DNA from: Chondrosia reniformis
Lineage: Eukaryota; Porifera; Demospongiae; Chondrillida; Chondrillidae
Direction of reading: 5' to 3'
Length of the DNA stretch: 64,000 bases
Assembly (NCBI GenBank): GCA_947172415.1
Contig: OX359196.1
Coordinates: 498,501-562,500, forward strand
Shown piece by piece: positions 1 to 64,000 of this stretch. Numbering within the stretch: position 1 is the first letter of the stretch; each line of letters opens with the position of its first letter. The notes below the pieces were generated by a model. The model searched no databases. It was given only the letters and a program-made list of their open reading frames with translations, and was not told where the DNA came from. Made by a program: the position numbers and the translations under genes.

Positions 1-1925
1 TTTTGTCAAAATTTCAAAAACCCATTATCCATGTTCTATAGATGTCTTTGAATGCTAACACAAAGGTTTAGTTTCATATCTCTCCATTTGATAGAGTGAC
101 AGTCCTCAATGTACATTAAATTCTGGTATACAAAGTTAATGTATTGTGAGAGATAGGGCAAATTTTAAATTTCATCAAAATTTCAAAAACCCATTGTCCA
201 TGTTCTATAGATGTCTGTGAATGCTGACACAAAGGTTTAGCTTCATATCTCTCCATTTGATAGAGTGACAGCCCTCAATGTACATTAAATTCTGGTATAC
301 AAAGTTAATGTATTGTGAGAGATAGGGCAAATTTTAAGTTTTGTCAAAATTTCAAAAACCCATTGTCCATGTTCTATAGATGTCTGTGAATGCTGACACA
401 AAGGTTTAGCTTCATATCTCCCCATTTGATAGAGTGACAGTCCTCAATGTACATTAATGTATGGTGAGAGATAGGGCAAATTTTATGCTCCATCAAAATT
501 TCAAAAACCTATTGGACATTCTCTATAGATGTCTGTGAATGCTGACACAAAGTGTTAGCTTCATATCTCTCTATTTGATAGAGATACAGCCCGCAATGTA
601 CATTAAATTCAGGTATACGAAATTAATGTATGGTGAGATATAAGGCAAATTTTATGTTACATCAAAATTTCAAAAACTCATTAGACATGCTCTATAGGTG
701 TCTGTAAATGCTGACACAAAGTGTTAGCTTCATATCTCTCTATTTGATAGAGATACAGCCCACAATGTACATTAAATTCTGGTATACGAAATTAATGTAT
801 GGTGAGAGATAGGGCAAATTTAAAGTTCCATCAAAATTTCAAAAACTCATTAGACATGCTCTATAGATGTCTGTTAATGCTGATACAAAGTGTTAGCTTC
901 ATATCTCTCCATTTGATAGAGTTACAGCCCTCAATATACATTAAATTCAGGTATTCAAAGTTAATGTATGGTGAGAGATAAGGCAAATTTTATGTTCCAT
1001 CAAAATTTCAAAAACTCATTAGACATGCTCTATAGGTGTCTGTAAATGCTGACACAAAGTGTTGGCTTCATATCTTTCCATTTGATAGAGATACAGCCCG
1101 TAATGTACATTGAATTCAGGTATACGAAATTAATATAAGGTGAGAGATAGGCAAATTTTATGCTCCATCAAAATTTCAAAAACCTATTGGACATTCTCTA
1201 TAGATGTCTGTGAATGCTGACACAAAGTGTTAGCTTCATATCTCTCCATTTGATAGAGTTACAGCCGGCAATGTACATTACATTCCAGTATACGAAATTA
1301 ATGTATGGTGAGAGATAAGGCAAATTTTATGTTACATCAAAATTTCAAAAACTCATTAGACATGCTCTATAGATGTCTGTGAATGCTGACACAAACTGTT
1401 AGCTTCATATCTCTCTATTTGATAGAGATACAGCCAGCAATGTACATTAAATTCAGGTATACGAAATTAATGTATGGTGAGAGATAAGGCAAATTTTAAG
1501 TTCCATCAAAATTTCACAAACTCATTAGACATTCTCTATAGATGTCTGTTAATGCTGACACAAAGTGTTAGCTTCATATCTCTCCATTTGATAGAGATAC
1601 AGCCCGTAATGTACATTAAATTCAAGTATACGAAATTAATGTATGGTGAGAGATAGGGCAAATTTTAAGTTCCATCAAAATTTCAAAAACTCATTAGACA
1701 TGCTCTATAGATGTCTGTTAATGCTGTTAGCTTCATATCTCTCCATTTGATAGAGTTACAGCCCTCAATGTACATTAAATGCTGGTATTCAAAGTTAATG
1801 TATGGTGAGAGATAAGGCAAATTTTATGTTCCATCAAAATTTCAAAAACCTATTGGACATTCTCTATAGATGTCTGTGAATGCTGACACTAAGTCACAGC
1901 TTCATATATATCCAATTGATAGAGT
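1..1925. repeat. 169-bp satellite array, block 1
   Basis: About eleven head-to-tail copies of an AT-rich monomer. The anchor TATGGTGAGAGATA recurs every 169 bases, for example near 1303, 1472 and 1641. Monomers differ by scattered substitutions and fall into at least two subtypes (AAAACCCATTGTCCATG versus AAAACTCATTAGACATG). The array runs off the left edge of the window. The near-nucleosomal unit length is typical of centromeric or heterochromatic satellites, but location cannot be told from sequence. Short open frames in it are chance. Confidence 0.95.
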
Positions 1926-3055
1926 TACAGAACTACAGTTAATGTATTGAATTGTTAGAGAAATTGCGTAATACTATATATGGCCGACCGTTAGAAGGTT
2001 TACAATAAAGACAACATTCCATTCTATATCTGAGAATCCAGAACACTTTCCAATTTTTTATACATAGGGATATGCACTGTGCAGTACTTGATTGTTATCG
2101 AAGTACTATCTATCCATATATAATATATGGATGTCGTTAAAGTGAAATTTTGCCGATCGACGGCCAACGAAACTCCAAAGAAAAAAAGTTGGACCATACC
2201 GAACGCTACCATCCACGACGCTCAGAGGCCGGGATCGGTGGTAACGCTCTGCCGAGTTGAGCTTTGGGTGTCACTTGCGTGAGAAGAACCAGTTCTTCTC
2301 GATATGGCCGACTCATATGAATCCTAAGATATCAGATGCCAATCCCACATTACGTGGAACCCCCCCGAAATCCGGATTATTGGTGAGCACGTCTCTATGG
2401 CACCAACCGATTAGGAGACAGCTTCAGAGTCTAAGCGCTACCAACCTCTATGGGAACCGCAACCACCATAGAGATGTGTCCAGGTAGGCCTACTTTATAA
2501 GGTTTTTCGCTTCTATTTATATGAAGTTTTGTCCAAAGAAAACGGTTGTGGTTGGGGCATTTTTTTACAAATTTCTCGTTATTTCCAGATCAGTGAATTG
2601 TTCCAAGCAAATTTAAAGACATAGGCAGTATTAGTGGTTCATCTGAAAACTGGGGAAAGCGGAAAAAAAACAGTAAGTGTCTTGATGGGCCGAGGAGAAC
2701 GACTTTTCTGATCCCAATTATTTTCGAGAAATCGTCAAATTATTCCACTTTAATTCCAGACCAGTGAATCGTTCCAAACAATTTTACACGCATACGCAGT
2801 ATTTCCAATACATCTCAAAACTGTAACAAATGGATAAAAGCCAGTATGTATCTTGATGGAGATAGGAAAGCGACTTTTCTTGATGCCGAAAATTAGAGAT
2901 ATCGCGAGTAGACTGATATTTATCGCCTCTACGATATTAATGTCTATGATCGATATTGCAACTAGACCGGGCTGTATGAATTACTCAATTCCTAATTTAA
3001 ATTTTAGAATTGAGAGAATAATGTACCGATAAAAATAGATTCTTATTTCTAGACA
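1926..3055. repeat. Satellite-embedded ~1.1-kb module, copy 1
   Basis: Non-satellite sequence sitting inside the array. A second copy lies at about 8263-9400. Both copies leave the monomer at the same point, just after the segment GATAGAGTTACAGAA, so this is one unit of a compound repeat rather than two independent insertions. The 3' half contains two diverged internal repeats, each starting with CCAGAYCAGTGAATYGTTCCAA, near 2587 and 2757. No convincing protein is encoded. Confidence 0.85.
2163..2490. other. Highly conserved GC-rich core of module copy 1
   Basis: This stretch of about 330 bases is almost identical to 8517-8850: I see one substitution and one small indel, whereas the flanks differ far more. 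It contains a perfect 9-bp-stem hairpin, GAGAAGAAC-CA-GTTCTTCTC (2281-2300), and a longer inverted pair, GTCTCTATGGCACC near 2390 against CCACCATAGAGAT near 2463. The conservation and structure are compatible with a structured RNA or a protein-binding element. I recognise no known RNA family and no clear Pol III A/B boxes. Confidence 0.4.
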
Positions 3056-6000
3056 AGGTATACAAAGTTAAAGTATGGTGAGATATAAGGCAAATTTTAT
3101 GTTCCATCAAAATTTCAAAAACTCATTGAACATGCTCTATAGATGTCTGTGAATGCTGACACAAAGTGTTAGCTTCATATCTCTCCATTTGATAGAGTTA
3201 CAGCCCGCAATGTACATTAAAGTCAGGTATACGAAATTAATGTATGGTGAGAGATAAGGCAAATTTTATGCTACATCAAAATTTCAAAAACCTATTGGAC
3301 ATTTTCTATAGATGTCTGTGAATGCTGACACAAAGTTTTAGCTTCATATCTCTCTATATGATAGAGTTACAGCCCTCAATGTACATTAAATGCTGGTATT
3401 AAAAGTTAATGTATGGTGAGAGATAGGGTAAATTTTATGGTACATCAAAATTTCAAAAACTATTAGACATGCTCTATAGATGTCTGTAAATGCTGACACA
3501 AAGTGTTAGCTTCATATATCTCCATTTGATAGAGATACAGCCCGTAATGTACATTAAATTCAGGTATACAAAATTAATGTATGGTGAGAGATAAGGCAAA
3601 TTTTATGCTCCATCAAAATTTCAAAAACCTATTGGACATTCTCTATAGATGTCTGTGAATGCTGACACAAAGTGTTAGCTTCATATCTCACCATTTGATA
3701 GAGTTACAGCCGGCAATGTACATTACATTCCAGTATACGAAATTAATGTATGGTGAGAAATAAGGCAAATTTTATGTTACATCAAAATTTCAAAAACTCA
3801 TTAGACATGCTCTATAGATGTCTGTGAATGTTGACACAAAGTGTTAGCTTCATATCTCTCCATTTGATAGAGTTACAGCCGGCAATGTACATTACATTCC
3901 AGTATACGAAATTAATGTATGGTGAGAGATAAGGCAAATTTTATGTTCCATCAAAATTTCAAAAACTCATTAGACATGCTCTATAGATGTCTGTGAATGC
4001 TGACACAAAGTGTTAGCTTCATATCTCTCTATTTGATAGAGATACAGCCCGCAATGTACATTAAATTCAGGTATACGAAATTAATGTATGGTGAGAGATA
4101 AAGCAAATTTTATGTTCCATCAAAATTTCAAAAACTCATTAGACATGCTCTATAGGTGTCTGTAAATGCTGACACAAAGTGTTAGCTTCATATCTCTCCA
4201 TTTGATAGACATACAGCCCGTATTGTACATTAAATTCAGGTATACGAAATTAATATATGGTGAGAGATAGGGCAAATTTTATGCTCCATCAAAATTTCAA
4301 AAACCTATTGGACATTCTCTATAGATGTCTGTGAATGCTGACACAAAGGTTTAGCTTCATATCTCTCCATTTGATAGAGTGACAGCCCTCAATGTACATT
4401 AAATTCTGGTATACAAAGTTAATGTGTTGTGAGAGATAGGGCAAATTTTAAATTTCATCAAAATTTCAAAAACCCATTGTCCATGTTCTAAAGATGTCTG
4501 TGAATGCTGACACAAAGGTTTAGCTTCATATCTCCCCATTTGATAGAGTGACAGTCCTCAATGTACATTAAATTCTGGTATATAAAGTTAATGTATTGTG
4601 AGAGATAGGGCAAATTTTAAGTTTTGTCAAAATTTCAAAAACCCATTATCTATGTTATATAGATGTCTTTGAATGCTGACACAAAGTGTTAGCTTCATAT
4701 CTCTCCATTTGATAGAGTTACAGCCCTCAATGTACATTAAATTCTGGTATTCAAAGTTAATGTATTGTGAGAGATAAGGCAAATTTTATGTTCCATCAAA
4801 ATTTCAAAAACCTATTGGACATTCTCTATAGATGTCTGTGAATGCTGACACAAAGTGTTAGCTTCATATCTCTCCATTTGATAGAGTTACAGCCGGCAAT
4901 GTACATTACATTCCAGTATACGAAATTAATGTATGGTGAGAGATAAGGCAAATTTTATGTTCCATCAAAATTTCAAAAACTCATTAGACATGCTCTATAG
5001 ATGTCTGTGAATGCTGACACAAAGTGTTAGCTTCATATCTCTCTATTTGATAGAGATACAGCCCGCAATGTACATTAAATTCAGGTATACGAAATTAATG
5101 TATGGTGAGAGATAAGGCAAATTTTATGTTCCATCAAAATTTCAAAAACTCATTAGACATTCTCTATAGATGTCTGTGAATGCTGACACAAAGTGTTAGC
5201 TTCATATCTCTCCATTTGATAGAGTTACAGCCGGCAATGTACATTACATTCCAGTATACGAAATTAATGTATGGTGAGAGATAAGGCAAATTTTATGTTC
5301 CATCAAAATTTCAAAAACTCATTAGACATGCTCTATAGATGTCTGTGAATGCTGACACAAAGTGTTAGCTTCATATATCTCCATTTGATAGACATACAGC
5401 CCGTAATGTACATTAAATTCAGGTATACGAAATTAATATATGGTGAGAGATAGGGCAAATTTTATGCTCCATCAAAATTTCAAAAACCTATTGGACATTC
5501 TCTATAGATGTCTGTGAATGCTGACACAAAGGTTTAGCTTCGTATCTCTCCATTTGATAGAGTGACAGCCCTCAATGTACATTTAATTCTGGTATACAAA
5601 GTTAATGTATTGTGAGAGATAGGGCAAATTTTAAGTTTTGTCAAAATTTCAAAAACCCATTGTCCATGTTCTATAGATGTCTGTGAATGCTGACACAAAG
5701 GTTTAGCTTCATATCTCTCCATTTGATAGAGTGACAGCCCTCAATGTACATTAAATTCTGGTATACAAAGTTAATGTTTTGTGAGAGATAGGGCAAATTT
5801 TAAATTTCATCAAAATTTCAAAAACCCATTGTCCATGTTCTAAAGATGTCTGTGAATGCTGACACAAAGGTTTAGCTTCATATCTCCCCATTTGATAGAG
5901 TGACAGTCCTCAATGTACATTAAATTCTGGTATATAAAGTTAATGTATTGTGAGAGATAGGGCAAATTTTAAGTTTTGTCAAAATTTCAAAAACCCATTA

Positions 6001-8262
6001 TCTATGTTATATAGATGTCTTTGAATGCTGACACAAAGTGTTAGCTTCATATCTCTCCATTTGATAGAGTTACAGCCCTCAATGTACATTAAATTCTGGT
6101 ATTCAAAGTTAATGTATGGTGAGAGATAAGGCAAATTTTATGTTCCATCAAAATTTCAAAAACCTATTGGACATTCTCTATAGATGTCTGTGAATGCTGA
6201 CACAAAGTGTTAACTTCATATCTCTCCATTTGATAGAGTTACAGCCGGCAATGTACATTACATTCCAGTATACGAAATTAATGTATGGTGAGAGATAAGG
6301 CAAATTTTATGTTCAATCAAAATTTCAAAAACTCATTAGACATGCTCTATAGATGTCTGTGAATGCTGACACAAAGTGTTAGCTTCATATCTCTCTATTT
6401 GATAGAGATACAGCCCGCAATGTACATTAAATTCAGGTATACGAAATTAATGTATGGTGAGAGATAAAGCAAATTTTATGTTCCATCAAAATTTCAAAAA
6501 CTCATTAGACATTCTCTATAGATGTCTGTGAATGCTGACACAAAGTGTTAGCTTCATATCTCTCCATTTGATAGAGTTACAGCTGGCAATGTACATTACA
6601 TTCCAGTATACGAAATTAATGTATGGTGAGAGATAAGGCAAATTTTATGTTCCATCAAAATTTCAAAAACTCATTAGACATGCTCTATAGATGTCTGTGA
6701 ATGCTGACACAAAGTGTTAGCTTCATATATCTCTATTTGATAGAGATACAGCCCGCAATGTACATTAAATTCAGGTATACGAAATTAATATATGGTGAGA
6801 GATAAGGCAAATTTTATGTTCCATCAAAATTTCAAAAACTCATTAGACATGCTCTATAGGTGTCTGTAAATGCTGACACAAAGTGTTAGCTTCATATCTC
6901 TCCATTTGATAGACATACAGCCCGTAATGTACATTAAATTCAAGTATACGAAATTAATATATGGTGAGAGATAGGGCAAATTTTATGCTCCATCAAAATT
7001 TCAAAAACCTATTGGACATTCTCTATAGATGTCTGTGAATGCTGACACAAAGGTTTAGCTTCATATCTCTCCATTTGATAGAGTGACAGCCCTCAATGTA
7101 CATTAAATTCTAGTATACAAAGTTAATTAATGTATTGTGAGAGATAGGGCAAATTTAAAATTTCATCAAAATTTCAAAAACCCATTATCCATGTTCTATA
7201 GATGTCTGTGAATGCTGACACAAAGGTTTAGCTTCATATCTCCCCATTTGATAGAGTGACAGCCCTCAATGTACATTTAATTCTGGTATACAAAGTTAAT
7301 GTATTGTGAGAGATAGGGCAAATTTTAAGTTTTGTCAAAATTTCAAAAACCCATTGTCCATGTTCTATAGATGTCTGTGAATGCTGACACAAAGGTTTAG
7401 CTTCATATCTCCCCATTTGATAGAGTGACAGCCCTCAATGTACATTTAATTCTGGTATACAAAGTTAATGTATTGTGAGAGATAGGGCAAATTTTAAGTT
7501 TTGTCAAAATTTCTAAAACCCATTGTCCATGTTCTATAGATGTCTTTGAATGCTGACACAAAGGTTTAGTTTCATATCTCTCCATTTGATAGAGTGACAG
7601 CCCTCAATGTACATTAAATTCTGGTATACAAAGTTAATGTATTGTGAGAGATAGGGCAAATTTTAAGTTTCATGAAAATTTCAAAAATCCATTATCCATG
7701 TTCTATAGATGTCTGTGAATGCTGACACAAAGATTTAGCTTCATATCTGTCCATTTGAAGGAGTTACATCCCTCAATGAACATTAAATTCTGATATATAA
7801 AGTTTATGTATGGTGAGAGATAGGGCAAATTTTAAGTTTCTTCAAATTTTCAAAAACCCATTGTCCATGTTCTATAGATGTCTGTGAATGCTGACACAAA
7901 GGTTTAGCTTCATATCTCTCCATTTGATAGAGTGACAGCCCTCAATGTACATTAAATTCTGGTATACAAAGTTAATGTATTGTGAGAGATAGGGCAAATT
8001 TTAAGTTTTGTCAAAATTTCAAAAACCCATTGTCCATGTTCTATAGATGTCTGTGAATGCTGACACAAAGGTTTAGCTTCATATCTCTCCATTTGATAGA
8101 GTGACAGCCCTCAATGCACATTAAATTCTGATATACAAAGTTAATGTATTGTGAGAGATAGGGCAAATTTTAAGTTTCCTGAAAATTTCAAAACCCCATT
8201 GTCCATGTTCTATAGATGTCTGTGAATGCTGACACAAAGGTTTAGCTTCATATCTCGCTATT
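3056..8262. repeat. 169-bp satellite array, block 2
   Basis: About 31 monomers of the same 169-bp satellite as block 1. Groups of monomers repeat as multimers: the stretch from about 4260-5440 closely resembles about 5440-6960, including a variant with GGTTTAGCTTC instead of GTGTTAGCTTC. This shows higher-order amplification. No genes are seen. Confidence 0.95.
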
Positions 8263-9400
8263 TGATAGAGTTACAGAAATGCAGTTAATGTACTGTTTTG
8301 TTAGAGAAAATTGCGTAATACTATATATGGCCGACCGTTAGAAGGTATAATATTATAATAAAGACAAAATTCCATACTATATCTGAAAATCTAGAATACT
8401 TTCCAATTTTTTTATACATAGGGATATGCACTGTGTAGTACTTGATTGTTATTGAAGTACTATCTATCCATATATGTTATATGGATCTCGTTAAAGTGAA
8501 ATTTCGTCAATCGACAGCCAACGAAACTCCAAAGAAAAAAAGTTGGACCATACCGAACGCTACCATCCACGACGCTCATAGGCCGGGATCGGTGGTAACG
8601 CTCTGCCGAGTTGAGCTTTGGGTGTCACTTGCGTGAGAAGAACCAGTTCTTCTCGATATGGCCGACTCATATGAATCCTTAAAGATATCAGATGCCAATC
8701 CCACATTACGTGGAACCCCCCCGAAATCCGGATTATTGGTGAGCACGTCTCTATGGCACCAACCGATTAGGAGACAGCTTCAGAGTCTAAGCGCTACCAA
8801 CCTCTATGGGAACCGCAACCACCATAGAGATGTGTCCAGGTAGGCCTACTATATAAGGTTTTTCGCTTCTATTATATGAAGTTTTGTCCAAAGAAAACGG
8901 TTGTGGTTAGGACCTTTTTTAATATATTTCTCCTTATTTCCAGATCAGTGAATTGTTTCAAGCAAGTTTAAAGACATAGGCAGTATTAGTGGTTCACCTG
9001 AAAACTGGGAAAAGCGAAAAAAATCCTGTAAGTGTCTTGATGGGCCGAGGAGAACGACTTTTCTGATCCCAATTATTTTCGAGAAATCGTCAATTTATTC
9101 CACGTTAATTCCAGACCAGTGAATCGTTCCAAGCAATTTTACACACATACGCAGTATTTCCAATACATCTCAAAACTGTGGCACATGGATAAAAGCCTGT
9201 ATGTGTCTTGGTGGAGGGAGGAGAGCGACTTTTCATGAAACAGAAAACTAGAGATAGTGAGAGGTCCGATATTTATCGCCTTGACGATATTAATGTCTAT
9301 GATCGATATTTCAACTGACCCGGCTGTAGGATTACTCTAAGTCTAATTCCAAAACTTAAGTTTTAGCGTAATGTACCGAGATTCAAATTTCTATATATAT
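8263..9400. repeat. Satellite-embedded ~1.1-kb module, copy 2
   Basis: Second copy of the module at 1926-3055, in the same orientation and with the same junction to the satellite monomer. The conserved core is at about 8517-8850, with its perfect hairpin at 8634-8653. The 3' part is more diverged than the core. Confidence 0.85.
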
Positions 9401-9735
9401 GCTAAATAATGTTTTCTTTAAAGAAACTGTAAGGTTTTTAAATATATATCCTGTCTATACATAAATAGCTACGCATGTATTGTGAGAGATAGGGCAAATA
9501 TGAACATATATTTTACACTTCAAAAACCTTTTAGAAATGTTTCATACATGCCTGTGATTACTGATATAAAGTATTAGCTTCATAATGTTGGTGTTTGATA
9601 GAGTTACAGCCCTAAATGTACATTAACTACTAATAAACAAAGTTAATGTACTTATGTTTGGTGAGAAATAGGGCAAATTTTAAGTTCCATCAAAATTTCA
9701 AAAACTCATTGGACATACTCCATAGGTGTCTGCCT
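9401..9735. repeat. Degenerate satellite monomers at array edge
   Basis: Two decayed relatives of the 169-bp monomer are recognisable from GTGAGAGATAGGGCAAAT (9481) and TGGTGAGAAATAGGGCAAAT (about 9659). They carry many more mismatches and small indels than monomers inside the array, as expected at the eroding edge of a satellite block. Confidence 0.75.
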
Positions 9736-9923
9736 ATGGGTATATGAGTAGCATACGTATGTGGTATGTATGCTTTAGGAATGGAGGGGTCGCAGAATTG
9801 CCCATTAATTTTCCTGTCATGTGACCCCATGTGACTAAGACTAAATCAACCAATCAAATCAATCGGAAGTCTCTTCTAGTCTAATCCAGACTGAAACCAC
9901 CTGTCCCACCTGTGCATCCACAG

Positions 9924-11022
9924 GAAGTGACTGAAGACAAAACAGGAAGTAATACAGGACCCACAAGGGCACTTCCTGTAAAGCCTAATACAAGGACAGT
10001 TACTCCTTTACCCCAAGCTCACGGAGAGGAGAGTGCAAAGAGCATTCCTCTCCGGCCGGCCAGCACTCCACTGCAGTGCCATTCCACTCCAATCACTGAC
10101 AAGACCGCAAGGAAGAATGAGGCCAATCCATCCTTCAGTCTGAGCTCCATCAAGGGACAGCCAGACCACTCCCACCTGACCAGCAGTCAGACACTGGGCA
10201 AGCCCGGGGCTGCAGTGAGTAGCATAACATCATCCTTCACCATTATCAGACCTTGTCAATGAGGTCAAATGCCTTGACCTGTGTGCATCTCTTGGATACA
10301 CACATACTATCCAGTATACGTATCTCCATCTTTCCACTACATATGTGCGTATCTGTTGATTTTACTCTCCTAATCTACGTACATTTCCATGTAAATAAGA
10401 GTTATTAAATAATTATTTGCAATTGGTCAGTTTTGTCGTTCTGTACGTAAACACGATGATTCTCTTTCCATTACCATGGCAGTGTGTGGGTGGTAAGCAA
10501 CTGCCAAAGAGGAAGAGCAGACTAGTAGAAGTAGGGGCTTCCCCCAAACTACTCCCAGCTGCTGAGAACAGGCCAGCATTGCGCAAGTCCCTCCCAGTGG
10601 CACCTGGTTTGAAGAGGAAGGCACTCTATGACAGAAATGCAAAACAGTCTAATCCTACCAAACCGGCTGGTCCTGTAAAGACAGTTAATCTTCACCAACT
10701 AAAACCTCCAGCTAAAGATGTAGAGAAAACTGCACTCAAGGTACACATGGATAGAGTGTATTATATCTGTGTAGTACGTATATAGCTAGTTACTCACACC
10801 ATGATAATGTATGATGCTTATACGTACACACAAATCAGTTCTACTGCTAAGCTTTAAAGGTACATATGTTTCACTTTGTCCCTCAATCATTCCACTACCA
10901 TTGTACGTAGAATGGGTGTGTAGATTAAGTTTTTCTCTCCCTCCTGTCTCTCTATGTAGAAGAAGCCATCAAGAAAAAGTCTTCTTGTTCAACCTGCAGT
11001 TAGAGTTAAACCTTTAAAATAG
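9924..11022 (+). CDS. Unrecognised basic, Pro/Ser/Lys-rich protein, C-terminal three exons
   Basis: Three exons join in frame: 9924-10214, 10483-10740 and 10960-11022 (stop). All are phase 0, with GT-AG sites (donors GTGAGT and GTACAC; acceptors CAG, CAG, TAG). They give 204 residues ending VRVKPLK. The chain is low-complexity, rich in Pro, Ser, Thr and Lys, with several basic clusters (KRKSR, LKRK, KKPSRK), and no domain is visible. There is no ATG at the front: the first exon starts behind a CAG acceptor, so upstream exons are required, yet satellite begins only 190 bases upstream. The gene is therefore either 5'-truncated or has exons beyond the array. The function is not known; the composition would suit a nuclear or chromatin protein, which is only a guess. 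Confidence 0.55.
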
Positions 11023-11827
11023 ATAAGTAATATATTCTTAATTATTTACAGTAAATAAATTGAATAATCTAATACGTTCATATTGGAACTGTAGCTATAA
11101 TATAATTAATTGTGGTTCAGTAAAAAAAGGACCAAAGTTTTATAGCTCAAACTTATAAGCTTTCATTTAGATTCTGAACACGAAATATAAGGTAAATAAT
11201 AGTCTGCGGAGCAGAAGGTCTGGCTCGCCAGACTAGGTAAATAACTGCTTTCGACCATTTTATCTATGTCGCAACAGTCCGAATTTTTTTACAAATATAT
11301 ATTTTTTTAAAAGGAGCTCTTTTTGTCAATATACTCAACCAAATTCAGTCTAGTTTGAAAGGCTCTTTTATTCGATATCTGCAAAGGAACAATACATGTG
11401 AGTTTACTTCTTTCGGAGTCGCTAGTTTCAGGCTTTTTAACACTGGTGAGGTTTATTACCTCGAGCTCCGTGTTGCTAACGCTATCCATTAGGGCGAAGT
11501 CAGTACTTAGCTACATAATTCGCCATACGTGGTCAACGATTATAAAGTTTGCCGCGAAATTCTCGTCGAAATTTTCGTCTTTCTATAATAATATGTACGC
11601 ATTCGCTGTTCGTTTCCATTTCCTCATTTCCTATTTCCTATTTCCTATTCCCCTTTTTAGGCCAACCCCTATACCTTTAACTGGTACACAGACGCAGGCT
11701 AGGGTTAAAACCGAATTTTGGCATCGAACTGCAAATTGCCTACGTCATGATGTATAATACCAGCGGGTTTCTTGAGATATTAAGTACGCAAATTTAAGAA
11801 ATATATTGGGAATGCATTCCACCACAG
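11023..11827. other. Intergenic, no gene seen
   Basis: AT-rich spacer between the preceding gene and the transmembrane exon. It contains a short palindromic stretch, GGTCTGGCTCGCCAGAC (about 11218-11234), which looks like the end of a mobile-element remnant. The plus-strand open frame at 11398-11757 has no protein-like features. Confidence 0.5.
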
Positions 11828-12078
11828 ATTGTACTATATCAGTAGTATTTATTGCTATAGCAGTTGCTGTTATTGCTAGTGTTATCTCCTCAATCCTCAC
11901 TTACTACTGTTGTGTGAAGAAGAAGCATAAGAAAAGAGACTCAGTAATTATAAGAGAGCAGAAAGACGAGTATGAAACAGTAGAGCAAGTTAAGACACAT
12001 GAAGAAGTTGAGATACAGCCATCACCAGCTTATGGAGTAGTCATGCATACTGAAGGAACAAGATTTGTAAACAAATAA
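11828..12078 (+). CDS. Orphan receptor exon: transmembrane segment plus tyrosine tail
   Basis: Terminal exon that starts in phase 1 behind a CAG acceptor and encodes 83 residues plus a stop. In order it has a short extracellular stub, a hydrophobic segment of about 22 residues (ISVVFIAIAVAVIASVISS...), a CC pair, a stop-transfer cluster KKKHKKR, and a cytoplasmic tail with YETV and AYGVV. It is paralogous to the exons at 22694, 25347 and 29209. In this copy the middle tail tyrosine is histidine (KTHEEV). No FN3 or signal exon lies between the satellite and this exon, so it is either the 3' end of a gene whose other exons lie elsewhere or a stranded fragment left by unequal exchange. The frame is intact. 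Confidence 0.6.
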
Positions 12079-13057
12079 CAGCTATACATTCATTTCCAAT
12101 ACTTTTGATAGAATAATCACCTCAAAATACAAAAGCATTTATCTACGTATATAGCCACACATTCTTTACTAATAATTTATAAATTGTTAATTTAAAGAGC
12201 TAGTATACCCTTTATATTCTTCAAGTAAAAAATAAATTTTAATTTGTGTGTTCGATGTAAGTAAATATATTACATCTACATACTTATTCTAATTGATATT
12301 ATATTGAAGTTAACTTTCCATAATACAACACATTATGTATATAATTCAATAAAAATCTAACTATATGGTGATATTAATTATTGATATCGGTTCAGTAAGA
12401 AAGGGCTAAAGATTACAATGACAAGTAATTTTATAGCTCATAAGCTTTCATTTACAAGATGACATATTATGTCACCCAAGTTCCTTATGATCTTTCTTAA
12501 TGGACTAGAAGACATTTACTCAATTAGTTCTACATTAGTGATTTTATAGTATTTACAGGCTATGAATGTACAATACAAGTACAATATGGTACCCGTATTA
12601 CTACAATTATCTTATATACTTGTATGACCTATGGTATAAGACTGTGTATATATGAGGTTTATATATCTGTACTGTAAAGTAACAAATTCCGAATGCTAAA
12701 GAGTATCCATTTCTTCTATATACAAGTTAAATTAATATCTGCTATATATATGCAGTCAGATAAATTACAGGTCCCATATATAGGTGACTGCATGGATATG
12801 GACTGGGTACTAATGTATTTCTATATAGAGGCTCTAACAAGATCTCATGATAGAGGTGTTGGGAGAACAAGCTGATTACATTAATGTTTCTCTCTGTAAC
12901 ATACACAAGATAATTGAATCTGTACATATAGCTATCATTGATTAGCTTTGTTTAGTAGCTCTTTCATGCAAGAAAGTGACAATATTAATGTTATTAACCA
13001 TTCAAAAGTATACAATGCTTAAATCAGAAAACAGAAAGCTAGCTCTCATTGTTGCTC

Positions 13058-13109
13058 ATGCAAGTTCTGTTACCTTTTATACTGCCTGTGTTATCATGTT
13101 CCATGGATG
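13058..13109 (+). CDS. Possible signal-peptide exon for the FN3 receptor
   Basis: ATG opens a 17-codon hydrophobic stretch (MQVLLPFILPVLSCSMD). It ends in phase 1 at a weak donor (G|GTCTCT), the phase needed to splice to the FN3 exons starting at 14740. The composition resembles a secretion signal, and no better candidate was seen upstream of 14740. The donor is poor and there is no paralogous support, so this remains a hypothesis. Confidence 0.3.
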
Positions 13110-14238
13110 GTCTCTATATATATATATATATTATTTCATTAAGCAACAGTTATAAGCTAATTAACATTTATATCTTTTTGAAAATGAGGATATATATAGA
13201 CAGTAGTTTTCCATTTAAAATATATTGTCGAAGTTATTTTATAATTCATTGAGGATCAGAGTGCACCCTATAGCAAACCAAACCCTGCATGGTTGGTGCG
13301 TTGATATACTGTATATACTATATACGCGTACGTACATTTTTACAGATTAATTTTGCATTTATCTATTGCAAGTTGAGTTATAAACAAACGTTATATTTCT
13401 TATATTCTAAGGTATTTTTAGTATATGAATAAAGGCTATGTATAATTATATAATTTGGTGATTTTTTAAATTAAGAGTGCACAAATGAACAGTTAAGATT
13501 CTTGTATACATTACAGATTTCACACTTGTATAGAATAATGACGAAGTTGTGCTCACCATCCTTCCTATTCCAAGTACTATTGATGTGTGTATGTCAAATA
13601 CATGCAGGTACGTACTTGTATAATGCACAGTTAGTCCAATATAAGTTGCTTGCTGCATATAGTTGACATGCGTATGAGGTGAAGGAAATATATTTATTAA
13701 TTAGAATGTTTTCTAATTAGGTTTTTCATAAATCTTTTATTATTATATATTTTTCTACTAGATTCATATTTATATAGAATTTATACTTAACACAACACCT
13801 AAGGCCATACATGCAGGCAATTTGGTTCTCAGTTGATCATAATGCAAGTACTGTAGCTTGAAATATTTGGATAGGAGGTTATTTTTCATTTTCATTATTA
13901 ATAATTGAAAACATTTTGTATAATCAACGTATATAATGTATATAACAGGAACATGCACTATACTGCCTCAACACATATTAGTGTGTCATTCATATATATA
14001 TATATACAGTGCAAGTTACAATATATATATATATATATAAATAATGTACATACGTACACAACTACGTATATACAAATCATATGCCAAAACTTGTTATTGC
14101 ATGGTACTTGTCTCTGGATAAACTAGGAACGGAGTTTGCCTATAGCTTCATTTTCAAGTCCATTCTGTTTTTAATTTTTAAATGCTATTTTTATAGTCTA
14201 TATACATTATATATGCATGTACAACGAAATTGTGATTG

Positions 14239-14263
14239 CTGATGAAGACCTATGGGTCGAAAC
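14239..14263 (+). other. Hairpin motif resembling hammerhead core (CTGATGA...GAAAC)
   Basis: CTGATGA, a GACC/GGTC stem and loop, then GAAAC. Related copies are at 25150-25175, 40882-40906 and 46173-46197, all on the minus strand. It looks like part of a dispersed element. A full stem III and cleavage site were not identified. Confidence 0.35.
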
Positions 14264-14739
14264 ATTCGATCTACGTAGCTCAATTTTTGTTGCAGATATT
14301 TCCAATAAACTTATCTATCATAAGGAATGCAACTAAATTACTCCATATCACTTCATACATACATATATATGGTACAGTACATATGTAACGAGGACAATCT
14401 TCTGATATACAAAATTGCTAATTAAAAGCAGCAGTCATATAGGTATCACATGCCATGAAGTATGTATATATGTAGTGTTATTAGTGCTGCGTTCTTCTGG
14501 TGTAACCAATTGAAGACTACGTATAACATAAGCTAAGTTGTGTTACTTCCAATTTTAACATTTTAAACTTTGATACGCAGTATACATATGATAATTTATT
14601 AGTAATTTTGAAATTTTAAAACTTATATCATGCTTCATTGTTGTCAACCAAATCTAGCTTATGAACATATACGTACATATGCACATATACATACGTATAC
14701 TAAAACTGTTATCTTTCCTATTCTATATATACACAACAG

Positions 14740-15033
14740 TTCCCTCCCAGGTAACAGGAGTGACTGTTACTCCATCCTCAATGAATGGATCTCCCAATTT
14801 AAGAGTCACATGGACTGGACCTACTGGTAGTGGAATAACATACATTATAAAGTACTCTACTACTAATCAAGCTAGTCCACCACAAAATGCAAGAGAAAAG
14901 ACAACATTCACTAGATCAGTCACTTTGACAGAAGGTATTCAACAAGGTACCACATATTATGTTTGGGTTGCTGCTATTAAGAATGGTCTTCAAGGAAACT
15001 ACAGCAGTAGGAGATCAGCAACGTCATTTTCAG
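14740..15033 (+). CDS. FN3 exon A1
   Basis: Phase 1-1 exon of 98 codons with FN3 hallmarks: VTVTPSSMNGSP, LRVTWTGPTG, YYVWVAAIKNG. Acceptor CAG after a TA-rich tract; donor G|GTTTGT. The closest relatives are A2 and A5. Confidence 0.85.
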
Positions 15034-18000
15034 GTTTGTTTTAAGCAATGTTTGTGCTTAAACTCACCTTTTAATTGCATAAAAGTGTCATGTTTCCTTT
15101 AAATTCTACATATATAACCATTTGCAAATGCAAATCTTAGCTTTGTTGCACATACACTGTTGCATATTCAGCAAAATTGTTCTCTGATCTAATTAAATTA
15201 TAAAATGATCATACATTGCTCGATGGTAGGATTAATGTAGCTGCATGTCCAGTCACCCTGTAAAACGTTCCCATTAATTAGACCAGATGATTGCTGAAGT
15301 GTAGGGTAACAGACACTGTATATAGTTTAATATCTGAAGCAATCATATAGTATAGTTATCATATATATGAATATACACTCATCCTTACCTATCAATCCGT
15401 ATCCATTCAGTCGATCATCAATACATATTGTATTTTAATATTTTATGGTTTTACACATGCATGTTGCAGGAAGTCATAATTCAGTCAAATGCCTGCTGTA
15501 TTGCACACTATATACATACCTGACACTATAATACTTCTGGTCCATTTTACAAAAGAATTGTAAAGTGTCGATCGTTTTGATGACTTTGTGTGCATGAATT
15601 GTCTTTTCTGTAGCAAGTAATGCTTCAGCTCCTACTAATGTAATGGCAAGTCCACTATCAGGACAAGTTGGTATTAGAGTATCTTGGACTGCACCAACTC
15701 TTCCAACAGGTCTACCCATCACTGGATACTCAATACAGTACAAGATAAGAGGATCTGGAATGACATATGTGAATATGACAGGTGGGGCTGGTAAAACTCA
15801 AAGAGATATAACTAATTTACAGAGTAGCACTGAATATCGTATCAGAGTTGCTACAATAACTGGTTTAGGAACAGGACCATACTGTTGTTATAACCCAAAC
15901 AGAGTGTTTGTTACTACTAGTGAGTATTATATTTCATGCATATCCATACATGGAATATTAATGTTATCATGAAGAGTACAAGCACAAGGCCAAAATATTA
16001 GTGTATAATATACTTTCACCATACATAGCACCAGATCGGGTTGGAATGGTGAATATCACTAGCTATAGAGGTGTGGAGAATGGTTCTTCAATCTTGCTAA
16101 TCTCATGGAATGCAGTTCCCTCAGGAGGAGGAGCACTTATAACCTACACTGTGTGGTATTCAACAAGTAGTGGTACTACAACAGAACCACCTTCTGGAGC
16201 ATCAACCATGTCAGAAATCACTGGTACATCAATTACACTGAGTGGACTTACACAAGGTACAAGATACTACACTTGGATAGCAGCTGTTTCATCAGGTGGA
16301 CAAGGACCTTACAGTACAAGAGTGTCAGAGATTACATTTGGAGGTACTGTATATCATACGCATTAATTCATTATATATATATTTATTATATATATGTACA
16401 AGTACTTCAAGTAGGCTAGGAGTGCTTTATGTGATTTATGGCACGAGGTGTGAGGTCGAGTTGCTGATAAAGCACAAGGCGAAGCTCTTATCATGCAAAG
16501 ATTATTTGTTTGTGATGTAGCAAATAGTTCTTCAAAACCATGGTTCTGATGGTGTATATAGTGCTCCATATACAGATTGAACAACTGTATATATAATGCT
16601 TTGTTGTTGTCGACCAAATCTAGCTTATGAACATATATGTACGTATGCACATATACATACGTATACTAAAACTGTTATCTTTCCTATTCTATATATACAC
16701 AACAGTTTCCTCTCGGGTAACAGGAGTGACTGTTACTCCATCCACAATGAATGGATCTCCCACTTTAAGAGTCACATGGACTGGACCTACTGGTAGTGGA
16801 ATAACATACATTGTAAAGTACTCTACTACTAATCAAGCCAGTCCACCACAAAATGCAAGAGAAAAGACAACATCCACTAGACCAGTCACTTTGACAGAAG
16901 GTATTCAACAAGGTACTACATATTATGTTTGGGTTGCTGCTATTAAGAATGGTCTTCAAGGAAACTACAGCAGGAGGGGATCAGCAATATCATTTTCAGG
17001 TATATATTTTTAAGCAATTTTTGTGTTTAAATTCACCTCTAAAAGTGTCATGTTTCCTTTAAATTCTACATATATAACCATTTACAAATACAACTTTTAG
17101 CTTTGTTGCACATACACCCTGCCTTTAAAGTTTTAGCACATTCAGCAGAATTGCTTTCTGATCTGATTGAATGATCATACATTGCTCGATGGTAGGATTA
17201 ATATAGCTATCCAGTCACCCTGTGAAACCTTCCCATTAATTAATTAGACCAAATGATTGCTGAAGTGTAGGGCAACAGATCTATATACACTGTATATATA
17301 TATAGTCTAATATCTAAAGTAATCATAGCACTTATGAATATATATACACTCATCCTTACCTATATATCCATCACTATCCATTCAGTATTTCAACATTACA
17401 CTATGCAAATGAATATTTAGCTACGTATATATACATGTTTTATAGGAAGTCATAATTCAGTCAAATGCCTGCTGTATTGCACACTATATACATACCTGAC
17501 ACTATAATACTTCTGGTCCATTTTACAAAAGAATTGTAAAGTGTCGTTTTGATGACTTTGTGTGCATGAATTGTCTTTTCTGTAGCAAGTAATGCTTCAG
17601 CTCCTACTAATGTAATAGCAAGTCCACTATCAGGACAAGTTGGTATTAGAGTATCTTGGACTGTACCAACTCTTCCAACAGGTCTACCCATCACTGGATA
17701 CTCAATACAGTATAAGATAAGAGGAATGTTAGATAGTACATATGTGACAGTGACAGTTGGAGCTGGTACAACTCAAAGAGATATAACTGGTTTGCAGAGT
17801 AGCACTCAATATCGTATCAGAGTTGCTACCATAACTGGTTTAGGAACAGGACCATACTGTTGTGATAACCCAAACCAAGTGGTTGTTACTACTAGTGAGT
17901 AATATTTTATGCATATCCATACATGAAATATTAATGTTATCATGAAGAGTACACACATTATTTACAAGGACATAAAAGGCCAAGACCTTTATATATATAT

Positions 18001-21000
18001 GTTATATGATGTTCCTTGAATAATGGTCTCTAACCCTGTTGATTATGCGAATGCATATAACCAACCGTCAGTATTCTTAGCTCCTTCACAAGGCAAATCA
18101 AATCTGTTGTGGTTATTATATAAGATTGGAACCTTTGTTGATATATGGCATACAGATGCATCATCTTCAGTCTATACTAAGGTGTGAAACAGTAATTGGT
18201 ATACCATGTGTTCTACCTTGCAATTGGATGATCTGTATCAACTACTATACTCTCTATGCAGTGTACTATTTAAAATACTGATTATCCTAGGGATCACTTG
18301 CATGAATCTTATATAATGTGAGTGTATGTATACTATTATAATTTAGAGATTATCCTCCAAATGGTGACATTATCCAAACTAAAGCTTGCCTACATGTATA
18401 GTATATTATGTCTGACTCAATATATTTTGATTTAAATACTTTTTATAAAACTGTCAACTTTCCTATACTTTAACACAACAGTTCCCTCTCGGGTAACAGG
18501 AGTGACTGTTACTCCATCCTCAATGAATGGATCTCCCACTTTAAGTGTCACATGGACTGGATCTACTGGTAGTGGAATAACATACATTGTAAAGTACTCT
18601 ACTATTAATCAAGCTAGTCCACCAGAAGATGCTGGAGAAAAGACAACATCCACTAGATCAGTCACTTTGACAGATGGTATTCAACAAGGTAGAAGATATT
18701 ATGTTTGGGTTGCTGCTATTAAGAATGGTCTTCAAGGAAGTTACAGCAATAAAAGATCGGTGGTTTCTTTATCAGGTATATAGGGGAGATGCATAAATTA
18801 TTTGAAATATACATAAATAAAAATGTACTGTTTAAAGCAGTACGTTCATAAAAGCAATAATCCAATTAAAACTCTTTGTATGTTGACTTTGTGCTGCTAT
18901 ACTTTAATGGATTCTTGTATATAGTTCCTTCTGGAGCGATTGTCACTCCATCCTCAATGAATGGATCTCCTACTTTAAGAGTCACATGGACTGGACCTAC
19001 TGGTAATGGAATATCATACATTGTAAAGTACTCTACTACTAATCAAGCTAGTCCACCACAAAATGCAAGAAAAAAGACAACATCCACTAGATCAGTCACT
19101 TTGACAGATGGTATTCAACAAGGTGCTACATATTATGTTTGGGTTGCTGCTATTAAGAATGGTCTTCAAGGAAGATACACCAAAACGTCAACTGTGTCTT
19201 TATCAGGTGCATTGATTGTTTATTTTAAAAAGTTAATAGCATAGCTGAATAATTATCAATACACCATTCTAATATGGTTATCTATATACGTAGGTGTTGT
19301 TACTGTAGCTACAGTGGAACCCCTTTCCACGGACACCCTTGAAAAGCGACATCAACTGTATCCCAACCATTATGTCAGTTCCCAAATGAAATTACATTCG
19401 TGTACAAACTGAACCCCTGAAATATAGAAACCCCTGTAATTTGAAGGCAAATTAGCACGAAAACAATTAATATAACTATTTTTCTTCTTATGCCATCTTG
19501 ACTAGCTGAACGTCAAATGAACACATTAGTAGTGTATCCCCTGAAATGAGAACAATCTCTGACACTTTTGGGAGTCTCAACAGAGGGGTTCCACTGTAGT
19601 ATTAATGTATATACATGTACATCTGTATACATGTATCTTTGATGTTCTTCCAGATGTACTCCATGTGTCACTGTAAAAATTCTTTTCCCTTTTCTATAAC
19701 AGCTCCATCTCAGGTAACAGGAGTGACTGTCACTCCATCCTCAATGAATGGATCTCCCACTTTAAGAGTCACATGGACTGGACCTACTGGTAGTGGAATA
19801 TCATACATCGTAAAGTACTCTACTACTAATCAAGCTAGTCCACCACAAAATGCAAGAAATATTACAACATCCACTAGATCAGTCACTCTGACAGATGATA
19901 TTCAACAAGGTACTACATATTATGTTTGGGTTGCTGCTATTGAGAATGGTCTTCAAGGAAACTACAGCAGTAGGAGATCAGCAAGATCATTTTCAGGTTA
20001 GTTTTAAGCAATGTTTGTGCTTAAACTCACCTTTTAATTGTATAAAAGTGTCATCTTTCCTTTAAATTCTACATAACCATGTAGTATAACCATTTGCAAA
20101 TGCAAATTTTTAGCAAATTTTAGCTTTGTTGCACATTCAGCAAATTGTTTTCTGATCTAATTAATTATAAAATGATTGTACATTGCTCAATGGCAGGATT
20201 AATGTAGCTGCATGTCCAGTCACCCTGCAAAACCTTCTCATTAATTAGACCAGATGATTGCTGAAGTGTAGGGTAACAGACACTGTATATAGTTTAATAT
20301 CTGAAGCAATCATAGTATAGTTATGAATATACACTCATCCTTACCTATCAATCCGTATCCATTCAGTCATCAATACATATTGTATTTTAATATTTTATAC
20401 TTTTTATAAAACTGTCAACTTTCCTATATTTTAACACAACAGTTCCCTCTCGGGTAACAGGAATGACTGTTACTCCATCCTCAATGAATGGATCTCCCAC
20501 TTTAAGTGTCACATGGACTGGACCTACTGGTAGTGGAATAACATACATTGTAAAGTACTCTACTATTAATCAAGCTAGTCCGCCACAAAATGCAAGAGAA
20601 AAGACAACATCCACTAGATCAGTCGCTTTGACAGATGCTATTCAACAAGGTAGAAGATACTATGTTTGGGTTGCTGCTATTGAGAATGGTGTTCAGGGAA
20701 GATACACCAAAACGTCAACTGTGTCTTTATCAGGTGCATTGATTGTTTATTTTAAAAAGTTAATAGCATAGCTGAATAATTATCAATACACCATTCTAAT
20801 ATGGTTACCTATATACGTAGGTGTTGTTACTGTAGCTACAGTGGAACCCCTTTCCGCGGACACCCTTGAAAAGCGACATCAACTGTATCCCAACCATTAT
20901 GTCAGTTCCCAAATGAAATTACATTCGTGTACAAACTAAACCCCTGAAATACGGAAACCCCTGTAATTTGAAGGCAAATTAGCACGAAAACAATTAATAT

Positions 21001-23118
21001 AACTATTTTTCTTCTTATGCCATCTTGACTAGCTGAACGTCAAATGAACACATTAGTAGTGTATCCCCTGAAATGAGAACAATCTCTGACACTTTTGGGA
21101 GTCTCAACAGAGGGGTTCCACTGTAGTATTAATGTATATACATGTACATCTGTATACATGTATCTTTGATGTTCTTCCAGATGTACTCCATGTGTCACTG
21201 TAAAAATTCTTTTCCCTTTTCTATAACAGCTCCATCTCAGGTAACAGGAGTGACTGTCACTCCATCCTCAATGAATGGATCTCCCACTTTAAGAGTCACA
21301 TGGACTGGACCTACTGGTAATGGAATATCATACATCGTAAAGTACTCTACTACTAATCAAGCTAGTCCACCACAAAATGCAAGAGAAAAGACAACATCCA
21401 CTAGACCAGTCACTCTGACAGAAGGTATTCAACAAGGTGCTACATATTATGTTTGGGTTGCTGCTATTAAGAATGGTCTTCAAGGAAGCTACAGCAGTAG
21501 GAGATTGGTGGTTTCTTTATCAGGTATATGGGGGAGCTGCATAAATTATTTAAAATATATATAAAAATGTACAGTTTGAAGCAGTACATTAAAGCAATAA
21601 TCCAATTAAAACTCTATGTATGTTGACTTTTGTGCTGCTATACTTTAATGAATTCTTGTATATAGCTCCTTCAGGAGTGACTGTTACCCCATCCTCAATG
21701 AATGGATCTCCCACTTTAAGAGTCACATGGACTGGACCTACTGGTAGTGGAATATCATACATCGTAAAGTACTCTACTACTAATCAAGCTAGTCCACCAC
21801 AAAATGCAAGAGAAAAGACAACATCCACTAGACCAGTCACTTTGACAGATGGTATTCAACAAGGTGCTACATATTATGTTTGGGTTGCTGCTATTAAGAA
21901 TGGTCTTCAAGGAAGCTACAGCAGTAGGAGATCAGCAAGATCATTTTCAGGTATTTTGTACAATTTTGTGTTATGTTCACCTTCTAAATACATAAAAGTG
22001 TCATCTTTAAATTCCACATGCAACGTTCAGCTTTGTTGCACATACGTACACTCTGCCTTTATAAGTTTTAGTATATTCAGTAGAATTATTCTCTAATAAT
22101 CTGATTGAACAATAATGATCATACATTGCTTGATTAACATAGCTTTCCAGTCACCCTGTAAAACCCCTTCTCATTAAAATGATTGCTGAAAGTGGACCTA
22201 TCTAATATCTAAAGCAATCATAGCACTTATGAATATACACTCATCCTTACCTATCCATCACTATCCATTCAGTATTTCAACATTACACTATGCAAATATT
22301 TAGTGAGTATTATATTTCATGCATATCCATAGATGGAATATTAATAATGTTATCATGAAGAGTACAAGCACAAGGCCAAAATATTATATAGTGTATATAC
22401 TTCACTATATATAGTCCCTGATGAGGTAGGAATGGTGATCTTTGTGATGTAGCAAATACAGTAGTTCTTCCAAAATAAGAAAGTGGTCACATTTTTGGTT
22501 TAATGGTGTAGTGCTCCATATACAGATTGAACAACTACACGTGTGTACATGTATGGAACCAAGCTAATACACATGCATATGTATATATATATATTAGATT
22601 ACCTTAGTATATTGTATATAACTTGCACTGTATATATATATATGTCTGCTATATAGAACTTTATCTATTTACGTACATATATTTAATATGTAGTTATTAG
22701 CACATCTACCAGTAGATTGGACAGTACATCTAAGAGCACATCTACTGGAACTACATATGTCTCCAATAACCCTACTACCAATATTGCTACTACCAGTCCA
22801 TCTACCAGTCCATCTACTGTCTCTTGTAATCGAATGATTCAAAACACTTTCATGAATTGTACATGTGAACATGTATCAGGAGTTTCATTGTATGTATCAG
22901 TAGTATTGACTGCTACAGCAGCTACTATTATAGCCAGTATCATCTCCTCAATCATCACTTACTTCTGTTGTGTGAAGAAGAAGCATAAGAAGAGAGAGTC
23001 AGTGGTAGAACAGAGAGACATCTATGAAACAGTAGAGCAAGTTAAGACATATGAAGAAGTTGAGTTACAGCAGTCACCAGCTTATGGAGAAGTTACACTG
23101 AAGGAACAAAATTTGTAA
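14740..23118 (+). CDS. Multi-FN3 single-pass receptor with YxxV tail (gene-level model)
   Basis: Twelve in-frame exons: 14740-15033, 15614-15919, 16029-16343, 16706-16999, 17586-17894, 18482-18775, 18925-19206, 19703-19996, 20443-20733, 21230-21523, 21666-21950 and 22694-23118. The first eleven each encode one fibronectin III domain (three subtypes, order A B C A B A A A A A A). The last encodes a Ser/Thr-rich stalk, a transmembrane helix, KKKHKKR and a tail with YETV, YEEV and YGEV. Every internal junction is phase 1, so any FN3 exon can be skipped, repeated or swapped without a frameshift. The product would be a type I cell-surface protein. Ligand and signalling partners cannot be read from the sequence. 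The signal-peptide exon is uncertain (13058-13109). Introns are duplicated along with the exons, so whether all eleven belong to one transcript is unproven. Confidence 0.7.
15614..15919 (+). CDS. FN3 exon B1
   Basis: Phase 1-1 FN3 exon of a second subtype: IRVSWTAPTLPTGLPITGY, then YRIRVATITGLGTGPY. It carries an extra CC pair near the end. Donor A|GTGAGT. Paralogues are at 17586-17894 and 28117-28419. Confidence 0.85.
16029..16343 (+). CDS. FN3 exon C1
   Basis: Phase 1-1 FN3 exon of a third subtype: LLISWNAVPSGGGALITY, then YYTWIAAVSSGGQGPYS. Donor G|GTACTG. Paralogue at 28537-28842, and a truncated start at 22415. Confidence 0.85.
16706..16999 (+). CDS. FN3 exon A2
   Basis: A-type phase 1-1 FN3 exon of the same length as A1. 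The upstream intron sequence is also shared with A1 (compare about 14630-14740 with 16596-16706), so the copy includes its flanks. Confidence 0.85.
17586..17894 (+). CDS. FN3 exon B2
   Basis: B-type FN3 exon, phase 1-1. It differs from B1 by a one-residue insertion and substitutions around RGMLDSTYV. No C exon follows this B exon, unlike B1 and B3. Confidence 0.85.
18482..18775 (+). CDS. FN3 exon A3
   Basis: A-type phase 1-1 FN3 exon with GRRYYVWVAAIKNG. Only about 150 bases separate it from A4, an arrangement repeated by A7 and A8. Confidence 0.85.
18925..19206 (+). CDS. FN3 exon A4
   Basis: Shorter A-type FN3 exon (94 codons). The usual SQVTG start is replaced by a shorter SGAIV, and the end is YTKTSTVSLSG. 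The following intron carries the 285-bp TA-flanked element. Confidence 0.85.
19312..19596. mobile_element. 285-bp MITE with CAGTGGAACC termini, copy 1
   Basis: Begins CAGTGGAACCCCT and ends AGGGGTTCCACTG, with a TA dinucleotide on each side (19310-19311 and 19597-19598). The terminal inverted repeats plus a TA target site fit a pogo/Tigger-type non-autonomous element. It is intronic. The second copy at 20839 arose by segmental duplication, because flanking sequence is shared too. Confidence 0.8.
19703..19996 (+). CDS. FN3 exon A5
   Basis: A-type phase 1-1 FN3 exon preceded by a good CT-rich tract (CTTTTCTATAACAG). Upstream DNA is near-identical to that of A7, and downstream DNA resembles that of A1, so the locus is a mosaic. 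Confidence 0.85.
20443..20733 (+). CDS. FN3 exon A6
   Basis: A-type FN3 exon. Its front and upstream intron match A3 and its end (YTKTSTVSLSG) matches A4, suggesting a recombinant exon formed from A3-like and A4-like parents. Confidence 0.85.
20839..21123. mobile_element. 285-bp MITE with CAGTGGAACC termini, copy 2
   Basis: Near-identical partner of 19312-19596, same length and same TA flanks, inside the duplicated intron. Confidence 0.8.
21230..21523 (+). CDS. FN3 exon A7
   Basis: A-type phase 1-1 FN3 exon. The start matches A5, and the end (RLVVSLSG and the following GGGGGAGCTGCATAAATTATTT) matches A3. Confidence 0.85.
21666..21950 (+). CDS. FN3 exon A8
   Basis: Short A-type FN3 exon (95 codons) with the SGVTV start like A4 but the SSRRSARSFSG end like A5. 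It is the last intact FN3 before the transmembrane exon. Confidence 0.85.
22415..22440 (+). pseudogene. Truncated start of a C-type FN3 exon
   Basis: An acceptor followed by VPDEVGMV, as at 28537, runs after about 26 bases directly into sequence found downstream of the C exon elsewhere (TTTGTGATGTAGCAAATA, compare 16509). The rest of the exon was deleted. Confidence 0.65.
22694..23118 (+). CDS. Stalk, transmembrane and tyrosine-tail terminal exon
   Basis: Phase 1 start behind TAG. Encodes a Ser/Thr-rich stalk (STSTGTT, SPSTSPSTV), two Cys around NRMIQNTFMN, a transmembrane helix of about 23 residues, CCVKKKHKKR, and a tail with YETV, YEEV and AYGEV before the stop. The three tyrosines are 9 and 11 residues apart, with YxxV spacing that loosely resembles an ITAM. 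Confidence 0.8.
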
Positions 23119-23870
23119 ACAAATGCCAGCTACATTCCTTTCCAAATTATAATAACCAGCTCAAGCAATGCAACACAGATTACATATTATTAAATAAGTT
23201 AAGAGTCTGCCTTACAAAAATATCCATTATTCTTCTACTTTGTGGAATGTAAGTAAAGTACATTACTCTACTGATATTTCACATTCATATTTTGAAGTTA
23301 GCTTTCCATATTACAAAAATGTCAATTCATGACACACAATAATTCATGTAATTCTGTGAAAATCTAACATTACAGTGGCAAATGTTTTTAGCTCAATCTT
23401 ATAAGCTTTCATTTACAAGCTGCATGATTGGAGATGACATTATGTCTCCGTGCTCCTTATACGACTTTTCTAATGGACTAGAAGACATTTACTCGATTTT
23501 GTTCTACATTAGTGACTTTAAAGAAATGTATATACATTATAATGGTATGACTACAATTAAGTACTTGCATGACTTATGGTAAGACTGTAAATATTTGAGG
23601 TTTGAGTATGGAAATTCCTAAAGCTTGTTCTCATCTGAAGTTTACGATTTTTATTGATACATCAACAACTTCTACGTATGCGACAAGAAAGACCTTATTA
23701 TTTTCGTGTTTTGTCATATTTAGGAGTTAGTTTTCCATTATAAGTAATTACTGACTGTAAATAAATAAACAAGTCAATAATAAAGAATATAACGTTTGGA
23801 CGTTGCCAGACCTATCCGCCCACCGTATGACGTCAACAAATAAACAAGTATTTCGAGTTTAAAAACTCGT
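23119..23870. other. Intergenic
   Basis: 3' flank of the FN3 receptor. It shares blocks with the flanks of the other tail exons (for example TTTATAAGCTTTCATTTACAAGCTG, also near 26130, here at about 23398). No gene seen. Confidence 0.5.
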
Positions 23871-24257
23871 GGGGCTGCCGCCCCCCGAATCAATTCGAAC
23901 TACTTGGCCGTATCGTTGGCATTTAATATATGTATTCGTAATACTAACGATTGAGGACGCTTAAGTGTCCTGAACACTATAAATAGCGACAGAAAAGCTT
24001 CGTTAACTAAAGCTTCCTGAACGCCGCCATTTGCAAAACGATGTATTGATGTATAAATTAAGTATTATAAAGTATTATAATAGTTGCGTATATATGAACC
24101 TGTATTAATTATATAACGACGTATAAATAAAGTGTTATAATAGTTGCGTATCAACCCGTATTATATATATAGATATATATATATATATCTTTCCGTAACA
24201 TGAAGCCATACAACGTAATCGGCAAATGAAAACAATATAAGGGGCTGCGGCAGCCCC
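23871..24257. mobile_element. GC-hairpin-ended MITE, copy 1
   Basis: Begins GGGGCTGCCGCCCC and ends GGGGCTGCGGCAGCCCC; outer 10-bp inverted termini GGGGCTGCCG/CGGCAGCCCC. A second hairpin, CGAGTTTAAAAACTCG, lies just outside the left end. The interior is shared with 50710-51072, including GTTAACTAAAGCTTCCTGAACG. It ends only about 67 bases before the start codon of the next receptor gene. Confidence 0.75.
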
Positions 24258-24323
24258 TAAAAAGGAGGCGAGATAGGCGCATACGCGAGACTAATTTACC
24301 CCGGTGCGCCCTCTACAGTTATA

Positions 24324-25732
24324 ATGCCAAGTAGATTATTTCTTATGCTGCTGGCTATTGCAGATCTAGGGCTTAAGGTGTCTTTAACAATTGGATGTAA
24401 GTTGGCAAAGTTACATTACAGTTGCATGGAATTGATTGCATGTTGATCTGTTGTGTTTATCAGTTTCAAACTTCACCTTAGCAGTGCAAGAAGTCCCAAT
24501 AAGTAGCTATATCTACTACCCCAAAGTTCTCAAACAAGATAGATATGGAGACCCAGCTTGTAGCAGTAATTCCACTCCTTTTGCTCACTGGACATGTCAG
24601 AAGAACACAAGTACTCGTCTTCCTGGTCTGTCTGATAATAAAACAAGAGATGGATCCACCTATGAATGGAGGGCAATCAGTAAACCTGTTGTAGTGATGA
24701 ACATGGAACGAACTATGTGTGTCAAATCAGTCAAAATCACATATTTGGTAGTAGATGCTGTGAATGTAATCTACAAGATCCCCTTTTTAAATATCTCTGT
24801 GCACGGCTGTGCTGAAGGCATGTTCTTTGAGGAAGGAACCAAGTTTTATTTTCCAAATGTAAATCTTACTGAACACTATATACATGCATACATATGGAAG
24901 CTCTACAACTTGATTGAGCAACCTTGTGGTTGCTATGTTAGGATTGAGATGGCTAATGTCAATGGAAGAATTGGACTGGTTGAAGTGGATGTATTAGCAG
25001 AAAACAAAAAAAGAGTTGGTAAGTAAGCAGTGAAGCTAGACACAAGGCTGTTTGAAGTTTTGGTTCGTCAAACATATCTATGGATGCATGGGTCATCCTT
25101 TGATTTTTGAGCATCTAGAGACGCAGTTTTGTTAAACTTATAGTCAGACGTTTTGACCCTGGGGGTCTTCTTCAGTGACTTAACAACAAAACTGCATCTC
25201 TAGATGCTCAAAATGTTGAAGAATGAACCATCCAAGAGATAACGTATATATAGGTTTGCTAGAGCCATATATGAACACTTTTTATAGTTAATATACCTGT
25301 CCTGTAATGATGCAATTTTGATTTACATTATCTGTAATGAATGTAGTCACTACCAATATTGCTACTGCCAGTCCATCTACCAGTCCATCTATCAGTCCAT
25401 CTACCAGTCCATCTACCAGTCCATCTACTGTCTCCTGTAATCGAATGACTCAAAACACTTTCATGAATTGTACACATGAACAAGTATCAGGAGTTTCATT
25501 GTATGTATCAGTAGTATTGACTGCTACAGCAGCTACTACTATTATAGCCAGTATCATCTCCTCAATCCTCACTTACTTCTGTTGTGTGAAGAAGAAGCAT
25601 AAGAAGAGAGAGTCAGTGAGAAAACAGAGAGACATCTATGAAACAGTAGAGCAAGTTAAGACATATGAAGAAGTAGAGTTACAGCAGTCACCAGCTTATG
25701 GAGTAGTTACACTGAAGGAACAAGATTTGTAA
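24324..25732 (+). CDS. Complete three-exon receptor with galactose-binding-like ectodomain
   Basis: Exons 24324-24396, 24464-25018 and 25347-25732; both junctions are phase 1; 337 residues. Exon 1 is a signal peptide (MPSRLFLMLLAIADLGLK). Exon 2 encodes one ectodomain of about 185 residues with several N-glycosylation sites (NFT, NST, NTS, NKT, NIS, NLT) and six or more cysteines. Its strand pattern and its end, GLVEVDVLAE, suggest a jelly-roll or galactose-binding-like fold, which is my inference. Exon 3 is a (SPST)n stalk, transmembrane helix, KKKHKKR and a tail with YETV, YEEV and YGVV, paralogous to the FN3 receptor tail. The same tail module is therefore attached to a different head. All splice sites are canonical (GTAAGT donors). 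Confidence 0.75.
25105..25213. repeat. Long inverted repeat with hairpin motif in its loop
   Basis: Arms of about 29 bases (starting TTTTGAGCATCTAGAGA) face each other with one mismatch across a loop of about 50 bases. The loop holds the hairpin motif at 25150-25175 (minus strand CTGAAGAAGACC...GGTCAAAAC). It lies in the intron before the last exon of the preceding gene. Confidence 0.75.
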
Positions 25733-28116
25733 ACAAATAACAGTCAAATTCTACTTTATTTGATACATAGAATAATCACCTCATGCAATAGTATTATACC
25801 TACGTATATAGCCACACATTCTTTATAATGTTATTAATAAATAAGTTAAGTTTAAAAGAGCTATAGTCTACCTTATACAATTCTTCTAAAAATAATTTTA
25901 ATTTGTTTGTGCAATGTAAGTAAAGTATATACATCTTAGACTAATTATTCTATAATGATATATGAAGGTAGCTTTCGAATTCCATATTATAAGCTATAAA
26001 CAAAATGTCAATATGCATGAGTTTCATATAACACACAACACTTCATGTACGTAGTTATCTAACTGTATGGTGATATTAATTAATTATGGTTCAGTAAGAT
26101 ATTACAGTGGCGAAGTAATTTTGTAGCCCAAATTTATAAGCTTTCATTTACAAGCTGATTGGAGATAAAATTATGTTTCCAAGCTCCTTATGACCTTTCT
26201 TAATGAACTAGATGACATTTACTTGATTTGGTTCTACATTAGTGATTTTATATATAGTCTTTACAGACTATATGAAAATGTACATGTATACATATACATT
26301 ATGATGTTATGATGGTAGACTATATATTATATTATTAAAAGTGACATGTGCCAGAAGGGCACTAGGCCAAGCTGGGGCCCTTGGGGCCTTCCGTCGCTCC
26401 AGTATAGCTCTCTAGGGGAAGAACTAAGCGCTTGCTTTTCCTCGCAAAGCCACTCGAACTAGCCATCACTTCGCAAACAAACGATGGGCGTTAATAAGAG
26501 TATGCGACCTTCGAGTCCGGATAATCCGAGCAGCCGGTTAATTGAGGTACAAACATTACTTCCAAAGGTTTAATAATTAGATTTTAATTGTTTGTTTGTT
26601 TATAAACACAACTTGCACTTTGCATAAAATTATGTTCACACTGTAGGTTCGGATAACCGAGGTTCTACTGTATACTGTAGTTTAAAATACGTATATTGTC
26701 GAAGTTATTATTATTGAGGATTAGAGTGCACCCTAGCAAACCAAACCCTGCATGGTTGGTGAGTTGATATTCTGTGTACTATATACAGTCACAGATTAAT
26801 TGTTTATCAAGTTGAGTTATATGTATTATAAAGTTATATTTCTTATATTCTAAGGTATTTTTAGTATATGAATAAAGGCTATGTATAATTATATAATTTG
26901 GTGATTTTTTAAATAAAGAGTACACAAATGAACAGTTAAGATTCTATAATTTCTTGTATACATTACAGATTTCACACTGGTATAGAATAATGACGAAGTT
27001 GTGCTCACCATCCTTCCTATTCCAAGTACTATTGATGTGTGTATATCAAATAGGTACGTACTTGTGTAATGCACGTGACTATATACTTCAATATAAGTTG
27101 CTATATAGCTGTATAGATATAGTATAGATATATATAGATAGACAGTTTTTCTAATAAGTCAAAGCCTATATACATTATTATAGAGCTTTGGATGAACATA
27201 CGTACATTTGTATAGAAGGAGGAGAATTTATATTCATATATAGAATGTACTTAACACAACACCTTAAGGCCATGCAGGCAAATTTATCATACTTATAATG
27301 CAAGTAGTTTGAAATACGTATTTGGGTCGGAGGTCATTTTTTCTATATTTTCGTTATTCATTGAAACCATTTTGTATAATCGACATATAACATATATAAC
27401 AGGCACGTGCACTAGTACTGCCTCAACACATGTTAGTGCATCATTCACAAATCATATATGTACGTACACAGCTGTATAAAACTAATGTGTTAGTATTATT
27501 ACTGTTAAATATTCTAATACACCACTCTCCTACATGCTATGCCTATTCTTCTAAATTAAAAAGCCTATAGGGAACTAAACCTGGTAAGAGGTTTAGATGA
27601 AGATACAGGAGTCTTCTCTTTCTTCTTTTACTCCACTGGGCCATATACTGTATATAACAATTCATTTTTCACTGGGCTAGTATATATTATCAGAAAATAT
27701 ACGTGCAATACTTCAAGCAGACAACATAAAATGGCTGCCTTATTCAAAGTCAGAGAGTATGGCAGTGCTCTCTAAGTAGGGATGGCCAGAAAAAACATTG
27801 CCACTCTATTCAAAGTATTTTAATTATGATCTTAAAGATTGAAATTAATTAAATATTATCATGCACAGTTTAATCTTACAACTATTAACCGGGGACACAA
27901 TTGAAAGGTGTGTTATGCTTCCTGTTGTCCTTGGCTATACAACTGCTATAAAGTAAGGATACTCATTTAACATTGATAAACTATATATGCAGAGATCAAA
28001 CAAAAAAGCATGATAAGTCTGGTCTTCAAGGCAGATTCAGCTCTGATCCATTTTACAAAAGAATTGTAAAATGTCATTTTGATGACGTTTTTGTGCATGA
28101 ATTGTCTTTTCTGTAG
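25733..28116. other. Intergenic, partly a duplicate of 12-14 kb
   Basis: Shares long blocks with 12079-14000. It also holds a pogo-type terminus GGATAACCGAGGTTCTACTGTA (26650-26671) without an obvious partner end, and at about 27545-27655 a dispersed repeat also seen in the methyltransferase introns. No gene is supported; the minus-strand frame at 26889-27074 is a duplicate of the one at 13446 and is not protein-like. Confidence 0.5.
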
Positions 28117-29465
28117 CAAGTGATGCTTCAGCTCCTACTAATGTAATGGCAAGTTCACTATCAGAACAAGTTGGTATTAGAGTATCTTGGACTGCAACTC
28201 CTCCAACAGGTCTACCCATCACTGGATACTCAATACAGTATAAGATAAGAGGATCTGGAATGACATATGTGAATGTGACAGTTGGAGCTGGTACAACTCA
28301 AAGAGATATAACTGGTTTACAGAGTAGCACTCAATATCAGATCAGAGTTGCTACCATAACTGGTTTAGGAACAGGACCATACTGTTGTGATAACCCAAAC
28401 AGAGTGTTTGTTACTACTAGTGAGTATTATATTTCATGCATATCCATACATGGAATATTAATGTTATAAATTATGAAAAGTACACCCACAAGGCCAAAAT
28501 ATTAGTGTATAACATATATACTTTCACCATGCATAGTCCCAGATGAGGTAGGAATGGTAACTGTCACTGGTGAATACTATGGTTACCCAACCTTGCTAAT
28601 CTCATGGAATGCAGTTCCCTCAGGAGGAGGAGCACTTATAACCTACACTGTGTGGTATTCAACAAGTAGTGGTACTACAACAGAACCACCATCTAGAGCA
28701 TCAACAATGTCAGGAATCACTGGTTCATCATCTACACTGAGTGGACTTACACAAGGTACAAGATACTACATTTGGGTAGCAGCTGTTTCATCAGGTGGAC
28801 AAGGACCTTACAGTACAAGAGTGTCAGAGATTACATTTGGAGGTACGGTATATCATACACATGAATTATTCATTATATATATTTATTATATATATGTACA
28901 AGTACTTCAAGTAGGCTATGAGTGCTTTATGTGATTTATGGCATGAGGTGTGAGGTCGAGTTGCTGATAAAGCATGAGGCGAAGCTCTTATCATGCAAAG
29001 ATTATTTGTTTGTGCATGATGTAGCAAATACATAGTTCTTTAAAAATAAAAAAGTGGTCACATATTTGTTTTAATAATTTCTGTGAGTTTAGCATTAATT
29101 CTAATGGTGCACGTAGTGCTCCATATAAAGATTGAACAACTATGTCTATATACATATACCTGACACTATATAGCTGTGGTCCATTTTACAAAATAGTCGA
29201 CTACACAGGTTGCAATTGTGGATCAGCAGTTACGTCGTTTGTATTAGTAGTATTGGCTGCTACAGTAGCTACTATTATAGCCAGTATCATCTCCTCAATC
29301 CTCACTTACTGCTGTTGTGTGAAGAAGAAGCATAAGAAGAGAGAGTCAGTGAGAGAACAGAGAGACATCTATGAAACAGTAGAGCAAGTTAAGACACATG
29401 AAGAAGTTGAGATACAGCAGTCACCAGCTTATGGAGTAGTCATACTGAAGAAACAAGATTTGTAA
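28117..29465 (+). CDS. Two-FN3 receptor with transmembrane/tail exon
   Basis: Exons 28117-28419 (B-type FN3), 28537-28842 (C-type FN3) and 29209-29465 (transmembrane and tail), all joining in phase 1. The tail exon lacks the Ser/Thr stalk. It encodes CNCGSAV, a hydrophobic helix, CCVKKKHKKR, then YETV, KTHEEV (middle Tyr replaced by His) and AYGVV, ending KKQDL. The B-C-TM order matches the B1-C1 pair upstream. No signal-peptide exon was found between 25733 and 28117, so this may be a fragment, an alternative 3' end, or a gene whose first exon I failed to see. The B3 exon keeps the conserved FN3 core. Confidence 0.65.
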
Positions 29466-30247
29466 ACAAATAACAGTTAAATTCATTTCCAAACACTTTT
29501 GTTACAATGCAATATTATATTCATGCTTTCATTGCAGCAGATAATTATATAAATTATTAAAAGTATTATTATACGTATATATAAAGCAGCTGTTTCATAA
29601 AACATAATATAAATATATCCTTTTCTTGTATAAAGTGCTCTCTTGTGCAATGTTAGTAGAGTATTATGCGTCCTGTCTTATTCTGCTGATGTATTCATAT
29701 TTGGGAGTTAGCTTTCCATTATAAGTAATCACCGACTGTAAATAAATAAACATTAGTCAATATGAGTATAACACATCACATAATACTGTAAAAATCTAAC
29801 TTTTAAAAGTTTCTGTGATATTCCTGAAATATCCTTCCATTCCTGATCACTCTGCAATTTGAACTAGTGAATAAGAAAAAGAGCACACAGTCATCAGTCA
29901 TCATATCCTGTAAAATACTCAAAATATACAGTGCCTGTTGAATGGAAGTGTGTAGTAAGAGGAACGAGGGCACACAATAGATACATTGATTAAGAAAGGT
30001 GTACTTATACGTATATTCAAATGTTCAGTAAACTGAGTCACACAAGCTTTTCTATATCAGCATTACGAGCATCCTCCAAAACATTGTAAATAATATGCTT
30101 CTATATTAACTGACATGCTATACAGGTATATCATTTCACATTTGGAATGTTTTTCTCTCAGAATGAAGCAAGGTAAGTGACCAATTGTATTGAGAAGCTA
30201 TACTTGGTATGCTTCCCTTACTATCAAAACATTAAAAATTTAGAAAA
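29466..30247. other. Intergenic between convergent genes
   Basis: AT-rich spacer separating the plus-strand receptor from the minus-strand reductase; no gene seen. No saccharopine dehydrogenase exon could be found here. Confidence 0.5.
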
Positions 30248-32762
30248 TCAGTTACAATTGCAGACTTGTACACAATGTAGAGCCCTATGGGACGTAGTGC
30301 TAACCATCTCATCAACAAGAGGCAGTAGCCTTTGACCAAAGTAGTCTGTTGCCTCTCGAGGGAGCTGCGCTGGCAGGTTATCAATGCTCATCCACATTGT
30401 ACCAACATCTGAGACACTAAAGGTATGTAAAATTAGTACTAAATGAATTAGGTGCATGTGATAGTCATGTGACTCACTCTCCGGTATGTGTTCCTGTGTG
30501 AGCATTGTAGACTCTAAATGGTGCATCAAAACTTGTGTATTCTTCTATAAACTCGATAGAACCCTGTGAAACATAATTAACAGGAATATCCACCAGTGAA
30601 GGATATCAATTTACACAAGGTCATAATGGAGAAGTAAGTGAGTGTTTCAATTCCCAAATCTAAACTCACTGCAAGGTCACAGCTTATGTCACCAATTGCA
30701 AGTAGTTTCTGTGGAAGACCTGGAATTCCAACATTTGGATCTATCTTCTTCTTTCCCTGTATCTTGTGCATGTCGTCAGTGGTCAGTAACCGAGGGTAAC
30801 CAGGCTCCCAATAGATGCCATTCACTAGCACTGTGGTATATGGAGCTATCTATACAATACACAACACACACTCAGTAACTACATAAATACACAATATAAA
30901 ATACAAAATACGTACGAATACACAATCTACACTCAGCAATTACATATGCAATACACACTCAATAACTATGTATACATTATACACTCAGTAATTACATAAA
31001 TACGTACATGCACTAGGTATTACATACAAATTAATGATATTTTGTACCTTTTCTGCAAAAGTTGAAACATATCGATGTGGATGTTTATCAAATTCCTTTG
31101 AATCAAATTTCTTTCCCTCCTTGTGTTCCAGATAATCTTCTTTACTGACAACTACTCCATAAACCTTTCTGATGTCTCCACTCTCCATCACTTCTTCCAG
31201 ATCATTTGGAGACACATATTCGTTGGGAAGCTCTTGAAATACATCTTGTGCTCCCTACACAACAGGTCAAAGTCCAACAGGTCAAAGTCACACTGGCCAC
31301 ATTGTCACACTGGCAGTATGCATCGAATATCTTACAAATATCAGGCCCTTATTATGAAATTAAGATATTTATTTCATCACTACGCAAGTTCTTATATGAG
31401 TTAGGGTTAACATGAAATAAGACATTATATGCCCACGAAATAAGGTGGATTTGGGATACATATGTATAAGTGCTTATGTGGTGACAAATTAACTATTTTG
31501 ACTCGTTACAAACGGTTGCCATTTTGAGGGAGTTATGTGCAGCCATTTTGAGAATGTCACATGCAGTCACCTGGGCCACATTTCCTCTTCCCGTGAATGT
31601 AAACACTAGTGGACCAAGAGATTCAGGAAGTAGTCCCAACTGAATCTCTCTACCGAGCTGGTTCACGGCTGCTTTAGCGGCACTGCTACTTAGATAGTTG
31701 TGAGCACTCCCAATGTACTGTATAAATACAAGAATGGTATGAGCAATAAATTTATAAATAAATATCTACAGGTTATACGTATGTATATTTCCAAAAATCA
31801 TGTAAAATAATTATAAAAAAGGGCCTGGTTTATCATGAAGTAAAAATTAACATGTTCAAGTTTATAACATAGGTTTCCATAGCAACTAACCATGAATGGA
31901 GTGTGATAACCAAGTGCTAGTAGCCTCAAGCCTAGTCCATGTAATATATCAACCATTCCTATATAGAGAGAAGAAAATAATAGTGTGGCTGCCAACTAAG
32001 TGGGTGTGGCTGACAACTAAGTGGGTGTGGCTGCCAACTAAGTGGGTGTGGCTGACAACTAAGTGGGTGTGGCTGACAACTAAGTGGGTGTGGCTGACAA
32101 CTAAGTGGGTGTGGTTGACAACTAAGTGGGTGTGGCTGACACTAAATGGGTGTGGCAGTGAGACAAACCACAAATTCCAGCATACTGGCCAAAGGCAACC
32201 AATCTCTTTCCTTTCTCATCTTCCAGCTTCTCATAGTCAATAAGTCTGACTCTCTATAACCAAATAGACACACAGAAGTGCGTCACATGAATATCACATG
32301 ACTTCTACTTACCTTCTCCAGTAAGGCATCCAGCAAAGGCATCTGTTCCTTCTGTCCTTTAATGGTGTGGGAGAAGAAGACGTAGGTTTTATCTGGAGTG
32401 ATTAACTCTACAGGCGGTGTCTTTACGCCAAAAATGATTTGAGCTCTGTCGATATCCTCCACAATAGCGGCTCCAGCGTTAGCGTACTCGTTCATAGTGT
32501 ATGCCCTTCTAGTGGAGGGCTGGACCAGCACCTCGTAGCCCTGTCTCACGAGCGTCTTGACTTGCTGAGGGTTCAAAGGGGCACGCCTCTCCCACGGGTT
32601 GTACGCCTCCCTCCTTATAGCGAGGGTGCCTAGTCCACCGGGGTCTGTGGGCTTTCTGAGTGACCAGACAGCTGAAGTTGCATGTAGACTTCGACGGCAA
32701 TAGAGCTGCATTAATGTCCTTGACATGTTAATTGCAGACCGTCCCGCTGGAGAATGATACAT
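30248..32762 (-). CDS. AASS: Lysine-ketoglutarate reductase (LKR-only AASS relative)
   Basis: Eight exons on the minus strand: 32762-32313, 32253-32169, 31958-31891, 31717-31571, 31254-31048, 30849-30670, 30563-30478 and 30416-30248; 463 residues. The start may be the first or the 13th codon ([12 protein letters not shown]), which gives a mitochondrial-type presequence. Family landmarks in order are [73 protein letters not shown] and [13 protein letters not shown] condenses lysine and 2-oxoglutarate to saccharopine in mitochondria. In animals it is normally fused to saccharopine dehydrogenase. Here the frame stops soon after [10 protein letters not shown], with a short unrelated-looking tail, and no dehydrogenase exons follow. 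It is either a monofunctional LKR or a 3'-truncated gene. Confidence 0.88.
31980..32155. repeat. 21-bp minisatellite in LKR intron 2
   Basis: About eight tandem copies of GTGTGGCTGACAACTAAGTGG with small variants, wholly intronic. Confidence 0.95.
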
Positions 32763-32882
32763 GCTGGCTGGCTCGATAAAATCAGAAGATGACGAAAGAG
32801 TTTATAGTCTTTTGCGACTACTTGTGATTGTCACGTGACTTTAAATGGTTGATTGAGTCGTTGAGAGAAATAGAACCAAGAA
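32763..32882. promoter_or_regulatory. Bidirectional promoter LKR / KIN17 with CACGTG box
   Basis: Only 120 bases separate the two divergent start codons. The palindrome GTCACGTGAC (32830-32839) sits near the middle. It is an E-box of the USF/TFE type in known animals; a role here is inferred. Confidence 0.6.
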
Positions 32883-35800
32883 ATGCCGAAACACGAGCCT
32901 ATGACGCCCAAAGCTATCGCTAATAAGATAAAGTCGAAAGGACTACAGAAATTGAGATGGTACTGTCAACCGTGCCAGAAACAGTGTCGAGACGAGGTGA
33001 GCACAACGTTATCAAATTACTGAATGATCACTTTAAGGAATCAGTTCGCTTTAAATGGCTTACAGTTGCCTGTGTTATTAGGACCTAATAATATTAGTAG
33101 TGAACATTCATTGTATTTCTATGTGTAGAGTATAGAGTGTACTTCTTATTTGTAGTGTACGTATCTCTAATCTTTGTATGCTGATATATATTTAAAGGAT
33201 AAATGACTGTTAAGTATGCTGGTATCCTGTGAGATATAAGACAATTGATAGTGTTGAATTGTATGGTTGTCACTCAGAATGGCTACAAGTGTCATATGAT
33301 GTCAGAATCTCATCAGAGACAGGTCCTCCTCATTGCGGATAATCCAATGAAGTACATCGGAAGCTTTTCACAGTAAGTAGTGTCTCTTAAGTATTCAGTT
33401 ATCAAACGGTATTGTCTCTTAAGTTTCTTTATTATTTGCAGAATTCATTTTATTTCGACTGTCCATTTATAATAAAGCTAAAGGAGTCATAAATTTACAG
33501 TTAATTCTCTTAACAACCAAACTGCCGACCGTGGACTGTATTTTTAAAACTGTTAAAGCTCTTCTGTGTGCTGTAAATGTCTCAGTATAGTTAGGTACTT
33601 TGCTAGCACTGCAAAAGTTGTATACATATATATATATAAGTTGTATACATGAATATTTGATATAGGATACTCTATTTGGCCTCCATTGAGCTTCACTATA
33701 ATGAGATTCCACTTTATTTTTGTCATTTCAAGATTCTGATAATGTCCATTTCTTCATACTATTTAGTGAGTTTTTTCGTGACTTTATGCACCTCCTGAAG
33801 ACGCAGTATGGAACCAGACGGGTGCGTGCCAACGAGGTGTACAACGAGTACATTCATGATCGGCACCACATTCACATGAACGCCACCCACTGGCACACCC
33901 TCACTGGGTTCGTGAAGTTCCTCGGCAGGGAGGGCATCTGTGAGGTGGACCAGACAGAGAAGGGATACTACATCAAATACATTGACAGAGATCCAATAGC
34001 TTTGTGGAAGAAAGAGGTACATGTTCAATTATCAATCAAATCAATTAACCATGCAGCTCTTCTCCTCAGTAGGAGGTCGCTGTTATGTACAGTAGTAAAA
34101 ATACTTAATTACAGTAGAATCTCATTATGAGTTACAATACATAATAAGTAACCTGTATTAGATGTATTGGTTTGTACAGGTAGTAAGTAATATAAAAGTG
34201 TCATGCACTATTATTTATGCTTCAGGCAAAGGAGAAGATGGAGAAGGCAGAATTGGATGATGAGGAGAGAGCTGCCAGGTTCATTGAAGAGCAAATCCAG
34301 AGAGCAGAATTAGAGAAACAGGTTAATTACTACATACTAACACTTTCCAAAATCACTACCTTTAATACTATAACATATGGTACACATATAATATTACTGA
34401 TTACTCTACAGTTAGAGATATGTTAGTAAAATATTCTATTTTCTTAGGACTTTAAAGATGAACCGGAGTTTACAGAACTGATTCGCTCGGAAGATGAGAA
34501 AGGTAGTATTTGTTAATTGTATTTCACTTCATTAAAGGGAATGTCATTTGGGATTGATTTAGTTTCGTTTAGTCTCTTTGGGTCCAAAACGAAAGGGGAA
34601 TCCTCATCAAGTGGGAAGGACCAAGAAAAAGGTATAGATAAGAGCAAAGACAATGAAGAATCAGTAACCATGGAAACAAGCTCAAGTACTAAATAGTTTA
34701 TAAATAGACCTGTACATGCACATATAATTTATTCTTATTAGTAGGAACCTCAGGGGACTAGCCTAATAGCAGGAACTTCCTCTTAAGCCAGGTCCTGCCA
34801 ATGAGGCTCAACTGTATACATATAACAAGACCGTCAATGTGTATTTGTGTATGTATTGTTCAGCAATAAAATGTACTACTACTGTGGTAGCTTGCAATAT
34901 TGGTTGTGATTAGTATTATTTGTGTGTATGTATTTAGACAGTAGTGTTCCAGCTGTAGCTGATAAGGGAAAGAGTAGATTGGAAAATGGCTTCCTCAAAC
35001 CAAAGGCTCCCCTTGGAAAGTTAGTAAGCAATCTCGCTATCTGGACTTGTAGCGTGAAGATAGCATGTTCTCACTCCATCTTGTTCTAGTTTCATCTAGT
35101 AAGAATGGTTTGAGGACTTAAATAAGACCATTGTGTGTTATCTGTTTAATATGTGTATGTATACGTATGTGCACGTGTGTGTGAGTGTGTGAGTGTGTGT
35201 ATAAGAATGAGAGAGAGAATGATGGGGTAATCATTATGATAGAATTCTCCATGTACTTAAGGGACCCAAGTTTACCGAATGTTCTTAAGCTGGCTTCTAT
35301 TGCTGCAAAATCGGAGAAGAAGGCATCCCATGATGATAGGAAGCGGAAGCCTTCTGCACTGGAGGAGATTAAGAGGGTAAGGGTAGATACATTGGTGTTC
35401 ATTGTAATTTATACTATCGTATCCTTTATACAATCTGATATTCCTCTTGCTTGTGAAGCAATTCTACGTGGTATTAATGTACATATAATGTATATATCTA
35501 TGTTGCTATGTACGTAGATGGAGGAATTTAGAAAAGAAAAGATGAACAGAAAAGACTACTGGTTAACTCAAGTATGCCTTTAATGTAGTTACTATGCATG
35601 GTATGTATGTATAAAAAGACCATTGCATGAAGAAACAGGAAGTAATTTTGTCAATATGGGATACTTTCCCAGTGATTATTTTTGCTAATCAATATGGGAT
35701 GGCATAATGGGATGGCATAATGGGATACTTTCCAGTGATTATTTTTGCTAATCAAAATGGGACTAGGTACGTACATATCTATTAGAAGGAAGAAGTGGAC

Positions 35801-37150
35801 GGTGTCCTCCTTATTCTACATTAGGTGGCATAGGAAATAGTATTTTATGATCCTATATCTACAGGGTATCGTTGTCAAGGTGATTAGCAAGAAAGTGCAT
35901 GGTGGAATGTATTACAAGATGAGGGGTATTGTTAAAGTAAGTTTACTGATAACAGCACCACAACCATCTTGTGGATAGAAAATGTCTGTTCTATCTCAGG
36001 AGGTCAAGGAGTGCTATCATGCTAAACTTGAGATGATAGGCCCTGGAGAAGTTGTCCAGTTTGAGCAAGCGCACTTAGAGACAGTTATACCTGCCTTAGG
36101 TTAGTATACTGAATAGTATACTGAAATGTACTAACTTGTACACTGAAATATACTAACTTGTATACTGAAATGTACTAACTTGTATACTGACTAATATGTC
36201 TAGTATATTGGCTATATACGTAGCTAAGCAGTAGGGTTGAGATGTGGTTGCATCATAGTTGGTACTCATGTATCCTCATCCAATCCCTAAAGGTTGTCCT
36301 ATGTAATTAGTCTAGGAAAGGATACTCCTCTATGTGTATTTTTCTTTGTCTTATAATGGTATTCATAGGGTGGGGATGTTGTACATACATTATTAATATT
36401 TGTTAGTGGAAGGCCTGTGAGGGTACCTGTATAAATAGAATCATGTAAGTTGTTGATTACAGTCTGATTTATCTCAAGGTTCTGAAGTGCTGGTTGTGAA
36501 TGGAGCATACAGAGGATTGAAGGCAAAGCTACTGTCACTAAATGAAAAAAAGTTTTCGGTTACCATAGAAATACAACAGGTACGTATATATACATATATA
36601 GTCCTACTCTCAATGCTTTCAGTTCATTATCTGCCATTGTGATGTCACATGCTTCTCAACTGTATGCTGTTCTACTATACACCCTATGTACCCTATTAAT
36701 ATAACCAAAATCACTTCATTTTGATTTATGAGGTGATGATGATAATACATTGAATAGGGCGGCCATGTTTTATTCAGTCATCCCTACATTGAGAGTAGTA
36801 CTGTACTCTCTGATAAGTACATATATACTGAAATATCTCTGGATGGAAGGTTGTGTGCACTTCATTGCTAAGCCTTATGTACTAGCCTTCCTTAGTCATA
36901 TGCACACTCCTATAGAAGGCAATGTAAACATGAATCTTATGCTACCTTGTCATCAAGTAGCCATTTGGCCAAGAGGTATAATGATGACTTGATGCTCAGT
37001 ATCTCACCATTACGTGTATATACATATGTGCATGTGGTGTATATGTAGCTATTGATTGCACGTGTCTCATAGGGTCCAACTCGAGGGAGAGTCGTGGAAG
37101 ATGTGATATATGAGGATATATGCAAGCTCTTCAATGAGAAGAAATCATAA
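32883..37150 (+). CDS. KIN: KIN17 DNA/RNA-binding protein
   Basis: Thirteen exons: 32883-32996, 33278-33372, 33767-34016, 34226-34321, 34448-34502, 34563-34631, 34938-35019, 35262-35376, 35518-35571, 35865-35936, 36000-36099, 36479-36579 and 37073-37150; 426 residues (human protein about 393). The N-terminus has TPKAIANKIKSKGLQKLRWYC and the zinc finger (CQPC ... H ... H) of the family. Next come the winged-helix segment (YNEYIHDRHHIHMNATHW, GYYIKYIDRDP), an acidic/lysine-rich middle with FIEEQIQRAE, the DYWL motif, and the two KOW/SH3-like domains (VVKVISKKVHGG, VLVVNGAYRG). KIN17 acts in the nucleus in DNA replication/repair and RNA metabolism. The exon 7/8 boundary has an alternative (TTA|GTAAGC with a later acceptor); I chose the join that keeps SLPNVLK. 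The last exon is triplicated downstream. Confidence 0.92.
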
Positions 37151-37319
37151 TCAATGTACATAACCTGATACATGCAACATTCAACACTGCATTGTTACTG
37201 TAATAATGAAAGCTCTTTAATTCATTAACTACATTATGTGAATATGTGGAAACACAGTAGAATCAGCTAATGTTTTAGTAACTTTATAAATGTCATCTTT
37301 ACTTAAGGTATAAGCTATT

Positions 37320-40300
37320 TCACTTTACTGAAGTCTTTGTGGCAAGAAACAGTCCCCATTTCTGATCACCTTCTGTGCAGCGCACAATCTTGTTCTGCCA
37401 GTCTTGATCAATGGCAGAGTAGTCTTCATCGCTGAAATCCTAAAAGATATATATAGCCTCTTTCAAATCCTTTATATGCAAAATAAAATTGATGAAGTGC
37501 ATGAAATGGCATCATGTGAATCTGGAATAGCTCCACCCACTCACACCTCCCAGAAAGACGATGAGATAAGAAGCAGGCCATTTTTGACAAGTATACTGGA
37601 GATTGGTTATCCCAAGTACGTACCTTAACAAACTCCTCCTTGATTGCCCTAAACTTTATAAGCTCATCTTTCAGAATTTGAACAAACTGGTCAGTTCTGT
37701 CTTGAGCACTAACTTCAACAAAACCGGCTTCCTCCAGTAGACTACCATACTCCTATATGTATACACATGTAAAACTGTACTTCTACATATAATATAGGTA
37801 TAGAAAGAAAAGACCCCTGTATCTTCATCCAAATAGAATAGGCACAGCATGTAGGAAAATGGTATATTAGATTTTTCATATATAGTAAATTGGGTGGTAC
37901 TATATAGAGTGTTTCCTGCTCTGTTGTGGTTTAAGAAAGTATCTGAACATACAACGTACCTTGACTGTGTGAAGGAAGTACTCTCTTTGTTTTACATATT
38001 CCTGAAAGTGGCTACTTCCTTCTCCTTCTCCCTTGCAGTAATCAGAGATCAGAAGTCGACCACCTGGACGAAGCCACTTGTGCAGTCTAAAGCGATAGAC
38101 GAGCACATTACATTGGTGGTTGATTCACAGAGAAATAAAAAAACCTCTCCTCTCTCCCTTCTCTCTCCTCCTCCCTTTCCCTCATCTGTATATTATACAT
38201 ATACTACACACTTACAAAACTTAGACAACATTACCTCTTAAATAAGACAAGCTTGTCTTTTATGTGAAGAAGAGTGTCCCTTGAATATACAACATCAAAT
38301 GACTCCTCTTTAAAGTCAGCCAGTGTAGCATCGCATATTTCAAATGATACCTACAAACAAGAACAAGATCAAAAATATATCATATATGTGCAGAGGATGT
38401 TAATGTACCAATCAAGTCATGAAGGAAGAGCCTGCACTCACAGAATGACTTGTCTATTAGTTTGTACAGCAAGGTTAGCTAGTATCTCTCATTAAATACT
38501 CCCTAAACCACATCCACTCTTACCAGGGCATCCTGTGGAGTATCAATGGACCTCTCCAGTGCCAGATTGATCATGTTAACACTCAAATCAACTCCATGCA
38601 CCTGCACACCATACTTCTCAGCCTACATACACAAACGTGTAATATTTCAGTACAAGACACCCTTACATCTTTGTTGGATCCTGTTTTGAGGGAACAGATG
38701 ATGTCGGATAAATCAGAGCCCACTGTATGTGTTTCATACATGACCCCTCAATAACCTTCCCAGAAACAGTTCCAGCTGCAGGGCAATGTTAATCTTTCAA
38801 TGACACTCACCATATAGAAGTCACCTCCACCAATTCCACAACCAACATCCAACACCTTCTGTCCCTTCCTCAAGTTCAGATATCTCACAAACTCTTCAGT
38901 TGTCACTATTCCTCCGGTACTCACATATCCCTCTCCAAATATCTTCTCGTATCTCAATATACCATTCCGTGTGTACTCATGGGAATCCAGAAACTCTTGA
39001 AAGCTCTTACCACTATCCTCATTAGTCCAGACCTATAATAAAAAACACTTGTGGTTGTTTAACTACCCATCATGCTGATACTGAATAAACATATATGAGC
39101 ACATTCTTTGAAAACTAACCTTTTTCCAACACCAAGCCACCTGATTTTTTTGACCTTTCCTGTGAATGTAAGTCTCCACATTCTTGCACTTAATCATCTC
39201 AAACCTACAGTACATATGTATGCGATAAATAACACTGTTTCCATACTAATTTGATTATCATGTGATGGTCACATGATCATTCTTACTTGTATCTCCCTCC
39301 CTGTGGAGCAGGAACACTAATAGAGGCAAGTGAGGAGTTATAAAACCTTGGTTCCCGGTATCTTGAAGGATTATTTTTGCTTGTAATGTTTCCTAAATAA
39401 AAGGAAAAGTGTGAATTAGTTAATGATAACAGTTAAAGTCTACAATCCAGAGCTTACCAGACTGTCTAAAGCATGACTCTCTAAAGACAATGTAACCGCC
39501 TTCTTTGATCCATTTTAACCAGTTCTCTGTTAATGCTAAGGCCTTTGAGCAGTGATTGATAAGAAACCACAACCATCTCATCAAGAGAATGAGTGGGGAA
39601 AACCCATGCACTCACCTCTTCGTCTGTGAGGTACATCAGAATCCAGCTAGAGAAGATAATGTCAAAAACATCATTCTCAAACGCCAGCTTTGAAGCATCT
39701 TTATGCATGAATGTAATGTTCTTCATGTGACCTGAGGAACATAAATCATAATACAGAGAAGATAAATACATTTTAGCTGCCATTCCACACCATTTGTCTT
39801 CTGGTTGGCTTTGATGAAGTTCTTAATTAATTCAACCACTGTCAGAGACTTGGCTTTCTGGGCCAAAATCCCTGTAAATCTACCAATACCAGCTGCTAGC
39901 TCCAACATATCTTTATCCTGAATGTTTAAAAGATGCACAGTCACATAATTAAGTAAATAAACAATGCAACAATACATACAGCTTCTGATATCTATAAGAT
40001 TAAAAAATTATAATTGGACCTCTGCCCAATTCTGATGATAATTGTCAAAGGATAAACAAGTAATACATTTTACTTGGCCTAGCAATTATATGATAGGATG
40101 CATAATAATAAACGATTTTTTTTATGTAGGATGGAGGCAGAATCATTCGACTAACCCTTGAAATATGTTAATAAACCCTTAGACCAGTAATTAAATCAGA
40201 GTCTACGTATACTATATACTGGCTGTATACGCAAAAAGAGGCCTCACGAACCCCACTATATATTGACAATCAGATCTAGAAATGAGCTCACTGTATAGTC

Positions 40301-40712
40301 AGGTAACAGGGAGAGGATCTCATCTCTGTCACTATCTGTAAATTTAACTGCCTCAGTGTCCAGGTGCATCCCTTCCACTGTAGCCTTGTCACTATGGCTC
40401 TCCCAATACTTCACTAACTGCTCCCTCTCCTGCACACAGCAAGGATTCAAAATATTATCCTTGAGTCACTCCTTGTTATCTCTAGGCTATAGCGTTGTGT
40501 CAAATAGGTGTATCCCCGCGCATGAAACTTGTTACAATTAATTAACCCTACGTAGGCACACAAAGAGCCTAATGGCTCCATGTAGCACTGTACAGAGAAA
40601 TATATAATGTCACCGTTCATTGCAGATTTGCTCAGTCAAACTCAGGCCTCGAAATCCTTACCGATAAATTCTCTACTCCTCCAACTGATTGATCCGCTGG
40701 ATGGATATTCAT
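37320..40712 (-). CDS. PEAMT: Phosphoethanolamine N-methyltransferase, copy 1
   Basis: Thirteen minus-strand exons: 40712-40662, 40429-40292, 39917-39791, 39731-39616, 39542-39458, 39392-39287, 39204-39120, 39032-38811, 38622-38524, 38350-38235, 38086-37960, 37752-37624 and 37439-37320; 506 residues. There are two SAM-methyltransferase domains, as in plant enzymes: motif I of the first is [16 protein letters not shown] and of the second is [15 protein letters not shown]. Other family landmarks are [51 protein letters not shown] and KWGLFLATK. The enzyme methylates phosphoethanolamine stepwise to phosphocholine using SAM, in the cytosol. All exons are intact and all splice sites canonical. It is the first of four tandem copies and lies tail-to-tail with KIN17. 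Confidence 0.92.
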
Positions 40713-40881
40713 ATCTGTTCAACAGTAAGACAGAAACGGACTGGAAACCTTGAATTAGTTTAGTCACTCACCGTATTGACCCTTACCGGTACCATTGAGA
40801 TATATCGTCGTATAAATTGGGAAGTTAAATTAGAAGGGATTCAAATGAGTCTCAGCAACACAATTTTTATCAAATTTGGAC

Positions 40882-40906
40882 GTTTCAAACCGAAGGTCTT
40901 CATCAG
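40882..40906 (-). other. Hairpin motif resembling hammerhead core
   Basis: Minus strand reads CTGATGAAGACCTTCGGTTT then GAAAC, upstream of methyltransferase copy 1. The duplicate is at 46173-46197. Confidence 0.35.
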
Positions 40907-41854
40907 CAATGAGGAGATGACTACAAGCCAGGTTTAAATAGATTGGGAAGTATCCGATTCGGTATGGCCGGAAAAAAATGACCGCCCTATCCAATGTATA
41001 AGCAAGCAACACCTCATAAATCACCAACGAAGCGATTTTCGGTTATATTCGGTTATTTGCAGCCATTAATGCACGCTTTCCTAAATGCCAAACATGTTTC
41101 GACACTCTACACGCTCTACAGCGTTCAAAAAGCGGCTAACCAGGAATAGACCCATTTCCAAAATTAATTTTTTTCTTCTTTTATTGAATAGACTAGCGCT
41201 AATATGCAAACATATGCGGGCACATAGAAGGTATAAATCGTCATAAATATTTCCGAACCAGGGAATAGACAACCCTAAATCTGAATGCGCTCTACAAGAA
41301 GTATGTCAATTATAAAAAAAGCGAAAATTGTGGTCTTCTCGGACGCCATTTTTTAATTAAAGGATCATGGTTTTCGGCATATTTCTCTTGTCTAAGACGT
41401 TATTTTGAGATTTTCGCCAAGAAAACTTTCAAATCAATTTAAAACAAGTAATATTAAGAAGAAAAAAGGGGTAAATAAAAAAATGATGTTAGAAGTAGGA
41501 ATGGCAGTGTTCACTAATACATCTGCAAAAAGTATCGAAACAAGACACTGATTATATGATAAGGCTAATCATACAGAAGTTATATTAAGTTAAGATATAC
41601 TGAAATCTTTCTGGATGGAAGGTTGTGTGCACTTCATTGCTAAGTGTAGGCTAGCCTTATGTACTAGCCTTAGTCTTATGCACACTCCTATATATAGAAG
41701 GCACTGTAAACATGAATCTTATGCTACCTTGTCATCAAGTAGCCATTTGGCCAAGAGGTATAATGATGACTTAATGCTCAGTATCTCACCATCACGTGTA
41801 TATACATACGTGCATGTGGTGTATATGTAGCTATTGATTGCACGTGTTTCATAG

Positions 41855-41932
41855 GGTCCAACTCGAGGGAGAGTCGTGGAAGATGTGATATATGAGGATA
41901 TATGCAAGCTCTTCAATGAGAAGAAATCATAA
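41855..41932 (+). pseudogene. Orphan copy of KIN17 last exon, 2
   Basis: All 78 bases are the same as KIN17 exon 13 (37073-37150), with the TAG acceptor and stop codon preserved. No other KIN17 exons accompany it. It could only be used if transcripts read across the first methyltransferase gene. Confidence 0.8.
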
Positions 41933-42102
41933 TCAATGTACATAACCTGAAACATGCAACATTCAACACTGCATTGTTACTGTAATAATGAAAGCTCTTT
42001 AATTCATTAACTACATTATGTGAATATGTGGAAACACAGTAGAATCAGCTAATGTTTTAGTAACTTTATTTAATGTCATCTTTACTTAAGGTATAAGCTA
42101 TT

Positions 42103-45100
42103 TCACTTTACTGAAGTCTTTGTGGCAAGAAACAGTCCCCATTTCTGATCACCTTCTGTGCAGCGCACAATCTTGTTCTGCCAGTCTTGATCAATGGCAG
42201 AGTAGTCTTCATCGCTGAAATCCTAAAATATGTATATAGCCTCTTTCAAATCCTTTATATACAAAATAAAATTGATGAAGTGCATGAAATGGCATCATGT
42301 GAATCTGGCATAGCCCCACCCACTCATGCCTCCCCTGAAAGACGATGAGGTAAGAATCAGGCCATTTTGACAAGTATACTGGAGATTGGTTATCCCAAGT
42401 ACGTACCTTAACAAACTCCTCCTTGATTGCCCTAAATTTCATAAGCTCATCTTTCAGAATTTGAACAAACTGGTCAGTTCTGTCTTGAACACTAACTTCA
42501 ACAAAACCAGCTTCCACCAGTAGACTACCATACTCCTATATGTAAAGCTGTACTTCTACATATATAATATAGGTATATCTGCATTTATACTGTACATATA
42601 GAGAGCCAAGGATTCACAGAAGATCAAGATAAAGAAAAAGACAAAGACTCCCAGGATCACTGATGAAGGGTGGAATTCCCAGAAACAGCTGTCTGGCCCA
42701 GTGGAGATGAAAGAGAGGAAAAGAAGAAAGAAAAGACCTTTGTATCTTCATCCAAATAGAATAGGCACAGCATGTAGGAAAATGGTATATTAGATTTTTC
42801 ATATATTGTAAATTGGGTGGTATATACTACAGTGTTTCCTGCTCTGTTGTGGTTTAAGAAAGTTTCTGAACATACAACGTACCTTGACTGTGTGAAGGAA
42901 ATACTCTCTTTGTTTTACATATTCCTGAAAGTGGCTACTTCCTTCTCCTTCTCCCTTGCAGTAATCAGAGATCAGAAGTCGACCACCAGGACGAAGCCAC
43001 TTGTGCAGTCTAAAGTGACAGACGAGCATATGATTCATAGAGAAATAAAAACCTATCCCCTCTCCCCTCTCCCCTCTCTCTCCTCTACCCCCTCCCTTCC
43101 CTCTCCCTCCTCTGTATATTATATGTATAGTACACACTTACATAACTTAGACAACATTACCTCTTAAATAAGACAAGCTTGTCTTTTATGTGAAGAAGAG
43201 TGTCCCTTGAATATACAACATCAAATGACTCCTCTTTAAAGTCAGCCAGTGTAGCATCGCATATTTCAAATGACACCTACAAACAAGAACAAGATCAGAA
43301 ATATATCATTTATGTGCAGAGGATGGTAATGTACCAATCAAGTCATGAAGGAAGAGCCTGCACTCACAGAATGACTTGTCTATTAGTTTGTACAGCAAGG
43401 TTAGCTAGTATCTCTCTTTAAATACTCCCTAAACCACACCCCTCTTACCAGGACATCCTGTGGAGTATCAATGGACCTCTCCAGTGCCAGATTGATCATG
43501 TTAACACTTAAATCAATTCCATGCACCTGCACACCATACTTCTCAGCCTACATACACGAATGTGTAATATTTCAGTACAAGACATCCTTACATCTTTGTT
43601 GGATTCACATTCATCATACATACGTACATAGACCTTTTGATTGTTTAAAGGGAAGAAGAACTAGGTATATGACTGATACATCTCAAGGGGTCAAGTGAAT
43701 TGAGCATTCTATAGAAACACCTACATACATAATCTCCTATAATCACATAATAACACTTATATCACAGGATCAAATCCAGAGGGCATGAAACCTATTTGAA
43801 ACTCTTTGAATTGTCAGGTTTCAAAAGTTATGAAAGTATGTTCTGAAAGTGGGATGTGAAAAACTTGAAACCCATGAAATTAGCACACACTTGAGAATCC
43901 TTAAAACCCGGCTGTTCAAGAAGTTTCAAATAGGTTCCATGCCATATTAAACCTGAGATTTGATCCTGTGTGTACGTACATGTATGTGTTTTATACATGA
44001 CCCCTCAATAACCTTCCCAGAAACAGTTCCAGCTGCAGGGCAATGTTAATCTTTCAATACACTGACTCACCATATAGAAGTCACCTCCACCAATTCCACA
44101 ACCAACATCCAACACCTTCTGTCCCTTCCTCAAGTTCAGATATCCCACAAACTCTTCAGTTGTCACTATTCCTCCGGTACTCACGTATCCCTCTCCAAAT
44201 ATCTTCTCGTATCTCAATATACCATTCCATGTGTACTCATGGGAATCCAGAAACTCTTGAAAGCTCTTACCACTATCCTCATTAGTCCAGACCTATAATA
44301 AAGTAAACACTTGTGGTTGTCTAACTGCCTATCATGCTGATACTGAATAAACATACATGAGCACATTCTTTGAAAAACTAACCTTTTTCCAACACCAAGC
44401 CACCTGATTTTTATGACCTTTCCTGTGAATGTAAGTCTCCAAATTCTTGCACTTAATCATCTCAAACCTACAGTACATACGTATGCGATAAATAAAACAG
44501 TTTCCATACTAATTTGATTATCATGTGATGGTCACATGATCATTCTTACTTGTATCTCCCTCCCTGTGGAGCAGGAACACTAATAGAGGCAAGTGAGGAG
44601 TTATAAAACCTTGGTTCCCGGTATCTTGAAGGATTATTTTTGCTTGGAATGTTTCCTATAAAGGAAAAGTGTGACTTAGTTAATCTTGACAACAGTTAAA
44701 GTCTACAATCCAGAGCTTACCAGACTGTCTAAAGCATGTCTCTCTAAAGACAATGTAACCGCCTTCTTTGATCCATTTTAACCAGTTCTCTGTTAATGCT
44801 AAGGCCTTTAAGCAGTGATTGATAAGAAACTACAACCATGTCATCAAGAGAATAAGTGGGGAAAACCCATGCACTCACCTCTTCGTCTGTGAGGTACATC
44901 AGAATCCAGCAAGAGAAGATAATGTCAAAAACATCATTCTCAAACGCCAGCTTTGAAGCATCTTTATGCATGAATCTAATGTTCTTCATGTGCCCTGAGG
45001 AACATAAATCATAATACAGAGAAGATAGATACATTTTAGCTGCCATTCCACACCATTTGTCTTCTGGTTGGCTTTGATGAAGTTCTCAATTAATTCAACC

Positions 45101-46004
45101 ACTGTCAGAGACTTGGCTTTCTTGGCCAAAATCCCTGTAAATCTACCAATACCAGCTGCTAGCTCCAACATATCTTTATCCTGAATGTTTAAAAGATGCA
45201 CACATAATTAAGTAAATAAAATATGCAACAATATACAGCTACTGATATCTACAAGAATAAAAAATTATAATTGGACCTCCACCCAATTCTGATGATAACT
45301 GTCGGAGGATAAACAAGTAACACATTTTGTTTGGCCTAGTAATTATATGATAGGATGCATAATAATAAATGATTTTATGTGTCAGATGGAGTCAGAATCA
45401 TTCAACTAAACCTTAATAAACCCTTAGACCAGTAATACACTCAGAGTCTACGTATACTATATACTGGCTGTATACACACCAAGAGGCCTCACGAACCCCA
45501 CTATATATTGACAATCAGATCTAGAAATGAGCTCACTGTATAGTCAGGTAACAGGGAGAGGATCTCATCTCTGTCACTATCTGTAAATTTAACTGCCTCA
45601 GTGTCCAGGTGCATCCCTTCCACTGTAGCCTTGTCACTATACTTCTCCCAATACTTTACTAACTGCTCCTTCTCCTGCACACAGCAAGGATTCAAAATAT
45701 TATGTTTGGGTCACTCCTTGTTATCTCTAAGCTATAGCGTTGTGTGCGTATCCGCGCAGGAAACTTGTTACATTTACGTAGGCACACAAAGAGCCTAATG
45801 GCTCCATGTAGCACTGTACAGAGAAATATGTAATGTCACCGTTCATTAATTTTCGGTGCCGTAATATCTCCATTTTAAGTATATACGTACATGCAGATTT
45901 GCATGTAATACAACTCTGATCGTTCAGTCGAACTCAGGCCTCGAAATCCTTACCGATAAATTCTCTACTCCTCCAACTGATTGATCCGCTGGATGGATAT
46001 TCAT
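42103..46004 (-). CDS. PEAMT: Phosphoethanolamine N-methyltransferase, copy 2
   Basis: Same thirteen-exon structure: 46004-45954, 45674-45537, 45180-45054, 44994-44879, 44805-44721, 44655-44550, 44467-44383, 44292-44071, 43547-43449, 43276-43161, 43009-42883, 42535-42407 and 42222-42103; 506 residues, no break. Both SAM motifs and the FRE(T/S)CF-type region are kept. Differences from copy 1 are few (for example IIFSCWIL for IIFSSWIL, and FVGYLNL for FVRYLNL). The intron before the exon encoding YEKIFGEGY carries a private 208-bp inverted-repeat element. Confidence 0.9.
42600..42775 (-). repeat. Dispersed repeat (SINE- or MITE-like)
   Basis: Related stretches occur at 47605-47760 and 48100-48290 (same orientation), and in reverse orientation at about 27545-27655, 59835-59890 and 60235-60340. 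A recognisable shared core on the minus strand is GGGAATTCCACCCTTCATCA. It was not assigned to a known family. Confidence 0.6.
43763..43970. mobile_element. 208-bp fold-back MITE private to copy 2
   Basis: Starts CACAGGATCAAATC and ends GATTTGATCCTGTG. The inverted similarity continues inward (CATGAAACCTATTTGAAACT against AGTTTCAAATAGGTTCCATG). The corresponding intron of copy 3 (about 49200) lacks it, so insertion postdates the duplication. Confidence 0.8.
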
Positions 46005-46172
46005 ATCTGTTCAACAGTAAGACAGAAACGGACTGGAAACCTTGAATTAGTTTAGTCACTGCATAGACCCTTACCGGTACCTTTGGGATATATCGTCGTA
46101 TAAATTGGAAAGTTAATTAAAGAAGTGATTCAAATGAGTCTCAGCAACACAATTTTTATCAAATATTTGGAC

Positions 46173-46197
46173 GTTTCAACCCGAAGGTCTTCATCAG
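46173..46197 (-). other. Hairpin motif resembling hammerhead core
   Basis: Minus strand reads CTGATGAAGACCTTCGGGTT then GAAAC; this is the duplicate of 40882-40906 with a compensating-looking change in the stem. Confidence 0.35.
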
Positions 46198-47134
46198 CAA
46201 TGAGGAAATGACTAGGTTTAAATAGATTGGGAAGTATCCGATTCGGTATGGCCGGAAAAGAATGACCGCCCTATTCAATATATTAGCAAGCAACACCTAG
46301 CTTATAAATCACCAACGAAGCGATTTTCGGTTATATTCGGTTATTTGCAGCCATTAATGCACGCTTTCCTAAATGCCAACACATGTTTCGGCACTCTACA
46401 CGCTCTACAGCGTTCAAAAAGCGGCTAACCAGGAATAGACTCATTTCCAAAATTTTTTCTTCTTTTATTGAATATAGACTAGCGCTAATATGCAAACATA
46501 TGCGGGTACATATATACAAGTTATAAATCGTCATAAATATTTCTGAACTAGGGAATAGACAACCCTATAAATCTGAATGCGCTCTACAAGAAGTATGTTA
46601 ATTATGAAAAGTGAAAATTGTGGTCTTCTCGGACGCCATTTTTTAATTAAAAGATCAAGGTTTTCGGCTCGAGCTTGTCTAAGACGTTATTTTGAGATTT
46701 TCGCCAAGAAAACTTTCAAATCAAAGTAATATTAAGAAGAAAAAGGGGGAATACAAGTAAATAAAAAACATTTACAAAAATGATGTTAGAAGTAGGAATG
46801 GCAGCGTTCACTAATACATCTGCAAAAAGTATCGAAACAAGACACTGATTATATGATAAGGCTAATCATACAGAAGTTGCATATATACTGAAATCTTTCT
46901 GGATGGAAGGTTGTGTGCACTTCATTGCTAAGTGTAGGCTAGCCTTATGTACTAGCCTTAGTCTTATGCACACTCCTAAAGAAGGCACTGTAAGCATGAA
47001 TCTCATGCTAGCTGGTCATCAAGTAGCCATTTGGCCAAGAGGTATAATGATGACTTGATACTCAGTATCTCACCATCACGTGTACATACGTGCATGTGGT
47101 GTATATGTAGCTATTGATTGCACGTGTCTCATAG

Positions 47135-47212
47135 GGTCCAACTCGAGGGAGAGTCGTGGAAGATGTGATATATGAGGATATATGCAAGCTCTTCAATGAG
47201 AAGAAATCATAA
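47135..47212 (+). pseudogene. Orphan copy of KIN17 last exon, 3
   Basis: Again identical over 78 bases to KIN17 exon 13, with acceptor and stop preserved, in unit 3. Confidence 0.8.
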
Positions 47213-47415
47213 TCAATGTACATAACCTGTAAACATGCAACATTCAACACTACATTGTCACTGTAATAATGAAAGCTCTTTAATTCATTAACTACATTAT
47301 GTGAATATGTACCCAGTACATACGTATATACACATATACACATATATACACAGTAGAATCAGCTAATGTTTTAGTAACTTTATAAATGTCATCTATACTG
47401 AAGGTATAAGCTATT

Positions 47416-50400
47416 TCACTTCACTGAAGTCTTTGTGGCAAGAAACAGTCCCCATTTCTGATCACCTTCTGTGCAGCGCACAATCTTGTTCTGCCAGTCT
47501 TGATCAATGGCAGAGTAGTCTTCATCACTGAAATCCTAAAAGATATATATAGCCTCTTTCAAATCCTTTATATGCAAAAAATGCAAAAAAATTGATGAAG
47601 TGCATGAGGATTCACAGAAGATCAAGATAAAGAAAAAGACAAAGACTCCCAGGATCAGTGGAGAAGAAGATGAAAGAAGGAAGAAAAGACTCCTGTATTC
47701 AGGTTTAGTTCCCCTATAGGCTCTTTTACAGAATAGGCATAGCATGTAGGAAAATGGTATCTTAGATTTTTCATGAAATGGCATCATGTGACTCTGGAAT
47801 AGCCCCACCCACTCACACCTCCCCAGAAAGACCATGAGGTAAGAAGCAGGCCATTTTTGACAAGTATACTGGAGATTGGTTATCCCAAGTACATACCTTA
47901 ACAAACTCCTCCTTGATTGCCCTAAATTTCATAAGCTCATCTTTCAGTATTTGAACAAATTGGTCAGTTCTGTCTTGAGCACTAACTTCAACAAAACCGG
48001 CTTCCTCCAGTAGACTACCATACTCCTATATGCATACACATGTAAAACTGTACTTCTACATATAATATAGGTATATCTGCATATATACTGTACATAGAGC
48101 CAAGGATTCACAAAAGATCAAGATAAAGAAAAAGACAAAGACTCCCAGGATCACTGATGAAGGGTGGAATTCCCAGAAACAGCTGTCTGGCCCAGTGGAG
48201 ATGAAAGAGAGGAAAAGAAGAAAGAAAAGACCCCTGTATCTTCATCCAAATAGAATAGGCACAGCATGTAGGAAAATGGTATATTAGATTTTTCATATAT
48301 AGTAAATTGGGTGGTACTACAATGTTTCCTGCTCTGTTGTGGTTTAAGAAAATTTCTGAACATACAACGTACCTTGACTGTGTGAAGGAAGTACTCTCTT
48401 TGTTTTACATATTCCTGAAAGTGGCTACTTCCTTCTCCTTCTCCCTTGCAGTAATCAGAGATCAGAAGTCGACCACCTGGACGAAGCCACTTGTGCAGTC
48501 TAAAGTGACAGACGAGCATATGATTCATAGAGAAATAAAAACCTCTCCCCTCTCTTTCCTCTACCCTTCACTCTCCCTCCTCTGTATATTATATGTATAG
48601 TACACACTTACATAACTTAGACAACATTACCTCTTAAAAAAGACAAGCTTGTCTTTTATGTGAAGAAGAGTGTCCCTCGAATATACAACATCAAATGACT
48701 CCTCTTTAAAGTCAGCCAGTGTAGCATCGCATATTTCAAATGACACCTACAAACAGAATAAGATCAGAAATATATCATTTATGTGCAGAGGATGTTAATG
48801 TACCAATCAAGTCATGAAGGAAGAGCCTGCACTCACAGAATGACTTGTCTATTAGTTTGTACAGCAAGGTTAGCTAGTATCTCTCTTTAAATACTCCCTA
48901 AACCACACCCCTCTTACCAGGGCATTCTGTGGAGTATCAATGGACCTCTCCAGTGCCAGATTGATCATGTTAACACTCAAATCAACTCCATGCACCTGCA
49001 CACCATACTTCTCAGCCTACATACATGAATGTGTAATATTTCAGTACAAGACATCCTTACATCTTTGTTGGATTCACATACATCATACGTACGCAGACCT
49101 TTTGATTGTTTAAAGGGAAGAAGAACTAGGTATATGTACCGATACATCTCAAGGGGTCAAGGGCATTGAGCATTCTATAGAAACACCTACATACATAATC
49201 TCCTATAACACTTAGATACGTACATGTACATGTATGTGTTTTATATATGACCCCTCAATAACCTTCTCAGAAACAGTTCCAGCTGCAGGGCAATGTTAAT
49301 CTTTCAATGACACTCACCATATAGAGGTCACCTCCACCAATTCCACAACCAACATCCAACACCTTCTGTCCCTTCCTCAAGTTTAGATATCTCACAAACT
49401 CTTCAGTTGTCACTATTCCTCCAGTACTCACGTATCCCTCTCCAAATATCTTCTCGTATCTCAATATACCATTCCGTGTGTACTCATGGGAATCCAGAAA
49501 CTCTTGAAAGCTCTTACCACTATCCTCATTAGTCCAGACCTATAATAAAGTAAACACTTGTGGTTGTCTAACTACCCATCATACTGATACTGAATAAACA
49601 TATATGAGCACATTCTTTGAAAAACTAACCTTTTTCCAACACCAAGCCACCTGATTTTTTTGACCTTTCCTGTGAATGTAAGTCTCCAAATTCTTGCACT
49701 TAATCATCTCAAACCTACAGTACATATGTATGCGATAAATAAAACAGTTTCCATGCAAATTTGATTATCATGTGATGGTCACATGATCATTCTTACTTGT
49801 ATCTCCCTCCCTGTGGAGCAGGAACACTAATAGAAGCAAGTGAGGAGTTATAAAACCTTGGTTCCCGGTATCTTGAAGGATTATTTTTGCTTGTAATGTT
49901 TCCTAAAGGAAAAGTGTGAATTAGTTAATGATAAAAGTTAAAGTCTACAATCCAGAGCTTACCAGACTGTCTAAAGCATGTCTCTCTAAAGACAATGTAA
50001 CCGCCTTCTTTGATCCATTTTAACCAGTTCTCTGTTAATGCTAAGGCCTTTGAGCAGTGATTGATAAGAAACCACAACCATGTCATCAAGAGAATGAGTG
50101 GGGAAAATCCCATGCACTCACCTCTTCGTCTGTGAGGTATATCAGAATCCAACTAGAGAAGATAATGTCAAAAACATCATTATCAAACACCAACTTTGAA
50201 GCATCTTTATGCATGAATCTAATGTTCTTCATGTGCCCTGAGGAACAAAGAAGAAATTAAATCATAATACATGCAGAGAAGATAAATACATTTTAGCTGC
50301 CATTCCACACCATTCGTCTTCTGGTTGGCTTTGATAAAGTTCTCAATTAATTCAACCACTGTCAGAGACTTGGCTTTCTGGGCCAAAATCCCTGTAAATC

Positions 50401-51617
50401 TACCAATACCAGCTGCTAGCTCCAACATATCTTTATCCTGAATGTTTAAAAGATGCACAGTCACATAATTAAGTAAATAAACAATGCAACAATACAGCTT
50501 CTGATATCTACAAGATTAAAAAATTATAATTGGACCTCCGCCCAATTCTGATGATAATTGTCAAAGGATAAACAAGTAATACATTTTACTTGGCCTAGCA
50601 ATTATATGATAGGATGCACAATAATAAATGATTTTTATGTAGAATGGAATCAGAATCATTCAACTAAAGCTTAATATGTTAAACAAGTAGTTCGAGTTTA
50701 AAAACTCGTGGGGCTGCCGCCCCCGAATTAACTCGAACTACTTGGCCGCATCGTTGGGATTTAATATATATATTCGTAATGCTAACGATTGAGGACGCTT
50801 AAGTGTCCTGAACTTTATAAATAACGATGGAAAAGCTTCGTTAACTAAAGCTTCCTGAACGCCGCCATTTGCAAAAACGATATATTAACGTATAAATTAA
50901 GTGTAACAATAGTTACGTATGAACTCGTATTATACATATATCGACGTATAAAATAAGTGTTATAATAGTTGCGTATGAACCCGTATTATATATATATATC
51001 TTTCCGTAACATGAAGCCGTACAACGTAATCGGCAAATGAAAACAATATAAGGGGCTGCCTGCGGCAGCCCCTAAAAAACTTAGAACAGTAATAAAATCA
51101 GAGTCTACGTATACTATATACTGGCTGTATACACACCAAGAGGCCTTATGAACCCCACTATATATTGACAATCAGGTCTAGAAATGAGCTCACTGTATAG
51201 TCTGGTAACAGGGAGAGGATCTCATCTCTGTCACTATCTGTAAATTTAACTGCCTCAGTGTCCAGCATCATCCCCTCCACTGTAGCCTTGTCACTATGGC
51301 TCTCCCAATATTTTACTAACTGCTCCTTCTCCTGCACACAGCAAGGATTCAAAATATTATGTTTAGGTTACTCCTTTGTTATTTTACTCTAAGCTATAGA
51401 GAGTCGTGTCTAAAATATATGTGTATCCCCGCACATGCCACCTGATACGTATCGATAGTATAAATGTCACCGTTCATTAATTGTTCGGTGCTGTATTTTC
51501 TTAGTTTATACGTACATAGAATTACAGTGCAGCTCGGATCGTTCAGCCGAACTCCGGCCTAAAAATTCTTACCGATAAATTCTCTGCTCCTGATGGATCC
51601 GCTGGATGGTAATTCAT
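47416..51617 (-). CDS. PEAMT: Phosphoethanolamine N-methyltransferase, copy 3
   Basis: Exons 51617-51573, 51331-51194, 50437-50311, 50237-50122, 50047-49963, 49902-49797, 49714-49630, 49539-49318, 49016-48918, 48746-48631, 48499-48373, 48025-47897 and 47535-47416; 504 residues, intact. The first exon is two codons shorter than in copies 1 and 2 ([15 protein letters not shown]). Both SAM motifs are present. Intron 2 has gained the GC-hairpin MITE at 50710-51072, and two introns carry the dispersed repeat. Regulation cannot be inferred. Confidence 0.9.
50710..51072. mobile_element. GC-hairpin-ended MITE, copy 2
   Basis: Same element as 23871-24257: starts GGGGCTGCCGCCCC, ends with GCGGCAGCCCC. 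The hairpin CGAGTTTAAAAACTCG lies just outside the left end. Methyltransferase copies 1 and 2 lack it at the matching intron position, giving an empty-site comparison. Confidence 0.8.
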
Positions 51618-52202
51618 ATCTATATAACAACTTATGCTGTAAGACAGTAACAGACGGGAAACCTTGAATTAGTTTAGTCACTGTACCGTATACCATTTGA
51701 GATACGTATATCGTCGTATACTGTTTGTGTAGGCCCCTAGAATAGAAGGCACCTGTGACCAATATATATATTGAAACTTGCACTGTATATAAAAGTAGAA
51801 ATAAGGATAAAGATATACTATACTTGTATACTTGGATGGGGAAACGTGATTTATAGGTTCAAATAAGGAATAAAAGTGATTCATAAATTTGAGGAATAGT
51901 TGTTGAATTCAATGAAACCGGTGTATATATTTGGTGACTTCAAAAACAATTGCAAGGAGCTGAGAAGATTTGTAAAATTCATCAGACAGATACAAGGTAA
52001 ACACTTTGGTGGATATAATTGCAATTGCTATACCCTGCTAATGTAACCAGTTATTAAATAATTGGAAATTATTGTTCTAAACTGGGTTACAGATATCTGT
52101 AGTTATGAAAAATTGAAAGAGATATTAATGTAAAATGTTAATTTAGGGTTATAAGTTTTATAAGTTATAAAATATCTTTCTGATCTACCGAGTTCAGCTG
52201 TT

Positions 52203-55200
52203 TCATTTAGCTGAAGTCTTTGTGCCAAGAAACAGTCCCCACTTCTGATCACCTTCGGTGCAGCGCACAGCCTTGTTCTGCCAGCCTTGATCAATGGCTG
52301 AGTAGTCTTCATCGCTGAAATCCTAAAGGTGAAAAACAGTTTCGGCGTAAGCTAACTTGGTGTATATAAATTTAGATGCTTTCATAACTTAAACTTGATC
52401 AACATAGCTACAGTTAGTGATTTTCTGACAAGATTCAGTGAATATGCGTTCCCGCATACGTACTTCCACAAACTCCTCCTTGATTGCCCTAAACGTCATA
52501 AGCTCATCTTTCAGTATTTGAACAAATTGGTCAGTTCTGTCTTGAGCACTAACTTCAACAAAACCGGCTTCCTCCAGTAGACTACCATACTCCTATATGC
52601 ATACACATGTAAAACTGTACTTCTACATAACATACAGAATTATTGCTGTAACTGAAACTGAACTACACATACATCATAGAGTATAGGTTCAGTGGTATGT
52701 TATTAGTAGGACTGGATTGTGAGCTTTCTGGAGCAGTGTGCAACAATTAGAAACTTGTTTCAGGTTGTTTTGGACTTTAGACTTTCATCATTGTCAATGA
52801 CAAAGTTGAGTTACATATTGTCTTATGATTATGTGTGTACATCTCTCCAATACTATGTACCTTGACTGTGTGAAGGAAGTACTCTCTTTGTTCTACATAT
52901 TCCTGAAAGTGGCTACTTCCTTCTCCTTCTCCCTTGCAGTAATCAGAGATCAGAAGTCGACCACCTGGACGAAGCCACTTGTGCAGTCTAAAGTGATATT
53001 TGTGGTTGATTCATAGAGAAACAAAAAAACTCTCCCCTCCTTCTCCCCCTCTTTCCTCTATTCCCTCTCTCCCTTCTCCCCCTCTCCTTACCGCACTTTC
53101 CTCTCTCCCCTCTCCCCCTCTCCTTACTCCACTTTCCTCTCTCCCCTCTCCCCCTCTCCTTACTCCACTTTCCTCTCTCCCCTCTCCCCCTCTCCTTACT
53201 CCACTTTCCTCTCTCCCCTCTCCCCCTCTCCTTACTCCACTTTCCTCTCTCCCCTCTCCCCCTCTCCTTACTCCACTTTCCTCTCTCCCCTCTCTCCTCT
53301 TTCCTCTCTTTCCCTCATCAAAATGTCTTGTATATCTGATATCCATAATACAGACTTACATACATAATGAAATAGACAACATTACCTCTTAAATAAGACA
53401 AGCTTGTCTTTTATGTGAAGAAGAGTGTCCCTTGAATATACAACATCAAATGACTCTTCTTCAAAGTCAGCCAGTGTAGCATCGCATATTTCAAATGACA
53501 CCTACAAACAAGAACAAGATCAGAAATATATCATTTATGTGCAGAGGATGGTAATGTACCAGGGCACACCCATCCAGACACACCCCTCCTACCAAGGCAT
53601 CCTGTGGTATATCAATGGACCGCTCCAGAGCAATGCTGACCATATTAACACTCAAATCAATTCCATGCACTTCAGCTCCATACTTCTCAGCCTATACACA
53701 AAGTAAGCATATGAGTAAGTCACATCAGATGCTAAAGGTAATCAATGGAAATACTACAGCAGAGAATACTAGTAGTACATTCATTGACAGACTTATACGT
53801 ACGTATATTAAGGATCTTCTAACAATAACCTTCCCAGAAACAGTTTCAGCTGCAGGGCAATGTTAATCTTTCAGATACACTGACTCACCATATAGAAGTC
53901 ACCTCCACCAATTCCACAACCAACATCCAACACCTTCTGTCCCTTCCTCAAGTTTAGATATCTCACAAACTCTTCAGTTGTCACTATTCCTCCGGTACTC
54001 ACGTATCCCTCTCCAAATATCTTCTCGTATCTCAATATACCATTCAATGTGTACTGATGGGAATCCAGAAACTCTTGAAAGTTGCTACCATGACCCTCAT
54101 TAGTCCAGACCTAGGTTAGGTAAACACTTGTGGTTAGAGTGTACACTACAAATTAGATTTTGGATAAACTGACCTTTTTCCAACACCAAGACAGTTGACC
54201 TTTTTGACCTTTCTTATGAATGTAAGTCTCCACATTTTTACATCTAACCAACTCAAACCTAAAGTATAAAAATCATGTGACAGTCATGTGATGGTCACAC
54301 AAGTATGATTCCCATTGCTAAATGAAATGTGAACTCTAGAACTGACACACAAGCGGACACTAGATCTAACTTTGGGCTTCGTTCAACTCTTCCTACCTCA
54401 TATAACATTTGGAACCACTCTGCTGAGAAATGACTTGTTATCTCAGCTTCATACTGCATTGTATTTTTTAAGAGTGAATCACACTTTAATATGTCATCAG
54501 ACTATTGTGCAATACATATTGAATTTGGTTCTCATGTGATGGTCACATGATCACTCTTACCTGTATCTCCCACCCTGTGGAGCAGGTATGCTAACAGAGG
54601 CAAATGATGAATTATAGAACTGTGGTGTCCTGTATTTTGTGGGATTAAAGAGTCTCTTAACATTTCCTAAAAGATATTATAAAATGTGGTCATTGAGGTT
54701 TACTAACCTAATTAATGGTCAGATAGTCTTCTTCAATATGACTCACCAGATTGCCTAAAACAAGATTCTCTAAAGACAATGAGACCACCCTCCTTGGTCC
54801 ATTTTAGCAAACTCTCTGCCAATGCTTTTACCTGTGGGTTAGTTCACAATGAGATCATAATAGAAGGGCCAACTAAACAGGGAAATCCCCCTCACCTCTC
54901 CATCTGAGAGATACATTAACAGCCAACAAGAGAAAACTATATCAAACACATTGTTCTCAAACTTCAGCTTTGTAGCATCTTCATGAATGAACTTAATGTT
55001 CTCCATGTGTCCTGTGAAGGAAGAAGTTAACTAACTCCACATGTCAGAACATAATTAGCTATTCTTGTACCATTGGCCTCCTGGTTGGCTTTGATGAAGT
55101 TCTCCATGAATTCAACCACTGTCAGGGACTTTGCTTTCTTGGCCAAAATCCCTGTAAATCTACCAATACCAGCTGCTAGCTCCAACATATCTTTACCCTG

Positions 55201-55917
55201 TAACATATCAGACAGAAATGTAATGTATTCGTCACATGACACGTATTGTATGCATCACATGATATGTAATGGAAATGTGTGTGCACTATTCACATTAACT
55301 GAAGAGTTAAATATTGGAATCCTAAAAAGTTTCAAACACTTATTGATAATTTCTACCAATCAGAAATGAGCTCACTGTATAGTCAGGTAACAGGGAGAGG
55401 ATCTCATCTCTGTCACTATCTGTAAATTTAACTGCCTCAGTGTCCAGCATCATCCCCTCCACTGTAGCATTAGTGCTCAGCTTCTCCCAATATAGAGTCA
55501 TTCGGTCCCTCTCCTGTACAGTAGAGGGTATCACTAAAGTAGTTATTGTTGTCAAATAATTGATTCACTTTGATTCATGCAGTGCATATATATAATCTCA
55601 GTCATTGATTCAGCTAGTTAGGAAGGACGCTTGAGCCTTTATTTCCCTCTCTGTAAACGTGAAGCTATTCGCAGTTCGTAGCGGTACGTTTGTAGCAGTA
55701 TGTTACATAAGCATTCCACATTTTGTAGGACAATAGGAAGATTATATTACTGCTCAGTCAAGCGATTCGGTAGCTCAAGCAGTTACTTTGGTCAGACGTG
55801 TTCCAGCTGTCGAAAAGTCTCTTTTCTTACCGATAATCCCTTTGACGTTGGCTGTGCTCCATTCGTTGTTATTTTCTCCGAATGGTCAGTCATCTCTACA
55901 AATCCATTGGTAGACAT
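52203..55917 (-). CDS. PEAMT: Phosphoethanolamine N-methyltransferase, copy 4 (divergent)
   Basis: Exons 55917-55831, 55513-55376, 55197-55071, 55011-54896, 54831-54747, 54666-54561, 54258-54174, 54110-53889, 53691-53593, 53501-53386, 52987-52861, 52592-52464 and 52322-52203; 518 residues. Exon boundaries and lengths match copies 1-3 except exon 1, which is longer (29 codons, [13 protein letters not shown]...). Coding and intron divergence is clearly greater than among copies 1-3, and no KIN17 exon accompanies it, so this looks like the older gene from which the amplified unit was derived, or an older duplicate. The 3' exons (coding from LHKWLRPGG on) are closer to the other copies than the middle ones, hinting at gene conversion. 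Confidence 0.88.
53035..53320. repeat. Polypyrimidine minisatellite in methyltransferase 4 intron
   Basis: About six units of roughly 36 bases (CTCTCCCCCTCTCCTTACTCC...) make a strand-asymmetric pyrimidine tract on the plus strand. Copies 1-3 have only a short C/T-rich stretch at the same place. Open frames over it are artefacts. Confidence 0.95.
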
Positions 55918-56160
55918 CACTTCCCAGAGTTGCGGTGGTAGACTGGTAGCCAGTTAGAGGTCACCACTTTATAATTAGTTGGGACCATAAGTAGAGTGGG
56001 GCGATGAAAAAACGTGATCGATCAGTATACCTTGACCTTTGAAGGAAAAAATATTGTCAATCGTATGATATAAATTAATTAGTTAGACTTGAGAGCTATA
56101 GCCTATACATGAGTGACTTAGTGGAACAGTGTTTCCTCGGTAAAGATCTTCTGAGTGATG

Positions 56161-56390
56161 CTATCTCCAAACAAGTGCTTCATTAAATCTCTTCTGTTGA
56201 TCTAGTTCATCAAGTGCTACTTGTAGTTCATCAAGTGCTACTTGTAATTCATCAAGTGCTACTTGTAGTTCATCATTCAAATCTCTTACTCTTTTACTTT
56301 GCTCCCCAGCCAAAGACTTCAGTAACAGAATATAATTTTGAGTATTAGAGTTATATAGAAAGTTAATAGATAATAATATAGGTATAAAAT
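56161..56390 (-). other. Possible coiled-coil coding exon with 24-bp repeat
   Basis: The minus strand is open up to a stop at 56163-56161 and reads SLAGEQSKRVRDLND, then three and a half copies of an 8-residue unit, ELQVALDD-like, and ends NEALVWR. The DNA repeat of 24 bases spans about 56205-56275. The charged, leucine-spaced pattern is protein-like, but no start codon or partner exon was identified. Confidence 0.3.
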
Positions 56391-56620
56391 ATTATTTTTG
56401 GCTGCCTTAATTCCCCAGACTAAATTAAGATTAAGCAACAGAATATTTTGGCCAAAAGAATCACTAACTGGTTTTCCATGCAAATACAACTTTAGCAATA
56501 TTCATTTCTATTTTCCTAAACCAGACTTGGAGTTAAAAGAAATCTTATCAAGCATTAGAAAAAAGTACAAAACACAAATTCACTTGAAAACACAGCAGCA
56601 CAAACAAGTTTCTTCAAATG

Positions 56621-56866
56621 TCACTTTTTCTGTTTTTTCCCTCTTTTCCTGGGACCTTGAGTTGTAGTGGGTGTTGACCGAGGTGTTGTCGACTTGACAG
56701 CTTGCTCCGATGTGACACTGCCACTTGACGTCTTTTCCTGTTCTTTATTCACGTCTTCTCTCTCCTCTTGATTACTGTCAGGAAGAAATATTATAGCTCC
56801 TAACGCAATGAGCTGAAATACGGCGCCCAGCACCAGCCCGTAATGCAGCAAATCATCAAACTCCAT
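56621..56866 (-). CDS. MANBAL: MANBAL-family small membrane protein
   Basis: Single-exon frame of 81 residues. It has a short N-terminus with LLHYGLVLGAVFQLI, one transmembrane helix (LVLGAVFQLIALGAIIFL) followed by P and a charged linker, and a Lys-rich C-terminus (KRGKKQKK). This matches the UPF0239/MANBAL family, small single-pass proteins of unknown function. The ATG at 56866 fits the family start. It is divergent from the POT1-like gene, with 151 bases between start codons. Confidence 0.8.
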   Translation of the reverse strand: MEFDDLLHYGLVLGAVFQLIALGAIIFLPDSNQEEREDVNKEQEKTSSGSVTSEQAVKSTTPRSTPTTTQGPRKRGKKQKK

Positions 56867-57017
56867 TTGCTTGGCAATTTTATTTATAGTACTATGCTAT
56901 TATTTAACATATAGTATTGTATTGTTTGTAGTATTAATACTCATTAATAGAGCAAACTACACGTTATCTCGTATATAAATTTATTGATTTTTACCTGTGT
57001 TCAATAAGCAAATCGTT

Positions 57018-60000
57018 ATGAACAGCAGGTTTGTGAAGAAGATTCCAATCGCAAAGAAGAAGGGACTGAATGGGCGCCTGTTTGACAAAACTCGATATCC
57101 CATTCGCTTCATTTCTTCAGAGTTTAAATTTGACGCTTCAGCTTATCTCAAAGTGAGCCAAATAGCTAAGAGCCTAGTGCCTCTATTGATGTATCCTTCA
57201 CTGCTGCAGGCCACAGTGATTGCATACTCTAAACCGTCTGAGAACGTCATATTTGGAGATCAAATAGGAATATTAATCAAAGGTAACCTAGCAACCCTAC
57301 ATGAGCAAATTAACTTTGTTGTCTCAATCATCAGATATTAGGGTTAGGGTTGTTAAGCCATGCCATTATGTATTGATATTCTATGATGAGTCATGTTCAT
57401 TAGAGTATACAATATGTTTATATAACAAAGGAGAATAGTGATTAGTGTTACGAAAATATGCGCATTTTCAAATTTGTGGAAAGATGGGGAAGCTAATTGT
57501 ATAATATGATATCAGTTTTGGGAGGTAACATATATCTCTCTGTGATATCTGCAGACAGTGGAAAAAAGCCAAATCTTGTGAATCTTATCCTACAAGGAAG
57601 AGATATTATAGAGGAATTCCCAGCTGATGCTGTTGGAGTGAGTGCTACTTCTAACAGTACTAGATAGTGGTGGAGCCTTTGTCAGAGAAATGATATATTT
57701 GTACACAGAAACTACTTAACGCAATGAAATCTCTATAAATAGATCATCAGACTGAAACAAATACAAAACTGAACTAAAAATTGAGCAGTTTAATAATTCT
57801 GTTCTTGCGTAATGGACAGTAACCAGTTACGTATCTTACTTAACTTGTCAAACTGATCTTAATATTTCAAACTATATTCATTTCATTCTCTTAACTACAT
57901 CTCTCTCTTCTTCAGAGCACCATTTACATACTTGAAGGAGATGTACAGTTGAACACTTTTCAGACCAGCCAGTATCCTCCCTCTGATGTCAAGGAAGAAG
58001 ACATTAGTAAATATTGTGTTTGTGTACGACCAGCACATGGAGAGAGTATATGCGTACGTCCATCCATCCATCCATCCCATCCATCCATCCATCCATCCAT
58101 ATCCACCCACCCCATCTGTCCATCCATCCATCCATCCCATCCAGCCATCCACCCACCCCATCCATCCATCCGTCCATCCATATATCTATCTTCTCCATGT
58201 AGATGGTACTAAAGAATATTGACAGTATGAAGCCAATTGACCTGGATGAACTAGATGAACCTCTATTAGCTTCAAGTGTAGAACTAGTTGGTCTTCCGAA
58301 GCAGGCAGTGTTAGAGGTCCTTCAGAAGATACCACAGAAGAGAAGACACGGTGAAATAGATAGGGAGGGTTTGGTAAGTCTTCTTCACCAGACAACCAGC
58401 TCATCCATGTATACCTCATGGTAGTACTTTGTTTCTTTATTTAAAATGTAGTCAGTAAATATGCCTATATATATATATCAATGTCATCCATGTAGATCAA
58501 AAGAGTCACTTCATCCAGTAAACCTTCGGTCATCCTGTTGGAGTGCTCTGATGATGACTTTGGGATTGAAAACATGGACACCTCTGAAGGTGCAGTCTCT
58601 GTCGGTGGGAATGAGAGAGGTGGTCCAGTGAGTGGCCCCCTTGAGGAAGAGGAGCAGAGGGAGGGAAGGAAGCATGTAGTGAGTGAAGATAAAGGAAAAA
58701 AGAAGAAAAAGTTTAGCAGATCTACTGGAGTGGATGTGGACCAAGTGATAGAACTACCTCGGAGAAGTGCTCGCTTAGTTTCACATGTAGCAACAACTGC
58801 CCATGTAGACAAGGAAGGGGGTCTGTCTGGTGGAGGCAGAGAGGGAGAAGGGGGTGTGTCTGATGGAGGCAAAGATGGAGAAGGGGGTGTGTCTGATGGA
58901 GGCAGAGAGGGAGAAGGGGGTGTGTCTGATGGAGGCAGAGATGGAGAAGGGGATGTGTCTGATGGAGGCAGAGAGGGAGAAGGGGGTGTGTCTGATGGAG
59001 GCAAAGATGGAGAAGGGGGTGTGTCTGATGGAGGCAAAGATGGAGAAGGGGGTGTGTCTGATAGAGGCAGGGTGGGAGAAGGGGGTGTGTCTGATGGAGG
59101 CAAAGATGGAGAAGGGGGTGTGTCTGATGGAGGCAAAGATGGAGAAGGGGGTGTGTCTGATGGAGGCAGAGAGGGAGAAGGGGGTGTGTCTGATGGAGGC
59201 AGAGATGGAGTAGGGGGTGTGTCTGATAGAGGCAGAGATGGAGAAGGGGGTGTGTCTGATGGAGGCAAAAGCAACAAAGGCTCATCAGGTGCCAAGGAGA
59301 AAGATAGCTGTAAAGTTAGCGGTAAAGGTACTCCACTGAAAGGTGGAAGATCAAGGGTATGTAGAGTTGGTGCATATGTTATACATATACATACTGTACA
59401 TATGTGCAAACGTACTTGTGTAATGCTTGAAGAAATTCTTAGATTTTATTAGTCAAACCATAGATAATCTGTAGTCAGCCATTTTATCTAAGAGCCATGA
59501 CAGACAGGTATAGAAATACAGAGCGTCCTACATGTACAATTTTGGCTAATTTTGTTTGCAACAAATCAAATATATTTGTGCCATTATACCTAGTGGTCAT
59601 TGTCATGTGACCTACACATGACCCACATGTGATCACTTGTTTATACAGAAGGAGGAGTATTCTTATCTGAAGCTGAACCAGCTGAGGGTTGGCATGAGGA
59701 GAATTAACGTTTACGGAGTAGTCAAGTTCTTTCATCCTCCGAGGCAGTCTCATGGAAATGGTGAGTGTCACCATGGTAACACTGCAGTCACTTGTTGCTT
59801 TGCACAGCCATGACACAAGTTCATTGCACGGCTGTTTCTAGGAACTCCACCATTCATCAGTCACCCTGGGAGTCTTTGTCTTCTTCACTATATATACTGT
59901 ATGTCCTTATACTGAATGCACTACATGTACTGCATATACTACATACTGTATACTACATAATACTAAATACACTACAAACATATACTAAGCAATATGTATT

Positions 60001-62526
60001 GCATATAATTTGTGTAGATAAGTTTGCAAGTTTTAGAATAGTCGATGAATCGTTGCCAGGCAACCAAGACATCCAATGCACCCTCTTTCACTCCAATATC
60101 GACTGCCTCCCAAACATCACATCAGTAGGCACCATCATCAGACTACATCGCGTCAACGTGAGTTACTGTACAGCAGTGCATGGATACCAAATTAGAGCGA
60201 CTACCTTGCTATATTTATTACTTGTGGAAAACCTATAGAGCTTTAGATGAGGATACAGTTTCATGCCAACCTTTTCTCCTTTTTCAACTGGGTCAGACAG
60301 CTCTATATAGAATTCCACTCTTCATTGATGTGTATAAGTACATTCAACCCGTCTCCCACTTCCCAGTTTACCTACCTATATATACTTTGGCAGTGAATAG
60401 CTAAATTGTATATAAACCCTTGTGGTTGGGAATTCTTACTGATAGATGGATTATTAAAGGTATTTATAAGGAAATTCTAAATTTGTTCCTGAAAAGGCTA
60501 TAAACGTATATGCTTGTGACACAAGGATTGTATAACCTCAAGAATTTGTTAAAATTCTTTCGTTTGAATATTTTATAAATTTTTATGTATCTGTTATATA
60601 CCACCTGTATTTTGGTTCAAATATACTGGATGCTTGCTTTGTTATGTGTCTAGTAATGTATGTCAACAGGTGTACTGTCTAATGTCAACATGACTAAATG
60701 AAGACACAACATATTAAGCTACCACACCTCCATAAAAGCACTTTTCATACCATACCAATCTGTCATACTTCCTGTAAAAGGACATTTAAATCAGCTACTC
60801 TTCAGAACTACTTCTCCTTAAGGATTCTGTTGACTAGACAGTAGTCTTTGGAAAGTGAAACTCAAATACCATTTAGATGCAAACATAAATATTTGTTGAT
60901 GAACAGTAAATTCAAAATGAATTATAAAATCTTTATTTTGCATTGTTGTACATGTATAAGGATTCTGTTTGTAATATAAGTTTGTATCCTTTTTGAAACA
61001 AGAAAGATGGAGTCACCAAAATGACTTACCCTTTGCAAGTACCATTTTACGACTCAAATACTCAGACTCGATACTTACTTCCTCATATTTTACATAACTT
61101 TGCTAAATATTTCATTCTTGTAGCATTTAACAAATACATTTTACCTTTTAAAGTACTTTGCATAATCTCTCAAAGTGTTTTAAACATATCTTTGTCCAGG
61201 AGCGCCCACTCTCTGTAATCTAATTTTGTGGAAGTTGGACAGTGTCTTTGAATGATATTGTAACTTGTACATGTGTACCTAATGTATGCCCATCACAGGT
61301 AGCCACTCCCATAGGAAGTAGGCGTGGTCTTTGTTGGTCAACTAATTTGAGCTGAAGGGGTCAATTAACTAATGTTTGTTCCTATACTCTAACTGTAGAG
61401 ATTATGGGAAATGGTTGTGGTTTGGTTATCAATACCTAGTTAAAAATATCTCCTCTACATGCAGGTTACAGAATATCAAGGTGCCATACAGTGTGGTGGT
61501 ACTAAAATGTCTTCACACTTACTGTTTGATGGCCAGAAGGATCAACCAGTTGTACCACGGACTGGTTCAAGTGACTTTACATACTGTGAACAAGATGAAA
61601 AGAGGGTGAGTGACATTCTTGTGTGGTGAGACGTTTGAGCAACGACTCCCCTGTCAGCTATGTGGTATAGCAATCATTAAAAACATGGAAGTACGTATTA
61701 ATCTAGGAAAGTGAAGTCTAGAATTTGTGTACAGTCTTCCTGGAGACCTTTAAGAAAGATGATTTGTCCTTGTAAGAAAGAAAGGAATTCTAAAATATCT
61801 GGTCTATAAAGTTTTGTTATAATCTTCATGCTGTATAGCAATGTGTATTTGGGTAATCTTGGTAGTTACATTCTATAGCATCACCCATTTTATTGTTCTG
61901 TATGTTTGTGGTTCTTTGAAGGTACTTGAACTGAAAGACTGGAGTTGTCAGCAACCATTTCTGAATGCTAACATGAGGATGTGCACTCTAGATAAGGTGG
62001 TATCAGGTCTCTACTTTGATATGGTGTGTCAGGTGAGACTTGGGTTTGACCAATGTGACAGAAACAGTGTCATTAAACAGGGACTGTCCAGTGTGTGTGT
62101 GTGTGTGTGCCAGCACAAAGGACCCAGGGGGTGTGGTGACAGGATGGTGTTGATGGTGGAGGGTCATGTTGTGAGGTTCGCTAGGCTGGCACTCGCCACC
62201 ACACGAAGCTTCCGAGTTGGCTGTCTCTTCCTGCAACCTTGTGGCCCTACGTGGACACACACACACCTGTCCTGTTGAAATGCTGCCATTACACGGCCAC
62301 GCTTGTCCAGTGTGTGTGTGTGTGGTGTGTGGTGTGTGGTGTGTGTGTGTGGTGTGTGTGTGTGTGGTGTGGTGTGTGTGTGTGGTGTGTGTGTGTGGTG
62401 TGTGTGTGTGTGTGTTAGGTTCATTTTATATTGCTTGCCGTGTCACAGGTGGTGTCCGTGTGTGTTGTTCCTGCGAAGGAATATGGAGTGGTGAAGGTCT
62501 GGGATGGCACTAAACCTAATCTGTGA
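57018..62526 (+). CDS. POT1: POT1-like telomere end-binding protein, extended N-terminus, truncated
   Basis: Ten exons join in frame: 57018-57282, 57555-57637, 57916-58053, 58203-58373, 58496-59356, 59649-59760, 60018-60157, 61465-61605, 61922-62032 and 62449-62526; 699 residues. Exons 6-8 encode the first POT1 OB fold: YLKLNQLRVG, NVYGVVKFFHPP, FRIVDESLPG, CTLFH, IIRLHRVN, and LFDGQKDQPVVPRTGSSDF. Exons 9-10 begin the second OB fold (LYFDMVCQ, VVKVWDGTKPN). POT1 binds single-stranded telomeric DNA. Human POT1 starts at this first OB. Here about 240 residues precede it (exons 1-4; a strand pattern around GDQIGILIKG and STIYILEGDVQ could be another OB fold, inferred), then a repeat-rich linker. 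The last exon ends at TGA, but CT|GTGAGT at the same spot is a good donor, so missing 3' exons could lie beyond the window. Confidence 0.8.
58060..58195. repeat. CCAT-type microsatellite in POT1 intron 3
   Basis: Run of CCATC/CCAT units with a few interruptions, strictly between exons 3 and 4. Frames reading HPSIHPS or WMDGWM are artefacts of it. Confidence 0.95.
58836..59270 (+). repeat. 33-bp coding minisatellite in POT1 exon 5
   Basis: Thirteen in-frame units of 11 residues, consensus GG(R/K)(E/D)GEGGVSD, with a partial unit at the end. The unit length is a multiple of three, so changes in copy number keep the frame. It lies in the linker between the N-terminal region and the first OB fold. 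Confidence 0.95.
60158..61464. other. POT1 intron 7, no gene seen
   Basis: Largest intron of the gene. It contains part of the dispersed repeat near 60235-60340. The open frame at 61021-61218 is AT-rich and unsupported. Confidence 0.5.
62305..62416. repeat. GT microsatellite in last POT1 intron
   Basis: TGTG tract with GGTG interruptions; a shorter tract lies at 62090-62110. The intervening segment is discussed in the findings. Confidence 0.95.
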
Positions 62527-62629
62527 GTCGGGTATAGCGTGCATGTATACATACAACTCAGGTATAGAGTTTATCACACTGAATTTTACGTAATTGGTTT
62601 ACGCGATAATGCGTTTCCCGTGCGTGTCC

Positions 62630-62636
62630 TATAAAA
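62630..62636 (+). promoter_or_regulatory. TATA box of glutamine synthetase
   Basis: TATAAAA 56-62 bases before the ATG, in the 166-bp gap after the POT1-like frame. Confidence 0.55.
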
Positions 62637-62691
62637 CGGAAAAGTCTCCCATGCTCCGAAGATTCGTACAGTTGCAGAAATTTCCAAGATT

Positions 62692-63850
62692 ATGTCTTTC
62701 AAGGCTGTTCAGGTAGAGGGTGCCTTAGATAGGTATCTAACACTGGACCAGAAGGGGAGCATTATCGCTACGTATGTATGGATAGACGGGAGCGGCGAGT
62801 GCTTGCGCGCAAAGTCTAGAACTTTGAATCGGCTACCAAAAGACCCGAAAGAGCTGCCTATTTGGAACTTTGACGGATCCAGCACTGGCCAGGCGGCGGG
62901 ACACGACTCTGACGTTCTATTAACTGCAGTTGCGATCTTCAAGGATCCATTTCTTCGTGGAGATAACATTCTTGTGTTGTGCGAGTGCTCCACTCCTGAT
63001 GGCACACCAGTGGCCTCTAATCATCGGAGGACATGCGTAGAAAGAATGGAAAAGGTCAAAGAGCACGAACCTTGGTTTGGGATTGAACAAGAGTATTCCC
63101 TATTGGACCCTATTGATGACTATCCTTATGGTTGGCCCAAAAACGGTTTCCCCGCCCCCCAGGGGCCCTACTACTGTGCTGTTGGAGCAGACAGGATATT
63201 TGGAAGAAGTGTGGTTGAAGCACATTACCGAGCTTGTCTCTTTGCTGGTATCCAAGTGGCAGGTACCAATGCTGAAGTCATGCCAGGACAGGTCAGTTTG
63301 TGTGTGTATGAAATTGTGATGAAGAAGTCAAAAATCATTTTTCTTTAATTAGTGGGAGTACCAGGTGGGTCCATGTACTGGTATTGAGATGGGAGACCAG
63401 CTGTGGATGTCAAGATACATTCTTCATCGTGTGTGTGAAGATTTTGGTGTAAAAGCCACTTTGGATCCCAAACCAGTTCCAGGAGATTGGAATGGGGCCG
63501 GTGCACACTGTAACTATAGCACTAAAAAGATGCGTGAAGAGGGAGGTATGAAAGTAATTAATGAGGCAATTGAGGAGCTCTCTAAGCATCATCAGGAGCA
63601 CATCAAGCTTTACGACCCCAAAAGTGGCCAAGATAACAAGAGGAGGTTGACCGGAGCTCATGAAACTGCTCACATTGATGAGTTTCGTCACGGAGTGGCC
63701 GATAGAGGAGCAAGTATTCGTATTCCGAGGCCTGTGGCCCTGGTGGGAAAGGGTTATCTTGAAGACAGACGTCCATCCAGTAACTGTGATCCATACTTGG
63801 TAACTGAAGCTTTAGTGCGGTCAACCATCCTGAAAGATTGGAAGAGATAG
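62692..63850 (+). CDS. GLUL: Glutamine synthetase, type II
   Basis: Two exons, 62692-63291 and 63353-63850, phase 0 junction (CAG|GTCAGT), 365 residues, close to the usual 370. Landmarks in order are [20 protein letters not shown], the ATP/glutamate site segments [11 protein letters not shown] and [71 protein letters not shown] and SIRIPRPV with the closing [11 protein letters not shown]. It ligates ammonia to glutamate using ATP, normally in the cytosol, forming a decamer in this class. No mitochondrial presequence is visible. Complete and intact; one 61-base intron interrupts it. Confidence 0.96.
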
Positions 63851-64000
63851 ATGTGTTTTTGTAGTTCTACTCATTACAGAACAAATATTTAACATTTTTT
63901 ATATCCAAGTCTGTTACTCACTGTATTATAATTGTTATTTTTTAAGTAGACAATCCAAACTTGTTTGATTTGTATACCAAGCAAGCAGTTTCATGCACTT
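63851..64000. other. 3' flank of glutamine synthetase
   Basis: AT-rich untranslated or intergenic sequence; no canonical AATAAA was seen before the window ends. Confidence 0.5.

Follow-up and report, generated by a model that had tools for sequence, protein, structure and literature searches.

Apparent recent exon-level shuffling at a cluster of predicted cell-surface receptor genes in the sponge Chondrosia reniformis

Three type-I cell-surface receptor genes of a sponge probably form a tandem cluster whose heads have been changed by exon-sized exchange, a reading to which we give a probability of about 0.7. The same tail type occurs on different outer parts, and near-identical exons lie elsewhere in the genome without matching introns, so that receptor parts seem to have been copied exon by exon. 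Collectively, the sequence comparisons support recent exon-level shuffling at receptor genes.

The window analysed, a stretch of 64,000 nucleotides, lies on chromosome 8 of Chondrosia reniformis, the kidney sponge, and the data represent one haplotype of one individual. Splicing exons in silico at predicted splice sites yielded three adjacent open gene models that have phase-1 junctions and each begin with a signal-peptide-like exon (at 13538, 24324 and 26990): gene 1 (11 FN3 exons, 1250 aa), gene 2 (an unclassified ectodomain, 331-337 aa) and gene 3 (2 FN3 exons, ~310 aa). The four paralogous tail exons, thirteen FN3 exons of three subtypes and ectodomain exon reported in the initial annotation were all recovered at their positions, with similarity far above chance. 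Its phase-1 boundaries were borne out as well: every one of the 13 FN3 exons, eight of subtype a, three of b and two of c, follows an AG acceptor and ends at a phase-1 GT donor that is in frame, some with more than one possible donor, and the ectodomain exon likewise carries an acceptor and a phase-1 donor. All 14 thus have the form of class 1-1 modules, one exon per module with phase 1 on both sides. Pfam fn3 scored above its curated cut-off in all four of the 13 FN3 exons checked (one a, one b, two c); no Pfam Ig-domain family did so in nine window segments, which covered four FN3 exons out of 13; the sub-threshold matches on FN3 exons included one Ig_RIMBP2 and one Ig_7. Gene 1 consists of the following features, its FN3 exons being delimited by acceptor and donor sites.

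13538..13607, forward: signal-peptide exon (MTKLCSPSFLFQVLLMCVCQIHA), ending in phase 1, from in-silico splicing
14740..15033, forward: FN3-a exon, Pfam fn3
15614..15919, forward: FN3-b exon, Pfam fn3
16029..16343, forward: FN3-c exon, Pfam fn3
16706..16999, forward: FN3-a exon
17586..17894, forward: FN3-b exon, compared in sequence with a chr6 exon and a tandem sister
18482..18775, forward: FN3-a exon
18925..19206, forward: FN3-a exon
19703..19996, forward: FN3-a exon
20443..20733, forward: FN3-a exon, apparently chimeric, 18482-type / 18925-type
21230..21523, forward: FN3-a exon, apparently chimeric, 19703-type / 18482-type
21666..21950, forward: FN3-a exon, apparently chimeric, 18925-type / 19703-type
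22301..22438, forward: remnant of the b-c intron with the opening bases of a truncated FN3-c exon, 85.9% identical to 15918-16052
22694..23118, forward: tail exon with Ser/Thr-rich stalk, TM, CCVKKKHKK and YETV / YEEV / SPAYGEV

Genome-wide, the only match to the region of the gene 1 signal exon, apart from itself, was the beginning of gene 3 (82%). Three FN3-a exons of gene 1, starting at 20443, 21230 and 21666, look chimeric, and their parent types follow one another as the flanking introns predict (p=0.0006, 0.0019 and 0.020, uncorrected); reversing that order worsened the fit in all three. At 20443 the flank-predicted parents were also the best among all pairs; at 21230 a 21666/18482 pair fits better (7 mismatches vs 12 for the flank-predicted pair), as does a 21230/19703 pair at 21666 (6 mismatches vs 10). 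A common intron type was found in 11 of the 28 FN3-a pairs of the window (flank similarity 0.68-1.00, dS 0.05-0.17). The remaining 17, in gene 1, have flanks below 0.68, indicating that unrelated introns are not peculiar to interchromosomal pairs.

Copies of the FN3 and ectodomain exons were detected on chromosomes 6, 7 and 13, with best pairs at 92-96% identity and dS mostly 0.03-0.24, and in nearly all interchromosomal exon pairs tested the introns were unrelated. The chr6 and chr7 FN3-a exons differ from the eight window FN3-a exons by a dS of 0.07-0.24, with flank similarities of 0.53-0.60, where 30 chance draws averaged 0.545 and reached at most 0.604. In a comparison aimed at telling insertion from replacement, no introns paralogous to those around these exons appeared among the candidates scored (40 of 281 in one search, 40 of 232 in the other). 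For FN3-b and -c exons compared with chr6, dS was 0.03-0.14 in 23 of 26 distinct pairs (18 b, from 21 listed, since L057:2409 and L059:821 are one b exon, and 8 c), and one chr6 b exon was more distant (dS 0.43-0.52). The 3′ flank values start off the true edge for chr6 b exons L057:965 and L059:2412 (exon end too short) and c exon L060:1504 (too long); the blastn tracts of the chr6 comparison are independent of these three misplaced ends. Exon-limited copying is not true of every interchromosomal pair, since the chr6 locus L060 has a b-c intron in common with the window (80% over 514 bp, exon parts counted). As a control, a dispersed Ig+FN3 segment has kept its introns, at 94-96% over 2.5-2.9 kb, among chromosomes 2, 11 and 13. 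Most FN3-b and -c pairs with chr6 have dN > dS, whereas most FN3-a pairs have dN < dS. The b exon at 17586 differs from a chr6 exon at 12 of 303 sites, versus 24/303 and 19/300 from its sisters; bootstrapping recovered this grouping 1855 times out of 2000, and the tree shape fits retained ancestral states too, which leaves conversion from chr6 an equivocal interpretation of this exon.

Gene 2 provides a case of one head paired with different tails.

23839..24263, unstranded: ~425-bp dispersed repeat, MITE-like, ending ~60 bp upstream of the gene 2 ATG
24324..24396, forward: signal-peptide exon (MPSRLFLMLLAIADLGLKVSLTIG), from in-silico splicing
24464 (or 24482)..25018, forward: unclassified ectodomain exon, phase 1 at both ends
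25347..25732, forward: tail exon, with a Ser/Thr-rich stalk in gene 2

The ectodomain, described as distinct in the initial annotation, which had proposed a profile search, gave no match at E<=1 in Pfam or NCBIfam, nor among PDB sequences. AlphaFold2 run on two sequences returned a mean pLDDT of 30.6, so no fold was assigned and the domain remains unclassified. A single further copy was found in the genome, at chr13:6543680-6544210 (minus strand), 96.4% identical over 529 bp; the two differ by 8 synonymous and 13 nonsynonymous changes over 177 codons (dS ~0.07), their flanks score 0.57 and 0.58, and the chr13 copy has a signal exon and a tail that both differ from those of gene 2. No second copy of the gene 2 signal exon was found among the matches listed. 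Derivation of the ectodomain from the adjoining chr13 discoidin receptor (DDR DS-like domain plus tyrosine kinase) was considered and rejected, no sequence match supporting it.

Gene 3 and a solitary tail upstream complete the inventory.

26990..27053, forward: gene 3 signal-peptide exon, from in-silico splicing and genome matches
28117..28419, forward: gene 3 FN3-b exon, by acceptor and donor
28537..28842, forward: gene 3 FN3-c exon, by acceptor and donor, Pfam fn3
29209 (or 29197)..29465, forward: gene 3 tail exon, by AG acceptor
11828..12078, forward: orphan tail exon, no head found, dS 0.29-0.49 to the tails of the three genes

AG acceptors precede the tail exons at 11828, 22694, 25347 and 29209 (29197 as the alternative), and the tails of genes 1 and 2 are 94.3% identical (22790-23137 vs 25401-25751). 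The proposal of one tail type on several heads held for the three genes; the tail at 11828, for which no receptor was shown, sits in a tandem unit of satellite and gene X; three similar tails lie at 465, 470 and 477 kb on chromosome 8, accompanied by a 169-bp satellite and by copies of that same upstream gene. That these heads differ applies to the FN3 array and the unclassified ectodomain but less to gene 3, which largely duplicates the 5′ part of gene 1 (28042-29045 vs 15536-16537, 90.6%) and whose head is not independent. Across the genome, 35 tail matches were obtained from 41 scored candidates, ten of them on chr10. At least two Y-x-x-[ILV] motifs are present in 28 of 30 aligned tails; a strict ITIM, defined as [SIVL]xYxx[IVL], occurs in 3 of the 30 and in none of the four window tails, which do not class as ITIM-receptor tails. 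In eight segments at seven other loci, the heads within 1.5 kb 5′ of a tail were Ig+FN3 (2), Ig (1), Sushi (1) or without a Pfam match (4). The same module is therefore found in otherwise different proteins, the ectodomain on two tails and the tail behind Ig, FN3, Sushi and unclassified heads. Longer matches of 0.4-0.8 kb, comprising FN3-Ig parts, join the tail clusters of chr8, chr10 and chr13, reaching ~1.3 kb between chr10 and chr13. Selection on the tails of genes 1-3 (dN > dS) was also considered and set aside, as it depends on 1-2 synonymous differences. With the chimeric FN3 exons, one head on two tails (chr8, chr13) and exon-limited copies on chr6 and chr7, the earlier proposal of modular receptors shuffled at the exon level gains support.

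Under the preferred reading of exon-sized exchange, each gene would begin with a signal exon, continue with class 1-1 ectodomain exons and close with one terminal exon that encodes the membrane span and a short tail bearing two or three Y-x-x-[VIL] motifs, preceded in genes 1 and 2 by a Ser/Thr-rich stalk. The variable head may bind ligand, upon which the tail tyrosines would be phosphorylated and could recruit SH2/PTB proteins. Heads would change through exon-sized exchange, the simplest route being unequal crossing-over within the array together with interlocus gene conversion that may end where homology ends, at the exon edge.

A function compatible with this reading, which we regard as possible though well short of even odds, is a sponge immune or allorecognition locus whose working would resemble that of Hydractinia Alr or of the Botryllus fester co-receptors. 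The tyrosine motifs of 28 of 30 tails, the clustering of paralogues with several kinds of head, a head-swap layout like that of uncle fester in the accessible text of PMC12065747, and a dN above dS for the majority of FN3-b and -c pairs with chr6 all point this way. Against it stand the absence of a strict ITIM from the four window tails and dN < dS in most FN3-a pairs, and adhesion or sensing of bacterial symbionts would give an identical picture.

The exon-limited copies might instead have spread by RNA- or transposon-mediated exon transposition rather than gene conversion, which we consider unlikely. The ectodomain was found in two copies only, so conversion would require both genes to have owned it beforehand; the ~425-bp repeat directly preceding gene 2 is abundant, with at least 39 further long matches (93-98%) on 12 chromosomes among 40 of 2905 candidates scored; and a receptor segment is scattered across four chromosomes. 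At the loci inspected, however, common tracts extend a few bases into the intron at the splice site, and in no case are two exons fused without their intron. That adhesion receptors duplicated in tandem and diverged in the ordinary way, with fast-turning introns, exons under purifying selection and no interchromosomal exchange, is the least probable account: although gene 3 plainly duplicates part of gene 1 (90.6%), most gene 1 FN3-a pairs lack intron similarity (17/28 below 0.68) and class 1-1 FN3 genes are frequent among animals according to the accessible text of PMC8001218, synonymous divergence is low (~0.07 for the ectodomain, 0.07-0.24 for FN3-a, 0.03-0.14 in 23/26 FN3-b/c pairs), local duplicates of similar dS can retain their introns (11 pairs) as the dispersed segment does between chromosomes, and the ectodomain copies have neither signal exon nor tail in common.

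Returning to exon-sized exchange, its extension to a genome-wide system in Chondrosia is a doubtful, speculative step: single exons for FN3, Ig and other heads and for tails would be copied from chromosome to chromosome, each as a class 1-1 unit of its own, giving a germline repertoire with common tyrosine-motif tails for poriferan self/non-self or symbiont recognition. Exon shuffling has mostly been inferred from ancient proteins, whereas the Chondrosia swaps look recent, with synonymous sites diverged by between a few percent and about twenty; donors, recipients and breakpoints should therefore be mappable, making conversion, crossing-over and transposition of class 1-1 modules testable against one another. 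Named loci are also now available for seeking sponge recognition receptors. What appears new, judging from sequence, is the chimeric FN3 exons in intron-predicted order and the near-identical exon copies on chromosomes 6, 7 and 13, whose introns are unrelated in almost every pair tested. No description of this receptor family or of exon-limited copies in sponges was found in literature titles and abstracts, a coverage that most subscription papers fall outside.

Among known recognition systems, Hydractinia Alr proteins are candidate allorecognition receptors with Ig-superfamily heads and tyrosine signalling motifs; the window tails have tyrosine motifs in common with them, whereas no Pfam Ig-domain family passed its cut-off in the nine window segments scanned. 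High polymorphism at Hydractinia Alr and Botryllus fuhc is linked to fusion or rejection. Calx-beta domains, typical of the sponge aggregation factor, were absent from the Pfam matches at E<=1 in the nine window segments, which sets these genes apart from it. In the accessible text of PMC12065747, Botryllus uncle fester has its 3′ exons in common with fester and a different 5′ half; the fester co-receptors, like the Chondrosia genes, are clustered receptors with a core Y-x-x-[ILV] tail motif, but their heads are of Ig and Sushi type and their role in allorecognition has been tested, whereas the window heads are FN3 or unclassified. Only that core motif is shared, not the co-receptor layout of V-type Ig, Sushi, two C2 Ig and a long tail able to hold ITIM/hemITAM. 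Zebrafish NLR-B30.2 genes, as presented in the accessible text of PMC4852459, also have domains on single exons, and conversion there differs by exon and can carry recognition modules between gene groups; they encode NLR proteins, mostly on one chromosome arm, whereas Chondrosia has predicted surface receptors whose copies cross chromosomes. A correspondence in exon, phase and module layout exists with class 1-1 shuffling (Patthy; PMC8001218, accessible text), in which one domain per exon with phase 1 at both ends, FN3 and Ig included, builds extracellular and membrane proteins; that process is tied to animal origins, whereas the copying seen here is recent, with dS mostly 0.03-0.24, and exon-limited across chromosomes. 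We regard the Chondrosia arrangement as a variant of class 1-1 exon shuffling whose traces are unusually fresh.

The genome searched comprised 15 contigs (117,379,552 bases), and the genome report (PMC12181767) describes 117.37 Mb in 14 chromosomes plus the mitochondrion; the window is chr8:498,501-562,500. The exon inventory of the initial annotation held: its 13 FN3 exons, which fall into subtypes a (8), b (3) and c (2), the one distinct ectodomain exon and the four related tail exons were all confirmed at their positions, bounded by AG acceptors and phase-1 donors. Three open genes result when these exons are spliced in silico.

Predicted receptor genes and the orphan-tail unit (window positions; genes spliced in silico)
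Gene 1: signal exon 13538; FN3 exons in the order a b c a b a a a a a a; tail exon 22694; 1250 aa
Gene 2: signal exon 24324; ectodomain exon 24464 or 24482 to 25018; tail exon 25347; 337 or 331 aa
Gene 3: signal exon 26990; FN3 exons b, c; tail exon at 29197 or 29209; 313 or 309 aa
9735-12145: 3′ end of gene X, the upstream gene, with the orphan tail exon

An inverted repeat (25085-25234, an opposite-strand self-match) lies in the gene 2 intron between the ectodomain and tail exons. A MITE-like repeat of ~425 bp at 23839-24263, with at least 39 further long matches (93-98%) on 12 chromosomes, ends ~60 bp ahead of the gene 2 start codon, and this copy may supply the 5′ region of the gene; 50681-51078 is akin to it, as recognized via the chr13 locus L068 and by eye. 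Elsewhere in the window, the minus strand of 37400-50500 carries three tandem copies of one gene with a common 11-residue motif in three frames, which we take to be SAM-methyltransferase-like, and 62635-63850 holds a glutamine synthetase gene (Pfam Gln-synt_N on its first part).

When the genome was searched with one tail, 35 of the 41 candidates scored were matches, located on chr8 (7 at 465-528 kb, 5 at 7.57-7.84 Mb and 1 elsewhere), chr10 (10), chr1 (7), chr13 (2), chr3 (2) and chr9 (1). The 30 tails read out and aligned follow one pattern: after the membrane span come Y.CC.KKK or a similar string, YE.V, a middle motif that varies, and SPAY..V. Of these 30, 28 have two or more Y-x-x-[ILV] motifs, and a strict ITIM occurs in none of the four window tails and 3 of the 30 genome-wide; the motifs suggest phosphotyrosine signalling. 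Pfam scanning of eight head segments from seven loci identified Ig plus FN3 (L020, L031), Ig (L023) and Sushi (L038) upstream of tails, with no Pfam match in four segments of three chr1 loci; the heads of other loci were read by eye. The proposal of a single tail type serving several heads thus extends beyond the window, where examined, to FN3, Ig, Sushi and unclassified heads. Matches between tail genes of chr8, chr10 and chr13 were both exon-limited and longer: some cover the tail exon only (~220-230 bp), others are FN3-Ig matches of 0.4-0.8 kb, and chr10 and chr13 have matches of ~1.3 kb in common.

Tail 11828 is headless. Near-copies at chr8 465, 470 and 477 kb each adjoin the same gene X, and among the matches listed two such units align with the window unit at 96.0% over 1.4 kb and 97.6% over 2.9 kb, the longer being mostly satellite. 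This 169-bp satellite occupies 6-1930 and 3057-8276 beside the unit; among the matches listed, it also forms blocks between chr8 466 and 487 kb adjoining other orphan tails. Tail 11828 is best read as an orphan passenger of a tandem unit, and since its reading frame is open, as in all four orphan-type copies, it may have a function.

We compared head exons across chromosomes. Among the 150 candidates scored out of 541, FN3-a exons reaching at least 82% amino-acid identity were confined to gene 1 (8), chr7 (1) and chr6 (1), and the next best stood at 50%. In sequence, the copies on chr6 and chr7 match the eight window exons at 88-94% (dS 0.07-0.24); their 250-bp flanks match the window at 0.53-0.60, where 30 random pairings averaged 0.545 and peaked at 0.604. 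In the stretch around the chr6 FN3-a exon, for which 40 of 281 candidates were scored, 56 of the 60 strongest non-self matches were confined to one exon, with 13 weaker rows outside the count and the first exon tested at its 3′ edge alone; all 25 matches on other chromosomes were exon-confined, and the four entering introns were all on chr6. Similarly, of the 26 distinct pairs of FN3-b and -c exons with chr6, 23 showed dS of 0.03-0.14 and the other three, all involving one chr6 exon, 0.43-0.52; the best pair reached 96.0%, with flanks at 0.54-0.68, although the 3′ flanks of three chr6 exons start off the true exon edge; as an exception, locus L060 on chr6 has the b-c intron in common with the window. 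Very large FN3 clusters lie at chr6 320-460 kb, 820-1290 kb and 5.38-5.60 Mb, and the genome probably has many more FN3, given that 150 of 2147 candidates were scored in the FN3 search.

For the gene 2 ectodomain exon, the genome search found a single further copy, a 529-bp stretch of chr13 at 96.4% identity, differing at 8 synonymous and 13 nonsynonymous sites over 177 codons, with flanks of 0.57 and 0.58. That copy adjoins a discoidin-receptor kinase gene, and open frames predict for it a different signal exon and a different long, single-copy tail with its own tyrosines.

Introns need not disappear at such an age, since 11 of 28 gene 1 FN3-a pairs at dS 0.05-0.17 have a common intron type (flanks 0.68-1.00, a cut-off chosen after the values were known). 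The remaining 17 have none, as a permuted array predicts, so unrelated introns also occur inside one gene. Ordinary interchromosomal duplication looks different from these exon-limited copies: an Ig plus FN3 receptor segment occurs on chr2, chr11 and chr13, while copies that are shorter or interrupted lie on chr2, 9 and 13, and the three copies that were compared retain their introns at 94-96%. A receptor fragment of Ig, FN3 and one more FN3-like exon, introns included, was noted in L068 (positions 1-3000, chr13:3364501-3367500) and in L069 and L070; it is present on chr2, 9, 11 and 13 at 92-97%. Three copies of the dispersed Ig-FN3 fragment have an in-frame stop in FN3, and it was possibly captured by a mobile element.

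Within gene 1, block 18938-19978 pairs with 20465-21505 (96.6%) and 18477-19182 with 21225-21923 (91.9%); the two array halves therefore carry their intron types in permuted order. Exons 20443, 21230 and 21666 are each flanked by introns of two different types, one on the 5′ side and one on the 3′ side; within-exon recombination predicts that exon identity switches in the same order as these introns. It did so, with 5, 7 and 6 misfits at 31, 35 and 30 informative sites (permutation p = 0.0006, 0.0019 and 0.020, uncorrected) against 15, 15 and 10 with the parents reversed. What speaks against a simple history is that the flank-predicted parent pair was the best of all pairs for 20443 only; exons 21230 and 21666 are each closest to the other, and each is fitted better when the other serves as a parent (7 versus 12 and 6 versus 10 mismatches).

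The simplest mechanism, judged from sequence comparison, would be recombination using exon homology: unequal crossing-over within the FN3 array, and gene conversion between loci whose introns were already unrelated, so that the tract would stop at the exon edge. For the ectodomain, conversion would require that both genes already had the exon; the alternative is that it spread by exon transposition. Paralogous introns around the chr6 and chr7 FN3-a exons, sought to separate conversion from insertion, were not found among the candidates scored (40 of 281 and 40 of 232).

Exon shuffling in animals generally deals in phase-1 class 1-1 modules (PMC8001218), and zebrafish NLR-B30.2 genes are described as undergoing exon-wise gene conversion able to spread a recognition domain (PMC4852459). 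The tails of Botryllus allorecognition co-receptors carry Y-x-x-[ILV] motifs; in uncle fester, a 3′ half in common with fester stands under a different 5′ half (PMC12065747). Judged by the features tested, the Chondrosia genes are not members of these families; in their workings they are partly like class 1-1 modules, NLR-B30.2 genes and fester, and the cluster may, as initially proposed, be a candidate immune locus.
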